A stretch of 64,000 bases of DNA from Oscillospiraceae bacterium (lineage in GTDB: Bacteria; Bacillota; Clostridia; Oscillospirales; Ruminococcaceae). Location of the stretch: contig JAEEXH010000002.1 in NCBI GenBank assembly GCA_016291435.1, positions 32,061 through 96,060 of the forward strand. The letters are read 5' to 3'. Within the stretch, counting starts at the first letter, position 1. The number at the start of each line of letters is the position of its first letter. Position numbers and translations under genes: made by a program. Shown one piece after another: positions 1 through 64,000 of the stretch. The notes under the pieces are model-generated. The model saw only the letters and a program-made list of their open reading frames with translations. It searched no databases and had not been told where the DNA came from.

Positions 1-893
<893 letters not shown>

Positions 894-1019
894 TCACGAA
901 GGGGCGAGTGAAAATGCACATCTCAATTTATCGGATGTACAAATCGACGATTATCCGTTGAGATAGATTGTGAAGAATCACGAAAATTTGTGCGAGATGC
1001 CAAAAAAATGAAAAAACGA

Positions 1020-1049
1020 TTGACTTTGAAGCCGCATTTGTTGTATAAT
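1020..1049 (+). promoter_or_regulatory. Sigma-A-type promoter (TTGACT - 18 nt - TATAAT) upstream of a non-coding transcript
   Basis: TTGACT 1020-1025, TATAAT 1044-1049. Confidence 0.65.
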
Positions 1050-1055
1050 GAAGTC

Positions 1056-1172
1056 GGTGAAATAATGTAATGTTATTTTCACTCGTTTTGTTGTCTCCTT
1101 TCTTTTGTTCTACACATTTTGATTTGACCTCATTTTATTTCGGAAAGCAGAGTTTCGACTCTGCTTTTTTTC
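1056..1172 (+). ncRNA. Putative small RNA of about 115 nt between a good promoter and a perfect intrinsic terminator
   Basis: Promoter at 1020-1049, terminator AAAGCAGAGT-TTCG-ACTCTGCTTT+T at 1144-1171, no credible ORF between them. Confidence 0.5.
1144..1172 (+). terminator. Rho-independent terminator, 10-bp perfect stem with TTCG tetraloop and T-tract
   Basis: AAAGCAGAGTTTCGACTCTGCTTTTTTT. Confidence 0.8.
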
Positions 1173-1237
1173 ATTTCCTGTGCATGGAATGATCGAAATA
1201 CGCGCATGATGGTAACAAAAGAGGAGGCGGCACAGAC

Positions 1238-2023
1238 ATGCAGAAGCGGGAAAAGCGGGCAGTTTTCGCGGTATGGATCACATTGCGCACGGTTGTGCTG
1301 CTGGTCGCGGTGCGGTGCGCATTCCAGCAGCGGTGGGAGAGCTTTTTCACCTGTCTGCTGGCGCTCGTGCTCTTTCTCGCGCCGTCGTTTGCCGCAAGGC
1401 AGCTTCGTCTGCGGCTCCCTTCCGCAATGGAGATCACGGTGCTGATCTTCATTTTCTGCGCGGAGATTCTCGGCGAAGTCGCCGCGTTTTATGTGAAATA
1501 CCCGTTCTGGGACACGATGCTGCACACGGTCAACGGGTTTCTGTTCGCCGCGTTCGGCTTTTCGCTCGTCGATCTGCTGAATGAGGAACGCACGCTGCGG
1601 TTCCGGCTGTCGCCGCCGTTCCTGGCGCTTGCAGCCTTCTGCTTTTCAATGACCGCCGGCGTGCTCTGGGAGTTTCTGGAGTTCGCGGCAGACCGGCTTC
1701 TCCCGCTCGATATGCAGAAGGATACCATTCTCACCGGGTTTCATTCGGTGCTGCTCGACCCTTCGCACGGGAATCACCCGGTGCCGGTCCGCGGAATCAC
1801 GGAAACCGTCATCTCGCTCGCGGACGGGCGCAGGATCACGGTCCGCGGCTATCTCGACATCGGACTCTCCGACACAATGAAGGATCTGTTTGTGAATTTC
1901 CTCGGTGCTGCGGCATTTTCGGCAATCGGCGCCGTCTATGTCAGACGGAGGGGGAAGCAGCCCTTTGCCGCTGCGTTTATCCCGACCGCCGCAGCGGATG
2001 CGCAGGAGCCCCCGCACGCATAG
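1238..2023 (+). CDS. Integral membrane protein of unknown function (several TM segments; resembles YjdF/DUF2238-like proteins)
   Basis: 261-aa ORF with hydrophobic segments and motifs FWDTMLHTVNGFLFAAFGF and GVLWEFLEFAAD. Confidence 0.6.
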   Translation: MQKREKRAVFAVWITLRTVVLLVAVRCAFQQRWESFFTCLLALVLFLAPSFAARQLRLRLPSAMEITVLIFIFCAEILGEVAAFYVKYPFWDTMLHTVNGFLFAAFGFSLVDLLNEERTLRFRLSPPFLALAAFCFSMTAGVLWEFLEFAADRLLPLDMQKDTILTGFHSVLLDPSHGNHPVPVRGITETVISLADGRRITVRGYLDIGLSDTMKDLFVNFLGAAAFSAIGAVYVRRRGKQPFAAAFIPTAAADAQEPPHA

Positions 2024-2094
2024 CAGGAATGCCTATATCGCCCCGCCGGAGCACGCTGTTTCCTGTCAAACTTTACAAATCCCATAAAAAGGGC

Positions 2095-2123
2095 TTGACT
2101 TTGGCGGGGAAATCGTGTATAAT
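2095..2123 (+). promoter_or_regulatory. Sigma-A-type promoter for rpmH (TTGACT - 17 - TATAAT)
   Basis: TTGACT 2095-2100, TATAAT 2118-2123. Confidence 0.65.
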
Positions 2124-2249
2124 CAAACCTTGCAGGGCATTCTATATTTATATGAGTTTGCCGCACATGATTTCCTTCGCGTTTTCCCGCAGTTTTCTGC
2201 CGGAATGCGCGGTGATACATGAGAACGATAGAAAAGGAGTGACAATGCC

Positions 2250-2384
2250 ATGAAGAGAACATATCAGCCGAAGAAGCGCCATCGCAAGATGGAGCACGGC
2301 TTCCGGAAGCGTATGGCTACCACCAACGGCCGCAAGGTTCTGGCGCGCCGCCGTGCAAAGGGTCGTGCAAAGCTGACCTATTGA
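2250..2384 (+). CDS. rpmH: 50S ribosomal protein L34 (44 aa; absent from the supplied ORF track because it is short)
   Basis: [57 protein letters not shown]. Confidence 0.97.
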
Positions 2385-2407
2385 TTCCGAATCATACGCC
2401 ATGCAGA

Positions 2408-2442
2408 GGGTCACAACAAGCTTTGTTTGTTGTGATCCTTTT
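2408..2442 (+). terminator. Terminator/attenuator hairpin between rpmH and rnpA
   Basis: GGGTCACAACAA-gctttg-TTTGTTGTGATCC followed by TTTTCT. Confidence 0.6.
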
Positions 2443-2468
2443 CTGTTATCCGCAAGAGGACAGGGGAG

Positions 2469-2918
2469 GTGCAGGACATGCTGTTCACCGAATCGCTGAA
2501 CCGCAATGAGGATTTTCAGCGGCTGTACCGGCGCGGCGCCTTCTGCTCGCTCGGCTCGGCGCTGCTCTATGTGATGCCGAACCGCCTGCCCTATAACCGC
2601 CTCGGCATCACCGCCGGCAAGAAGATCGGCAATGCCGTGAAGCGCAACCGTGCAAAACGCATCATCCGTGCGGCTTACACCGCCGCAGAGAAGGATATGC
2701 CCATCGGCGTCGATATTGTCGTCGTGGCGCGGTCGATCCTCCCGGAGCAGAACGCAAACACACTCACAGACGCGATGTGTACACGCGGCGTCCGGCATGT
2801 GCAGGGCGTCAGCAGCGGAGAAATCCCGCTCGGTCAGCCAAAGGCACAGGGCGGCTCCCCGAAGCAGAAAACACGGCGCGTCCCGCACAAAGCACCGCAG
2901 AAGCCGGGGAAACAGTGA
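2469..2918 (+). CDS. rnpA: Ribonuclease P protein component with a basic C-terminal tail (start may be the internal ATG at 2478)
   Basis: [28 protein letters not shown] matches the RnpA core; located after rpmH. Confidence 0.93.
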
Positions 2919-3289
2919 TGCTCCGCCCGTCGCTTCTGCTCATCCGGTTTTATCAGCGGCATATCTCGCCGCATTTTCCCGCGGTCTGCCGCTATCGCCC
3001 GACCTGTTCGCAGTATGCGTTCACGGCGATCGAACGGTACGGCGCGATCCGCGGCATCTGGCTCGGATTTCTCCGCATCTGCCGCTGCAACCCGTGGTCA
3101 AAGGGCGGCTGGGATCCCGTGCCCCTGAAGTTTGATATATTCGGCAGACACCGTCAGCCCCAGCCCGATCCGCTTCCCGCTTCTGCGCGCCGTGCGTCGG
3201 AATTTGGCTGGAAGCTCGCGCCGCGCACAAAATACAGATGCGGCAGGAACACACGCGGCTACCGGTATCTGCGCCCTTATTTTGAATAG
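2918..3289 (+). CDS. yidD: Membrane protein insertion efficiency factor YidD
   Basis: Internal ATG of the 2777-3289 [52 protein letters not shown]; overlaps the rnpA stop (TGATG). Confidence 0.92.
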
Positions 3290-3302
3290 GAGGACAACAT
3301 CC

Positions 3303-4448
3303 TTGTTTGACTTGATCGCAATTCCGCTCGGCTGGGTCATGTGGGCGATTTATCAGGTCGTCCACAACTACGGCATTTCTCTCGTGCTCTTTACATTATT
3401 CATCAAGCTCCTGACGCTCCCGAGTACCTATAAGATGCAGGTCAATACGGCGCGTATGGGACTGATCGCTCCGAAGATCGAGAAGATCAAAAAATCTTAC
3501 CCGAACAACCCGCAGCGCGTGCAGGAGGAGCAGACAAAGCTCTACGGACAGGAGGGCATCAATCCCGGCTCCGGCTGTCTGGGCAGCCTTGTCACGATGC
3601 TCCTGCTCTTCGGCGTCTACCGCGTTGTGCTGAAGCCGCTGACGCATATCCTGCACATCTCGAATGAAACACTCACGCAGGCACAGACCGCGCTTCAGAC
3701 ATGGCTCCAGGACAACAACATCACGGAGAAATATCTGACTGCGCGTCCGGAGCTGATTATGCTGAAATACGCAAAGTCGAATCCTGAGGCGTTTTCCGGC
3801 ATCGAGGGCTTCGCAGACAAGCTCCGCGGCTTCCAGAATAACTTCCTCGGCTTCGATCTCACCGGCACGCCTGAGCTGCACCCGGAGGTCTGGAGCAAGA
3901 CGGCGATCCTGCTGATCGCACTGCCTGTGCTCGCGGCAATCGCACAGCTCGCAATCACGATCGTCACACAGATGCGCCAGAAGAAGGTCAACCCGAATAT
4001 GCAGAGCATGGGCGGCATGAACGCGATGCTCTACGCCTCCCCGCTCATGACCGTCTGGATCGGCATGTCCACGCCGGCAGGTCTTTCGCTCTACTGGCTC
4101 GTCAACAGCATCCTGAGCCTTGTGATGATGGTGCTCATTTATAAGTATCTCGACAACAAGGAGCGCCTGCTTGCCATCAATGAGAAGGAAAAGCAGAAGC
4201 AGCTCAAGAAGGGTCCCGGCTTCATGCAGCGCATGATGGAGCAGTCCGCACAGATGCAGGCACAGCAGAACGGGACAAATAACCGCGGCGAAGCCAACCG
4301 CACCCGCTATGCAGACGGCGACGACGGCATGACCCGCAAGGAACGCGCTGAGTATGAACGCAAGCTCGTTGAAGCGGCAAGACGGCGCGCAGCAGAAAAA
4401 TACGGCGAAGAGCTCCCGGATTCCGACCCGGGGGATGACGATCTGTAA
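3303..4448 (+). CDS. yidC: YidC/Oxa1 family membrane protein insertase (likely TTG start)
   Basis: LFDLIAIPLGWVMWAIYQVVHNYGISLVLFTLFIKLLTLPSTYKMQ...; AGGAGG RBS just upstream of TTG 3303; ORF track start at 3132 is upstream of that RBS. Confidence 0.9.
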   Translation: MFDLIAIPLGWVMWAIYQVVHNYGISLVLFTLFIKLLTLPSTYKMQVNTARMGLIAPKIEKIKKSYPNNPQRVQEEQTKLYGQEGINPGSGCLGSLVTMLLLFGVYRVVLKPLTHILHISNETLTQAQTALQTWLQDNNITEKYLTARPELIMLKYAKSNPEAFSGIEGFADKLRGFQNNFLGFDLTGTPELHPEVWSKTAILLIALPVLAAIAQLAITIVTQMRQKKVNPNMQSMGGMNAMLYASPLMTVWIGMSTPAGLSLYWLVNSILSLVMMVLIYKYLDNKERLLAINEKEKQKQLKKGPGFMQRMMEQSAQMQAQQNGTNNRGEANRTRYADGDDGMTRKERAEYERKLVEAARRRAAEKYGEELPDSDPGDDDL

Positions 4449-4496
4449 AAACACGCAGATCCGCATAATTCAATTTGGAAAGGGGATTATGATCCG

Positions 4497-5534
4497 ATGG
4501 CATCTATGACAGAAATCTTTACCGCCCCCACGCTTGAGGAGGCGAAGCAGAAGGCGGCAGACGCATTCGGCGCGCCGGTTTCTGAGATCACATTCACAGT
4601 GATTGAGGAGCCGAAGCGCTCGATCCTGGGCGGCTTGTTCGGCAAGAAGGATGCAGAGTGCAAGGTCCGCGCTGAGTATCAGTCCGCAGAAGCACCGGAA
4701 GAGGAAACGGCATCCGAAGCAGTCAGCTCCGATGTTGTTGAGACGGCGGCTGAAGCTGTCGCTGACACAGCAGAGGAAACCGCCGATACGCCCGCAGCAG
4801 AGGAAAAGAACGACGACAGACCCGCCTGGGAGGATATCCCCGAGGAGATCCGTCTCGCAAAGATGCAGCTTGCAGTGGATTATCTTCAGCAGGTGCTCGC
4901 ACGGCTCAGCCCGGATGTGACTGTCAGCGCAAAGCTCGACAACGGCATCGCAATCACGCTTGAGGGTGACAATCCCGGCGTGCTGATCGGCAGACGCGGT
5001 GACACACTCGATGCACTTCAGTATCTCACCTCTATGGTCGCAAACCGCGGCGACAAGGACTATGTCCGCCTGACCATCGACGCTTGCGGCTACCGTACAA
5101 AGCGCCGCAAGGCACTCCAGGAGCTTGCACAGCGCATCAGCAAGAATGTGCTCCGCAGCGGCAGAAGCGTCGCGCTTGAGCCGATGAACCCCTATGAGCG
5201 CCGCATCATCCACTCGACCGTCACCGAGATCGAGGGCGTTTCGTCCCACAGCTCCGGCGAGGAGCCGTACCGCAAGGTGATCATCACCTCTGACTCCGCC
5301 CCTGCTTATAAACGCGATGACAAAAACGCGCGCGGGTATCGCAGCGGAAACGGCGGCAGACGCGACCGCAATGACCGCGGTGACAAGCGCGGCGGCAGAC
5401 GCGACCGCGGTGAGCGCCGTCCTCCGGTCGAGGCAAGAAAGCTCGATCTTTCGACCAGCTTCGAGCGCGACTACAAGCGTCCGAAGCCGGAGGATTCTCT
5501 CAACACCGGCGTTTACGGTAAAATTGATATCTGA
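4497..5534 (+). CDS. khpB: RNA-binding cell elongation regulator Jag/KhpB (Jag-N, KH, R3H)
   Basis: Jag-N domain, KH GVLIGRRGDTLDALQYLTSMV, R3H-like ALEPMNPYERRIIHSTV; acidic linker; basic tail. Confidence 0.92.
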   Translation: MASMTEIFTAPTLEEAKQKAADAFGAPVSEITFTVIEEPKRSILGGLFGKKDAECKVRAEYQSAEAPEEETASEAVSSDVVETAAEAVADTAEETADTPAAEEKNDDRPAWEDIPEEIRLAKMQLAVDYLQQVLARLSPDVTVSAKLDNGIAITLEGDNPGVLIGRRGDTLDALQYLTSMVANRGDKDYVRLTIDACGYRTKRRKALQELAQRISKNVLRSGRSVALEPMNPYERRIIHSTVTEIEGVSSHSSGEEPYRKVIITSDSAPAYKRDDKNARGYRSGNGGRRDRNDRGDKRGGRRDRGERRPPVEARKLDLSTSFERDYKRPKPEDSLNTGVYGKIDI

Positions 5535-5543
5535 GACTGACGG

Positions 5544-5576
5544 AAAGGGCGGCGGCAATGCTGCCCTTTTTGTTTT
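5544..5576 (+). terminator. Rho-independent terminator after khpB
   Basis: AAAGGGCGGC-ggcaat-GCTGCCCTTTTTGTTTT. Confidence 0.7.
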
Positions 5577-5626
5577 ATAAAAGCGCGTGTCTTCGCGAAA
5601 TCTAAAGCACTTGTAAGGAGCTTGTC

Positions 5627-6973
5627 ATGACAACGATCGCAGCAATTTCAACACCCCCTGCACAGGGCGGCATCGCAATGATCCGTGTCTCAGGCGAGAA
5701 TGCAATCGAAATATCGGAACATATGTTCTGTGCATATCAAAACAAAAAGCCGTCTGAAATGACAGGATATACCTGCGCCTACGGCGAAATCCGGGACGGC
5801 ACAGAGCGCATAGACGATGTGATTCTGACCGTATTCCGTGCGCCGCACAGCTACACAGGCGAGGATACGGTTGAAATCACCTGTCACGGCGGACTGTATG
5901 TATCACGGCGCATTCTCGGGCTGCTCTATCGCAGCGGCGCAGAGCCGGCAGGCCCCGGAGAGTTCACAAAGCGTGCATTTCTGAACGGCAAACTCTCGCT
6001 CTCACAGGCAGAAGCCGTCATGGATCTGATACGCGCTGACGGTGACGCTTCGCTCAGGCAGGCAAATTATGCACGCGAGGGCAGACTAGGCAAGCAAATG
6101 CAGGCTATCTGTGCAGCACTTACAGACCTGCTGTCAGCGATGACATACTGGCTCGATGACGCGGAGGAATTCCCGCCTGAGCTGTCGCCCGAACATCTTT
6201 CTGCGCAGATTACAAAAACAGCCGACAAACTGCACGACATGATCACGCACTATGATGACGGAAGAATGCTCAGAGAAGGGATCCGAACTGTCCTGCTCGG
6301 TCTGCCGAATGCCGGGAAATCCACGGTCATGAACTGGCTCTGCGGCGCGGATAAAAGCATTGTCACGGAATACGAGGGCACAACACGGGATGTGATCACG
6401 GAGCAGGTGCGCATCGGTGACTATACGCTGCTGCTTTCGGATACCGCCGGCATACGCGATACAGACAATCCGATTGAAACCATCGGCATCGCTGCTGCTT
6501 ACAAGGCGCTTGACGACGCAGATCTTGTCCTGTATACGGTCGATGCCGTGCGCGGGCTCAGGGACGAAGACCTGGAAGCACTCGCGCGCTGCGGTGCAAG
6601 ACATGTGATCATTCTCTGGAACAAAACGGATCTTCCGCACGAGGAATTGCCGGAATGCAGATATCCGATCGTTCCAATCGCCGCGAAAAGCAATCCTTCT
6701 CTCAATGTACTTGCAGATGCTCTGCATAATATTCTCGGTGATACCGTAACAGGAACATACATTTCCGCACTGAATGAACGTCAGCAACAAATTCTGGTTG
6801 CGGCATACGAGCGCATCTCGCAGGCTCAAACGATGCTCATTGAGGGTGCTCCCCTTGACCTCATATGCAGTGAACTGGAGATCGCGGCGAACAAGCTGGC
6901 GGAAATTGAGGGGAAGCAGGTCACAGACGATGTCATCGAAGGTGTTTTCGAGAAATTCTGTGTCGGAAAGTGA
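5627..6973 (+). CDS. mnmE: tRNA-5-carboxymethylaminomethyl-2-thiouridine synthesis GTPase MnmE
   Basis: TIAAISTPPAQGGIAMIRVSG..., G1 GLPNAGKST, DTAGIRDT, C-terminal FCVGK. Confidence 0.97.
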   Translation: MTTIAAISTPPAQGGIAMIRVSGENAIEISEHMFCAYQNKKPSEMTGYTCAYGEIRDGTERIDDVILTVFRAPHSYTGEDTVEITCHGGLYVSRRILGLLYRSGAEPAGPGEFTKRAFLNGKLSLSQAEAVMDLIRADGDASLRQANYAREGRLGKQMQAICAALTDLLSAMTYWLDDAEEFPPELSPEHLSAQITKTADKLHDMITHYDDGRMLREGIRTVLLGLPNAGKSTVMNWLCGADKSIVTEYEGTTRDVITEQVRIGDYTLLLSDTAGIRDTDNPIETIGIAAAYKALDDADLVLYTVDAVRGLRDEDLEALARCGARHVIILWNKTDLPHEELPECRYPIVPIAAKSNPSLNVLADALHNILGDTVTGTYISALNERQQQILVAAYERISQAQTMLIEGAPLDLICSELEIAANKLAEIEGKQVTDDVIEGVFEKFCVGK

Positions 6974-6974
6974 A

Positions 6975-6990
6975 TGTTCCACGTGGAACA
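6975..6990. promoter_or_regulatory. parS-like palindrome TGTTCCACGTGGAACA
   Basis: Perfect 16-bp palindrome, close to the ParB parS consensus TGTTNCACGTGAAACA. Confidence 0.85.
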
Positions 6991-7013
6991 TTGTGAAACA
7001 AATCAGATTATGA

Positions 7014-7029
7014 TGTTCCACGTGGAACA
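7014..7029. promoter_or_regulatory. parS-like palindrome TGTTCCACGTGGAACA
   Basis: Identical second copy 39 bp downstream, between mnmE and mnmG. Confidence 0.85.
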
Positions 7030-7040
7030 ATGGAGGAACT

Positions 7041-8918
7041 ATGGAACCAATACGAAGATTTGACGTCGGGGTCATCGGTGCAGGACATGCCGGAATCGAA
7101 GCAGCGCTTGCAAGCGCAAAACGCGGATGTAAAACTGCTTTGTTCACAATTTCGCTGGATCAGATTGGCAACATGCCCTGCAATCCTTCGATCGGCGGAA
7201 GCGCAAAAGGGCATCTGGTGCGTGAGATTGACGCGCTCGGCGGAATTATGGGCACCGCCGGAGATGCATGCTGCATTCAAATGCGGATGCTGAACAAAAG
7301 CAAAGGCGCATCCGTCCACAGCCCGCGTGCACAGGCAGACAGGCGGCTGTATCACGCATATACGAAGAAAATATGCGAAGATACACCAAATCTCGAAATC
7401 ATACAGACAGAAATTGCCGATATATGCATGGATGAAAGCAACCGCATCACAGGTGTAGTCAACGCATTCGGCGCAGTATTCGCATGCAAGGCGGTGATAC
7501 TCTGCACCGGTACATTCTTAAAAGGAATGATCTACATCGGCAGGCACGGTGAAGAAGGCGGCCCGGATGCATGTTTGCCTGCACGGAGGCTATCGCAGAG
7601 TCTTGCAAACGCAGGAATCAAACTCCGCAGATTCAAAACAGGCACACCTTGCCGCGTGCACCGCAGAAGCATAGATTACACCAAGTTGCAGCCGCAGTAC
7701 GGCGATGAAGATCCGCAGCCATTTTCCTTCGCGCACAGCGGTCAGCTCAGAAACGATGCCGTCTGCTATATCGCAAATACAAACGAAGAAACACATCGGA
7801 TTATACGCGAAAACATCGGAGAATCGCCGCTTTACAGCAAAATGATCAGCGGAGTCGGACCGAGATACTGCCCATCCATCGAGGATAAGGTCATACGGTT
7901 TGCCGAAAGAGAGCGGCACCAGATATTCGTAGAACCGACAGGATTTGACACTGAGGAAATGTATTTGCAGGGATTCAGCACCTCTCTGCCTGAATATGTG
8001 CAGATACAAATGCTGCGCAGCGTATCAGGGTTTGAGCACATCGAAATCATGCGGTCCGCATATGCAATCGAATATGACTGCATCAATCCGATCTGTCTCG
8101 ACCATACACTTGCATTCAAAGGGCTCCACGGCCTGTACGCAGCGGGACAATTCAACGGAACGTCCGGTTACGAGGAAGCTGCGGCGCAGGGATTAATCGC
8201 CGGAATCAACGCATCAGCGTACATTCGAGGTGATACGCCGATTGAACTGCAGCGCAGCAGTTCATACATCGGGACACTCATTGACGACCTTGTGACCAAG
8301 GGGACAGATGACCCCTACCGAATGATGACAGCTCGCAGCGAATACCGCCTGTCTCTCCGGCACACGACGGCAGACAAACGCCTGACTCCCATCGGGTATC
8401 AATATGGTCTGATCAGCGAAGAACGATACAAGAATTTTCAGTCTAAAATGGAGCATATTGAATCCGCAGTCGATCAAATCCGTAATATAACGCTCAAACC
8501 GACTGATGCACTGAACGAATATCTGCAAAACTGCGGCACATCACCAATCAGCCAGCCGCAAAAGCTGTATGCAATACTGAAACGCCCACAGGTGAAATTT
8601 CACGATATTACGAGTATTTGCGGCATCGACCTCAATTTGACAAAAGAGGAAGCAGACGAAGCAGAGCTCACTGTCAAATACGATGAATACATCGCCCGGC
8701 AGAACAGACAAAGCGAAGCGCTCAGTGAACTTGAGCGGATTCGCCTGCCGGAAGGACTGGATTACAGCCAGATTCACGGGATGTCCTCTGAGGCAATCGA
8801 AAAGCTGACGCGCATCCGCCCTTCCCAGCTTGCACAGGCATCCCGCATCTCCGGCGTTTCTCCGGCGGATATTTCGCTGATCATGACTTATCTGAAAGCA
8901 GGTGGATACCATGGATGA
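7041..8918 (+). CDS. mnmG: tRNA uridine-5-carboxymethylaminomethyl modification enzyme MnmG
   Basis: FDVGVIGAGHAGIEAALASAKRG..., MPCNPSIGGSAKGHLVREIDALGG. Confidence 0.97.
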   Translation: MEPIRRFDVGVIGAGHAGIEAALASAKRGCKTALFTISLDQIGNMPCNPSIGGSAKGHLVREIDALGGIMGTAGDACCIQMRMLNKSKGASVHSPRAQADRRLYHAYTKKICEDTPNLEIIQTEIADICMDESNRITGVVNAFGAVFACKAVILCTGTFLKGMIYIGRHGEEGGPDACLPARRLSQSLANAGIKLRRFKTGTPCRVHRRSIDYTKLQPQYGDEDPQPFSFAHSGQLRNDAVCYIANTNEETHRIIRENIGESPLYSKMISGVGPRYCPSIEDKVIRFAERERHQIFVEPTGFDTEEMYLQGFSTSLPEYVQIQMLRSVSGFEHIEIMRSAYAIEYDCINPICLDHTLAFKGLHGLYAAGQFNGTSGYEEAAAQGLIAGINASAYIRGDTPIELQRSSSYIGTLIDDLVTKGTDDPYRMMTARSEYRLSLRHTTADKRLTPIGYQYGLISEERYKNFQSKMEHIESAVDQIRNITLKPTDALNEYLQNCGTSPISQPQKLYAILKRPQVKFHDITSICGIDLNLTKEEADEAELTVKYDEYIARQNRQSEALSELERIRLPEGLDYSQIHGMSSEAIEKLTRIRPSQLAQASRISGVSPADISLIMTYLKAGGYHG

Positions 8919-9624
8919 CACACATCTTGCCGAAAAGATCACATTATTCCGACAGTATGGCATTGGCCTGAGCGAAGAAAACGCGGTATTATTGCAGAAA
9001 TTTGCCGACATGATGATCGCTGAATCAAAGATACAGAACATCACGGCTGTCACCGATCCGGACGCAATCTGGACGCGGCATTTTCTTGATTCTGCGTGCC
9101 TTTCCAGCTATTTGCCCTCTGAACAGAGTAAAATCATCGACATCGGAACCGGCGGCGGAATCCCCGGTATTCCGCTTGCAATTTTAAAGCGCGGCAGCGC
9201 GCACACTGTTCTTCTGGACAGCGAACTGCGGAAAATTGAATTCTGCGCCCGTGCTGCGAAAACGCTTGGGCTCAGCGCAGAAGCCAGATGCGCCCGCGCC
9301 GAGGAGCTGGCACAGGATCCCATTTACCGGGGAACATTCGATATTGCAGTCTCCCGCGCGATGACAAACGGCGCAATATTATGCGAAATGGCGATCCCGT
9401 TCCTGAAAGTCGGCGGAAAGCTGCTCGCGATGAAGGGCAAGAATTACTCCGAGGAAACAGAAGGGTTCGGCAAAGCTGCAAAGAAGCTCGGTGCGCACAT
9501 CGCAGAGGTCGTCCGGTATGAGATCGAAGGGGAAGAAAAACATCTGATCATTGTGCAGAAGGACTGTGAAACGCCGGCGCAATATCCGCGGAGATTCGCG
9601 AAAATCAAGCGATCCCCGCTGTAA
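8902..9624 (+). CDS. rsmG: 16S rRNA (guanine527-N7)-methyltransferase (start may be ATG 8911)
   Basis: NITAVTDPDAIWTRHFLDSA, IDIGTGGGIPGIPLAI. Confidence 0.95.
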   Translation: MDTMDDTHLAEKITLFRQYGIGLSEENAVLLQKFADMMIAESKIQNITAVTDPDAIWTRHFLDSACLSSYLPSEQSKIIDIGTGGGIPGIPLAILKRGSAHTVLLDSELRKIEFCARAAKTLGLSAEARCARAEELAQDPIYRGTFDIAVSRAMTNGAILCEMAIPFLKVGGKLLAMKGKNYSEETEGFGKAAKKLGAHIAEVVRYEIEGEEKHLIIVQKDCETPAQYPRRFAKIKRSPL

Positions 9625-9640
9625 TGTTCCACGTGGAACA
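9625..9640. promoter_or_regulatory. parS-like palindrome TGTTCCACGTGGAACA
   Basis: Third identical copy, between the convergent rsmG and SpoIID-like genes. Confidence 0.85.
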
Positions 9641-10627
9641 TCACTGCTTCCGCAGCTCTGTGCCCGGGTAATAATGCAGCAGGATTTCTTCGAAAGATGC
9701 GCCAGCAAGTGCCATCCGGTGCGCACCGTACTGGCTCATACCGACTGAATGCCCGTAGCCGTGAACAGTGAACACAAACTGCCGCTGTTCTGCATCATAC
9801 GCCGCTGAAAATGCAGCAGATCGCAGCGCAAGCGCCTGCCTGATGACGGCCCCGGTCAGATCCGAACCTGCAATCTCCATGCGCAGGACTGTGCCCGCGT
9901 CAGAATAGCTGCACGCACCCAACCACAAGGCCGGATCCTGCGGAAATGTCAGCGACGGCTCGGCTGCAACGAGTGACGCAGACAGCGTCTCAGGAGAAAA
10001 GCTGCACACAGTCTCAAATTGCGGCGCTGCACAATCCGCCTCAGATTCCACTGATACCAGATACGGCAGACTTGTGCCCCAAGCATTTTCTGCCGACTCC
10101 GTTTCGCCCGGAGAAACCGCATGAAACGCCGCTACGATCGGCGCGTTGTCATAATAGAGCACCAGATCACCGACCGCATCCACGGCATCGGTGATCTTTT
10201 TTCTGTTTTCCTCGTAGTGTGTGCCCCAGAGCAGGCGCATGTCCGTATCCGTGTAATACGCCTGATAACGGCTGCTGTCATCGGAGAAATCGGCATCCGG
10301 GAGACTGTCATCCGGCTGTGTCATATGAAGCTGATGCAGCCGTTCTGCATAGGTATGTGACGCGATCACCTGTGCACACAATGCCTCATGCGCATAGTCA
10401 GCCGGCATCTCAGCAGCCACAGCGCCAATCAGATAGTCACGCACAGGCACTTGTTCAACAGTGTCTGTCTTTGTTATATATATACTGTAATACCGCGTAT
10501 CTTCGTTATTTTCATGATCCGATTCATTTACATTCAGACGGCTGTGCCATTGACCGAATGCAGCCGTTGACGGGATCGCCAGCATCAGCAGCCCCGAGAG
10601 CAGTGCCGACCTGATCAGTTTCTGCAT
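9641..10627 (-). CDS. spoIID: SpoIID/LytB-domain protein (stage II sporulation protein D-like)
   Basis: Internal start MQKLIRSALLSGLLMLAIPS (signal/TM), VPVRDYLIGAVAAEMPADYAHEALCAQVIASHTYAE, C-terminal VHGYGHSVGMSQYGAHRMA; GGAGG upstream. Confidence 0.88.
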   Translation of the reverse strand: MQKLIRSALLSGLLMLAIPSTAAFGQWHSRLNVNESDHENNEDTRYYSIYITKTDTVEQVPVRDYLIGAVAAEMPADYAHEALCAQVIASHTYAERLHQLHMTQPDDSLPDADFSDDSSRYQAYYTDTDMRLLWGTHYEENRKKITDAVDAVGDLVLYYDNAPIVAAFHAVSPGETESAENAWGTSLPYLVSVESEADCAAPQFETVCSFSPETLSASLVAAEPSLTFPQDPALWLGACSYSDAGTVLRMEIAGSDLTGAVIRQALALRSAAFSAAYDAEQRQFVFTVHGYGHSVGMSQYGAHRMALAGASFEEILLHYYPGTELRKQ

Positions 10628-10678
10628 AATACGCCTCCGTTCGACCCGCGCTTCCGGACAAATGTTTGCAATTATCCA

Positions 10679-10707
10679 TTGACAGCGGGAGAAAAATGCT
10701 GTATAAT
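10679..10707 (+). promoter_or_regulatory. Sigma-A-type promoter for citrate synthase (TTGACA - 17 - TATAAT)
   Basis: TTGACA 10679-10684, TATAAT 10702-10707. Confidence 0.7.
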
Positions 10708-10765
10708 AGTAGGATAGAATGGTATAAATCTGCTCAGAAGCAGCAGCATAGAAAGGACACTCCCT

Positions 10766-12142
10766 ATGAATCAACACGATCACACTGCCACTCTCCGCAC
10801 TCTATGCGAGGAGCTGCGCAGTTATTCCACACTGGATCCCGCGCTCTATCAGAAATATCAGGTCAACCGCGGGCTGCGCCGCTCCGACGGCACCGGCGTT
10901 GTGGCAGGCATCACCAAGATCTGCAATGTCCACGGCTATGTCATCAATGAAGGCGAGCTGGATCCGATCCCCGGCGAGCTCATTTACCGCGGCTATCAGA
11001 TCACGGATCTCGTACACGCGGTCGAAAAGGACAACCGCTTCGGATTTGAAGAAGTGGCCTATCTGCTGCTGTTCGGCAAGCTCCCGACGGCAGATCAGCT
11101 CAGTGAATTTCAGCAGCTTCTTGCAGAAAACCGTGAGCTGCCCGACGGCTTTATCATCGACATGATCGCGAAGGCGCCGTCCAAAAACATCATGAACAAG
11201 ATGGCGCGCTCTGTGCTCGCACTCTACTCCTACGACGACGACTGCGAGGTGCGCACACTCGAAAACGAAGTGCGCATTGCAATTTCGATGATTGCGCGGC
11301 TGCCTGTCATCATGACCGCGGCATATCAGGTGAAGCGGCAGCATTTTGACGGCGAGAGCTTCATCCTGCACCCGACCAGACCCGAGGAATGCAACGCGCA
11401 GACGATTCTTTCGCTGCTGCGTCTCGACCGGCAGTATACACCCGAGGAAGCGCATCTGCTCGACATCTGCATGATGCTGCACGCAGAGCACGGCGGCGGC
11501 AACAACTCCGCGTTCACCTGCCGTGTGCTGACATCCTCCGGCACAGACCCCTATTCTGCATATTCCGCTGCAATCGGCGCACTGAAGGGCTTCCGTCACG
11601 GCGGCGCCAATATCAAAGCCGTCGAGCAGCTTCACCTCTTCCGCGAGCGCATCAAGAATCCCGATGACGAGGGCGCAATCGCCGATCTGCTCAGAAAGAT
11701 CCTCCGGCGCGAGGAGGGTGACGGCGCAGGGCTTGTCTACGGTATGGGTCATGCGGTCTATACCCTCTCTGACCCGCGTGCGCTGCTGCTCAAGGAGAAG
11801 GCCTATGAGCTGGCAAAGGGCACAGAGCATGAGCGTGATTTCAAGCTGCTCAGTGCGATCGAGCGCATCACGCCGGAGCTTGTGCGCGAAAAATCCGCAA
11901 GAGCCGCGGCGAAGAATGTCTGCGCGAATGTTGACCTCTACTCCGGTCTTGTCTATGAGATGCTCGGCATCCCGAGCGATCTGCTGACGCCGATGTTTGC
12001 AGTCTCGCGCATCGCGGGCTGGGCGGCACACCGCATCGAAGAAGTGCTGACCGGCGGCAGAATCATCCGCCCGGCATATAAATCCATCACAAAAACAACC
12101 GCATATGTCCCGCTGGCGGAGCGCACCGCCCAGACGAAATGA
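10766..12142 (+). CDS. gltA: Citrate/2-methylcitrate synthase
   Basis: ELIYRGYQITDLVHAV, LHAEHGGGNNSAFTCRVLTSSGTDPYSAYSAAIGALKGFRHGGAN, GMGHAVYTLSDPRA. Confidence 0.93.
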   Translation: MNQHDHTATLRTLCEELRSYSTLDPALYQKYQVNRGLRRSDGTGVVAGITKICNVHGYVINEGELDPIPGELIYRGYQITDLVHAVEKDNRFGFEEVAYLLLFGKLPTADQLSEFQQLLAENRELPDGFIIDMIAKAPSKNIMNKMARSVLALYSYDDDCEVRTLENEVRIAISMIARLPVIMTAAYQVKRQHFDGESFILHPTRPEECNAQTILSLLRLDRQYTPEEAHLLDICMMLHAEHGGGNNSAFTCRVLTSSGTDPYSAYSAAIGALKGFRHGGANIKAVEQLHLFRERIKNPDDEGAIADLLRKILRREEGDGAGLVYGMGHAVYTLSDPRALLLKEKAYELAKGTEHERDFKLLSAIERITPELVREKSARAAAKNVCANVDLYSGLVYEMLGIPSDLLTPMFAVSRIAGWAAHRIEEVLTGGRIIRPAYKSITKTTAYVPLAERTAQTK

Positions 12143-13479
12143 TCCGCAGACTGCTGAGCGGCATGCTTGCCGCGTTCCTGACGGTGCAGCTTCCGTCCTG
12201 CGCGTTTTCCGGCAATGTCGAAACGATGCTCTCTCCGCCCCGTCTGACGGTTGAGCAGGAGAATATCTACCGCGCCTTACAGGCGGCAGTCGGCAGCTCT
12301 GTCAGCCTGAAATATCCGAAATCGGGCGAGCGGCTCTCCGCTTTTACGGTCGAGGATCTTGACGGCGACGGACAGGATGAAGCAATCGTCTTTTACGAGA
12401 GCAGCCGAAGCACGGAGGATGAGAACCGCCTGCGGCTCGGGCTGCTGGCACAGGAGGACGGCACATGGCGCGCAATGGCGGAATACCCGACGGCGGGCGC
12501 TGAGGTCGAGCGCATCGACATTGAACAGCTCGGCACAAATTCCCGCAAGAATCTCGTCATCCGATACAGCGTTGTAGACGGCGCAAACCGCACCGCAGAG
12601 GTGCTGCATTATGACGACAAGGCGCTGACCCGCACGCTCTCGCTGCCCTATTCCCGCATGAGCGTCACAGACCTGGACGGCGACGGCACACGCGAGCTGC
12701 TGGTGCTCTCGGGCTCCACAACCTCTGCAACAGCCTCCGCGACTGTCTATGCACTGGATGAAAAAGGCAGCTATCTGCAAACATCCGCACAGCTTCCCGA
12801 AACAGTTACGGAGATCAGTTCCATCGGCTATGGCACGGTTCCCGCGCTGTACGGCACCGGACAGATCCCCGCGATCTTTGTGGACGGCAGCTCCGGCGCA
12901 ACCACTGCGCAGACGGTCGTGCTCTCCTATGCGGACAGCGCACTCACACTTGTTTACACCGACAGCCCCGACCGCTTCCCGAATACATCCCGTCCCGCCG
13001 GTCTCCTGACGGCTGACCTGAACGGCGACGGCGAGCCTGAGATTCCGGTGCAGACTGTTTTCTACGGCTACGCAAACGCGGAGGACGGCTCCCCGCTCAG
13101 CATGACGAACTGGTATGTCTGCCGCGGCGGTGTGCTGATGCTCGAATATTCCTCCTACTACGCCGTGCAGGAGGGCTATGTCTTCCTGCTGCCGAAGCGC
13201 TGGGAGCGCAGGGTCACGGCAGTCCCGGAGGATGAGGAGATCGTCTTCTATGAATATGATCCCGACACGCAGAAGGAGGACGGCAGCCCCGTGCTCCGCG
13301 CCCCGCTGCTGCGGCTCCGCACCGTGACAGATCCCGTGCAGGCAGATAATTTACAGGAAAACGGCTATCTGCTGATTCAGAAGCGCGGCGGCAGCTATTA
13401 CCTCGCGAACGCAGAATCCGGCAGCGCCTCGCTCACACTGACACAGAGCGAGCTGCTCTTTGCAATGAAATATCTATGA
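12139..13479 (+). CDS. Putative lipoprotein with VCBS/FG-GAP-like DxDGDG repeats
   Basis: N-terminal signal with Cys (LPSCAFSG), repeated DLDGDGQDEAIV / DLDGDGTRELLV / DLNGDGEPEIPV; ATGA overlap with the citrate synthase stop. Confidence 0.7.
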   Translation: MIRRLLSGMLAAFLTVQLPSCAFSGNVETMLSPPRLTVEQENIYRALQAAVGSSVSLKYPKSGERLSAFTVEDLDGDGQDEAIVFYESSRSTEDENRLRLGLLAQEDGTWRAMAEYPTAGAEVERIDIEQLGTNSRKNLVIRYSVVDGANRTAEVLHYDDKALTRTLSLPYSRMSVTDLDGDGTRELLVLSGSTTSATASATVYALDEKGSYLQTSAQLPETVTEISSIGYGTVPALYGTGQIPAIFVDGSSGATTAQTVVLSYADSALTLVYTDSPDRFPNTSRPAGLLTADLNGDGEPEIPVQTVFYGYANAEDGSPLSMTNWYVCRGGVLMLEYSSYYAVQEGYVFLLPKRWERRVTAVPEDEEIVFYEYDPDTQKEDGSPVLRAPLLRLRTVTDPVQADNLQENGYLLIQKRGGSYYLANAESGSASLTLTQSELLFAMKYL

Positions 13480-13504
13480 ACCGAATGAAAGGCAGGTGCT
13501 TTGA

Positions 13505-14218
13505 ATGAAGCGTGTACTGGTCTGTGAGGATGAAGACGTCATCCGCGAATTTGTGGTCATCAATCTGAAGCGCGCAGGCTACGATGTGGTCGATGTGAGC
13601 TGCGGCGAGGATGCCCTCACCATGTTCGATCAGGAGAACGGCAATTTTGACATTGTGCTGCTCGACATCATGATGCCCGGCATCGACGGATTCACCGTCT
13701 GCAAGCGGCTCAGAGAGCGTTCCTCCACCATCGGCATCATCATGCTGACGGCGAAGGCGCAGGAGATGGACAAGGTCAACGGCCTGATGATTGGCGCAGA
13801 TGACTACATCACCAAGCCCTTTGCCCCCTCGGAGCTCACCGCCCGCGTCGATGCGATCTACCGCAGAGTCTGCATGAGCTTCATGAAGACCGAGAAGACC
13901 ACCGTGCTCGAATCGGGCCCGTTTGTGCTCAATCTCAAGAGCCGCACCATCACCAAGAACGGCAAGCCGATCGACCTCACGCAGGTGGAATATCAGATCC
14001 TCGAATATTTCCTCAACAACAAGAATACCGCTCTTGACCGTGCGAGCATTCTCTCGCATATCTGGGGCGACAGCTACTACGGCGACAACAAGATCGTCGA
14101 TGTCAACATCCGCCGCATCCGCATGAAGATCGAGGATGACCCCTCCGATCCGAAGTATATCATCACAATCTGGGGCTACGGCTACAAGTGGGAAGAGAAC
14201 CCGGATAACCGCCGGTAA
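13505..14218 (+). CDS. OmpR/PhoB-family response regulator
   Basis: VLVCEDEDVIREFVVINLKRAGYDVV, DIVLLDIMMPGIDGF, C-terminal winged helix NKIVDVNIRRIRMKIEDDPSDPKYIITIWGYGYKW. Confidence 0.95.
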   Translation: MKRVLVCEDEDVIREFVVINLKRAGYDVVDVSCGEDALTMFDQENGNFDIVLLDIMMPGIDGFTVCKRLRERSSTIGIIMLTAKAQEMDKVNGLMIGADDYITKPFAPSELTARVDAIYRRVCMSFMKTEKTTVLESGPFVLNLKSRTITKNGKPIDLTQVEYQILEYFLNNKNTALDRASILSHIWGDSYYGDNKIVDVNIRRIRMKIEDDPSDPKYIITIWGYGYKWEENPDNRR

Positions 14219-14233
14219 AGGAGACGCCGCATC

Positions 14234-15682
14234 ATGGCGAAAAAAAGCATTACCCGCCGCTGGATCCTCAATAACCTCGGCGTGATCGTGCTGATCCTGC
14301 TGGCGATCGAGCTGGCGCTGATCTACGGCGTGCAGAGCTATTTCTATAACTCCGCACGCACCTACATGGTCTCGAAGATCAATGCCGTCAACGGCGTCCT
14401 GACAAACTACGCGCGCGCCTCGGGCACAAACCTCAACACAGAGCTCCGCCGCACGCTTGAGACCTTCTCCGACAAGGACAAGATGGAGCTCATGGCGATC
14501 GACTATGACGGCATGATCGTCCTCACCTCCTCGGGATTCTCTCCCGACTACGAGATCAGCATGCCGGACTACGATGCCGCGATGCACGGCACCGGCAGCT
14601 ACGGTTACAGCACCTCCGTCACAGAAAACGGCGAACGCATCATGGCGGTCAGCATCCCGATCACGGAGATCAGCGGCGAATACAGCGCGATCCGTGTTGT
14701 CACATCGCTGGAAACCATCGACGAGACCATCCGCGCATTTGTCCTCTGGATGACGCTGCTGGCAGTGGCGATTCTGCTGCTGCTCGGTCTCTCCGACCTC
14801 TACTTCGTCGGACTGATCCTGCGCCCGATCCGCGAGATCAACGCGAACACGGAAAAATTTGCACAGGGCGATTTCAGCGCACGCATCCGGCAGGAGAGCG
14901 AGGATGAGATCGGCGAGCTCTGCCGCGGCATCAACCACATGGCTGACGAGCTCTCGACCGCAGAAACGATGAAAAACGAATTCATCAGCTCCGTCTCGCA
15001 CGAGCTCCGCACGCCGCTCACGGCAATCAAGGGCTGGGCGGAAACGCTCACCTACATGGCAGAGCCCCCGAGCGAAGGGGAACCGGCTGAGCCTGCCGAT
15101 CCCGAAATGATGCGGAAGGGTCTGCGCGTCATCGTCGGCGAGACAGAGCGCCTCTCGGAAATGGTCGAGGAGCTGCTCGATTTCTCGCGCATGCAGAGCG
15201 GTCACTTCACGCTGCAAATGGCAACAATGGATGTGCTCGCTGAGCTCGGCGACGCGGTGCTCATCTATATGGAGCGCGCAAAGAAGGATGACATCCGCCT
15301 GACTTACTCGGAGCCTGAGAACCTGCCGTTCATCATCGGCGACAAGAACCGCATCCGGCAGGTCTTCATCAATGTCATCGACAACGCGATCAAATATACC
15401 GAAAAGGGCGGCTTTGTCGCAGTCACCGCAGAGGCGGCAGAAAACGACACCCTCGTCCGCATCACCGTGCAGGATACCGGCTGCGGCATCAAGCAGTCCG
15501 ATCTTGCAAAGGTCAAGACAAAATTCTATAAACCGAACCACACCAAGCGCGGCTCCGGCATCGGGCTGGCAGTCGCCGATGAGATCATTTCGCTGCACAA
15601 GGGCACACTGGAGCTTGAGAGCGAGGAGGGTGTCGGCACAACCGTCATCATCACGCTCCCGGCAAAGCCGAAGGAAGGCTGA
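14234..15682 (+). CDS. Sensor histidine kinase (TM-HAMP-HisKA-HATPase)
   Basis: HAMP region, SSVSHELRTPLTAIKGWAETL, NVIDNAIKYTEKGG, GSGIGLAVADEII. Confidence 0.95.
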   Translation: MAKKSITRRWILNNLGVIVLILLAIELALIYGVQSYFYNSARTYMVSKINAVNGVLTNYARASGTNLNTELRRTLETFSDKDKMELMAIDYDGMIVLTSSGFSPDYEISMPDYDAAMHGTGSYGYSTSVTENGERIMAVSIPITEISGEYSAIRVVTSLETIDETIRAFVLWMTLLAVAILLLLGLSDLYFVGLILRPIREINANTEKFAQGDFSARIRQESEDEIGELCRGINHMADELSTAETMKNEFISSVSHELRTPLTAIKGWAETLTYMAEPPSEGEPAEPADPEMMRKGLRVIVGETERLSEMVEELLDFSRMQSGHFTLQMATMDVLAELGDAVLIYMERAKKDDIRLTYSEPENLPFIIGDKNRIRQVFINVIDNAIKYTEKGGFVAVTAEAAENDTLVRITVQDTGCGIKQSDLAKVKTKFYKPNHTKRGSGIGLAVADEIISLHKGTLELESEEGVGTTVIITLPAKPKEG

Positions 15683-15721
15683 TGCCCCCGCAGGCAGCCC
15701 CCCGAAAGGACACAGGATACA

Positions 15722-16942
15722 ATGGCTGAAAAAGACGCGGCACTCGCAGCCGCAAAAGCAGAATACGCCCACCGTTCAAAAATCGGCGGGCAGGCGCTCA
15801 TTGAGGGTGTCATGATGAAGGGTGCGTTCCGCGGCGCAATGGCTTGCCGCCTCCCGAACGGCGAGATCGACCTGGAAACATGGGATCTCCCCGCAGAGTG
15901 GACAACCGATCCGAAGACCGGCGAGAAAAAGCTCCTGCGTCCGTGGTACACAAGGATCCCGCTCGTGCGCGGTGTCTACGGCTTCTTCGACTCCGCAGTC
16001 GGCGGCTACAAGTGCATGATGAAATCTGCGGAAAAGCAGATGGACGAGGAAATCGACAGCTTCTGCAAATGGAAAAAGGAGCAGAAGATCGACAAGCTCG
16101 AAGAAGACGAGCAGAAGATAAGATTCGCAGAATGGTACAGAGCGGAGCGGAAGCGTCTCGATGAGGAAAAGGCAAAGGAAGACGCGGATTATGTCCCGCT
16201 CGGCGAGCCGGACGATGACACGATTGCCCGCAGATGGGACTATCTTGTCAAGGCAAGCGAACACTATGACTACGAGGAGCCGGGCAAATTTGAGCAGTGG
16301 CTCGATGACAAGCTGGGCGACAAGATCTTCGGCATCATCATGGGGATTGCTGCCGTGCTGAGCATCGTCATCGCCTTCGGACTGTTCCTCTGGCTCCCGC
16401 GCTTCACGGTCGGGCTCATCAAGCCGCTGACCGAAAGCCGCATCATCCGCTCCTGCGCGGAGGGTCTTGTCAAGATGGCAATTTTCATCGGCTATATGGC
16501 ATTCACCGGCTGCATGAAATCCGTCCGCCGCACCTATGAATATCACGGCGCAGAGCACAAGACCATCGCCTGCTTTGAGGCAGCACTCCCGCTCACCGTC
16601 GAGAATGTGAAGAAGCAGTGCCGGTTCCACCCGCGCTGCGGCACCAGCTTCATCTTCCTTGTGCTGATCATCAGCATCTTCTTCGGCTGCTTCAATCCGT
16701 TTGACATTGTCTGGCAGCGCGTGCTCTTTTCGCTGGCGATTCTGCCGGTCATCATGGGCGTCAGCTATGAGGTCATCCGATACGCAGGCCGCAAGGAAAA
16801 CATCCTGACGAAGATTCTCTCCGCGCCCGGTCTCTGGGTGCAGCGCATCACAACAAGAGAGCCGGATGCCTCACAGATCGAATGCGCGATTGCCGCAATG
16901 ACCCCCTGCATCCCCGAAAATCTGGAAGACGATGAATGGTAA
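15722..16942 (+). CDS. yqhQ: DUF1385 family protein (YqhQ-like), with an internal charged insertion
   Basis: IGGQALIEGVMMKG..., EYHGAEHKTIACFEAALPLTVENVKKQCRFHPRCGTSFIFLV. Confidence 0.85.
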   Translation: MAEKDAALAAAKAEYAHRSKIGGQALIEGVMMKGAFRGAMACRLPNGEIDLETWDLPAEWTTDPKTGEKKLLRPWYTRIPLVRGVYGFFDSAVGGYKCMMKSAEKQMDEEIDSFCKWKKEQKIDKLEEDEQKIRFAEWYRAERKRLDEEKAKEDADYVPLGEPDDDTIARRWDYLVKASEHYDYEEPGKFEQWLDDKLGDKIFGIIMGIAAVLSIVIAFGLFLWLPRFTVGLIKPLTESRIIRSCAEGLVKMAIFIGYMAFTGCMKSVRRTYEYHGAEHKTIACFEAALPLTVENVKKQCRFHPRCGTSFIFLVLIISIFFGCFNPFDIVWQRVLFSLAILPVIMGVSYEVIRYAGRKENILTKILSAPGLWVQRITTREPDASQIECAIAAMTPCIPENLEDDEW

Positions 16943-16948
16943 ACACCG

Positions 16949-17461
16949 ATGATCGTGACAGAAAACCGCTATGATCTCGCCTATGCACGCGCTGTTGCAT
17001 GGAATCAGCCGTTTGAGTATCTCTGGATCGGGCTGCTCGCCTACGGTGGATACCGCCTCCTGCACATGCTTTGGACGCTTGCCGCAAACGGGCTGCTCCT
17101 GCGTGCGCTCCGGCTGCCGCAGTTTTATATCGTCCCTGCCATGGTCGCACTGCTTGTTTTGCTTTACATCCTGCGGATGCCCTTTATGAAGCAAAGGCGC
17201 TGGGCAAAGGATGACCCGGTCGCTGTCTGGGCATTTTCGGCGGAGAAATTCACCTGCGACTTCACGCGCCGCGGCTATTCCTCACACAGCGATTACAGCT
17301 ATGCGAATGTCCGCTCAGCAAAGCGCCGCAAGGGATATTTCAAGCTGTCACTGGACTCGCTCGGCGCGGTCATCATCATGGATCACATGTTCCGTGAGGG
17401 CACGCCCGAAGATCTCGAAGCGCTGCTGATCACAGTGCTCGGCAGCAAATACAAATTCTGA
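16949..17461 (+). CDS. Small membrane protein, YcxB-like C-terminus
   Basis: Two TM segments followed by a YcxB-like domain. Confidence 0.5.
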   Translation: MIVTENRYDLAYARAVAWNQPFEYLWIGLLAYGGYRLLHMLWTLAANGLLLRALRLPQFYIVPAMVALLVLLYILRMPFMKQRRWAKDDPVAVWAFSAEKFTCDFTRRGYSSHSDYSYANVRSAKRRKGYFKLSLDSLGAVIIMDHMFREGTPEDLEALLITVLGSKYKF

Positions 17462-17472
17462 CAGGATACGAT

Positions 17473-18285
17473 ATGAAAATCACAGACCCCGTGCTCCGCA
17501 AAGAGCTCACGGACATTCTGGAGGCAGGCGGCATCGAAGACGCCGCGCTCGAAGCACAGTGGATCGCGGAGGATATCCCGGATGCGGAAAAGGCAAGGGA
17601 GATCGCCCGCCGCCGCGCACAGCATGAGCCGCTGCAATATCTGCTCGGCACATGGGAATTCTACGGGCTGACGCTCAGAGTCGGCAAAGGGGTGCTCATC
17701 CCGCGTGCCGACACGGAAACACTGGTGGATGCGGTGCTCAGCCGTCTGCCGCAGACGCCGAAGCCGGAGATTGCAGATCTCTGCACCGGCAGCGGATGCA
17801 TTGCCCTCGCGCTGAAATCGCAGCGGAGAGACGCAGAGATCATCGGCATCGAGAAAAGCCATGACGCCATGCAGTATGCCGTCATCAATGAAATGCACCT
17901 TTCGCTCGGCGTGCAGTTCTTTCACGGCGATGTGACCGATCCCGCTGTGTACGGGCTGTTCCGGGGGCTGGACGCCGTTGTGAGCAACCCGCCCTATCTC
18001 ACGGCAGAGGACATGCGGCATTTGCAGCCGGAGGTCACATATGAGCCGGAGACGGCACTCGCGGGCGGAGAAGACGGTCTCTGCTTCTACCGCATCATCA
18101 CGGAGAAATGGAAGGGCGCGCTGAAAACAGGCGGGCTTCTCGCATATGAAGCAGGCATCGGGCAGGCAGACGCCGTGGCGGAGATTCTCCGCGCAAACGG
18201 CTTCACCGGCATTGAGCAGATCGCCGACTTAAACGGCATCGCGCGCGTGATACTCGGATTCAAAGACGAACAGTCTATACGATAG
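17473..18285 (+). CDS. prmC: Peptide chain release factor N(5)-glutamine methyltransferase
   Basis: [43 protein letters not shown]. Confidence 0.95.
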
Positions 18286-18302
18286 AAAGGAAAGATACAC
18301 AC

Positions 18303-19490
18303 ATGGCAAAGCAGGATCTCAAGAAGAAGCAGACCGGCATGGTCGTTCCCGCCAGCAAAGAGGAGCGCGAGAAGGCGCTCAAAAACGCCATCGCACAGCT
18401 CGAAAAGCAGTACGGCGCAGGTGCCGTCATGCGGCTCGGTCAGCGCACCACAGCGAATGTGCAGGCGATCTCGACCGGCTCCCTGACCCTCGATATGGCA
18501 CTCGGCATCGGCGGTGTCCCCCGCGGGCGCATCGTCGAGATCTACGGACCGGAAAGCTCCGGCAAAACGACCGTCGCGCTCCAGATCATCGCAGAGGCAC
18601 AAAAACAGGGCGGCGAAGCGGCGTTCATCGACGTGGAGCATGCGCTCGACCCTGTCTATGCGGAAGCACTCGGCGTCAACATCGACAACCTGCTGGTCTC
18701 CCAGCCGGACAGCGGTGAGCAGGCGCTGGAAATCGCGGAAGCACTCGTGCGCTCCGGCGCGATCGACGTCATCGTCATCGACTCCGTTGCGGCAATGACA
18801 ACCCGTGCGGAAATCGAAGGCGAAATGGGCGACTCCCATGTCGGTATGCTCGCACGCCTCATGTCGCAGGCCATGCGCAAGCTGACCCCTGTTATTTCCA
18901 AGTCGAACTGCGTCGCGGTGTTCATCAATCAGATCCGCGAGAAGATCGGCGTCATGTACGGCAACCCCGAGACCACCACGGGCGGCAGAGCGCTCAAGTT
19001 CTACGCATCCGTCCGCATGGAGGTGCGCAAGGGTGAGGCGATCAAGAACGGCGCCGAGGTCATCGGCAGCCGCACCCGCGTCAAGGTCGTGAAGAACAAG
19101 GTCGCACCGCCCTTCCGTGAGTGTGAATTCGATATGATGTACGGCAAGGGCATTTCCCGCATTGGCGAGGTGCTCGATCTTGCCGTGGAGCTTGATATCA
19201 TCCACAAGAGCGGCTCCTGGTTCAGCTACGGCGACCGTAAGCTGGGTCAGGGCAGAGATGCCGTCAAGGAGCTGCTGGAATCGGATCCCGCATTTGAGGC
19301 AGAGGTCGAGCAGAAGATCCTCGAGATGAAGGACAGCCTCGTGCTCGCCTCGAAGAAGAACAAGAAGGATGCGGCAGTCTCCGGCGCAAAGTCGAAGGCA
19401 GAGCAGGCAGCGGCAGAGACCGGCGCCGCGCTCGCAGAAAGCACCGCGGATTCCGATGAAAACTTTGAAGAGTTTTCGCCTGAGGAATGA
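18303..19490 (+). CDS. recA: Recombinase RecA
   Basis: [68 protein letters not shown]. Confidence 0.99.
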
Positions 19491-20137
19491 TCATCACATC
19501 TGTTTCACCGTCGAAGGGCAAGCTCTTTGAAGTGACGCTCGACGACGGGCAGAAGCTCTGGCTGCATGCCGACCTGCTGGCGGAAGCCGCCCTGCACACG
19601 GGGGATTCCCTCTCTGCGGAGGACATCGCAAGGCTCCGGCACCGTGCCGCGGAGCACCGCGCCTATGAATACGGGCTCTATCTGCTTGAAAAGCGCGGAT
19701 ACTCCTACCGCGAGCTCTATGACAAGCTCATGCACGCGCAGAACGCAGAGGAGGAGGCTGTCCTCACAGCGCTCGAAAAGCTCATGCGCTACGGCTTCCT
19801 GAACGACGCCCGCTACGCGGAGCAGCTTGCGCGGCATTTTGTCGAGGGGAAGAAATACGGCATCCGGCGCGCAGAATATGAGATGCGGCACCGCGGTCTC
19901 TCGCAGACCGACATCGACGATGCGCTCGCGGAGTTTGATGACCCCGTGCGCATTTCGGAGACGCTTTCAGAGCTCCTGCATAAAAAATATGCGCGGTATC
20001 TCTCCGACCCCGATGACCGCAAGGCAATCGAGAAGGTCACGGCGGCGCTCGTGCGGCGGGGATTTACCTATCAGCAGATCCGTTTTGCGATCGAAGATTA
20101 TTACGCTTCTCCGGAAGATGAGGAGGAGGGAGACTGA
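19487..20137 (+). CDS. recX: Regulatory protein RecX
   Basis: ATGA overlap with rec[54 protein letters not shown]. Confidence 0.9.
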
Positions 20138-20565
20138 TGGAGAACACGATCACTGTCCGGCAAACCACGCTGCTGCATGTGGTCATCTGTGCGGCTGTGC
20201 TCGGCATCGGCATGCTGCTCGGGCTGCTCATCGGCAAGCTGATTCTGCTCATTCTGCTGATGCTCCCGGGGCTTGGCTATGCACTGCATCTGATTTTCTG
20301 GTCGCTGGAATGCGACACAGCCTCCGGCACATTCACCTACCGCACGCTGACGCAGGGCATCCGGACATTCACGGTATCCGATATCCGCAGCAAGCGCATC
20401 TCCGACGGCGGCTATCAGCGGAAGAATGAGCAATATGAGATCTATGTCCACAAGGAGGGCATGAGCGAACGCATCTGCATGCCGCTCAGCAGGGCTGAGG
20501 CACTGCGGGCATATCTCGAAGCGCAGCCGCAGCCGCAGACAGAGAAAGGAACCCCCGCCCCATGA
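20137..20565 (+). CDS. Hypothetical protein with two TM segments and a PH-like C-terminal region
   Basis: ORF overlaps the recX stop; hydrophobic hairpin then a beta-rich region. Confidence 0.5.
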   Translation: MENTITVRQTTLLHVVICAAVLGIGMLLGLLIGKLILLILLMLPGLGYALHLIFWSLECDTASGTFTYRTLTQGIRTFTVSDIRSKRISDGGYQRKNEQYEIYVHKEGMSERICMPLSRAEALRAYLEAQPQPQTEKGTPAP

Positions 20566-21677
20566 TGCGCGTCTTTGATACCTATGTGTTCAATCTCGCA
20601 GACAGAGTGACCTTCGCAAAGGCGGCTGCCTATCTGAACGATATGCTCGCGGAGACCGGCTTCACGGCGCCGAAAACCGCATTCTCGGTCTATGCGGCCG
20701 GGGAGAGCGTGCCGCAGAAGGCAGCGGAAGCCTGCCCGTTTCTCTGCAAATATGCGCAGAAGGGCGACGGCACCTGCGGCTTCACCAGCGCAGACACCGA
20801 TCCCGCGGCGTGCGACCGGGGCAAAATCTTCGCGGAGGAAAGCGACCGCGCTGAAATCTGCGCGCTCTTTGCAAAGATCCCGCACAGGCTGAATTTCCCG
20901 TTCTGCACGCTGATATTCGGCGGCATCCGCTGGTTTCCCGACAGCCGGGACGATGCCGTGCCGGAATCCCGCAGTGAGCGGCGCTTCCGCAATCCGTTCC
21001 TGATCCCGGGGAGCATGTACTGCAACTCCGTGCGGCTCTCCCGCAGCTATGACGACGGCAGAAAACTGGTGTCTGTCTCTCTCTGCATCGAGGTCACAGG
21101 CGAGGATGCCCCGCGGGATCCATCGGAGATTCTTGCAAAGCTCGCGCCCTATCTCGGCGAACCGGAGCTGAAAAACCGCGTCTGTGTCTTTGATGACGCG
21201 GCGGAATGGGAACGGCTGCATACACTCGAACAAACACACCGCACGGCACTCAGCGCACAGATCCGTGCTGCAATGCCGGCACCGATCAATCCCAGCGCCG
21301 GGATGCGGGACGCAGAGCAGCATGCAAAGACTGCGCTGCTCGACCGGATCTTCCGCGGCACAGGCTTCGTAAAAGTGAAGGGATACCCCGGCTGGCTCTC
21401 ATGCTATGCCTGCACCGACGCACACGGCTTCTGCTTTGAAGCCTATGTGCAGCGTGTCTCCGCCTTCGGTGAATTCCGTGTCTGGCTGGAGGTGACGGGC
21501 TGCAATTTCACAATGAGAGAGCTGCCCTTCCCGTCGCTGGATTATGCAGGCACCGACCCTGAAACGGCAAAAAGCATCCTCTCGCGCTTTGCGGCATGCT
21601 GTGTGTCCGCCCGCGATACCTATGCGGCAGCACTCGCAGAGGATTTCGGCAACACCCCGGACTGGTTCCGGGAGTAA
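20562..21677 (+). CDS. Hypothetical protein
   Basis: 371-aa ORF, ATGA overlap with the upstream gene, GAAAGGA RBS. Confidence 0.5.
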   Translation: MMRVFDTYVFNLADRVTFAKAAAYLNDMLAETGFTAPKTAFSVYAAGESVPQKAAEACPFLCKYAQKGDGTCGFTSADTDPAACDRGKIFAEESDRAEICALFAKIPHRLNFPFCTLIFGGIRWFPDSRDDAVPESRSERRFRNPFLIPGSMYCNSVRLSRSYDDGRKLVSVSLCIEVTGEDAPRDPSEILAKLAPYLGEPELKNRVCVFDDAAEWERLHTLEQTHRTALSAQIRAAMPAPINPSAGMRDAEQHAKTALLDRIFRGTGFVKVKGYPGWLSCYACTDAHGFCFEAYVQRVSAFGEFRVWLEVTGCNFTMRELPFPSLDYAGTDPETAKSILSRFAACCVSARDTYAAALAEDFGNTPDWFRE

Positions 21678-21698
21678 GATAAATTTTAGGAGCATCTC

Positions 21699-23030
21699 AT
21701 GACAGTCAGTATGATCTCGCTTGGCTGTGCCAAGAATTTAGTAGACTCCGAGCGCATGCTTGCCCTGCTCGAAAAGGGCGGCTATTCGCTCACAGCAGAC
21801 CCCGCCGACGCCGACATTGCGGTCATCAATACCTGCGGCTTCATCCAGTCGGCAAAGGAGGAGGCCATCGACACAATTTTAGAGATCATCGGTCTCAAGG
21901 AAGCGGGCACGCTGAAGGGCATTGTCGTCACAGGCTGTCTCGCCGAGCGCTATAAGCAGGAGGTCGCAGAGCAGTTTCCCGAGGTGGATGCCGTCATCGG
22001 CATCGGCGACCAGACGGAGATCTGCAAGGTGCTCGATGAGATCACGGGCGGCAGCCGCGTCACACGCTTTGCGCCGAAGTGCAATATGCCCCTGACAGGC
22101 GAACGCCTGCTGGCAACGCTTCCGTTCTTTGCCTACCTGAAAATCGCAGAGGGCTGCTCCAACGGCTGCACCTACTGCGCCATCCCGCAGATCCGCGGAA
22201 AATACCGCTCTGTCCCGATGGAGGATGTGCTCGCGGAGGCGCGGGCGCTCGCCGGGCGCGGCGTCACGGAGCTTGTCGTCATCGCGCAGGATACAACCCG
22301 ATACGGCGAGGATTTCAGCGGCGGCAAATCGCTGCTCCCGGATCTTCTCACAGCGCTTTGCAGAATCGACGGCTTCCGCTGGATCCGCGTGCTTTACTGT
22401 TACCCCGAGCGCATCACCGACGAGCTGATCGAGGTCATCGCACGGGAGGAGAAAATCGTCAAGTATCTCGATATTCCGATTCAGCACTGCTCCGGCAGCG
22501 TGCTCAAAGCCATGCGCAGAGAGGGCGATGTCAACACGCTGCGTGCACTTTTCAGAAAGCTCAGAGACCGCGTCCCGGGCATCACGCTCCGCACAACGCT
22601 GCTGGTCGGCTTCCCCGGCGAGACCGAGGAGGACTTCACGGAGCTCTCGGAATTTGTCGAAGAAATGCGCTTTGACCGCATGGGCTGCTTTGCCTATTCG
22701 CAGGAGGAAAACACCGTCGCGGCAAGAATGCCCGATCAGGTGGACGAGGAGATCCGGCAGAAACGCGCCGATCTTCTGATGGAACAGCAAATGACAATCT
22801 CCGCAGAACTGAACGCTGCCCGCGTCGGCACTGTCACAGAAGCGGTGATCGAAGGATATGATACATGGAGCGGCTGCTGCATTGCCCGCACAGCCGCGGA
22901 TGCTCCCGATATTGACGGGCGGCTGCTCATTGCCGCAGATGAGGGACAGTATGCGATCGGGCAGTTTGTGACCGCTCAGATCACAGACACGGCAGATTAT
23001 GATTTGATAGGCGAGGTGATCTCAAGTTGA
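21699..23030 (+). CDS. rimO: Ribosomal protein S12 methylthiotransferase RimO
   Basis: MISLGCAKNLVDSERML, EGCSNGCTYCAIPQIRGKYRSVPMEDV, TRAM-like C-terminus. Confidence 0.95.
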   Translation: MTVSMISLGCAKNLVDSERMLALLEKGGYSLTADPADADIAVINTCGFIQSAKEEAIDTILEIIGLKEAGTLKGIVVTGCLAERYKQEVAEQFPEVDAVIGIGDQTEICKVLDEITGGSRVTRFAPKCNMPLTGERLLATLPFFAYLKIAEGCSNGCTYCAIPQIRGKYRSVPMEDVLAEARALAGRGVTELVVIAQDTTRYGEDFSGGKSLLPDLLTALCRIDGFRWIRVLYCYPERITDELIEVIAREEKIVKYLDIPIQHCSGSVLKAMRREGDVNTLRALFRKLRDRVPGITLRTTLLVGFPGETEEDFTELSEFVEEMRFDRMGCFAYSQEENTVAARMPDQVDEEIRQKRADLLMEQQMTISAELNAARVGTVTEAVIEGYDTWSGCCIARTAADAPDIDGRLLIAADEGQYAIGQFVTAQITDTADYDLIGEVISS

Positions 23031-23611
23031 ATACACCGAATAAGCTGACACTGGCGCGTGTGCTGCTGGTACCGATCTTTGTCATCTGCTTTTTCTGGAG
23101 ATTCCCCGCGCATTATCTCGTTTCCCTTGTGATCTTTGTGATCGCCTCTGTCACCGATGCGATCGACGGCAAGCTGGCACGCTCCCGCAATGAGATCACG
23201 GACTTCGGCAAATTTCTCGATCCGCTTGCAGACAAGGTGCTCGTCATCTCCGCAATGGCATGCTTTTTGCAGCAGCAGCGGATGAACATTGCTGCCTTCC
23301 TGCTGATTGTCACGCGGGAATTCATGGTCTCGGCGCTGCGCCTTGTGGTCGCCAACAAGGGCACAGTTGTCCCGGCGAGCTTCGCAGGCAAGCTGAAAAC
23401 CGCATTCACGATGATCGCGATTATCACGGCGCTGGTCTGGTGGTCGTTCCAGGGCGATTTCAAGGCATTCGGGCTGGATCTGCCGCATGCGCTCTATACC
23501 GGCTGCGAGGTGCTGATCCAGATTCTGTTCTGGATTGCGGCGGTGCTGACCGTCTGGTCGGGCATCGAATATCTGAAGGCTTACTGGAAAGACATCAATC
23601 CGAACAAATAA
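23027..23611 (+). CDS. pgsA: CDP-diacylglycerol--glycerol-3-phosphate 3-phosphatidyltransferase
   Basis: NTPNKLTLARVLLVPIFV, SVTDAIDGKLARSRNEITDFGKFLDPLADKVLV. Confidence 0.93.
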   Translation: MNTPNKLTLARVLLVPIFVICFFWRFPAHYLVSLVIFVIASVTDAIDGKLARSRNEITDFGKFLDPLADKVLVISAMACFLQQQRMNIAAFLLIVTREFMVSALRLVVANKGTVVPASFAGKLKTAFTMIAIITALVWWSFQGDFKAFGLDLPHALYTGCEVLIQILFWIAAVLTVWSGIEYLKAYWKDINPNK

Positions 23612-23623
23612 CGGAGGAAACGT

Positions 23624-24241
23624 ATGTTCAAGCAACTCAAACGCGAAATTGATCTGATCCGCGACCGCGACCCGGCGGCGCGCAGCTCCGTTGAGATCCT
23701 GCTGACCTATTCGGGGCTGCATGCAGTGGTGGCATACCGCATTGCACACAAGCTGCTGAAGGCGGGCTTCCCGACGCTTGCGCGTATTGTCTCGCAGCTC
23801 GCAAGGTTCTTCACGGGCATTGAGATTCACCCGGGCGCAACGATCGGCAAGGGGCTTTTCATCGACCACGGCATGGGTGTTGTGATCGGTGAGACAACAA
23901 TCATCGGCGATGACTGCACGCTGTATCAGGGCGTCACGCTGGGCGGCACGGGCAAGGACCGCGGCAAGCGTCACCCCACGCTCGGCAACAATGTCACGGT
24001 CGGCGCGGGCGCAAAGGTGCTGGGACCCTTCAAGGTGGGTGATAACGCAAAGATTGCGGCAGGCGCGGTCGTGCTGCGGGAGGTTCCCGCGAATGCAACG
24101 GCAGTCGGCATCCCGGCGCATGTGGTGAAGATGAACGGCGTGCGCGTGCAGGATCTCGACCAGATTCACATTCCCGACCCGGTGCAGCAGGAGCTGGAGA
24201 AGATCGAGCAGCGTCTCCGCAGGCTGGAGAAGCGCAGATAA
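23624..24241 (+). CDS. cysE: Serine O-acetyltransferase
   Basis: [29 protein letters not shown], hexapeptide repeats [30 protein letters not shown]. Confidence 0.93.
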
Positions 24242-24266
24242 GCGGGGAGCCGTGCCCCGTTATGCG

Positions 24267-24300
24267 AAAAAAAATGACCTGTCTGACAAAGACAGGTCAC
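24267..24300 (-). terminator. Intrinsic terminator downstream of tRNA-Leu
   Basis: Minus strand: TGACCTGTCT-ttgtc-AGACAGGTCA followed by TTTTTTTT. Confidence 0.75.
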
Positions 24301-24311
24301 TTTCTATATAA

Positions 24312-24395
24312 TGCCGGTGGCGGGGGTCGAACCCGCACGGTATCGCTACCAACGGATTTTGAGTCCGTCACGTCTGCCAATTCCATCACACCGGC
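24312..24395 (-). tRNA. tRNA-Leu (anticodon CAA)
   Basis: GCCGGTGTGATGGAATTGGCAGACGTGACGGACTCAAAATCCGTTGGTAGCGATACCGTGCGGGTTCGACCCCCGCCACCGGCA; 7-bp acceptor pairing GCCGGTG/CACCGGC, class II variable arm, GGTTCGACCC T-arm. Confidence 0.95.
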
Positions 24396-24521
24396 GCAGC
24401 ATATACAGTATAACATAAAACAGAAAAAAAGTCAATGCCCGGCGGAGCGCCCGTGCAGGCATTATTACAGTGAAGCGGCCTGTCCTTTGTCAGACAGGCC
24501 GCTTTTCTTTTCATATCATAA

Positions 24522-25355
24522 TCAGGATGCGCTGTAATTCGCTGAGCCGAAGAACACACGGTCGAAGAAATCGCGGGTCTTGTCCTCGCCGAGCGCCTTC
24601 TTGAAGACATCGGTCGAAACGCCGCCCTTCTCGATCAGTCCGTCGGAATATGCCTTTGTATTTGCAAGCTGCGCCGCCTTGTCCGCCGCACTGCTCTCAG
24701 AGAGAATGTCCGCCGCATTGAGATACATCCCGAGCGCGGTTCCGAACAGCTCGCTGTTGCGCGTGTCGTCCTTCAGCTGCTTGTGCAGCACAACGCTCAG
24801 CAGACCGTCATACCAATTCTCAGACGCGGGCAGTTCATCCAGATCCGCAAAGAGCTCCTTGAGACTGCCAAGCTGCGAGAGGACGGTTTTATATTCGTCG
24901 GTCTCTGTGTCGCCGACCAGATCGTAGAACTCAACATAGGACTTGCGGTTTCCGAAGATATACATGAAATCGAGCGTGCAGAGCGGTACATTTTTCTCAT
25001 AGGGTGTGATCATGAATGAGACCATCTGCATGAAGCCCATGTTCGCACGCATGACCGAGAGATTGCCGAGCCCTTCGATCTCATACTGATAGGTATGGAA
25101 TTTCATGAAGCCGTAGATGCGCATATCTTTATATTCGTCAGTGTACTTGTCTGGCTGCGCGGCGGCATCGCATTCGGTGACAGTGTAATGCTCAGCGACC
25201 TGACTGAGTCCGTCGCCGATCATTTCGTAGATCAGCTTGTTGTTTTTTACGGAGAAAAAGACACATGTGCCGACCAGCACGCAGATCAGAGCCAGGAGAA
25301 TCCCCAGCACAATCAGCAGCGGCTTTTTCTTCGATTTTGTACTCATATCATTCAT
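24522..25355 (-). CDS. Hypothetical membrane-anchored protein
   Basis: 277-aa ORF, basic N-terminus plus single TM KKKPLLIVLGILLALICVLVGTCVFFSV. Confidence 0.6.
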   Translation of the reverse strand: MNDMSTKSKKKPLLIVLGILLALICVLVGTCVFFSVKNNKLIYEMIGDGLSQVAEHYTVTECDAAAQPDKYTDEYKDMRIYGFMKFHTYQYEIEGLGNLSVMRANMGFMQMVSFMITPYEKNVPLCTLDFMYIFGNRKSYVEFYDLVGDTETDEYKTVLSQLGSLKELFADLDELPASENWYDGLLSVVLHKQLKDDTRNSELFGTALGMYLNAADILSESSAADKAAQLANTKAYSDGLIEKGGVSTDVFKKALGEDKTRDFFDRVFFGSANYSAS

Positions 25356-25391
25356 AGCTCCCTATCGTTGTTTCTGTGAAAATACTTTCGG

Positions 25392-26945
25392 TTACTCCCA
25401 CTCCACCGTCCCCGGGGGCTTCGATGTAATATCATACACCACGCGGTTCACATGCGCGACCTCATTGCAGAGGCGGTTGGAAACACGCGCCAGCACATCA
25501 TAGGGGATGCGTGCCCAGTCTGCGGTCATGAAGTCATCGGTCGTGACGGCGCGAATCGCAATGAGATGTTCGTAGGTTCTGTGGTCGCCCATGACGCCGA
25601 CCGTATGCACATCGGGGAGCACGGCGAAGAACTGTTTGAGTTCCCGCGCAATGCCGCTCTTTTCAATTTCATCGCGGAAGACGGCGTCTGCCTCCTGCAA
25701 AATGCGGATCTTCTCCTCGGTGATCTCGCCGAGGATGCGCACGCCGAGACCCGGTCCCGGGAAGGGCTGCCGCCACACGAGCTCTGAGGGGATGCCCAGC
25801 TTCTCGCCAACCGCACGCACCTCATCCTTGAAAAGATCGCAGAGCGGCTCGATCACGCCGTCAAACTGAATATCTTCGGGCATCTTCACCATATTGTGAT
25901 GGGTCTTGATGACAGCGGTGCTGCCCTGCCCTGCCTCGTTGCCTCTGCCGCTTTCAATGCGGTCGGGATAGATCGTGCCCTGTGCAAAGAAGCCCTCAGC
26001 GCCGGTTTCGCGGATCTTATCCCAGAAGACATTGTAAAATTCCGTGCCGATGATCCTGCGCTTCTGCTCCGGGTCGGTGACGCCGCGGAGCTTTTCGAGA
26101 AACTGCTTCCCGCAGTTCACGCGGACAAAATTCATGTCAAAGAGCTTTGTGAAGGTCTGCTCGACGAAATCGCCCTCATCCTTGCGCATAAGCCCCTGAT
26201 CGACAAAGACACAGGTGAGCTGTCTGCCGACGGCGCGGCTTAAAAGTGCCGCTGCGACAGAAGAATCGACGCCGCCGGAGAGACCGAGCACAACCTTCTT
26301 ATCGCCGATCTCCGCACGGAGCCGCTGCACCGTGGTCTCGATGAAATCATCCATCACCCAGTCGCCGGTGAAGCCGCAGACTTCATAGAGGAAATTGTGC
26401 AGGATCTGCCTGCCGAAGACGCTGTGTGTGACCTCCGGGTGAAACTGCACCGCATAGACCTTCTGCGCAGGATTCTCAAAGGCGGCGCAGGGGCAGTCTG
26501 CGGAATGCGCGGTGACGGTGAAGCCCTCGGGGAGGCGGCTCACAAAATCCGTGTGGCTCATCCAGACGGTGCTCTGCTGCGGGACATCTTTGAAGAGGAC
26601 GCTTTCGGCATCCGCAGTAATCTCGATTTTGCCGTATTCCGATTTTTCGCAGGCAGAGACCGCGCCGCCGAGCGTATAGGCGACAAGCTGGCAGCCGTAG
26701 CAGATGCCGAGCACGGGCACGCCGAGCGAGAAGATCTCTTTTCCGATATGCGGGGAGCTTTCGTCATAGACGCTGTTGGGGCCGCCGGTGAAGATGATGC
26801 CGGCGGGCTTTCTGGCTGCGATCTCAGAGAGCGGGGTGTCATAGCGCAGGATCTCGCAGTAGACGCCGCATTCACGGACGCGCCGCGCGATCAGCTGGTT
26901 ATACTGCCCGCCGAAATCCAGCACAATGCAGAGCTGATTTGCCAT
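25392..26945 (-). CDS. guaA: GMP synthase (glutamine-hydrolysing)
   Basis: VLDFGGQYNQLIARRVRECGVY, GICYGCQ, VLGLSGGVDSSVAAALL, C-terminal KPPGTVEWE. Confidence 0.98.
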   Translation of the reverse strand: MANQLCIVLDFGGQYNQLIARRVRECGVYCEILRYDTPLSEIAARKPAGIIFTGGPNSVYDESSPHIGKEIFSLGVPVLGICYGCQLVAYTLGGAVSACEKSEYGKIEITADAESVLFKDVPQQSTVWMSHTDFVSRLPEGFTVTAHSADCPCAAFENPAQKVYAVQFHPEVTHSVFGRQILHNFLYEVCGFTGDWVMDDFIETTVQRLRAEIGDKKVVLGLSGGVDSSVAAALLSRAVGRQLTCVFVDQGLMRKDEGDFVEQTFTKLFDMNFVRVNCGKQFLEKLRGVTDPEQKRRIIGTEFYNVFWDKIRETGAEGFFAQGTIYPDRIESGRGNEAGQGSTAVIKTHHNMVKMPEDIQFDGVIEPLCDLFKDEVRAVGEKLGIPSELVWRQPFPGPGLGVRILGEITEEKIRILQEADAVFRDEIEKSGIARELKQFFAVLPDVHTVGVMGDHRTYEHLIAIRAVTTDDFMTADWARIPYDVLARVSNRLCNEVAHVNRVVYDITSKPPGTVEWE

Positions 26946-26965
26946 AGGGTTCCTCCTTTAGAAGT

Positions 26966-27042
26966 GTCGCTGATGCGACGGGATTTATAATGGGGCTCTG
27001 CCCCAAACCCCGCTGGGGATAGCGATCCCCAGACCCCTGCTT
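26966..27042. repeat. Dispersed multi-hairpin repeat, copy 1
   Basis: GTCGCTGATGCGAC ... GGGGCTCTGCCCC AAACCCCGC TGGGGATAGCGATCCCCA GACCCC. Confidence 0.7.
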
Positions 27043-27116
27043 ATAAATAACATAAGATATTATAGCATATTATGCGGGAAAATTCAAGCGCAAATTTGCG
27101 GGTTCCGGGTCAAGGC

Positions 27117-27165
27117 GCGCACTTCTTATAGGGGGTGCGCTTCTTGCGCTTCTTGCGCGCCTTAC
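27117..27165 (+). repeat. Left inverted-repeat arm with 9-bp iteron-like units (TGCGCTTCT)
   Basis: GCGCACTTCTTATAGGGGGTGCGCTTCTTGCGCTTCTTGCGCGCCTTAC; inverted partner at 28329-28385. Confidence 0.8.
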
Positions 27166-27336
27166 TCCGTCATATTGCTGCGATCTGCACTGCACAAACC
27201 TGTGTCTCTTGTGCATATCACAGAATCTTGTTTGTTATATGAAAAAAGTTGTACGCCGACATACAACTTTTGCGGAAAAAGCCGCTGTATGTAGAGGGGG
27301 AAGTCCCCTCACGGCTGACTGCGAAAGGAGTTTTAC

Positions 27337-28332
27337 ATGGCAGAAGAAAAGACTTTGGAACAGGCGCTTCAGGAAAACGGCTCGCTGATCTTTCTCGACG
27401 GTGTGGAGAAGAAAGAGACCCGCTGGCTCTGGTATCCGTACATCCCGCTCGGGAAGGTGACGATCCTCATGGGCGACCCCGGAGAGGGCAAATCGACCTT
27501 TGCCCTGAATCTTGCCGCTGCGGTGACAAGGGGGATGCAGTTCCCGGAGACGCACCAAATCGTGACAGCGCCGGATTATGTCCTCTATCAGAATGCGGAG
27601 GACGGGCTCGGCGACACCATCTGCCCGCGGCTTGAGAAAGCAGGTGCGGATCTCCGCCTGGTCATGACGATCAACGAGATGAAGGAGAATGCCGACATGC
27701 AGAGCACGATGCTCTATGAGATCATCTCGAAGATCAGACCGAAGCTGGTGATCCTGGATCCGCTGCAAGCCTATCTCGGCGATCATGTGGACATGCACAG
27801 AGCCAATGAGGTCAGACCCGTGATGCGCTATCTTGCGATGCTTGCCGATCACTTCGGCTGCGCCATTGTCCTCATCGGGCACATGAACAAGAAAGCCGAC
27901 CTGAAATCGCTTTACCGCAGCATCGGCAGCATTGACCTCACGGCTGCGGCAAGATCTGTCCTGCTTGTCGGGCGCGACCCCTCAGAGCCCGCGCGCAGAG
28001 TGATTGCACAGGTGAAGAATTCACTGGCTCCCGAGGGGGAAAATGTCGCATTCACGATCAATGACGGGGTCTTTCACTTCGAGGGCGTCTGCGATGTGCC
28101 GACAGAACGGCTGCTCTCCCAGAGAGAGCGCAGGGTCACCCCGCGCGACAGGGCGGCTGAATGCCTGACCCGCTGGCTGACCGAACACGGGGAGATCTCC
28201 GTGCGCGAGATCTATGACATGGCATGCGGGGAGGAAATCACAAAAGCAGCGCTTCTGCGGGCAAAAGCATCACTTGGCATTCATGCGCACAGGCAGAATA
28301 ATCAGTGGTACTGGTCGCTTCCGAAAGCGTAA
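27337..28332 (+). CDS. RepA/AAA_25-like RecA-fold ATPase with C-terminal winged-helix-like region
   Basis: Walker A GDPGEGKST, Walker B-like RPKLVILDPLQAYLGD, IVLIGHMNKK, C-terminal RAAECLTRWLTEHGEISVREIYDMACGEEITKAALLRAKASLGI; RBS GAAAGGAG. Confidence 0.8.
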   Translation: MAEEKTLEQALQENGSLIFLDGVEKKETRWLWYPYIPLGKVTILMGDPGEGKSTFALNLAAAVTRGMQFPETHQIVTAPDYVLYQNAEDGLGDTICPRLEKAGADLRLVMTINEMKENADMQSTMLYEIISKIRPKLVILDPLQAYLGDHVDMHRANEVRPVMRYLAMLADHFGCAIVLIGHMNKKADLKSLYRSIGSIDLTAAARSVLLVGRDPSEPARRVIAQVKNSLAPEGENVAFTINDGVFHFEGVCDVPTERLLSQRERRVTPRDRAAECLTRWLTEHGEISVREIYDMACGEEITKAALLRAKASLGIHAHRQNNQWYWSLPKA

Positions 28333-28385
28333 GGCGCGCAAGAAGCGCAAGGAGAGCAAGAAGCGCACCCCCTTATAAAGTGCGC
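28329..28385 (-). repeat. Right inverted-repeat arm, one more 9-bp unit than the left arm
   Basis: Reverse complement GCGCACTTTATAAGGGGGTGCGCTTCTTGCTCTCCTTGCGCTTCTTGCGCGCCTTAC; begins at the ATPase stop codon. Confidence 0.8.
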
Positions 28386-28523
28386 TTCTTAAAATGTAAA
28401 GCAGGGAGCACGACATGTTCAATAGCTGCGAACAGCAGCGTCAACGGTCTGTCATTGGGCGTCTTCGGTTGGGCTCCCGGAGGCAAAACGCCAGCACGGG
28501 CTCCGTGCTTCACAATTTCCCTC

Positions 28524-28552
28524 TTGCAATTCCCTGTAAAATGTGCTATAAT
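28524..28552 (+). promoter_or_regulatory. Sigma-A-type promoter for kor operon (TTGCAA - 17 - TATAAT)
   Basis: TTGCAA 28524-28529, TATAAT 28547-28552. Confidence 0.6.
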
Positions 28553-28616
28553 AATAGATACGCTGAGGCGCAATGCCGGCGGCGCACATTAAAAACGGAA
28601 AGGACTGATATGGACT

Positions 28617-28823
28617 ATGGCGAAAATGAACGTCATCTTCGACCGCTGCAAGGGCTGCGAGCTCTGCACGACCGCATGTCCCAAGCAAATTGTCGCGATT
28701 CAGCATGAGAAACGCAACAAGGAAGGCGTATTCACCGCCTACTGTACCGATGACGATGCCTGCATCGGCTGTGCAATGTGCGCGATGATGTGCCCGGATT
28801 GTGCCATTATCATCGAGAATTAA
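28617..28823 (+). CDS. korD: 2x[4Fe-4S] ferredoxin subunit of 2-oxoacid:ferredoxin oxidoreductase (delta)
   Basis: CKGCELCTTACP and CIGCAMCAMMCP motifs. Confidence 0.88.
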   Translation: MAKMNVIFDRCKGCELCTTACPKQIVAIQHEKRNKEGVFTAYCTDDDACIGCAMCAMMCPDCAIIIEN

Positions 28824-28840
28824 CGAAAGGATGTGCTTCA

Positions 28841-29902
28841 ATGGAAAAGGTTTTAATGAAGGGTAATGAAGCACTTGCCGAGGCTGCCATCCGTGCAGGC
28901 TGCAAATGTTTCTTTGGCTACCCGATCACCCCGCAGACCGAGCTCTCCGAGTATCTCGCAAAGCAGATGCCGAAGCGCGGCGGTGTCTTTCTTCAGGCGG
29001 AATCTGAGGTCGCTGCAATCAATATGGTGCTTGGCGCCGCAGGTACCGGCACCAGAGTCATGACCTCCTCCTCCTCCCCCGGAATCTCTCTGAAATCTGA
29101 GGGTATCTCCTATATCGCAGGCTCCGATGTGCCCTGCCTCATCGTCAATGTCGAGCGCGGCGGCCCGGGTCTCGGCTCGATCCAGCCCTCCCAGCAGGAT
29201 TACTGGCAGGCGACAAAGGGTCTTGGCCACGGCGATTTCCACCTCATTATCCTGGCGCCGAACTCCGTGCAGGAGGTCGTCAACCTCGTCACAAAGGCGT
29301 TTGACCTCGGCGAAAAGTACCGCATGCCCGTCATGCTGCTCTCCGACGGTCTGCTCGGTCAGATGATGGAGCCGGTAGAATTCCCGGAGATCACCCCCTC
29401 TCAGGCGGATAACTCCGCATGGGCAGCCTGCGGCACCAAGATGGAGAGAGAGCACCATATCGTCAACTCGCTCTACATCGAAGCCCTCGACCTCGAGGAG
29501 CAGGTCAAGCGCCGCTACGAGCGCTATGCAAAGATCGAGGAGACCGAGGCAATGGCAGAGACCTATCTCTGCGAGGATGCTGACATTATCGTGACCGCAT
29601 TCGGCGCGACCTCCCGTGTCGCAAAGTCTGCCGTCAACAAGGCAAGAGCCGAGGGCATCAAGGCGGGTCTCTTCCGTCCGATCACGCTCTGGCCGTTCCC
29701 GAAGGCTGAGCTCAATGCCGCCTGCAAGAATGCAAAGGCTGTCCTCTCCGTCGAGATGAACATGGGTCAGATGATCGACGATGTGAAGCTCGCGCTCGAT
29801 TGCCGTCTCCCGGTCTCCTTCTTCGGCAGAACCGGCGGTGTTGTGCCGTCGCCGAAGGAAGTGCTTGAGGAGCTGAGAAAGCTGAACGGAGGTGCGCAGT
29901 AA
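28841..29902 (+). CDS. korA: 2-oxoacid:ferredoxin oxidoreductase subunit alpha (internal start of the ORF-track entry)
   Basis: MEKVLMKGNEALAEAAIRAGCKCFFGYPITPQTELSEYLA... Confidence 0.92.
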   Translation: MEKVLMKGNEALAEAAIRAGCKCFFGYPITPQTELSEYLAKQMPKRGGVFLQAESEVAAINMVLGAAGTGTRVMTSSSSPGISLKSEGISYIAGSDVPCLIVNVERGGPGLGSIQPSQQDYWQATKGLGHGDFHLIILAPNSVQEVVNLVTKAFDLGEKYRMPVMLLSDGLLGQMMEPVEFPEITPSQADNSAWAACGTKMEREHHIVNSLYIEALDLEEQVKRRYERYAKIEETEAMAETYLCEDADIIVTAFGATSRVAKSAVNKARAEGIKAGLFRPITLWPFPKAELNAACKNAKAVLSVEMNMGQMIDDVKLALDCRLPVSFFGRTGGVVPSPKEVLEELRKLNGGAQ

Positions 29903-30687
29903 TGGCTGTGAAATTTCAGAGACCGCATTCCCTGTGTGATGTCCGTCTGCACTATTGCGCAGGCTGCACGCACGGCATCATCCACCGTCTTGTCGCAGAA
30001 GTGATCGACGAGATGGGCATTGAGGGCACGACCGTCGGCGTATGTCCGGTCGGCTGCTCCGTGTTTGCATATAATTACTTCAACTGTGACATGATCGAGG
30101 CACCGCACGGCAGAGCTCCGGCCGTCGCAACCGGCGTCAAGCGCGCAAGACCCGATCTGAATGTCTTTACCTATCAGGGCGACGGCGACCTCGCTGCAAT
30201 CGGTACCGCGGAGACTGTCCATGCGGCAACCAGAGGCGAAAATATCGTTGTCATCTTCGTCAATAACGGTACCTACGGCATGACCGGCGGTCAGATGGCT
30301 CCGACCACGCTGCCCGGTCAGGTCACCACGACCTCTCCTTACGGCAGAGATCCGAAGACCGCAGGCTATCCTGTCCGCGTCTGCGAGATGCTCTCGACCC
30401 TTTCCGGCACGGCACTCGCTGTCCGCACGGCTGTTGACTCCGTCCCGCATATCCGCGAGACCAAGAAGATGATCCGCAAGGCATTCGAGAATCAGCAGAG
30501 GGGCAACGGCTTCTCCATCGTCGAAGTCCTCTCGACCTGCCCCTCGAACTGGGGTCTCACGCCGAAGGAGTCCATCAAGCGCCTGCAGGAGGAGTGCATC
30601 CCCTACTATCCGCTCGGTGTTTACAAGGATGTTGAGATCGCAGAGGCAAATGCCGATCTGCTCGCAATGGGAGGTGCCGCGAAATGA
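29902..30687 (+). CDS. korB: 2-oxoacid:ferredoxin oxidoreductase subunit beta (TPP-binding)
   Basis: HYCAGCTHGIIHRLVAEV, YQGDGDLAAIG, FVNNGTYGMTGGQMAPTTLPGQ. Confidence 0.93.
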   Translation: MAVKFQRPHSLCDVRLHYCAGCTHGIIHRLVAEVIDEMGIEGTTVGVCPVGCSVFAYNYFNCDMIEAPHGRAPAVATGVKRARPDLNVFTYQGDGDLAAIGTAETVHAATRGENIVVIFVNNGTYGMTGGQMAPTTLPGQVTTTSPYGRDPKTAGYPVRVCEMLSTLSGTALAVRTAVDSVPHIRETKKMIRKAFENQQRGNGFSIVEVLSTCPSNWGLTPKESIKRLQEECIPYYPLGVYKDVEIAEANADLLAMGGAAK

Positions 30688-31220
30688 CATATGAAATTCT
30701 GCTCGCGGGCTTCGGCGGACAGGGCATCCTGTTTGCCGGCAAGCTGCTCGCTTACTGTGCGCTGTTTGAGGGCAAGGAAATCTCCTGGCTCCCCAGCTAC
30801 GGTCCTGAGATGCGCGGAGGCAAGTGCAACTGCTCCGTGACAATCTCCGATGAGCCGATCGGTTCCCCGCAGGTGCTGGAGCCGGATCTGCTGGTCGTGC
30901 TGAACGGTCCGTCCTTTGACGCTTTCATGGGCAATGTGAAGCCCGGCGGCAAGGCATTTGTTGACAGCTCGATGGTCGCGCAGAAGACCGACCGCACCGA
31001 TATTGAGACATTCTATGTCCCGGCGACCCAGCTCGCAGATGACAACAATCTCGCGAAGGGCGCAAATATCGTCCTGCTCGGCAAGCTGCTGCACGAGACC
31101 GGCATCTTCTCCTTTGAGACCGTCCGCAAGGCACTCGAGAAGAACACCCCGGCAAAGCGCGCACATACCATCGACAACAACATGAGAGCACTCCAGCTCG
31201 GCGCGGACTACGCGGGATAA
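30684..31220 (+). CDS. korC: 2-oxoacid:ferredoxin oxidoreductase subunit gamma
   Basis: EILLAGFGGQGILFAGKLLAYCALFEGKEISWLPSYGPEMRGGKCNCSVTISDEPI. Confidence 0.93.
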   Translation: MTYEILLAGFGGQGILFAGKLLAYCALFEGKEISWLPSYGPEMRGGKCNCSVTISDEPIGSPQVLEPDLLVVLNGPSFDAFMGNVKPGGKAFVDSSMVAQKTDRTDIETFYVPATQLADDNNLAKGANIVLLGKLLHETGIFSFETVRKALEKNTPAKRAHTIDNNMRALQLGADYAG

Positions 31221-31235
31221 GCGGAAGGATTGATA

Positions 31236-31284
31236 ATGGGGCTCTGCCCCAAACCCCGCCGGGGACAGCGGTCCCCGGACCCCG
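31236..31284. repeat. Dispersed multi-hairpin repeat, copy 2
   Basis: GGGGCTCTGCCCC AAACCCCG CCGGGGACAGCGGTCCCCGG ACCCC. Confidence 0.7.
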
Positions 31285-31385
31285 TTATATGGCAAAAAGA
31301 TTGCCCCTGAGACCGTATGTGGTTTCAGGGGTGAATTGTATTTAGCGCCCGAAGCTGCCATTTTTGTAAAAAAATTCCCCTTTGA

Positions 31386-31414
31386 TTGACATATCCCGCA
31401 TGATCTGCTATAAT
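31386..31414 (+). promoter_or_regulatory. Sigma-A-type promoter for prsW-like gene (TTGACA - 17 - TATAAT)
   Basis: TTGACA 31386-31391, TATAAT 31409-31414. Confidence 0.7.
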
Positions 31415-31437
31415 ATACAAAAAAGGAGGGAAGCCCT

Positions 31438-32463
31438 ATGACTTATATTCTGGCTGCACTTGCCGTCATCCCGGCAATCATCGTGATGCTTTACATCCGG
31501 GGAATTGACAAAATCGAGAAGGAGCCCTGGAAGCTGCTGTTTTCCATTTTGCTCCTCGGCGCGCTCAGCGTCATCCCGATCATGATCGCGGAGCTGATTG
31601 TCGATATCCCCATCAGCATTTTCCCGGAGGGCTCGCTGATTCACGGCTTCTTGCAGGCGTTTGTCTGCGCGGCATTCGTGGAGGAGAGCTTCAAGATGAT
31701 GGTGCTCTGGCTGCGCACATGGAAGCACAAGGAATTCAACTACGTCTTCGACGGCGTGGTCTATGCGGTCTTTGCCTCGATGGGCTTTGCACTTGTGGAG
31801 AATATCCTCTATGTGTTCCAGATGGGCATTACCACGGGCATCCTGCGCGCCGTGACATCCATTCCGGGGCATATGATCTTCGGCGTCTTCATGGGCATGT
31901 ATTACGGCCTTGCAAAGCGGGAAGCGCTCCTCAGAAATGAAAGCGGCAGAAAGAGATATATGATTCTCACATGGCTTGTGCCCGTCATGCTGCACGGCAT
32001 CTATGATTTCTGCCTGATGGTGAACAGCTGGGTGATGCTGCTCATCGGCATTGTCTATTATATCGTGCTGGTGATCTACGCTTTCCGCAAGCTCTCGCGC
32101 ATCCGCAAGGAGGACGCACCGCTCCCGCAGGAAACACCCGTGCCCCCCTATCCGCCGTATCCGGGATACCCGCAGAATCCGGTGTATCCGCAGAATCCGG
32201 CATATCCCCAGAATCCGACATATCCGCAGAATCCGGGATACCCCCAGAATCCGGTGTATCCGCAGAATCCGGCATATCCCCAGAACCCGACATATCCCCA
32301 GAATCCGGCATATCCCCAGAACCCGGTGTATCCGCAGAATCCTGTCACCCCCCAGAGCCCGGTGTACCCGCAGAATCCTGTCACCCCGCAAAGCCCGGCA
32401 TACCCGCAGAATCCGCCTGTCCCGCCCGCACAGGATCCCGCTGACCCCGCAGATCCGCGCTGA
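31438..32463 (+). CDS. prsW: PrsW-family intramembrane metalloprotease with C-terminal YPQNP repeat tail
   Basis: FVEESFKMMVLW, FDGVVYAVFASMGFALVENILYV, HMIFGVFMGMYYGLAK, LHGIYDF; low-complexity Pro/Gln/Asn tail. Confidence 0.85.
   Translation: MTYILAALAVIPAIIVMLYIRGIDKIEKEPWKLLFSILLLGALSVIPIMIAELIVDIPISIFPEGSLIHGFLQAFVCAAFVEESFKMMVLWLRTWKHKEFNYVFDGVVYAVFASMGFALVENILYVFQMGITTGILRAVTSIPGHMIFGVFMGMYYGLAKREALLRNESGRKRYMILTWLVPVMLHGIYDFCLMVNSWVMLLIGIVYYIVLVIYAFRKLSRIRKEDAPLPQETPVPPYPPYPGYPQNPVYPQNPAYPQNPTYPQNPGYPQNPVYPQNPAYPQNPTYPQNPAYPQNPVYPQNPVTPQSPVYPQNPVTPQSPAYPQNPPVPPAQDPADPADPR
32164..32415 (+). repeat. 14 x 18-bp tandem repeat encoding [V/A/T/G]YPQNP
   Basis: Contiguous in-frame units (GYPQNP VYPQNP AYPQNP TYPQNP ...), two variant VTPQSP units. 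Confidence 0.95.
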
Positions 32464-32506
32464 ACGCTCCTATTATGAAAGGTATGCGAAAAATCCGTGT
32501 GAGCCA

Positions 32507-32535
32507 TTGCATTTTTCCACAATCTGTGCTATAAT
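32507..32535 (+). promoter_or_regulatory. Sigma-A-type promoter (TTGCAT - 17 - TATAAT) for the small ORF
   Basis: TTGCAT 32507-32512, TATAAT 32530-32535. Confidence 0.6.
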
Positions 32536-32596
32536 ATAAAAGGCGGAGAAGATACCGCAGAGAAAATGCCGGTCTCCGGCAGGAAGGAGCGTCTAT

Positions 32597-32725
32597 ATGA
32601 AAGCAGTTTGCAAGACATTGCTCTTTATCGTCATCGCGGCAGGCGCCGTGTTTTCCGTGTATCACGCGATCAAACTCTACCGCAGCAAATATGCCCCGCG
32701 CTACCTGAAAGGGAATGCCTGCTGA
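32597..32725 (+). CDS. 42-aa putative single-TM small protein
   Basis: MKAVCKTLLFIVIAAGAVFSVYHAIKLYRSKYAPRYLKGNAC; RBS AGGAAGGAG; own promoter. Confidence 0.6.
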   Translation: MKAVCKTLLFIVIAAGAVFSVYHAIKLYRSKYAPRYLKGNAC

Positions 32726-32781
32726 TCGGTGTATCAGCTGACATAGAAATCTTAAGGCTTTAAGAAAAGAGGAAAAACATC

Positions 32782-33849
32782 ATGGACATTCGTTTTGAGA
32801 AGGCAGCCGTGCTGAAAGAAAAGCCGGCAGACGAAACCAAGCTGGGATTCGGCCACGTCTTTACCGACTATATGTTCGTCATGGACTATACCGCCGGTCA
32901 GGGCTGGCATGATGCCCGCATCATCCCTTACGGCAATCTGTCGCTTTCCCCGGCTGCACTCTGCCTGCACTACGGCCAGGAGGTCTTCGAGGGCATGAAG
33001 GCATATCGCCGTGCTGACGGCGGCATCCAGCTCTTCCGCCCGGAGGAGAACTTCAAGCGTCTGAACAGCTCCAATAACCGTCTGGTCATCCCGGAGCTCC
33101 CCGTTGATATGGCAATGGAGGGTCTCAAGGAGCTGCTGAAGGTCGAGAAGGACTGGGTTCCGCACATCGACGGCGCATCGCTCTATATCCGCCCGTTCAT
33201 CATCGCAGTTGACCCGTTCCTCGGCGTCAAGCCCGGCGATGAGTATATGTTCATCATCATTCTCTCCCCGTCCGGCGCTTACTACGCATCGGGTCTCGAT
33301 CCCGTCAAGATCTATGTCGAGTCCAAGTATGTCCGTGCGGTGCGCGGCGGCATGGGCTACACCAAGACCGGCGGCAACTACGCTGCTTCCCTGATCGGTC
33401 AGGATGAGGCACACAAGGAGGGCTATTCTCAGGTTCTCTGGCTCGACGGCGTGGAGCAGAAGTACATCGAGGAAGTCGGCGCAATGAACATCATGTTCGT
33501 CATCGACGGCGAGATCGTCACGCCGGAGCTTCAGGGCTCCATCCTCCCGGGCATCACGAGAAAGTCTGTGCTCGAGCTGACCAAGAGCTGGGGCATGAAG
33601 GTGTCCGAGCGCCGCATCACCATTCAGGAGATCGCGGATGCCTATGATGCAGGCAAGCTCGACGAGGTCTTCGGCACCGGCACTGCGGCTGTCATCTCCC
33701 CGGTCGGCCACCTCAAGTGGGGCGACAAGGTCATGACGATCAACGACAACAAGATCGGACCGATCTCCCAGAAGATTTACGATACCATGACCGGTATCCA
33801 GTGGGGCAAGATCGCAGATCCGTTCGGCTGGGTCGTGCCGCTGGACTAA
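32782..33849 (+). CDS. ilvE: Branched-chain amino acid aminotransferase
   Basis: YGQEVFEGMKAYRRADGGIQLFRPEENFKRLNSSNNRLVIP, EVGAMNIMFVIDGEIVTPEL. Confidence 0.95.
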   Translation: MDIRFEKAAVLKEKPADETKLGFGHVFTDYMFVMDYTAGQGWHDARIIPYGNLSLSPAALCLHYGQEVFEGMKAYRRADGGIQLFRPEENFKRLNSSNNRLVIPELPVDMAMEGLKELLKVEKDWVPHIDGASLYIRPFIIAVDPFLGVKPGDEYMFIIILSPSGAYYASGLDPVKIYVESKYVRAVRGGMGYTKTGGNYAASLIGQDEAHKEGYSQVLWLDGVEQKYIEEVGAMNIMFVIDGEIVTPELQGSILPGITRKSVLELTKSWGMKVSERRITIQEIADAYDAGKLDEVFGTGTAAVISPVGHLKWGDKVMTINDNKIGPISQKIYDTMTGIQWGKIADPFGWVVPLD

Positions 33850-33980
33850 GACCCGGAGCCCGGGCAGGCGCTTTTCTCAAGTCAACTGACTTTCCCGTTC
33901 TTGTCAGCGCACCGGTGACGCCGCTGTTCGCGGCTGTTGCAGGGATGACTTCGAGTTTGTGCAGATATAATTGAATGAAA

Positions 33981-34011
33981 ATGCCCCCGGTAAGGTTTTT
34001 ACCGGGGGCAT
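33981..34011. terminator. Strong hairpin, probable (possibly bidirectional) terminator
   Basis: ATGCCCCCGGTAA-ggtt-TTTACCGGGGGCAT. Confidence 0.6.
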
Positions 34012-34024
34012 GCTGTATATACAG

Positions 34025-34053
34025 TTGACAGATTGCGCATTTCATGATACAAT
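34025..34053 (+). promoter_or_regulatory. Sigma-A-type promoter (TTGACA - 17 - TACAAT) for thyX-like gene
   Basis: TTGACA 34025-34030, TACAAT 34048-34053. Confidence 0.65.
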
Positions 34054-34092
34054 AAATTAACAGCACACTTCACCGAAAGGAAGCCAAATCCC

Positions 34093-35445
34093 ATGAATAA
34101 AGCACAAGCGAAAATCATCGCATCTTCTACCGCCGGAGAGCTCGTCTGTGCCTCCGCCGGGCGCATCTCCACCACGCAGGGCACCTCGCTCGAAATTCTG
34201 GAGCGCTCGAAGCAAAAGGAAAACAACGGCACGCTGATCGAGAAGGTCGTCGCCTCGGGACATCAGTCGCTCATCGAGCACGCGATGTTCACCGTCGCAT
34301 TCGACAGTGTCTCTGTCTGCGTCGAGGAATTCGTCATCGAATACCGTCTGGCGTCGTTCACTGTGCAGTCGCGCAGATACGTCGATTTCACAAATATCGG
34401 CTGCTATGTTCCGGAGCTGCCGGAGGCGCTCTCTGCACGCTTCACGGCACACATGGAACACATGTTCGGTGTCTATGCCAAGCTCCTCGAGCTGGAGATT
34501 CCGAAGGAGGACGCCCGCTTTGTGCTGCCCTATTGCTTCCGCAGCAATTTCTACTGCACGCTGAATGCCCGCGAGCTCATGCACATGATCTCCGCAATGC
34601 TCTGGGGACGCGGCGCACAGTTTCCCGAGCTCAGAATGCTCGGTGCATCGCTGAAAAAGCAGTTTGAGGCGTTTTTCCCGCATCTGCTCGATGCCGCCGA
34701 GAAGAAATATCACGCGGACACCGCCCGCTATGCGCTGCCGGATGCCCTGCCCGCGATCCCCGATCCCAAGCCGATGCAGGCAGGCATAAAGCTGCACGAC
34801 ACCACCGCTTCCCCGGAAACGGTCATCACGCAGGCAGCCGCCGCAAACTGGATGATCCTGCCCGATGAGAACCCCGAGCTCCGTGCGGTCGTCTGCGGCG
34901 AACGCCCCCGCGAGCTGGAAATGGTGCAGGCGCGCTTTACCGTGCAGAATCTCTCGCTCGCCGCAGTCACACATCTTGTGCGGCACAGAATGCAGAGCGT
35001 GCTCGTGCCGCAGGTGACAGCAGCCGTTCTGCGCAATACCTATCTGATTCCGCAGAGCATCGCGGAAAACGCCGATGCACTGGCGCTTTACAAGCAGGCG
35101 TTCACAGACAACACCGCCGCGCTCCGCTCGATGCTTGCCGACGGTCTGCCCGTCTCTGCGGTGCAGTATTTTGCGCTGGCAGGCAATCAGCTCGATGTTC
35201 TCTGCATGATGAACGGGCGCGAGCTCCGGCATTTCTTCGCGCTCCGCACATGCAATCGCGCACAGTGGGAGATCCGTGCCGCCGCGGTTGCACTGCTGAT
35301 GCAGCTTCGGAAGCAGTCCCCTGCGCTCTGGTCGCTGATGGGACCGAGCTGCTATGTCACGGGCGTATGTCCCGAGGGGCGGCTCTCCTGCGGAAAAATC
35401 CGCGAGGTGCAGGCATATTTTGCCGAAGACCGCAGCGATGAATAA
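34093..35445 (+). CDS. ThyX-like FAD-dependent thymidylate synthase family protein with two ThyX-like halves
   Basis: N-half SLIEHAMFTVAF..EYRLASFTVQSRRYVDF; C-half ARFTVQNLSLAAVTHLVRHRMQSVLVPQ..RELRHFFALRTCNRAQWEIR. Confidence 0.75.
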   Translation: MNKAQAKIIASSTAGELVCASAGRISTTQGTSLEILERSKQKENNGTLIEKVVASGHQSLIEHAMFTVAFDSVSVCVEEFVIEYRLASFTVQSRRYVDFTNIGCYVPELPEALSARFTAHMEHMFGVYAKLLELEIPKEDARFVLPYCFRSNFYCTLNARELMHMISAMLWGRGAQFPELRMLGASLKKQFEAFFPHLLDAAEKKYHADTARYALPDALPAIPDPKPMQAGIKLHDTTASPETVITQAAAANWMILPDENPELRAVVCGERPRELEMVQARFTVQNLSLAAVTHLVRHRMQSVLVPQVTAAVLRNTYLIPQSIAENADALALYKQAFTDNTAALRSMLADGLPVSAVQYFALAGNQLDVLCMMNGRELRHFFALRTCNRAQWEIRAAAVALLMQLRKQSPALWSLMGPSCYVTGVCPEGRLSCGKIREVQAYFAEDRSDE

Positions 35446-36178
35446 GCTGAAACCGCTGTCCCCGATGCGCAGACGCTATATTCTGCGGCTGATCCTGCGC
35501 ATCGCCGTGCTGATCTTCTGCGCAGTCTGGCTGATTCACGACCCCTCGCAGGCAGATATCCTCCGCGGCTGGAATTTTTTTCGGAAGCTCTCGCCTTTTC
35601 ATGTTCTCTGGGTGCTCTGGATCGTCGATATGCTCTGGCAGCTCATCCCGGTGCATAAGAATCTGCATATCGCGCTCGGCTCGCAAAAACATTTCAGATT
35701 CCGCTTTCAGCCTGTCGCGGAAAAGATCAATTATCCCGCGCTGCGTGATCATATCATCAGCACGACAAAGGCGGCATACAAGGTGTTTCTCATCTGGATC
35801 GCCGTGGTCGCGCTAGTGTCGTTCCTGCGTTATTTCAATGTGCTCGATGACGCCGCGCTGTTTCTCATCACAATCGCATTCTATGTCTGCGACCTGATCT
35901 GCGTGGTCGTCTGGTGCCCGTTCCGCCTGATTCTCAGAACCCGCTGCTGCACAACCTGCCGCATCTTCAACTGGGATCACCTGATGATGTTCTCGCCGAT
36001 GCTGCTGATCAGCGGCTTTTACCCGCGCTCGCTGCTCATCATGGCAATGGTCGTCTGGCTGATCTGGGAGCTGTTTATTATGATGTATCCCGAGCGCTTC
36101 TGGGAGCAGACCAACGAAGCCCTGCGCTGTGCAAACTGCACCGACCGTCTCTGCGGCAAGCGCTTCGAGCAGGAATAA
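35438..36178 (+). CDS. Multi-TM membrane protein, hypothetical (internal start of the ORF-track entry)
   Basis: MNKLKPLSPMRRRYILRLILRIAVLIF...; several TM helices; C-terminal Cys-rich RCANCTDRLCGKR. Confidence 0.6.
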   Translation: MNKLKPLSPMRRRYILRLILRIAVLIFCAVWLIHDPSQADILRGWNFFRKLSPFHVLWVLWIVDMLWQLIPVHKNLHIALGSQKHFRFRFQPVAEKINYPALRDHIISTTKAAYKVFLIWIAVVALVSFLRYFNVLDDAALFLITIAFYVCDLICVVVWCPFRLILRTRCCTTCRIFNWDHLMMFSPMLLISGFYPRSLLIMAMVVWLIWELFIMMYPERFWEQTNEALRCANCTDRLCGKRFEQE

Positions 36179-36280
36179 CGGAGCAGACAGGAAATCTTCA
36201 AAAAGGGCTTGCATTCTGTCGGAAAATCCGTTATAATAGTAATGTATGACTGAATCCACGCATACGAAGGGAGACTTGAT

Positions 36281-37264
36281 ATGCCAAGCACGAACTCACC
36301 GCGCCCGCGCACTTCGGCAAAATCCAGAAAAAGACGCCGCAGAAAGCGCCGCGGTCCCGTTATCAGATTCAAATTCGGCAAGCTGATCCTGATCTGGGTG
36401 CTCTGCCTCATCGCTGCATTCCTGCTCTATATGCTGAGCCGCAACCTGCACCCCGAGAAAAATGTCTTCCGCAAGGGCTGGCAGCCGGGCGAAAGCTCTG
36501 TCTCCGATTCGGCGGCAGATATAACCCCGGTCATCACACCGTCAGAGAGCAGCCTCTCTGAAAACAGCTCTGCCGAAAGCAGCACTGCTGAAAACAGCAC
36601 TGCGGAATCCAGTGCAGAGGAATCGGGCGAAGGCGGCGAGGAATCCTCGCAGGTGCCGGTCACGAACAAGGTCAATCCTGTGCCGGAAACCGCTGCCCGT
36701 TCCGCAGATTATCTCAAGACCTGCGCCTTCGTCGGAGAGGTCGATATTTACCGCATGGGGCAGTCCGGTCAGCTCCAGGAAAAGAGCTATTACGCCAGCG
36801 AGGAGATCAATCTCACAAATTACGGCTCTGAATATGTCTTGCTGGACGGCACGACCATTCACATTCAGAGCGCGATGTATGCCGCAAAATGCCCGATCTA
36901 CCTGATGTTCGGCACAGAGGATCTCGCAGCGGGTCAGCCCGCGGATCAGACCGCAGACCAGTTTTCGGTGCTGCTCGGACTGATGAAGGCATCGGCGCCG
37001 TCAGCGACCATCTATGTGCTCTCAATCCCGCCTGTTACAAAGAACGGCGAGAAGACTGTGGCAAACAGCGTGATCGACGAATACAATTCGCTGCTGCTCC
37101 AGATTTCCAATGAAAACGATGTGTATTTTGTAGACACAAACACTGCACTGAAAAATAATGAAGGCAGACTGGATTCCGCCTATGCAGACGAGGACGGCAT
37201 TCATCTGAACGCCGTCGGCAGAGAGACGCTGCTGAACTATGTGCTCTCGCATGTGCCCGCATAA
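36281..37264 (+). CDS. Membrane-anchored SGNH-like protein with Ser/Glu-rich linker
   Basis: Basic N-terminus plus TM, SSAESSTAENSTAESSAEES linker, YVLSIPPVT, DGIHLNAVG. Confidence 0.65.
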   Translation: MPSTNSPRPRTSAKSRKRRRRKRRGPVIRFKFGKLILIWVLCLIAAFLLYMLSRNLHPEKNVFRKGWQPGESSVSDSAADITPVITPSESSLSENSSAESSTAENSTAESSAEESGEGGEESSQVPVTNKVNPVPETAARSADYLKTCAFVGEVDIYRMGQSGQLQEKSYYASEEINLTNYGSEYVLLDGTTIHIQSAMYAAKCPIYLMFGTEDLAAGQPADQTADQFSVLLGLMKASAPSATIYVLSIPPVTKNGEKTVANSVIDEYNSLLLQISNENDVYFVDTNTALKNNEGRLDSAYADEDGIHLNAVGRETLLNYVLSHVPA

Positions 37265-37277
37265 TTGAAGCATGACA

Positions 37278-37311
37278 AAGCCCCCGACCGCGTGCCGGGG
37301 GCTTATTGTTA
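37278..37311 (+). terminator. Intrinsic terminator
   Basis: AAGCCCCCG-accgcgtg-CCGGGGGCTT followed by ATTGTTAT. Confidence 0.6.
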
Positions 37312-37314
37312 TGG

Positions 37315-37392
37315 TATCGCTGCGCGATGATTTTGAATGGGCTCTGCCCAAACCCGCCAAAGGGACATTGTCCCTTTGGAAACCCGCTTTAG
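37315..37392. repeat. Dispersed multi-hairpin repeat, copy 3 (divergent)
   Basis: ATCGCTGCGCGAT ... GGGCTCTGCCC AAACCCG CCAAAGGGACATTGTCCCTTTGG AAACCC. Confidence 0.6.
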
Positions 37393-37469
37393 AAAGGGGT
37401 GCGTTTTCTCACAGACTCACAGCAAAGCGTGCGGGTATTCCCCAATATCATCTATGGTATCATTTTGAA

Positions 37470-39653
37470 TCAGCTCTGCGCAGTCTGCCCTGCGTTCAGA
37501 AATTCCTCCGAGACCGCAATCTCGTGCCTGTGCAGGCGCTCCCGCAGATCGGCAAGCGGCATCGGCTTCCCGAAAAGATAGCCCTGCGCACGGTCACAGC
37601 CGATCGACCGCAGGAATTCATACTGCTCCTTTGTCTCCACGCCCTCTGTCAGCGAGACCATATCCAGCTGCTGCGTCAGGTTGATGATATTCTGAATGAT
37701 CGTCGTGGTCTTCTGATTCTTGCCGAAGCCGGAGAGGAATTTCATATCGACCTTCAGCACATCGAAATAGTAATCCTTCAGCACATTCAGCGAGGAATAG
37801 CCGCTGCCGAAATCGTCGAGCCACACCTTATAGCCCGCACTGCGCAGAGACTGGATCACTTCGAGCAGCAGGTCGGCACGGTCAGAGAGCGCACTCTCCG
37901 TGATCTCCACATCGAGATATTCCCGCGGCACACCGTATGCTTCTGCCTGCGCATTGAGATGCCCGATCATATCGCACATTTCAAAATCCAGCCGCGAGAA
38001 ATTGATCGAGACCGGCGCAAAGGGCTCACCGTGATCTGCGGAGTCGCGGTAATCGCGGCACACCTGCTCGACGATATAGCGGTCGAGCTTATAGATCTGC
38101 CGGTATTCCTCCAGCACACCGATGAATGCACCCGGCGGCAGCAGACCGTAGTCGGGATCCTGCCAGCGAGCAAGCGCCTCCAGCCCGACGATTTTGCCGT
38201 TTTTCGTCGAGACAACCGGCTGATAGAACACCTTGATAAAGCCGTTCTCGATCGCAGTGTCGATATTGTTGACGATATACTGCTTGAGCTGGAACTGATC
38301 CTCCAGCGATTTGTCGTAGTAACAGAAGCTGCGGTCATAATGCTTCTTGATCGCATTGCAGGCAAAGCGGGCTCTGTCGCAGGCAAGGCTCGGGTCGGCT
38401 TCATCGTCCGCGGGGCGATAGGCGCCGCATTTCAGCGAAAGCTGCACCTCGCCCTGATTGTTCCGGATCCCGCCGGAAAGCTCCGCAACGGTCTTTTCGC
38501 AGCCTTCATTCGAGGTCAGCACGACAAAGTGATCGTCGGAATACCGCGCAACGATTGAGCCGGGGAATGACTTTTCCAGTGCCTTCGCAAAGCGCCGCAG
38601 GAGATCATTGCCCTGATGAAAGCCGTACTGCTCATTATAGGACTTGAAATTTTCGATATCGAGAAAGAGATAAACCACACGCTCGCGGTCAGTGGTGACA
38701 TAGCTGAGGAGCTTTTTTGCCTCCTCGCGGAAATAGAACATATTGTGAATACCGGTGAGCTCATCGGTGACAGAGATTTCGCTCAGGTGCTCGTTCATTT
38801 TGACAAGGCTTTCATCCTGCATCGCCTGCGAGCGGGTCTTGCGGTAGCTGGAGATACAGAACAGCAGTGTCGAGAGCCACATGGTAAAGCCGTTGATCTG
38901 CGTGCTTTCCGTGATGCCGGGCAGACCGTCCGGGCTGTTGACGGCGACCAGCGTATCAATCTGCTCGAAGAAAACCACATAGGAGACCGTCAGAATCAGA
39001 AAACCGATGACCGGGCGCCATGTCAGCAGGCAGACGACGAACAGCTCCATCGTGAGGAAGGTCAGGATCTGCTCGCCCTTTGCGTAGGAATTCACGGAAA
39101 TGATGATGCCGAAATTGATGCAGATGAAAGAAAAAATATAGAGCACAGAAAGTGTCTGCCATTTTTTGTCTTTCCTGGAGCTGATCAGCATTGCAGAGAA
39201 TACAATCATCGCGGCACCGGCAATAAAGAGGATGATATAATTGAGATAGGTGAGTGCGGAAACATTGCGGATCGTGTGCGTCGAGAGCATGTGGATCTCA
39301 TAGACGCAGACCGTCAGGCTCAGTGCGGCGACAAAGAGCGCCGCCCAGCGTGACTTCTGCCAGCCGTATGTAAACCGCAGCGCATAGAGCAGCATCAAAA
39401 TGCCGGCGCTCAGGAGGATAAAGTAATTCATGAAATACTTATCGACCACGCCCCAGAAGACATCGCCTGTCAGGTGATTCGTGACGACCGTGCGGATCAT
39501 GCGAAGGATCATCCATACCTCAAGCGCGATGACCACAACGGACATATAGATGCTGGAACGGATGTTATACTTATAGAAATAGTCGCGGACATATTTGCTC
39601 TGCTTTTCAATGCCGAGCCACTGCATCAGCTTATTGTGTGCTGCATCGCTCAT
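37470..39653 (-). CDS. Multi-TM GGDEF/EAL protein, probably a c-di-GMP phosphodiesterase with degenerate GGDEF
   Basis: GGDEF position reads YSDDHF; EAL motifs intact: GLEALARW, DVEITESAL, DDFGSGYSSLNVLKDYYFDVLKVDM, EGVETKEQ. Confidence 0.9.
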   Translation of the reverse strand: MSDAAHNKLMQWLGIEKQSKYVRDYFYKYNIRSSIYMSVVVIALEVWMILRMIRTVVTNHLTGDVFWGVVDKYFMNYFILLSAGILMLLYALRFTYGWQKSRWAALFVAALSLTVCVYEIHMLSTHTIRNVSALTYLNYIILFIAGAAMIVFSAMLISSRKDKKWQTLSVLYIFSFICINFGIIISVNSYAKGEQILTFLTMELFVVCLLTWRPVIGFLILTVSYVVFFEQIDTLVAVNSPDGLPGITESTQINGFTMWLSTLLFCISSYRKTRSQAMQDESLVKMNEHLSEISVTDELTGIHNMFYFREEAKKLLSYVTTDRERVVYLFLDIENFKSYNEQYGFHQGNDLLRRFAKALEKSFPGSIVARYSDDHFVVLTSNEGCEKTVAELSGGIRNNQGEVQLSLKCGAYRPADDEADPSLACDRARFACNAIKKHYDRSFCYYDKSLEDQFQLKQYIVNNIDTAIENGFIKVFYQPVVSTKNGKIVGLEALARWQDPDYGLLPPGAFIGVLEEYRQIYKLDRYIVEQVCRDYRDSADHGEPFAPVSINFSRLDFEMCDMIGHLNAQAEAYGVPREYLDVEITESALSDRADLLLEVIQSLRSAGYKVWLDDFGSGYSSLNVLKDYYFDVLKVDMKFLSGFGKNQKTTTIIQNIINLTQQLDMVSLTEGVETKEQYEFLRSIGCDRAQGYLFGKPMPLADLRERLHRHEIAVSEEFLNAGQTAQS

Positions 39654-39802
39654 CAGAATTCGCCCCCTTTCTCTGTCTGAAAAAAGCCGCTATTATCGCA
39701 GTTTACATCTCCATAATAACATAATTATGATAAAATGTCAATGCATCATTGAATTATTTGGTGTATAATATCAAAATTTAAGCATATGATTTGTGCGTTC
39801 AT

Positions 39803-39842
39803 ACAAAGAAAGCTCCCGATGTATCTCACACCGGGAGCTTTT
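39803..39842 (-). terminator. Intrinsic terminator downstream of the YfhO-family gene
   Basis: Minus strand AAAGCTCCCG-gtgtgagatacat-CGGGAGCTTTCTTT. Confidence 0.65.
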
Positions 39843-39852
39843 CTCATTGCAA

Positions 39853-42800
39853 TCAGGAATTCAGAAGCTGTTTCTTCTTCTCCTGGAATTCCTCCTCCGT
39901 GATGATACCCTCGTCACAGAGCTTCTTGTATTCGCGGATCTCATCCGCAATTTCCTTTGCGCTGCGCTTCGGCGCCGTTGCCGTTGTGACCGTGCTGCTG
40001 CCGCCGGAAGATACAGCCTTTTCAGCGGGCTCCGGATCATCCTCATAAGGCAGATCGTAGATGCCCTTCTTACGGTTCGCTGCAAGGAGCTTCACCGTAT
40101 CGTTGTGCTTCTGATCGTAGAGCCAGAAGAGGACGCACAGTGCCAGACCGACCAGCAGCAGGATCAGACCGGTTTTCAGTCCGGGCGGGGTGTACTTCAT
40201 CCTGACCGTGTGCTCACCTGTGGGGAGACGCACACCGATCATCGCCTTTGCAACATTCAGCACATCCTCATCCTTGACCTTTTTGCCGTCGATCCAGACC
40301 GACCAGCCCGGTTCCCACGGAACGGAGGTCATCATGATCTGGTTCTGCTTCGCGGTGATCTTGCCCTCGAGCGTTCTGCCGCCGTAGGTCGTCAGATCCC
40401 ACTGATTCGTCTTGAGCTTGTTGATATCCTCCTGGAACAGCGCGGTGTTGAAGTGCGTGAAATAGAACGCCTTGACAATCGCATACTTTTCCTTTGTGCC
40501 GGCTGCATCCGTGCGGAGCGTCATGCGAAGCTGGAGCTGCGTGCCCTTCGGATAGGTGCCGACATAGAGAATATGATAATCGTCGGTCTCGAAATAGGAG
40601 CCGAGCGATTTTGCATCGGAGCCGTCCTTATTGCAGCAGGTGGTGCCGTCAACATTCCACTGATCCGTCAGCCAGAGATTGACCTTGCTCTCGTTCTCCG
40701 TCTTGAAGAAGAGGTAGATCGGATCATCGGACTGCGCCTCAATGAACATATCGACTGTCGGATCGACTGCATGGCTGCCGTCCGCCTGCTTGACCTCGCG
40801 GAAGTTCATCTGACTGCCGTAGCTGTCCTTGTAGACATCGTTCAGTCGCATCTCCTCAGTAATCGGGAGATCATAGAAATAATGCTCGAAGGGATCATCG
40901 GCAAAGTTGCCGTCTTCCTTGAACTTTGTCTTGCCGACGAGCGTGCTGAGGAGTGCATTCTGGCTGTTGAACGGATTGTCATTGCCGAAGAAGCCGACCT
41001 TCAGGATATCCTCGCTGACCATATAGCCGAGCGCCAGTGCATTCGGATTCTGATAGACGCTGACATCCATATCGGTCTCGCTCTGTGTCTTGCAGACCTC
41101 GGTGAATTTCAGATCATAGGCAATATCCAGATCGGAATTCTGCCCCTTCTTGAGCACATTCTTGTTGTCATCGCCCTTATCGAGCACATACTTGATGCCG
41201 AGCAGGGAGTCTGCCAGCGGGGTATTGCCCTCATAGCGGGAGTAGTAGCTGCGGCAGGAATAGCCCATTGCCTCAATGAACTTGAGAATCTGGGTGTTCA
41301 TCACCGAGCTGGAGTGCGTGATGCCGCGGAGCCGGAAGCCTGCATCATCGTTGACCGTGCGGACATAGGTTTTCTCGGCACGGTAGAAGGAAGGATCTTC
41401 CGTATAGAGCTTGTCCACGAGCGCTCTGCCGGATTCGATATACTGCGAATAGGATTTCTTGGTGGAATATGCGACCTCATGATGGATCGCCTCGAAGGAA
41501 GCCTTTGCATTGAAGGTCAGCTCGCAGCTCACAACCGCAAGAATGCCGATTGTAGCCGTCACGATCTTCTTCTTCGGGGTATTCTTTTTAGAAAGCAGAT
41601 ACACAAAGCCTGCATAGACTGCAAGGAGAATGATCGTCAGACCGATCGACCAGAAGATTGTCTCGGAGGATTTATTGGAATTCCAGAGATTGTTGAAGTA
41701 AACCTCGCCCTTCTGGTTGACGAACATGCCGTGATGCTTGTCATTGAGCTCAGCCGCACCGAGCTTGACAAAGTAGGTCACGATCATCAGGAAGACGAAA
41801 TAAACGCCGAAGGTGCCGAAGATTTCCTTCTTCTTGAGGCTTGTCACATAGCGGAGCGTCATGCCTGCCATCGAAAGCATGATGAAGGAGAAGATGAAGG
41901 AATAGCGGAAGGGCAGCCAGTTCGGCATCTGTCCGCCGTGCCACATCATGTCGATCGGGCGGATCATCATGCAGAGCATCATCACAAGCGCCATGATGCC
42001 GTAGCCAAGACGCTGACGGTACGGAATGCGGCGGTTCAGGAAGAAGAGCGGCAGAAGGAACGCTGCCAGCACACCGCAGTAGATCTCCGGCTTACCGAGC
42101 ACATTCACCGAGCTGTACTGGTTGACGCAGGTAAACTGCGCAATGAACTCGATCGGATTGAACTGCGTTTTGAAGGAGTAGTCCGGATTCTTGGTGAAAT
42201 CAAACTTACCGAGCGCCAGTGCATTGTAAACCGGCAGGATCATGAATGCTGCAAGGCTGATTGCTGCCGCAGCCGAAATGCCCATTCTGCCGCATGTGAC
42301 CAGCAGGGGCTTTGCCTCAAACTTCACCTTCTGCGAAATGAAGCAGGTGTAGATCACGAAATAGATCGCGGTGAAGATGCAGCACATGAAGCCGATATAG
42401 AAGTTCGCGATGCAGATATATGCCAGCGGAATGATGAAATTCAGCTTTCTGCCGTCATCGACGAGATATTCGATGCCGAGCGCGATCAGCGGCAGTGCGA
42501 TCAGACCGTCGAGCCACATCGGGTCGATCGTCTGGATGACACCGTATGCGCACATGCCGAACATCGTACCGAGGATCACAGAGGTGAATGTTCCCACATG
42601 GCGTGCCTTGCGCAGGAAGTAGGTCATCGTGACGGATGCTGCGCCGAGCTTGCAGAGGATCATGATAAACAGGGATGCAAGGATCCACTTGCGCGGCAGG
42701 AGAATGACAATCAGGGTAAAGGGACTCGCAAGATAATAGCCGATGACACCCTGATAGCCGCCGGAAAGGTTCCGCGACCAGTTATACAGAATGCTGCCGT

Positions 42801-43104
42801 TTCCGTGGAAGGCATCGCGGATCGCCTCAAAGTAATACACATACTGACCGTTCAGGTCGAGGCAGAGCACGGAGTGATCTCCGTAAGGCGTGAGCCCGAA
42901 GAAGGCATACGCGATATAGAGCAGGATGACAGGAATGAAGAAGGCGGCGAAATACGCCCGATTCCTGTAAAACCATGCCTGTACCTTTTGAAGCCCGCCC
43001 GTGCTGCTCCCTTTCATGAAAGCGGCAGTCGCGGCTTCAGTTGATGGATTTGCCAAAGCAGTTTCCTCCTTTTCTTTTGCTGACAGACCGAAAAGATCCG
43101 TCAA
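39853..43104 (-). CDS. YfhO-family multi-TM membrane protein with C-terminal SHOCT-like motif
   Basis: FFGLTPYGDHSVLCLDLNGQYVYYFEAIRDAF, SGGYQGVIGYYLASPF; C-terminus EIADEIREYKKLCDEGIITEEEFQEKKKQLL. Confidence 0.88.
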   Translation of the reverse strand: MTDLFGLSAKEKEETALANPSTEAATAAFMKGSSTGGLQKVQAWFYRNRAYFAAFFIPVILLYIAYAFFGLTPYGDHSVLCLDLNGQYVYYFEAIRDAFHGNGSILYNWSRNLSGGYQGVIGYYLASPFTLIVILLPRKWILASLFIMILCKLGAASVTMTYFLRKARHVGTFTSVILGTMFGMCAYGVIQTIDPMWLDGLIALPLIALGIEYLVDDGRKLNFIIPLAYICIANFYIGFMCCIFTAIYFVIYTCFISQKVKFEAKPLLVTCGRMGISAAAAISLAAFMILPVYNALALGKFDFTKNPDYSFKTQFNPIEFIAQFTCVNQYSSVNVLGKPEIYCGVLAAFLLPLFFLNRRIPYRQRLGYGIMALVMMLCMMIRPIDMMWHGGQMPNWLPFRYSFIFSFIMLSMAGMTLRYVTSLKKKEIFGTFGVYFVFLMIVTYFVKLGAAELNDKHHGMFVNQKGEVYFNNLWNSNKSSETIFWSIGLTIILLAVYAGFVYLLSKKNTPKKKIVTATIGILAVVSCELTFNAKASFEAIHHEVAYSTKKSYSQYIESGRALVDKLYTEDPSFYRAEKTYVRTVNDDAGFRLRGITHSSSVMNTQILKFIEAMGYSCRSYYSRYEGNTPLADSLLGIKYVLDKGDDNKNVLKKGQNSDLDIAYDLKFTEVCKTQSETDMDVSVYQNPNALALGYMVSEDILKVGFFGNDNPFNSQNALLSTLVGKTKFKEDGNFADDPFEHYFYDLPITEEMRLNDVYKDSYGSQMNFREVKQADGSHAVDPTVDMFIEAQSDDPIYLFFKTENESKVNLWLTDQWNVDGTTCCNKDGSDAKSLGSYFETDDYHILYVGTYPKGTQLQLRMTLRTDAAGTKEKYAIVKAFYFTHFNTALFQEDINKLKTNQWDLTTYGGRTLEGKITAKQNQIMMTSVPWEPGWSVWIDGKKVKDEDVLNVAKAMIGVRLPTGEHTVRMKYTPPGLKTGLILLLVGLALCVLFWLYDQKHNDTVKLLAANRKKGIYDLPYEDDPEPAEKAVSSGGSSTVTTATAPKRSAKEIADEIREYKKLCDEGIITEEEFQEKKKQLLNS

Positions 43105-43393
43105 ATATGCAGACTCTTTTATTATACATGATTTCTTCGGAATTTACAAGTATTTTTGAAAATTTCTTTGCGCAGAAATCACATATTATATATGTATTCG
43201 GAATCTCTGCCGCTTTCCTCACAGAATCCGCGTAAAATCTTCGGTTTGATACACAATCTATCATTTTTGCCGAAATATACTATTTATATAAGGCTTTTTA
43301 TAGAGCTGTTGAAATCCCGGCTTTTAGATGGTAAAAGAATCCGATAGTCGGATTCCGATATTTGTGAAAAGCGACAGAGATTATATGACCTCC

Positions 43394-43422
43394 TTGAAAT
43401 TTAACGCTCAATATGCTATAAT
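43394..43422 (+). promoter_or_regulatory. Sigma-A-type promoter upstream of dnaA (TTGAAA - 17 - TATAAT)
   Basis: TTGAAA 43394-43399, TATAAT 43417-43422. Confidence 0.7.
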
Positions 43423-43601
43423 ATATGATGTATCGGACTGTGCTGCTGTAGCTCGCGGACTGCGATTACAGCCTTTCTTTTCGGGGCAGACGCCCCCGAT
43501 CCAAAGGATCAGCTCCGCGCTGTTCCCGGACCCGGACATGGTTCCCGGAAAGCGAAAAATCATAAAATATTATATATAGATAAAGGATGTGAACATACTC
43601 C

Positions 43602-44969
43602 ATGAATTCCTTTAAGGAAGTGTATGAAGCAGTCGTGGATTATTGCAGCAAGCAGGGTGTCGGTGATATGGCACGCAATCTCTGGCTCACGACTCTCGAA
43701 CCCGCAAGACTGGAGGGCAATATCGCTGTGTTCTATTGCCCCAATGATTTCCACAAGAATATCATTATGTCGAACTATCACAAGATTCTCTGCGAAGCCT
43801 TCGAGCAGATCGTCGGCTTCCCGGTCGAGCTGAAGCTCATTGTCACCGATGACAGCCTGAGCGACGCCGAAAGCCCGGAGCTTGACCCAGAGAGCTTCGA
43901 TGCGCTGCACAGCGATCTCAGCGAAGCCTATGAAAATTCCAATTATCCCTATACCTTTGAAACATTCATCGTCGGCAGCTCCAACCGCTTCGCCTATGCA
44001 GCCTGCACCAGCGTTGCACGCGGCGACAATGCCGACAATACCTATAACCCCCTCTTCATCTACGGCGATTCCGGTCTCGGCAAGACCCATCTCATTCACG
44101 CCATCTCCCACGAGATGAAGAAGCGAAATCCTGACCTGAACATTATCTATGTCACCGGCGAAACCTTTACCAATGAGCTGATCGAAGCAATCCAGCAGAA
44201 GAAGCAGCCGGAATTCCATCAGAAATACCGCAGCGCAGATGTGCTGCTCGTCGATGACGTCCAGTTCATCAGCGGCAGAGAATCCACGCAGGAGGAATTC
44301 TTCCATACCTTCAATATCCTGCACAACGCAAGAAAGCAGATCGTGCTGACCTCTGACCGTCCGCCGAAGGATATCAAGATCCTTGAGGACCGCATCCGTT
44401 CCCGCTTTGAGTCGGGTCTGATCACAGACGTTGCGCTCCCCGATTTCGAGACCCGCGTCGCGATCGTCCGCAGAAAAGCAGAGCTGCTCGATCTCCAGAT
44501 TCCCGATGAGGTTGCGGAATTCATCGCAAATCACCTGAAATCCAATATCCGTCAGCTCGAAGGTGCCGTGAAGCGTCTTCTGGCGCTCAAGCAGCTCGCA
44601 GGCTCCCCGCCTTCGATCCAGATGGCACAGACTGTCATCCGCGATATCCTGACGGACGAGCAGCCGACACCTGTCACGGTTGAGCATATCATCTCCGAGG
44701 TTGCCAATGTCTACGGCGTCACGCCGGAAGACCTGCGCTCCAAGAAGCGCTCGCAGCAGATCTCCAATGCCCGCAAGGTCGCGATTTATCTCGTCAAGAA
44801 TATCACACAGATGTCTCTTGCGGCAATCGGAGAGGAATTCGGCGGCAGAGATCACTCCACCATCGTCTATGCGATCCAGAGCGTGCAGGGTGCGATGAAG
44901 AAAGATGCACAGATGCGCGACATCATCGAGAACATCACGAAGACCATCCGCGAAGGATTCGGAAAATAA
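43602..44969 (+). CDS. dnaA: Chromosomal replication initiator DnaA
   Basis: NPLFIYGDSGLGKTHLIHAISHEM, DVLLVDDVQFISGRESTQEEFFHTFN, GGRDHSTIVYAIQSV. Confidence 0.99.
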   Translation: MNSFKEVYEAVVDYCSKQGVGDMARNLWLTTLEPARLEGNIAVFYCPNDFHKNIIMSNYHKILCEAFEQIVGFPVELKLIVTDDSLSDAESPELDPESFDALHSDLSEAYENSNYPYTFETFIVGSSNRFAYAACTSVARGDNADNTYNPLFIYGDSGLGKTHLIHAISHEMKKRNPDLNIIYVTGETFTNELIEAIQQKKQPEFHQKYRSADVLLVDDVQFISGRESTQEEFFHTFNILHNARKQIVLTSDRPPKDIKILEDRIRSRFESGLITDVALPDFETRVAIVRRKAELLDLQIPDEVAEFIANHLKSNIRQLEGAVKRLLALKQLAGSPPSIQMAQTVIRDILTDEQPTPVTVEHIISEVANVYGVTPEDLRSKKRSQQISNARKVAIYLVKNITQMSLAAIGEEFGGRDHSTIVYAIQSVQGAMKKDAQMRDIIENITKTIREGFGK

Positions 44970-45570
44970 TCTTCCGCCGCTTTCCACATCTTTGTGCGTT
45001 CCGGCAAATGGGGCAAAATTTTGACAAAATCCGCCGAATGCTGCCGATTCGGATCAAATTCAACGAACTGGAAAATCATGCGGAAGTGCTGTGAGACAGT
45101 ATGTTCGATTTCTCCGGTTTTCAACAGGTGTTGAAAAGAAAGTGGAAAACCTGAGCCCTGTTTGCGCCGTTTCTGCGGTTTTCACGGCATTTCACATGAT
45201 GAAATGTGGAAAACTCCGGTCATATACTCCGAGTATTCACAATTTCCACCGATTTTTCAACACACATTCCTGCGTTTCCACTCTTTGCACTTTTCTGATT
45301 CCGGGCGGACTTGCTTTCAACTTTTCCAAATTTTCTGCACATCCGCTCCCGGAAAACTTTGCCGCTCGATCGGACAAAGGTTTTTGCGCTGTTTCAGAAA
45401 AAAGCGATCTGCGCAAAAACAGTTTCAACCTTTCCACAGCCCCTACTACTACTACTGAATTATAATTATACTCTTTTCTGAGATCAGATCCGCTTCGCGG
45501 CTGAAAACGGAAATCCCGTTTGTGAAAACAGCCTGCACCCTGAGCGGGATATGAAAAGGAGAATTATCAA
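44970..45570. other. oriC: Chromosomal origin oriC between dnaA and dnaN: DnaA-box-like sites, DnaA-trio element, AT-rich DUE
   Basis: DnaA-box-like CTTTCCACA (44980, 45430), TGTGGAAAA (45205), AGTGGAAAA (45141), GTTTCCACT (45274); (CTA)4CTG at 45443-45457 then AATTATAATTATA. Confidence 0.85.
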
Positions 45571-46680
45571 ATGAAATTTACATGCCAGAAGACAGACCTC
45601 ATCGAGGTGCTGCCGAATGTTGCGAAGGCGACCTCTGCGAAAACACCGATGGAGGTGCTGGCGGCAGTCCGGCTCCAGGCAGAGGGCATTGCACTTTCGC
45701 TGACAGGCTATGATCTTGAGCTCGGCATCCGCACGGAGATTCCGGCAGCGGTTGAGGAGGCAGGCATCCTGCTCGCAGACAGCCGCCTTTTCTGTGAGCT
45801 TGTCCGCAGAATGCCGGAAGGCATCATCACGGTCAGCTCCGATGAGCACCTGAAAATCACGATCCGCGGCGGCGATACCGAATGCCAGCTCCCGGGTCTT
45901 CCCGCAGACGAATATCCTGATCTGCCGGCCGTGGAGCAGGAGGCAGGTGCGGTCATTCCGCAGGGTCTGCTCAAGAATATGATCAACCAGACGATCTATG
46001 CAGTCTCGCTCGATGAGACCAAGCCGATCTTTACCGGCGAGCTTATCGAAATGGAAAACGGTGCGATGAATATTGTCGCGCTAGATAATTACCGCATGGC
46101 AATCCGCACAGAGCCGCTGCCCGGTCAGGACCCTGTCCGCTTCGTTGTGCCGGCAAAGGCGCTCCGCGAGATCGAGCATCTGCTCACGGAAGACGAAAAG
46201 AACGAGAAGCCGAGCAGCATCCGTCTCGACCAGCATCATGCGATTTTCGAGATCGGCGGCTATTCTGTCTATACCAGACTGCTTGCCGGTGATTTTATCA
46301 ACTACAAGCGCAGTGTTCCGACCGGCTTCAAGACCGAGATGAAGCTCTCGAAGCGGGAGCTGACCGACAGCCTTGAGCGCTGTGCACTGCTCATCAGCGA
46401 GAAGAACAAGACCGCTGTGCGCTTTCAGATCGAGGATGACTGTGTCCGCGTCAGCTGCCAGAATGTCATCGGCAGCATCGACGATGTGATCGCAGGCGAC
46501 ATTACCGGCGATAAATTGGTCATCGGCTTCAATAACCGCTATCTGCTCGATGCCGTCCGTGCAATTCAGGGCGACGTCGTACGCATTCAGCTCACCGCTG
46601 CCGACAGAGCCGTCAAGATCATGGAAGCAGACGGCGAGGGTTCGGTCGCGATCATTATGCCTGTCCAGGTACGGAGATAA
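45571..46680 (+). CDS. dnaN: DNA polymerase III beta sliding clamp
   Basis: MKFTCQKTDLIEVLPNVAKATSAKTPMEVLAAV..., C-terminal IIMPVQVRR. Confidence 0.97.
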   Translation: MKFTCQKTDLIEVLPNVAKATSAKTPMEVLAAVRLQAEGIALSLTGYDLELGIRTEIPAAVEEAGILLADSRLFCELVRRMPEGIITVSSDEHLKITIRGGDTECQLPGLPADEYPDLPAVEQEAGAVIPQGLLKNMINQTIYAVSLDETKPIFTGELIEMENGAMNIVALDNYRMAIRTEPLPGQDPVRFVVPAKALREIEHLLTEDEKNEKPSSIRLDQHHAIFEIGGYSVYTRLLAGDFINYKRSVPTGFKTEMKLSKRELTDSLERCALLISEKNKTAVRFQIEDDCVRVSCQNVIGSIDDVIAGDITGDKLVIGFNNRYLLDAVRAIQGDVVRIQLTAADRAVKIMEADGEGSVAIIMPVQVRR

Positions 46681-46681
46681 T

Positions 46682-46915
46682 ATGGAAACCATCGAAATTA
46701 CGATAAAAACATCGTTTATCAAGCTGGAACAGCTCATGAAGCTCGCAAATCTCACTGATACCGGCGGCTTTGCAAAGCAGCTCATTCAGGACGGTCATGT
46801 AAAAGTGAACGGCGAGATCTGCACCATGCGCGGCAAAAAGCTGCGCGACGGCGATCAAATGCAGGCGGGCGAATATGAGGTCATCGTGCATGCGCCGAAG
46901 GACGAAGAGGCGTAA
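46682..46915 (+). CDS. yaaA: S4-domain RNA-binding protein YaaA (internal start of the ORF-track entry)
   Basis: METIEITIKTSFIKLEQLMKLANLTDTGGFAKQLIQDGHVKVNGEICTMRGKKLRDGD. Confidence 0.93.
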   Translation: METIEITIKTSFIKLEQLMKLANLTDTGGFAKQLIQDGHVKVNGEICTMRGKKLRDGDQMQAGEYEVIVHAPKDEEA

Positions 46916-48051
46916 TGCGGATCGTTTCGCTGGAGGCGGAGGATTACCGCAATCTGCATGCGGTCTCAATGACACCGCATCCTTCGCTGAATCTGATTCT
47001 CGGGAACAACGCGCAGGGCAAGACAAATCTGCTGGAAGCGATCTGGACCTGTACGGGCTGCCGGAGCTTTCGCGGCGCGAAGGAGAGAGATTTCATCGGG
47101 CTGAAATCCCCTGCCATGCACCTCAGACTGAAATTTGAAGACAGCCGCAGAACGCAGGAGATTCAGATTCACATGCAGCGCGGCGACGCAAAGCAGAAAA
47201 AGATCCTGCTGAACGGCGTGCCCGTGCAGGGCGGCAGCCGTCTCTTCGCGGAATTCCAGTGTGTGATCTTTTCGCCGGATGACCGGGAGCTGATCCGCTC
47301 AGGACCCGAAAAGCGGCGTGCCTTCATGGATCTCTGCGGCTCGCAGCTCTCCCCTGCCATGCTCGGGGTGCTGCGGCGGTTCGATCATCTGACAGCGCAG
47401 CGCAATGCCGTGCTGAAACAGATTCAGCTCGGAAAGGCAGACCGCAGGGAGCTCTCTGTCTGGGATACGCAGCTTGCGGCGCACGGTTCGCTGCTCACCT
47501 GCCTCAGATATGCCTATATCCGGCAGCTTGCCGCGGTTGCGTCCGGATTTTATCATACCGTCACAAGCGGAAATGAGAAGCTCTCGGTCAAATACCGCTC
47601 CAATCTTTTCCGCAATTCCGAGATTCCCGACAGGCCGACCGCGGAGATGCAGGCATATTATCTTGAGCAGCTTACGAAAACGGCGGAGGATGATATCCGG
47701 CTCGGCTTTACGGCAAAGGGTGCGGGGCGCGATGACTTTTCCTGCAAGATTGACGGGCTTTCTGTCCGGGAATTCGGCTCGCAGGGGCAGCAGAAATCGA
47801 CTGCGCTTGTCTTAAAGCTCGCACAGGCGGCGGTTTTCTATGAGAAAAAAGAGGAAACGCCGGTCATTCTGCTCGACGATGTGATGGGTGAGCTCGATGC
47901 GCAGCGGCAGAATCTTGTCTATGAAATTATCGAGGACATGCAGATTTTCCTGACGGCATGTCACCCGGATGCAATCGGCAGGGCACGCGAAATCAGTGCG
48001 TCGGGCAGCTGCAATGTGTATCACATGGCGGAAGGAAGCCTGACAGAATAA
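46915..48051 (+). CDS. recF: DNA replication/repair protein RecF
   Basis: LNLILGNNAQGKTNLLEAIWTCTGCRSFRGAKERDFI, LLDDVMGELDAQRQNLVYEII. Confidence 0.97.
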   Translation: MRIVSLEAEDYRNLHAVSMTPHPSLNLILGNNAQGKTNLLEAIWTCTGCRSFRGAKERDFIGLKSPAMHLRLKFEDSRRTQEIQIHMQRGDAKQKKILLNGVPVQGGSRLFAEFQCVIFSPDDRELIRSGPEKRRAFMDLCGSQLSPAMLGVLRRFDHLTAQRNAVLKQIQLGKADRRELSVWDTQLAAHGSLLTCLRYAYIRQLAAVASGFYHTVTSGNEKLSVKYRSNLFRNSEIPDRPTAEMQAYYLEQLTKTAEDDIRLGFTAKGAGRDDFSCKIDGLSVREFGSQGQQKSTALVLKLAQAAVFYEKKEETPVILLDDVMGELDAQRQNLVYEIIEDMQIFLTACHPDAIGRAREISASGSCNVYHMAEGSLTE

Positions 48052-48068
48052 GGGAGGAGGCGCCCTTT

Positions 48069-48323
48069 ATGTATATTCATCTCGGAGAGCGCATCTCCAT
48101 CCATGACAGCACCGTGATCGGGCTGTTTGATATTGAAAATACGACCATCGGGCCGGATACGCGCGCGTATCTGAACCGCATGGAGGCGGAGGGCAGAGTC
48201 GTCAATGTCTCGGAGGAAATGCCGAAGAGCTTTGTGATCTGCATGGAAAACGGCACGGAGACGGCATATATTTCCTCCATCTCGGCGGCAACACTCAGAA
48301 AACGCGCAGGCACGATGTTTTGA
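48069..48323 (+). CDS. remB: RemB/DUF370-like extracellular matrix regulator
   Basis: MYIHLGERISIHDSTVIGLFDIENTTIGPDTRAYLN, canonical recF-remB-gyrB order. Confidence 0.85.
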   Translation: MYIHLGERISIHDSTVIGLFDIENTTIGPDTRAYLNRMEAEGRVVNVSEEMPKSFVICMENGTETAYISSISAATLRKRAGTMF

Positions 48324-48338
48324 CATATATACAAATGA

Positions 48339-50321
<1,983 letters not shown>

Positions 50322-50358
50322 TCAAATTTTGTAAGACCTCTGAAAGGAGGTATCCCCT

Positions 50359-51207
50359 ATGGCAAAGGAAACAAAGCTGTTTTCCGTGCAGACGGAGATG
50401 CGCGATCTTGACTATGAGGATGTGTACCGCATCTACTTGCAGGAGGAGCGCGGCAGAGACCGCAGAACCGCAATGATCGTCTGCGGCATTCTGGCAGCAG
50501 TCTTTGTGCTGATGACGGTGCTGTTCCATAATTTCACCTTCCTGATCTATGCAGGCGGCTGCCTGATCGTCGCGGGCATGTATTATCTGGTGCCGACGAA
50601 CCGTAAATTTCTGGCGCAGAATAAGCTGCAATACGGCGAAAAGCGCGAGACGACGTTCTTTCCGCATCATATCTCGACCTTTGAGCTGCTCGATGACGAG
50701 GAGGAGCTCAGCGAGGAGGAGAAGCAGGAGGCGACCACGGAATTTTCCACCGGCGTCATGAAAGCGTATGAAAATGAGCGCGGCTTCCTCTTTGCAGACG
50801 GCAAGATCTCGAATCAGTTTCTCTATCTTGCAAAGCGGAATCTTGATGAGGAGGAGATCGAGTCGATCCGCACCTTCGCAAAGGATCGCTGCTCGGGCGG
50901 CTATCTTCTGCTGGAGATGCGCACGATGCTCGACGGCTCCGACGGTGCGGAGGATGAAGAAGAAACCCGCGAATCTACGCTGGTTTCCGGCGCGTGCGAT
51001 CAGTATTACGGCGCAAAGCGGCTGCATCTCTATGACGAATCGGGCAGACGGATCAAGCCTGAGAATGAGGACGGGGACGCAGAAGCAGAATATGCGGCAG
51101 ACGCCGATGATGCACAGCAGGAAAGCCATACGGCAGTGATGGATGCGCCGGAAATGGACGTTGATGCCGAATGGGAAAAGATCGTTTCGGAGGATGCCGA
51201 TGAGTAA
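50359..51207 (+). CDS. Hypothetical membrane protein
   Basis: RBS GAAAGGAGG; two TM segments; acidic C-terminus; lies between gyrB and gyrA. Confidence 0.6.
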   Translation: MAKETKLFSVQTEMRDLDYEDVYRIYLQEERGRDRRTAMIVCGILAAVFVLMTVLFHNFTFLIYAGGCLIVAGMYYLVPTNRKFLAQNKLQYGEKRETTFFPHHISTFELLDDEEELSEEEKQEATTEFSTGVMKAYENERGFLFADGKISNQFLYLAKRNLDEEEIESIRTFAKDRCSGGYLLLEMRTMLDGSDGAEDEEETRESTLVSGACDQYYGAKRLHLYDESGRRIKPENEDGDAEAEYAADADDAQQESHTAVMDAPEMDVDAEWEKIVSEDADE

Positions 51208-51847
51208 AAATCCGACGCTGACAAAGCGCTATCACATCCCGCTGGATATGTTCATGGATGCGTTCCGCGCATTTCAGCGAAAATATGTTTATCCGCAGAA
51301 CATCGTGCTTTCGGTGATTCTGCTGGCGGTCGCGGGCGTCTATGTCTATGCCGCGGTGCGCGACAGCTCCAAGACGCTGCCCTATATCGTGATTGTGTTC
51401 TGCGTGGCATTTGTGATGAGCACATGGTATAAGACGCTGAAAATGCGGCGGTCGCTGCGGGAAGCGCTCAAAGAGATCGAGAGCGACACCTATGAGATGA
51501 AGCTCTTTTCTGATAAGCTGACAATCCGCACGGAGGATGCTGTGCCGGTTCCCGCTGAGACAGCGGCTTCTTCGGAAGCAGACGAAGCACCGGGGGCGGA
51601 TCCGGAGCCCGCAGAGGATGCTGCATCAGAGGATGCGGAAGGCTTCAATTCCATTTTCCCGGAGAAGCTCGCAGAGCCGGTGCAGGATATTCCGCCGACG
51701 GAGATCTTCTTCGAGGACAGAGTGAAAATTCACGAATTTGCGGAATATTTCATGGTATATCTTGTGAAGCGGAACTTTTATCTGATCCCCAAAAAGGATT
51801 TTTCTGAGAATGAGCTCACACAGCTCCGCACAGCATTCAAACTATAA
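51200..51847 (+). CDS. YcxB-like membrane protein (internal start of the ORF-track entry)
   Basis: MSKNPTLTKRYHIPLDMFMDAFRAFQRKYVYPQN, two TMs, YcxB-like FYLIPKKDFSENELTQLRTAF. Confidence 0.6.
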   Translation: MSKNPTLTKRYHIPLDMFMDAFRAFQRKYVYPQNIVLSVILLAVAGVYVYAAVRDSSKTLPYIVIVFCVAFVMSTWYKTLKMRRSLREALKEIESDTYEMKLFSDKLTIRTEDAVPVPAETAASSEADEAPGADPEPAEDAASEDAEGFNSIFPEKLAEPVQDIPPTEIFFEDRVKIHEFAEYFMVYLVKRNFYLIPKKDFSENELTQLRTAFKL

Positions 51848-51877
51848 TTTCCTTTGACAGAAAGGAGCCTGAGACTC

Positions 51878-54550
51878 TTGTACGATACAAGTAATTCGAT
51901 TCTGATTCATCGCGATATTGAGGAGGAAATGCGGTCATCGTTCTTAGCATATTCGATGTCCGTTATCACCTCGCGTGCCCTGCCGGATGTCAGGGACGGT
52001 CTGAAGCCTGTTCACCGGCGCATTCTCTACACGCTCTTTGAGAAGAGCCTGACGCCGGAAAAGCCGTACCGTAAATGTGCGGACATCGTCGGTACCGTGC
52101 TCGGTGAGTATCATCCGCACGGCGATGCGTCTGTTTATATGGCGCTCGTGCGTCTGGCGCAGGATTTCTCGATGCGCTATCCGCTCGTGGACGGTCACGG
52201 CAACTTCGGTACCGTGGACGGCGACCCGCCTGCTGCTTACCGTTACACAGAAGCGAAAATGACAAAAATGTCAACCTGCATGCTGACGGACATTCAGAAG
52301 GAAACGGTCGATTTCCAGTCGAACTACGATGACCGTCTGAAGGAGCCGGTCGTGCTGCCGTCGCGCTTCCCGAATCTGCTGGTCAACGGCTCGGAGGGCA
52401 TCGCGGTCGGTATGGCATCGCATATCCCGCCGCACAATCTCGGCGAGGTCATCGACGGGCTGGATTATCTGATCGAAAACCCGGATGCAACGCTTGAACA
52501 GCTCATGCAGTTCATCAAAGGACCGGACTTCCCGACCGGCGGCGTCATCATGGGCAGAGCGGGCATCCGTGCAGCCTATGCGACCGGCAGAGCAAAGCTC
52601 ACCGTGCGCTCGAAGACCGAGATCACCGAGATCAAGAACCGTCAGTGCATCATTGTGCATGAGATTCCGTACATGGTCAACAAGGCGGAGCTCATCAAGT
52701 CGATTGCCGAGCTTGCAAAGGAAAAGAGAGTCGAGGGCATTCACGATATCCGCGACGAATCGGGCAGAGAGGAAGAGGTCCGCATCTGCATCGAGCTCAA
52801 AAAGGACGCAAATGCGAACCTTGTGCTCAATCAGCTTTTCCGCTATACACAGCTTCAGGATACCTACGGCGTCATCATGCTGGCGCTCGTGAACGGCATC
52901 CCGCGTGAGCTTTCGCTGAAGCAGATTCTGGAGCTCTATCTGGAGCATCAGGTCGATGTTGTGCAGAGAGCCTGCCGCTACGATCTCCGCAAGGCGAGAG
53001 AGCGTGCGCATATTTTGCAGGGCTTCCTGGTTGCACTCGATTTCATTGACGAGGTTGTGGCAATTCTGCGCAGCTCGAAGACGATCCCCGAGGGCAAGCA
53101 GCGCCTGATGGAGCGCTTTGCTGAGGTCGATCTCACAACGCTGATGGAAGACCCCGCATACCGTGCCGCGATGGGCATGGCGGTCGATCCTTCCGAAAAG
53201 GAATACCCGACGATCGGTCTTTCTGAAGCGCAGGCAGACGCGATTGTCTCCATGCGTCTCGGTCAGCTGACAGGTCTCGAGCGCGACAAAATCCTCAATG
53301 AGGTCATGTCCCTCTGCGATAAAATCAACGATCTGCGCGATATTCTCGCACACAAGGAGCGTCAGCTCGGCATCATCCGCGATGACCTCGAGGAGATCCG
53401 CGGCAAATACGGCGACGAGCGCAGAACCGAGATTGAGAATGTCAGCGGCGAAATGGATATTGAGGATCTGATCCCGGTCGAGGACTGCGTGGTCACATAT
53501 ACAAACTTCGGCTATATCAAGCGTGTGCCGCTCTCTGTCTATAAGTCGCAGAAGCGCGGCGGCAGAGGCGTCACGGGCATGAAGCAGCGCGAGGAGGACT
53601 TTGCCTCCGAAATGTTCGTTGCCTCAAGCCATGACCATGTGCTTTTCTTCACAAACCGCGGCATCATGTTCGATCTCAAGTGCTATGAGATTCCGATGGG
53701 CGGCAAGGACAGCAAGGGCACGAACATCGTGAACCTGCTCCCGCTCATGGAGAATGAGAAGATCGCTGCGATGATGAAGGTCAGCGAATTCAATGACGAG
53801 AGCTATATCGTCATGGTGACCAAGAACGGCAAGATTAAGCGCACGGCGCTTCCGGCATACAAAAATGTACGCAAGAACGGCATTATTGCGATCAAGCTCG
53901 AGGAGGGCGATGAGATTGCGGGTGTCCGCATGACGAACGGCAAGGATCAGCTCATTGTCGCGACAAAGAACGGCATGGCGATCCGCTGCGACGAAAACTG
54001 CATCCGTCCGCAGGGCAGAAGCGCACACGGCGTCCGCATCATGAAGCTCAGAGAGGGCGATGAGATTGTCTCGATGGCGCGTGTCAGAGCGGGTGCATCT
54101 CTGCTGACTGTCACCGAAAAGGGCTTCGGCAAGCGCGCTGACATCGAAAGCTATCCGCTCAGAAACCGCGGCGGCTTCGGCATCACGAACTACAAGCCCG
54201 ACGATGAGCGCGGCAAGGTCTGCGGCATCAAGGTCGTCGATGAATCCGATGATATTATCCTTATTTCGAGCGACGGCATCATCATCCGCATCCGTACAAG
54301 CGATATCCGCATGATGGGACGCATCGCAAAGGGCGTCCGCGTGATGCGCGTCTCCGAGACCGGCAGAGTGGTGGCATTCACCCGCACGGAGCACGAGGAA
54401 GATGCGGAAATGAGCGAGGTCGAGCAGCTCTCCGAGGAGGAGCTTGCGGCACAGGAGCAGGAGGCAAAGGCGGCGGAGACCGCTGAGGCAGCCGTTCCCG
54501 AGGAGCCGGCAGAGTCCGATGACGCGGAGGAAGCGGAAGAGGAATCCTGA
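51878..54550 (+). CDS. gyrA: DNA gyrase subunit A (likely TTG start; ORF track begins at 51854)
   Basis: [105 protein letters not shown] 10 nt upstream of TTG 51878. Confidence 0.96.
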
Positions 54551-54628
54551 CCTGCACACAGTCTGCTGATATTCGGCGCAGGGAAATCGGCGAAGAAATA
54601 AAACTATATGCGAAAGGAGATATCTCCC

Positions 54629-55873
54629 ATGCAGGCAATAAAATGTGAGCTTTGCGGCGGCAATCAGCTGATCAAGAAGGACGGCTTTTTCCAGTGTGAA
54701 TTCTGCGGCACGAAATATACGCTTGAGGAGGCGCGCAAGCTGTTTGTCAGCGGAACGGTCTCCGTTGAGGGCGATGTCAAAACAAAAGATGCCGATTTCA
54801 TTGTCAAGGCAGGCAAGCTGAAAAAGTATAACGGCAAATCGACCGATGTGGTGATTCCCGAAAATGTCAAGGTGCTGGGAGACTTCTGCTTTAGTGGTCT
54901 CAATATTGAGACAGTTGTGATTCCAAGCAGCGTGACAACGATCGGTTATCGTGCTTTTGCCGGTTGCACGAGCTTGACCTCAATCGAGATTCCAAGCAGC
55001 GTGGTAGAAATCGGATGGGATGCTTTTGCCGGCTGCACAAGTCTGACCTCGGTCAGGATTCCGGGCAGTGTGAAAGAAATCGGCTCGGATGCTTTTGCCG
55101 GCTGCACAAGTCTGACCTCGATCGAGATTCCGAGCAGTGTAAAAAGAATTGGCAGTGACGCTTTTTCTGACTGTAAGAGTTTGTCCTCAGTTCAAATTTC
55201 AGACAGATTGATGTTCATCGGTGATTTTGCTTTTAAGGGCTGCGAAAGATTGATTTCAGTTCATATTTCGGACAGCTTAACAGAGGTAGAAAAGAAAAAT
55301 CTCAGATTTGACCCTGACTGGATAGATAGTTATATCGGTAACAATGCTTTTATGTATTGTAAGTGCTTGACCTCAATCGAGATTCCGAGCATCGTGAAAG
55401 AAATCCGCAGGTATGCTTTTTCCGGCTGCACGAGCTTGACTTCGATCAAGATTCCAGACAGCGTGATAGAAATCGGTGAGTGTGCTTTTGACGGCTGCAC
55501 GAGCTTGACTTCGATCAAGATTCCGAGCAGCGTGACAAAAATCGGTGATCGTGCTTTTTCCGGCTGCAAGAGCCTGACCTCGATCGAGATTCCGAGCAGC
55601 GTGACAAAAATCGGTGATCGTGCTTTTTCCGGCTGCAAGAGCCTGACCTCGATCGAGATTCCAGACAGCGTGACAGAAATCGGTGAGCATGCTTTTTCCG
55701 ACTGCACATCTCTTGATCCGGCAAAGATCAGAATATCCCCAAGAAAACAACAGATTTTTACAGGGTTACTAAAAAAAGGTTATTGTGAAAAATGCGCCGG
55801 ACCGCTGGAAAAGAGACAAGTGGGCGGTTATGTATGCTCCAGATGCGGTGCTATATATCTGATGCTTTTCTAA
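54629..55873 (+). CDS. BspA-like leucine-rich repeat protein with zinc-ribbon-like modules at both ends
   Basis: N-terminal CELCGGNQLIKKDGFFQCEFCGTKY; about 23-aa IPSSVTKIGDRAFSGCKSLTSIE repeats; C-terminal CEKCAGPLEKRQVGGYVCSRCGAIY; no signal peptide. Confidence 0.88.
   Translation: MQAIKCELCGGNQLIKKDGFFQCEFCGTKYTLEEARKLFVSGTVSVEGDVKTKDADFIVKAGKLKKYNGKSTDVVIPENVKVLGDFCFSGLNIETVVIPSSVTTIGYRAFAGCTSLTSIEIPSSVVEIGWDAFAGCTSLTSVRIPGSVKEIGSDAFAGCTSLTSIEIPSSVKRIGSDAFSDCKSLSSVQISDRLMFIGDFAFKGCERLISVHISDSLTEVEKKNLRFDPDWIDSYIGNNAFMYCKCLTSIEIPSIVKEIRRYAFSGCTSLTSIKIPDSVIEIGECAFDGCTSLTSIKIPSSVTKIGDRAFSGCKSLTSIEIPSSVTKIGDRAFSGCKSLTSIEIPDSVTEIGEHAFSDCTSLDPAKIRISPRKQQIFTGLLKKGYCEKCAGPLEKRQVGGYVCSRCGAIYLMLF
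55520..55657 (+). repeat. Two perfect tandem copies of a 69-bp LRR-encoding unit within a longer degenerate array
   Basis: ATTCCGAGCAGCGTGACAAAAATCGGTGATCGTGCTTTTTCCGGCTGCAAGAGCCTGACCTCGATCGAG at 55589; copy at 55520 near-identical. Confidence 0.9.
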
Positions 55874-55899
55874 AAACAAATGATAAACGGAGGCTGCCT

Positions 55900-56343
55900 A
55901 TGGAAAGAAAGATCGAATCCGGCTTTGTCAAGAGATTCATCTTGGTATTTCTCGGCAGCCTTTTTGTGCAGTGCTTCTGCTGGGCGATGTACAGCTACCT
56001 CTCGCTCTCTGTCTGGCTCTGCGGGCTGAGCGCCGTTGTCACGGCGATCCTCTATCATTTCCTGCAAGCGGAGGAGGAGACGGGAATCTCACGCAGAAGC
56101 GTCTTTTTTGCTGCAATCCTCACGCCGTTTCTGATAAGCACGGCAGTGACGGTCGTGCAGCTCATCAAATACCCGCAGCTCAATTTGCTGAGTGCAAATC
56201 TCGACGGCGTCTCGCCGATGACGGAGCTCATCTCGCTCTATGCGGCGCGGCTCATGCTGAACGGCATCCCGCTGCTGATCTTCGCGGCGGTGGACAGGGC
56301 ATATCTTGCGGGAAAGGGTGGACAGCATGCAAAAGATTCGTAA
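55900..56343 (+). CDS. Small multi-TM membrane protein, hypothetical
   Basis: MERKIESGFVKRFILVFLGSLFVQCFCW...; RBS GGAGG. Confidence 0.6.
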   Translation: MERKIESGFVKRFILVFLGSLFVQCFCWAMYSYLSLSVWLCGLSAVVTAILYHFLQAEEETGISRRSVFFAAILTPFLISTAVTVVQLIKYPQLNLLSANLDGVSPMTELISLYAARLMLNGIPLLIFAAVDRAYLAGKGGQHAKDS

Positions 56344-56746
56344 TTTCGCAGTATTTCTGCTGATTCCGCTGCACCTGCTGATTTATCCGGCAGAATTTCA
56401 GAACGGAGCGCTGTTTTTCGGCGCCTGCTTGCTGGCGCTGCTTGCGGATTTTGCGCTCTCCTTCCGGGATCTGCGCATCTTCACCGCAAGGCGCGGTAAA
56501 ATCGGCGTATTTGCGCATGATTTCCTGCCGCATCTCGGAAAAAAGGCGCTCATTGCCGCCGCGGATTTTGTGATCTATCTGATTCTGAACGTGACGCAGC
56601 ATCACAGTTTTGACGGCTTTATTTTCGATAATGAGCTGCTCTGGTTTTCCATCTGTATCGCGGAGCTGATCTGCGGGCTGCTTGTGAGCTTTGTCACGGG
56701 CGCTGCAAGCACGATGCTTCATCATGACGACATAGAAAAGCGGTGA
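56327..56746 (+). CDS. Small multi-TM membrane protein, hypothetical
   Basis: MQKIRNFAVFLLIPLHLLIYPAEFQNGALFF...; overlaps the previous gene. Confidence 0.55.
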   Translation: MQKIRNFAVFLLIPLHLLIYPAEFQNGALFFGACLLALLADFALSFRDLRIFTARRGKIGVFAHDFLPHLGKKALIAAADFVIYLILNVTQHHSFDGFIFDNELLWFSICIAELICGLLVSFVTGAASTMLHHDDIEKR

Positions 56747-57207
56747 AGCAGATGCGGAAGAAACGGGCGTGGATGCGGTATGTCTGGTGCGGGATTGCGA
56801 TGTTTCTGCTCCAGGTGTTCAGCATCCTGATTCAGGCAAGAGGCGGCTTCTTTTATGCCTACGGCTTCAACTTTGTGCTCTCCCTCGGCATCATGATGTT
56901 CAGCGCAAAGCTCTTTGAGGATAAGCAGCGCACATTTCTGCGCTATATGCGCGACTTTCTGCCCTATCTGCTGCAAACGGTCTGTGTGATCGGCACAGAT
57001 CTCCTGCTTGCGCTTCTGGCGATGCATCTGTCATCGAAGCTCTACATGCCGGATTATCTTGTCAGCGCGGATACTGTAACGATCATATTATTTGCGTTTG
57101 TGTCGGGCGGGATGCCCTATATCTTGATTCAGATTCTCTGCGCGGCGGTCGGCTTTCTGATCGCGGCAGGGTTCTCCATTGCGGACTACATCAATCGGAG
57201 GCGATAA
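56743..57207 (+). CDS. Small multi-TM membrane protein, hypothetical
   Basis: Short overlap with the previous stop; hydrophobic. Confidence 0.55.
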   Translation: MKQMRKKRAWMRYVWCGIAMFLLQVFSILIQARGGFFYAYGFNFVLSLGIMMFSAKLFEDKQRTFLRYMRDFLPYLLQTVCVIGTDLLLALLAMHLSSKLYMPDYLVSADTVTIILFAFVSGGMPYILIQILCAAVGFLIAAGFSIADYINRRR

Positions 57208-57208
57208 C

Positions 57209-57856
57209 ATGACAAATGCGGAAATTCTTTCGCATATTGACCACACGCTCCTGAAACAGGATGCAAAATGGGAGGATATTGCAAAGCTCTGCGAGGAGGC
57301 ACTCAGGTTTCACACGGCATCGGTCTGTATCCCGTCTGCGTGGGTGGAAAAGGCGCATGCAGCGTATCCTGCGCTCACGCTCTGCACGGTGATCGGCTTC
57401 CCGCTCGGCTATGTCCCGACTGCGGTGAAGGTTTATGAGGCGGCGCTGGCAAAAGAGCAGGGCGCTGCCGAAATTGATATGGTAATCAACGTATCTGCGC
57501 TGAAAAGCGGCGATGATAACGCCGTGCTTGATGACATTCGGCAGGTGCGGAAGGCAGCAGAGGGATGTATCCTCAAGGTCATCATCGAGACCTGTCTGCT
57601 CACGGAGGCGGAGAAGATCCGCTGCTGTGAGATGGTGACAGCAGCCGGCGCAGATTTCATCAAGACCTCGACGGGATTCAGCACCGCCGGGGCTGCACTG
57701 GAGGATATTGCACTGTTCAGACAGCATATCGGCGCGAATGTGAAGATCAAGGCAGCGGGCGGCATCCGCACACGCGAACAGATGGAAGCATTCCTTGTGG
57801 CAGGCTGCGGCAGGCTCGGCACGAGCGCGGCGCGCATCCTCTTTGATGCGCCGTGA
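57209..57856 (+). CDS. deoC: Deoxyribose-phosphate aldolase
   Basis: SHIDHTLLKQDAKWEDIAKLCEEAL, EIDMVINVSALKSGDD, GADFIKTSTGFSTAGA, VKIKAAGGIRT. Confidence 0.95.
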   Translation: MTNAEILSHIDHTLLKQDAKWEDIAKLCEEALRFHTASVCIPSAWVEKAHAAYPALTLCTVIGFPLGYVPTAVKVYEAALAKEQGAAEIDMVINVSALKSGDDNAVLDDIRQVRKAAEGCILKVIIETCLLTEAEKIRCCEMVTAAGADFIKTSTGFSTAGAALEDIALFRQHIGANVKIKAAGGIRTREQMEAFLVAGCGRLGTSAARILFDAP

Positions 57857-58530
57857 AGGTGCTGCTTTCGGGATACGACAGACTTACGCAGGAGCTCATG
57901 TTCCGCGTCTATGCCGCTGAGATCCCGACAGCGGACAGAAAGCTGCGGACACATCTTGCGCACAACTATGCAAACGATCTGCTGGGCGCTGCGCTCGAAG
58001 CGGATTTCGGCGTGAAGCACGCAAAGATTGTGCGGAAGGAGCACGAAAAGCCGCTTCTCGTGCATGAATCGCTGCACATGAATATCTCGCACTGCAAGGG
58101 GCTTGCAGTCGCGGCAATCGGCAAAATGCCGCTCGGCGTCGATGCAGAGCCGCCGCGGGAAATCGCAGAAAAAATGATGCGCACTGTCTGCATGCCGGCG
58201 GAATTCCGCTGGCTCGGCGAGCAGCCCGCAGAGCAGCGTGCGTTTTGCTTCTCGCGCCTCTGGACGCTGAAGGAAGCATATACAAAATATACCGGCGAGG
58301 GCATCCGCCGCCCCTTCTCGACGCTCGGCTTCAAGCTCGGCAGGGCGGCAGACAGCCTGCGCAATGACACAATCGAATTCCTGCACCCGGCGGCATGCAA
58401 GGTGCGGTTCTATCAGATGCTCTGCGGCGAAAAATATGCCGTATCGCTCTGCATCCCGCGGCTCGGCGCAGGCGGATTCGATCTCTCGAAGCTGCCCGAG
58501 GGGTGGGTGCTGAACAGAGACGGAGACTGA
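57853..58530 (+). CDS. 4'-phosphopantetheinyl transferase superfamily protein (GTG start)
   Basis: HMNISHCKGLAVAAIGKMPLGVDAEPPR, FSRLWTLKEAYTKYTGEGI; GTGA overlap with the deoC stop. Confidence 0.85.
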   Translation: MKVLLSGYDRLTQELMFRVYAAEIPTADRKLRTHLAHNYANDLLGAALEADFGVKHAKIVRKEHEKPLLVHESLHMNISHCKGLAVAAIGKMPLGVDAEPPREIAEKMMRTVCMPAEFRWLGEQPAEQRAFCFSRLWTLKEAYTKYTGEGIRRPFSTLGFKLGRAADSLRNDTIEFLHPAACKVRFYQMLCGEKYAVSLCIPRLGAGGFDLSKLPEGWVLNRDGD

Positions 58531-58560
58531 ACACCTGCCGCAGGATCGGAGGGCGCAGAA

Positions 58561-58842
58561 ATGACACGGCTGAATCAGAAGGATCTCCCGTTCAGAAAGC
58601 TGTTTGATGTCAGAACAACAGATCAGTTCCGGGCATTTGCCGCGGTCTCAGAGGGCAGGCTGCTGTATATCACCGAAGAGCAGGCGGGCATGATGCTGGT
58701 GCACTGCGAGAGAATGATTTTTCAGCTCAGCAAGGAAGAATTCCGGGCACATGCCGAACGGGCAAGGAAAAACGGTAAATTGCAGAAAGCCTTTGACAAT
58801 CACTGGGTCACGCCCGAAGAAATCGAGGCGCTTTGCAGATAA
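58561..58842 (+). CDS. Hypothetical protein (93 aa)
   Basis: Intact ORF with GGAGG-like RBS. Confidence 0.5.
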   Translation: MTRLNQKDLPFRKLFDVRTTDQFRAFAAVSEGRLLYITEEQAGMMLVHCERMIFQLSKEEFRAHAERARKNGKLQKAFDNHWVTPEEIEALCR

Positions 58843-58863
58843 TATATCGGAGGAACATGACAA

Positions 58864-59400
58864 ATGATCTTGCTGCTTATTTTGGCGGGGCTGTGTATTT
58901 ACACTGCATATGCCTACAACAAAAAGCGGAAGTTTTATCTGGAGCACGGCAGAGAGGTCTCAGGTGAGGTGCTGTTCTTTGAGAAGCGGCGCGGCTGGAA
59001 AGGGCAGAAGAACTATCCCTATTACATGCTGAAGGTCGCGGCAGAGGGCAGGGAATATCTCATCGAGACGGACAACTCAAAGGCGCGGAAATACGGGAAG
59101 CAGACGGATATTGTCCTCTTTGTGCCGGAGGAGCTTGAAAATCCGCTCTCGGAAGGCAATCTCGCGCTTTACAGCGCACAGGCACAGACCCCCGAGGCGC
59201 GTTCTCAGGTCGCGGATCTCTACGCGAAATCGCAGGATATGGAACGCGAGCTCGACCGGGTCAACACGCAGATGCGTACAAATCTGGCAATCATCAAGGA
59301 GGATCTGCCGGGGCTCGGCGGCATCATTTTCGCTGCCGTGTTCGGCGCGTTCCTGCTGGCGCTCGCGGTCATTACTGCGATCGGGGCGCTCATCAAGTAA
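58864..59400 (+). CDS. Membrane protein, DUF3592-like
   Basis: N- and C-terminal TMs, soluble beta-rich middle. Confidence 0.5.
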   Translation: MILLLILAGLCIYTAYAYNKKRKFYLEHGREVSGEVLFFEKRRGWKGQKNYPYYMLKVAAEGREYLIETDNSKARKYGKQTDIVLFVPEELENPLSEGNLALYSAQAQTPEARSQVADLYAKSQDMERELDRVNTQMRTNLAIIKEDLPGLGGIIFAAVFGAFLLALAVITAIGALIK

Positions 59401-59424
59401 ACAAAACAAATGGAGGAAACGGCT

Positions 59425-60198
59425 ATGCTGTCGATTGATCTGCGCGGTCACACCGCACTCATCACAGGCGCCTCGGGCATGCTCGGGCGCGTCATCGCAC
59501 GCACCTTCGCCGACTGCGGTGCAAACCTCATCCTGCATTATTGCCGCAACAAGGAGGAAGCCGTCGCGCTCGGCAATGAGCTCCGCTCGAAGACCGGCAG
59601 ACGCATCCTCACGGTGCAGGCGGATATTACAGACGCCGATTCTGTCAGAGCGATGCGCGATACGGTCGCGGCCTCGTCTGTCGGGATGCCGGATATTCTG
59701 GTGCACAATGCGGTGATTCAGTATGAATGGAAGCCGGTTCTTGAGCAGCCGCTCGGCGATTTTGACAGTCAGTACGGCTCCTGCGTGATGCAGACGGTGC
59801 ACATGACGCAGGCGTTCGTGCCGCATATCATCCAAAAGGGCGAGGGCGGCAGAATTGTGGTCATCAACACGGAATGCGCGGCGCTCGCAGAGGCAAACTG
59901 CGGTGCCTACACTGCCGCAAAGCGCGGGCTCGACGGGCTTGTGCGCGTGCTGGCAAAGGAGCTGGGACCCGATAACATTACGGTGAATCAGGTCGCGCCC
60001 GGCTGGACGGTCACGGAGAATGACCGCAGAAACCGCACCGAGGTGCAGCCCGATTACGACAGGACCGTACCGCTCGGGCGGCGCGGCACAGACGCTGAAA
60101 TCGCGCAGATGTGTGCATTTCTCGCATCGCCGCTCGCCTCCTTCACAACCGGCGCCTATATCCCGGTCTCCGGCGGCAGAGTGATGCCGGCGATCTGA
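59425..60198 (+). CDS. Short-chain dehydrogenase/reductase (internal start of the ORF-track entry)
   Basis: LRGHTALITGASGMLGRVIARTF, YTAAKRGLDGLVRVLAKEL, NQVAPGWT. Confidence 0.9.
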   Translation: MLSIDLRGHTALITGASGMLGRVIARTFADCGANLILHYCRNKEEAVALGNELRSKTGRRILTVQADITDADSVRAMRDTVAASSVGMPDILVHNAVIQYEWKPVLEQPLGDFDSQYGSCVMQTVHMTQAFVPHIIQKGEGGRIVVINTECAALAEANCGAYTAAKRGLDGLVRVLAKELGPDNITVNQVAPGWTVTENDRRNRTEVQPDYDRTVPLGRRGTDAEIAQMCAFLASPLASFTTGAYIPVSGGRVMPAI

Positions 60199-60270
60199 TC
60201 CGGCGGTATCGCAAATCATCTGAAATCATGAGACCGCAGGCCGGTCTCTGAAAAGAAAGGAATATGTTAC

Positions 60271-61704
60271 ATGAATACCAACAGCTATGAATCCCCGTTT
60301 TGCACCCGCTATGCAAGCCGAGAGATGCAGTATCTCTTCTCCGCAGACAAGAAGTTCACGACATGGCGCCGCCTCTGGGTCGCGCTGGCAAGAGCAGAGC
60401 ATGAGCTCGGGCTGAATGTCACCGCGGAGCAGGTCGCGGAGCTTGAGGCACACATCGAGGATATCGACTACGAAGCAGCCGCAAAGCGCGAGAAGGAGTG
60501 CCGCCATGACGTCATGTCGCATGTCTACGCCTACGGCCTCTGCTGCCCGAATGCAAAGGGCATCATTCACCTCGGCGCAACCTCCTGCTATGTCGGCGAC
60601 AACACCGACATTATCATCATGCGCGATGCGCTGAAGCTCGTGCGCACAAAGCTCGTCTCCGTGCTCGCAAATCTTGCGAAGTTCGCGGAGGAGTGGAAGG
60701 CACAGCCCTGTCTGGCATACACCCACTGTCAGCCTGCACAGCTCACGACCGTCGGCAAGCGTGCGACGCTCTGGATGAATGAGCTGCTGATGGATCTTGA
60801 GGAGCTCGACTTCCAGCTTGGCAGAATGAAGCTGCTCGGCTCGAAGGGCACGACCGGCACGCAGGCATCCTTCATGGAGCTTTTCGGCGGCGACGGCGCG
60901 AAGATCCGTGCGATGGAGCAGAAGATCGCTGCGGAGATGGGCTTTGCACCCGATGCGGTCGTTCCTGTCTCCGGTCAGACCTACTCCCGCAAGGTCGATG
61001 CACAGGTGCTCAATGTGCTCTCCGGCATTGCACAGAGCGCGATGAAGTTTGCGAATGACATCCGTCTGCTGCAATCCTTCAAGGAGATCGAAGAGCCGTT
61101 TGAGAAGGGGCAGATCGGCTCCTCTGCAATGGCATACAAGCGCAACCCGATGCGCTGCGAGCGCATCACCGCACTCGCCCGCTACCTCATGACTGACACG
61201 CTGAATCCGGCATTCACCGCGGGTACACAGTGGTTTGAGCGCACGCTCGACGATTCCGCAAACAAGCGCATCGCCGTCGCGGAGGGCTTCCTCGCGGCAG
61301 ACGCGATCCTCAATATCATGATGAACGTCACGAGCGGACTGGTCGTTTATCCGGCAGTCATCCGTCAGCGCGTGATGGCAGAGCTGCCGTTCATGGCGAC
61401 CGAGAATGTCATCATGGACGCTGCGGCAAAGGGCGGCGACCGTCAGGAGCTGCATGAGCATATCCGCGTGCATTCGATGGCGGCGGGTGCCGAGGTCAAG
61501 CAGAAGGGCCTTGCAAACGATCTCTGCACGCGCATCGTGAACGATCCGATCTTCGGCGTCACCGAGGAGGAGCTGAACGCAAAGCTCGATCCGGCAAACT
61601 ACACCGGCAGAAGCGTGCAGCAGGTCGAGGAGTTTCTCGCAGAATTTGTCGCGCCGGTGCTCGCAAATGCGGAAACTTCCGGCGAGGTTGAGCTGACTGT
61701 GTGA
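60271..61704 (+). CDS. purB: Adenylosuccinate lyase
   Basis: SPFCTRYASREMQYLFSADKKFTTWRRLWVALARAEHELG, IGSSAMAYKRNPMRCERI. Confidence 0.96.
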   Translation: MNTNSYESPFCTRYASREMQYLFSADKKFTTWRRLWVALARAEHELGLNVTAEQVAELEAHIEDIDYEAAAKREKECRHDVMSHVYAYGLCCPNAKGIIHLGATSCYVGDNTDIIIMRDALKLVRTKLVSVLANLAKFAEEWKAQPCLAYTHCQPAQLTTVGKRATLWMNELLMDLEELDFQLGRMKLLGSKGTTGTQASFMELFGGDGAKIRAMEQKIAAEMGFAPDAVVPVSGQTYSRKVDAQVLNVLSGIAQSAMKFANDIRLLQSFKEIEEPFEKGQIGSSAMAYKRNPMRCERITALARYLMTDTLNPAFTAGTQWFERTLDDSANKRIAVAEGFLAADAILNIMMNVTSGLVVYPAVIRQRVMAELPFMATENVIMDAAAKGGDRQELHEHIRVHSMAAGAEVKQKGLANDLCTRIVNDPIFGVTEEELNAKLDPANYTGRSVQQVEEFLAEFVAPVLANAETSGEVELTV

Positions 61705-61732
61705 TGATTTGCGGAGAATTCCGATATTTCTC

Positions 61733-61761
61733 TTGACAATTTACGCGAAATGTTCTATAAT
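61733..61761 (+). promoter_or_regulatory. Sigma-A-type promoter for secDF (TTGACA - 17 - TATAAT)
   Basis: TTGACA 61733-61738, TATAAT 61756-61761. Confidence 0.7.
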
Positions 61762-61853
61762 AAAAGATACTTGTCGGCATAGATACAAAAACACCGGTCT
61801 TCGGGGATTTGACCTATCTCCTGCCGATATACGAAAAACAAGGAGGCTTGGCA

Positions 61854-63311
61854 GTGAAGAACAAGAAATCAGTCTTCTTCATCGTGGCGATTCTGATCAT
61901 CGCGTTCGCGGTTTCGACCGTGCTCGGCGTGAAGAATCAGTACGGCGACCTCACCACCACCTATATCAAGGGTCTCAGAGATATCCGTCTCGGCATTGAT
62001 ATTCAGGGCGGCGTGGACGTCACCTTCTCGCCCGCAGACGGTGAAGATGCAGACGCGGATCAGCTCGATTCCGTCAAGGAGGTCATGAAGACCCGTCTGG
62101 TGACACTCGGCGTAAATGACTACGAGGTCTATACCGACGATGCGAACGATAAGATCATCGTCCGCTTCCCCTGGCAGACCGGCGAAACGAATTTTGATCC
62201 GGAAAAGGCAGTCAAGGAGCTCGGCGAGACCGCAAAGCTCCAGTTCCGCAAGGGTCTCAACTACACCAGCGATGTCGATGATGACGGCAACGTCACCCTC
62301 ACTCCGCTCGGCGATGTTGTCATCGAGGGAAGCGATGTTGCGGAAGCATATGTCGGCTATGAGTATGATCAGTCCGGCAACCAGACCGGCAATTTCGCCG
62401 TCAATCTGGAGCTGAAGGAAGAAGGCGCAAAGGCGTTCGCAGATGCGACTGCTGCTGCTGTCAACGGCGATTCTGAGTATCTCGATGTTTCCGCGGGCGG
62501 TCAGAATCATGTCATCTCGATCTGGATGGATACCAACTGCATCTCCTATCCGGCGGTCAATTCCGTCATCAGCGAGGGCAGAGCCCAGATCACCGGCTCT
62601 TTCGATTATGACGGCGCAAAGGCGCTTGCCGATAAGATCAACGGCGGTGCGCTCCCCTTCAATCTGAAGACCGTCACCTTCAAGACCATTTCCCCGAGCA
62701 TGGGCTCCGGTGCGCTGCGTATCATGATGATTGCAGGCGTCATCGCGCTCATTCTCATCTGCATCTATATGATCATCCTCTACCGTCTGCCCGGCGTTGT
62801 TGCGTCCATCGCGCTGATCGGTCAGGTCGCGGGCACGCTGGCAGTCATCTCCGGCTGGTTCGGCTTTGAGGATTCCAATACGCTCACCATCCCCGGCATC
62901 GCAGGTATCATCCTTGCGATCGGCATGGGCGTGGACTGCAACATCATCACCGGCGAGCGCATCAAGGAGGAGCTGAATACCGGCAAGTCGCTGGAATCTT
63001 CCCTCCAGGCAGCATATAAGCGTTCCTTCACCTCCATCCTCGACGGCAACATGACAGTTATCATCGTTGCGATCATCCTGATGGGCGCATTCGGTGTGTC
63101 CTCCAGCTTCTTCGCAAAGGTGCTGTCGTTCCTGTTCAGATGGTTCGGCGTTTCCACCGAGGGCACGATCTATTCCTTCGGCTTCACGCTGCTGACGGGC
63201 GTTATCTTCAACTTTATCATGGGCGTTGTCGCTTCTCGTCTGATGCTGACCTCCCTCTCGAAGTTCAAATGCTTCCAGAACAGAAAGCTGTACGGAGGTG
63301 CTGAGAAATGA
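61854..63311 (+). CDS. secD: Protein translocase subunit SecD (likely GTG start; ORF track begins at 61809)
   Basis: LGIDIQGGVDVTFSP, TIPGIAGIILAIGMGVDCNIITGERIKEEL; AAGGAGG upstream of GTG 61854. Confidence 0.93.
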   Translation: MKNKKSVFFIVAILIIAFAVSTVLGVKNQYGDLTTTYIKGLRDIRLGIDIQGGVDVTFSPADGEDADADQLDSVKEVMKTRLVTLGVNDYEVYTDDANDKIIVRFPWQTGETNFDPEKAVKELGETAKLQFRKGLNYTSDVDDDGNVTLTPLGDVVIEGSDVAEAYVGYEYDQSGNQTGNFAVNLELKEEGAKAFADATAAAVNGDSEYLDVSAGGQNHVISIWMDTNCISYPAVNSVISEGRAQITGSFDYDGAKALADKINGGALPFNLKTVTFKTISPSMGSGALRIMMIAGVIALILICIYMIILYRLPGVVASIALIGQVAGTLAVISGWFGFEDSNTLTIPGIAGIILAIGMGVDCNIITGERIKEELNTGKSLESSLQAAYKRSFTSILDGNMTVIIVAIILMGAFGVSSSFFAKVLSFLFRWFGVSTEGTIYSFGFTLLTGVIFNFIMGVVASRLMLTSLSKFKCFQNRKLYGGAEK

Positions 63312-64000
63312 GTAAGCAGAACAAGAAAAAGAATACAAACCAGACCAATATCCAGTCCATCATCGAGCAGGTGAAGGTGCGCGATTTCTACGGCACCCGC
63401 AAGGTGTTCTTCGCGCTCTCCGCTGTACTGATTGTGCTGGTGCTGCTCTGCTGCTTCATCCGCGGCGTGCAGATCTCCATTGAGTTCAAGGGCGGCACGC
63501 TTGCCACCTACGCCTACACCGGCACCGTTGACGAAAGCGGGCTTGCCGCTGTCGGTCAGGAAGTGCTCGGCACCCAGGTCAATGTCCAGACCGGCGAGAC
63601 CTTCACCGGCGAGAAGCAGACGACCTTCACGCTCTCCTTCAGCATGGACGATCCGTTCAGCGCAGAGCTTCAGGATGAGCTGCTTCAGAAGCTCACGGAG
63701 AAATATCCCGATGCCGGCATCGAATCACTCGAGACCAACGATGTCGCGGCGAATTCCGGCGTCAAGTTCCTGACAAAGTGCCTTGTCGCAGCGATTTTCG
63801 CAATCATCGTGCTGATTCTTTACATCGCATGGAGATTCAAGCGCATTTCCGGCTGGAGCGCCGGTGCATTCGCAATCGTTGCGCTGCTGCATGACCTGCT
63901 GATCGTCTTCGGCACATTCGTGATCTGCGGCTTCGAGCTCGACTCGAACTTCGTCGCGGTCATCCTGACGATCCTCGGCTACTCCGTCAATGACACCATC
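63308..64000 (+). CDS. secF: Protein translocase subunit SecF (truncated by window end)
   Basis: ATGA overlap with secD; VQISIEFKGGTLATYAY, DSNFVAVILTILGYSVNDTI. Confidence 0.95.
   Translation, partial: MSKQNKKKNTNQTNIQSIIEQVKVRDFYGTRKVFFALSAVLIVLVLLCCFIRGVQISIEFKGGTLATYAYTGTVDESGLAAVGQEVLGTQVNVQTGETFTGEKQTTFTLSFSMDDPFSAELQDELLQKLTEKYPDAGIESLETNDVAANSGVKFLTKCLVAAIFAIIVLILYIAWRFKRISGWSAGAFAIVALLHDLLIVFGTFVICGFELDSNFVAVILTILGYSVNDTI

Follow-up and report, generated by a model that had tools for sequence, protein, structure and literature searches.

The window analysed here, a stretch of 64,000 nucleotides from an Oscillospiraceae bacterium, carries a solitary ATPase gene set between two inverted repeat arms, and the question was what such a unit represents. 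The initial annotation had left open a minimal mobile element or a replicon remnant. The segment 27112–28390 (left arm, ATPase gene, and right arm) is probably a small REPIN/RAYT-like mobile element whose sole gene encodes an ATPase and not a transposase. A mobile element with the arms as its termini fits best with the recurrence at other sites, the arm pairs, and the sister species, while a replicon remnant is less likely because the ORF is intact and its relatives are under purifying selection (dN/dS 0.17–0.29).

The left arm (27112–27165, plus strand) forms a hairpin AAGGCGCGCA...TGCGCGCCTT with the inner stem GCGCAC/GTGCGC and the loop TTCTTATAGGGG, followed on the inner side by 2.6 units of the 9-bp repeat TGCGCTTCT. 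Its inverted copy, the right arm (28329–28390, minus strand), consists of the hairpin AAGAAGCGCAC-TTTATAAGGGG-GTGCGCTTCTT (28358–28390) and then 9-bp repeats, and overlaps the ATPase stop codon (TAA, 28330–28332), as had been annotated before. The previously given arm coordinates and sequences were correct (left, GCGCAC...GCCTTAC at 27117–27165), with an outer stem starting at 27112. Alignment of the left against the right arm scored 58, compared with at most 26 for shuffled flanks, and as single-stranded DNA the arms folded with z = −4.3 (left) and −4.1 (right). The exact unit TGCGCTTCTTGCGC is unique to the locus in its own genome, where diverged arm copies occur elsewhere. Between the arms, the ATPase gene (27337–28332, plus strand) is the only gene, and integrase and relaxase genes are absent. 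The left flank (26946–27111, minus strand) is the guaA 5′ region, with guaA itself at 25392–26945 on the minus strand; the palindrome CGCAAATTTGCG (27089–27100), noted earlier as lying just outside the arm, is present as part of this guaA upstream region, but was not seen upstream of the guaA genes of relatives. In the right flank (28391–28616, plus strand), a dispersed BIME-like repeat (28391–28530; also represented by L244 and L245) adjoins the arm and is followed by the kor promoter region, the ferredoxin-like kor subunit beginning at 28617. Elsewhere in the window, a membrane-protein gene carries at its 3′ end (32149–32415) a proline-rich tandem repeat of the YPQNP type with periods of 18, 36, and 72 bp, and at 54952–55707 there are tandem repeats of 69 bp that probably belong to a gene for a repetitive protein.

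The encoded protein (331 aa) is a lone AAA_25 ATPase of the RecA-fold, RepA/RadA-like helicase type, as annotated initially, with the Walker motifs, the RecA fold, and the AAA_25 domain of RepA-type ATPases all present (Pfam AAA_25, E-value 2e-29). In the AlphaFold2 model (pLDDT 90.8), the RecA core is followed by a C-terminal helix-helix-helix-beta-hairpin (residues 269–327; 28141–28317, plus strand), which was read by inspection of the modelled secondary structure as a winged helix. The closest solved folds (Foldseek) were RadA and RSF1010 RepA, and the same two proteins were matched by PDB profiles (E-values 3e-11 and 2.7e-6, respectively). PADLOC returned weak matches at most (mad8, 6e-5).

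A scan of contigs with the single protein yielded no homologues; an alignment-based scan recovered them in 18 of 30 genomes of the genus (E-value ≤ 1e-20) and, at a stricter E-value of 1e-60, in 34 of 394 genomes of the order. Arms were assessed on 147 unique loci with both flanks available, using an inverted-flank score of 33 as the threshold and 437 cross-paired flanks as controls (99th percentile 28, maximum 42). Thirteen loci reached the threshold, the lowest scoring 38; because the control maximum was 42, this weakest case (L008) leans also on its hairpin and its copies. The order-level search added further homologues, none of them armed above the threshold. In the phylogenetic tree, eight arm-bracketed ATPases fell into one clade of 11 solo ATPases (support 99/97). 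Two further members of this clade (L019 and L034) are cut by contig ends, with a one-sided arm or an arm pair visible, and no arms were seen at L007. Three more arm-bracketed ATPases (L093, L095, and L109) form a second supported clade. Left and right arms match within a locus, but arm sequences are unrelated between genomes, and the repeat unit varies in sequence and in length (4, 7, 8, or 9 nt); the 9-bp units first described as iterons are better called the inner tails of hairpins. As single-stranded DNA, 11 of 15 arms folded with z ≤ −2.8. Arms consist in part of simple-sequence repeats at L011, L012, and L093, which makes these weaker evidence, and the flanks of L023 and L088 resemble other repeat families.

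As a background, the same procedure was applied to 1.08 Mb of sequence from three genomes (G000, G025, and G004), where inverted flanks were found at 7 of 619 other genes (1.1%; galT, cysS, an EF-G, and an hsdR gene among others), against 8 of 11 in the clade (Fisher p = 2e-12, a value that overstates independence because the clade members are related). Within 684 kb of the window's own genome, four others of 388 genes tested had inverted flanks scoring at least 38. One galT gene of this genome (L246, 2211–4290, contig C39) lies inside long inverted repeats of another family. Armed ATPases stand alone, in gene surroundings that differ by species (e.g., pheST, hypD, rmuC, and rpoB, some named by inspection), so that copies with inverted arms in related genomes, which the initial annotation had suggested looking for, indeed recur at different sites. 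The own genome holds one paralogue (65%) between lepA and thrS, also within inverted arms but with a different, 7-bp unit (GGCAAAT). Viral and most other relatives are without arms, and the few unarmed relatives whose neighbours were read adjoin integrase, excisionase, MobC/relaxase, or recombinase genes.

Seven genomes were queried with their arms, and places beyond the ATPase copy were found in six: four in G010, six in G025, three in G004, one each in G024 and G027, and two in G000 (C27 and C149, both mosaics of several repeat families). The seventh, G021, has only the pair beside its ATPase. Twenty of the 23 arm pairs, sorted by hand, are inverted with the tandem repeats pointing inward (13 of 16 for copies without the ATPase), and the other three are on the same strand or irregular. 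Per genome, the structure is one or two ATPase genes plus gene-less end pairs, miniature copies included, at other places. A C-terminal ATPase remnant lies between the arms at G010:C21, whereas arms enclose a KptA (RNA 2′-phosphotransferase) gene at G025:C9 and an unknown membrane protein at G004:C86. The ends of all four copies in G004, one of which carries the ATPase, align (TTCAACAGTTTCAACA...TAAGGATGAATTCTTG). Stem changes are compensatory, as in GCGCAC/GTGCGC versus ACTCAC/GTGAGT at G000 C27, and TATAAGG-like loops were read in several unrelated arm families. No target-site duplication, another feature proposed for inspection at the outset, was seen at the copies inspected. The Y1 transposase (PF01797) is absent from all seven queried genomes and occurs in 3 of the 30 genus genomes, none of them queried, which rules out Y1/RAYT as the mover in the genomes searched. 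Genomes of the genus are also rich in other REP-like families, some of which reach dozens of copies in genomes without Y1 transposases.

The sister pair G020/G024 allowed sites to be compared directly. At G024:C85, a 440-bp element with two hairpins is flanked by sequence 94–97% identical to that of G020, which has a single hairpin at the same site; its middle was either lost or never present, and the sequences fit an insertion as well as a deletion. In G020 (genome about 94% complete), there is no ATPase, and the thresholds applied brought up no further arms of this family. Arms without any ATPase had been named as an observation that would speak against the proposed unit; such arms do exist, yet in genomes that carry the ATPase, where they are additional copies; the one ATPase-free sister examined has only this solo hairpin of the family. 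In G020, the site of the G024 ATPase is taken up by an arm-less island of 12 kb that encodes a putative tyrosine integrase, and the site therefore presents no clean empty footprint. This island (L362, contig C43, reverse strand 3650–15635) also encodes a 1592-aa protein. The comparison of empty with occupied guaA loci that had been envisaged gave no clean empty site either, nor did that of lepA loci, because local gene order differs in the relatives.

The initial annotation had overlooked a 28-nt dyad in the ATPase upstream region (AAAAGTTGTACGCCGACATACAACTTTT, i.e., AAAAGTTGTACG-CCGA-CATACAACTTTT; 27244–27271, no strand assigned), a candidate operator or promoter element. With a loose pattern, it was found in 9 of 13 armed versus 3 of 134 other loci, and thus recurs upstream of most arm-bracketed relatives. 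It also precedes terS-terL (own genome C57; G004 C61) and tail-like operons, as well as several noncoding loci that are repeated, and was dropped as a marker of the ATPase element alone since it occurs genome-wide. Rfam gave no credible match on the dyad loci. As the dyad is common to terminase and tail-like phage operons, it is plausible that the ATPase is induced together with a resident phage-like regulon. The dyad is carried by a compact terS-terL cluster, to which portal and major head genes are added in G004, and by tail-like operons located apart from it (L364, own genome C57:109748; L370/L388, G004 C61; L387, own genome C67); together they resemble a phage or gene-transfer-agent-like system that is split and possibly domesticated. 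The noncoding loci downstream of the dyad (L366–L368 and L371–L373 in G004; L377–L381 in G025) are conserved within each genome.

Several other accounts of the locus were weighed. The arms may be REP-like repeats moved by an unknown recombinase or by template switching, with the ATPase as cargo or a bystander caught between two of them. KptA and the membrane protein between arms, as well as the abundance of other REP-like families, agree with such an origin, which we nevertheless consider unlikely given that the ATPase clade is bracketed in 8 of 11 cases, in genomes whose arm families are unrelated, compared with 1.1% of genes in the background, that no Y1 transposase is present in the queried genomes, and that the ATPase-free sister genome kept a lone hairpin of the family. 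The view of the arms as ordinary terminators, attenuators, or chance repeats draws on the right arm starting on the stop codon and forming a hairpin; a mirror-image copy upstream of the gene, the missing U-tract, and the 1.1% background oppose it, and the copies elsewhere together with the sister-species data make it very unlikely, the least probable of all readings considered.

Two further accounts start from the gene and not from the arms. The ATPase could be a scattered gene of the resident domesticated phage-like (GTA-like) system, its arms serving as secondary insulators or regulatory hairpins. This is distinctly improbable: the dyad shared with the terS-terL and tail-like operons of the own genome and G004 and the otherwise phage- or IME-borne ATPase family speak for it, but the arms recur without the gene, mostly paired, and vary from one genome to the next, no arms bracket the terS operons, the site changes between species, and the related genomes G020 and G028 keep dyads yet have no ATPase. 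A fossil iteron replicon, in which the rep ATPase and iterons of a plasmid or IME were left in the chromosome, would account for the RepA fold, the 9-bp repeats, and the location of the unarmed relatives read in IMEs with a relaxase or integrase. It is highly improbable in view of arm sequences that are independent per locus and inverted on both sides, the gene-less copies, the lack of other replicon genes, and the selection still acting on the ATPase.

For the ATPase-only hairpin element, mobility and the link between ATPase and arms rest on comparison of sequences, by which the arms are tied to the ATPase clade, genome-specific, and found as inverted pairs elsewhere, with an ATPase-deleted derivative, presence or absence between sisters, and purifying selection. 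Against this preferred reading stand the lack of a nuclease within the element and the occasional bracketing of other genes (galT, cysS, EF-G) by inverted repeats in a genus full of REP-like repeats. We infer that the ATPase binds the arms and that a strand-breaking step follows. The ATPase would be expressed from the promoter region shared with the phage-like regulon, and its oligomer would bind the repeat/hairpin ends and open them; the segment may then be copied into a new position by replication or recombination of the host, or with the help of a nuclease provided in trans, and the ATPase could act in trans on gene-less pairs as well. More tentatively, the element might represent a new class in which a RepA/RadA-like ATPase spreads hairpin-ended DNA without an encoded nuclease, via enzymes of the host or the phage regulon, with the arms co-diversifying with the ATPase. 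It would open to experiment the question of how DNA could be mobilised by an ATPase of the helicase type, and offers a lead on the function of the uncharacterised lone AAA_25 ATPases of gut Clostridia.

Compared with known systems, the ATPase resembles RadA/Sms in fold (best match 8rxc, TM-score 0.55 over the query) but lies far below the NCBIfam RadA cut-off (24 versus 403 bits). It shares the RecA fold with the hexameric helicase RSF1010 RepA (1g8y/1nlf), which it matches by both profile and fold, and its direct relatives are AAA_25 RepA-like ATPases of IMEs, plasmids, and phages that sit beside relaxases and integrases in IMEs. It differs from this kin in its extra C-terminal winged helix and as a solo chromosomal gene with inverted arms and no rep, relaxase, or integrase gene. 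Iteron replicons have other replication genes and direct-repeat iterons at one origin, whereas here a single gene has inverted arms on both sides; the integrase or relaxase of phage satellites and IMEs is absent between the arms and present beside unarmed relatives. Gene-less copies with terminal inverted repeats and an internal-deletion derivative recall MITEs and autonomous DDE transposons, but no transposase or target-site duplication was seen at the copies inspected, and the termini are hairpins with tandem repeats. The closest layout is that of RAYT/REPIN systems, where a lone gene with hairpin repeats has been described around a Y1 transposase (PMC2817692, PMC3116915). Here, too, a lone gene lies between two inverted hairpin repeats, these recur elsewhere as gene-less inverted doublets, and their sequence is genome-specific with compensatory stem changes. 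The element differs in encoding an AAA_25 RecA-fold ATPase in place of Y1 (PF01797), in lacking a GTAG/GTGG head beside its hairpins (arms read directly), in the inward tandem repeats of 4–9 bp and the often TATAAGG-like loop, and in pairs spaced 0.4–1.7 kb apart at few places (about 2–7 per genome). No ATPase counterpart of this layout was found in the open-access literature searched, which was covered in part. At present, Y1 transposases are taken to account for hairpin families of the REP type; with a family tied to an ATPase without a nuclease, bacteria would have a second means of harbouring small hairpin elements.
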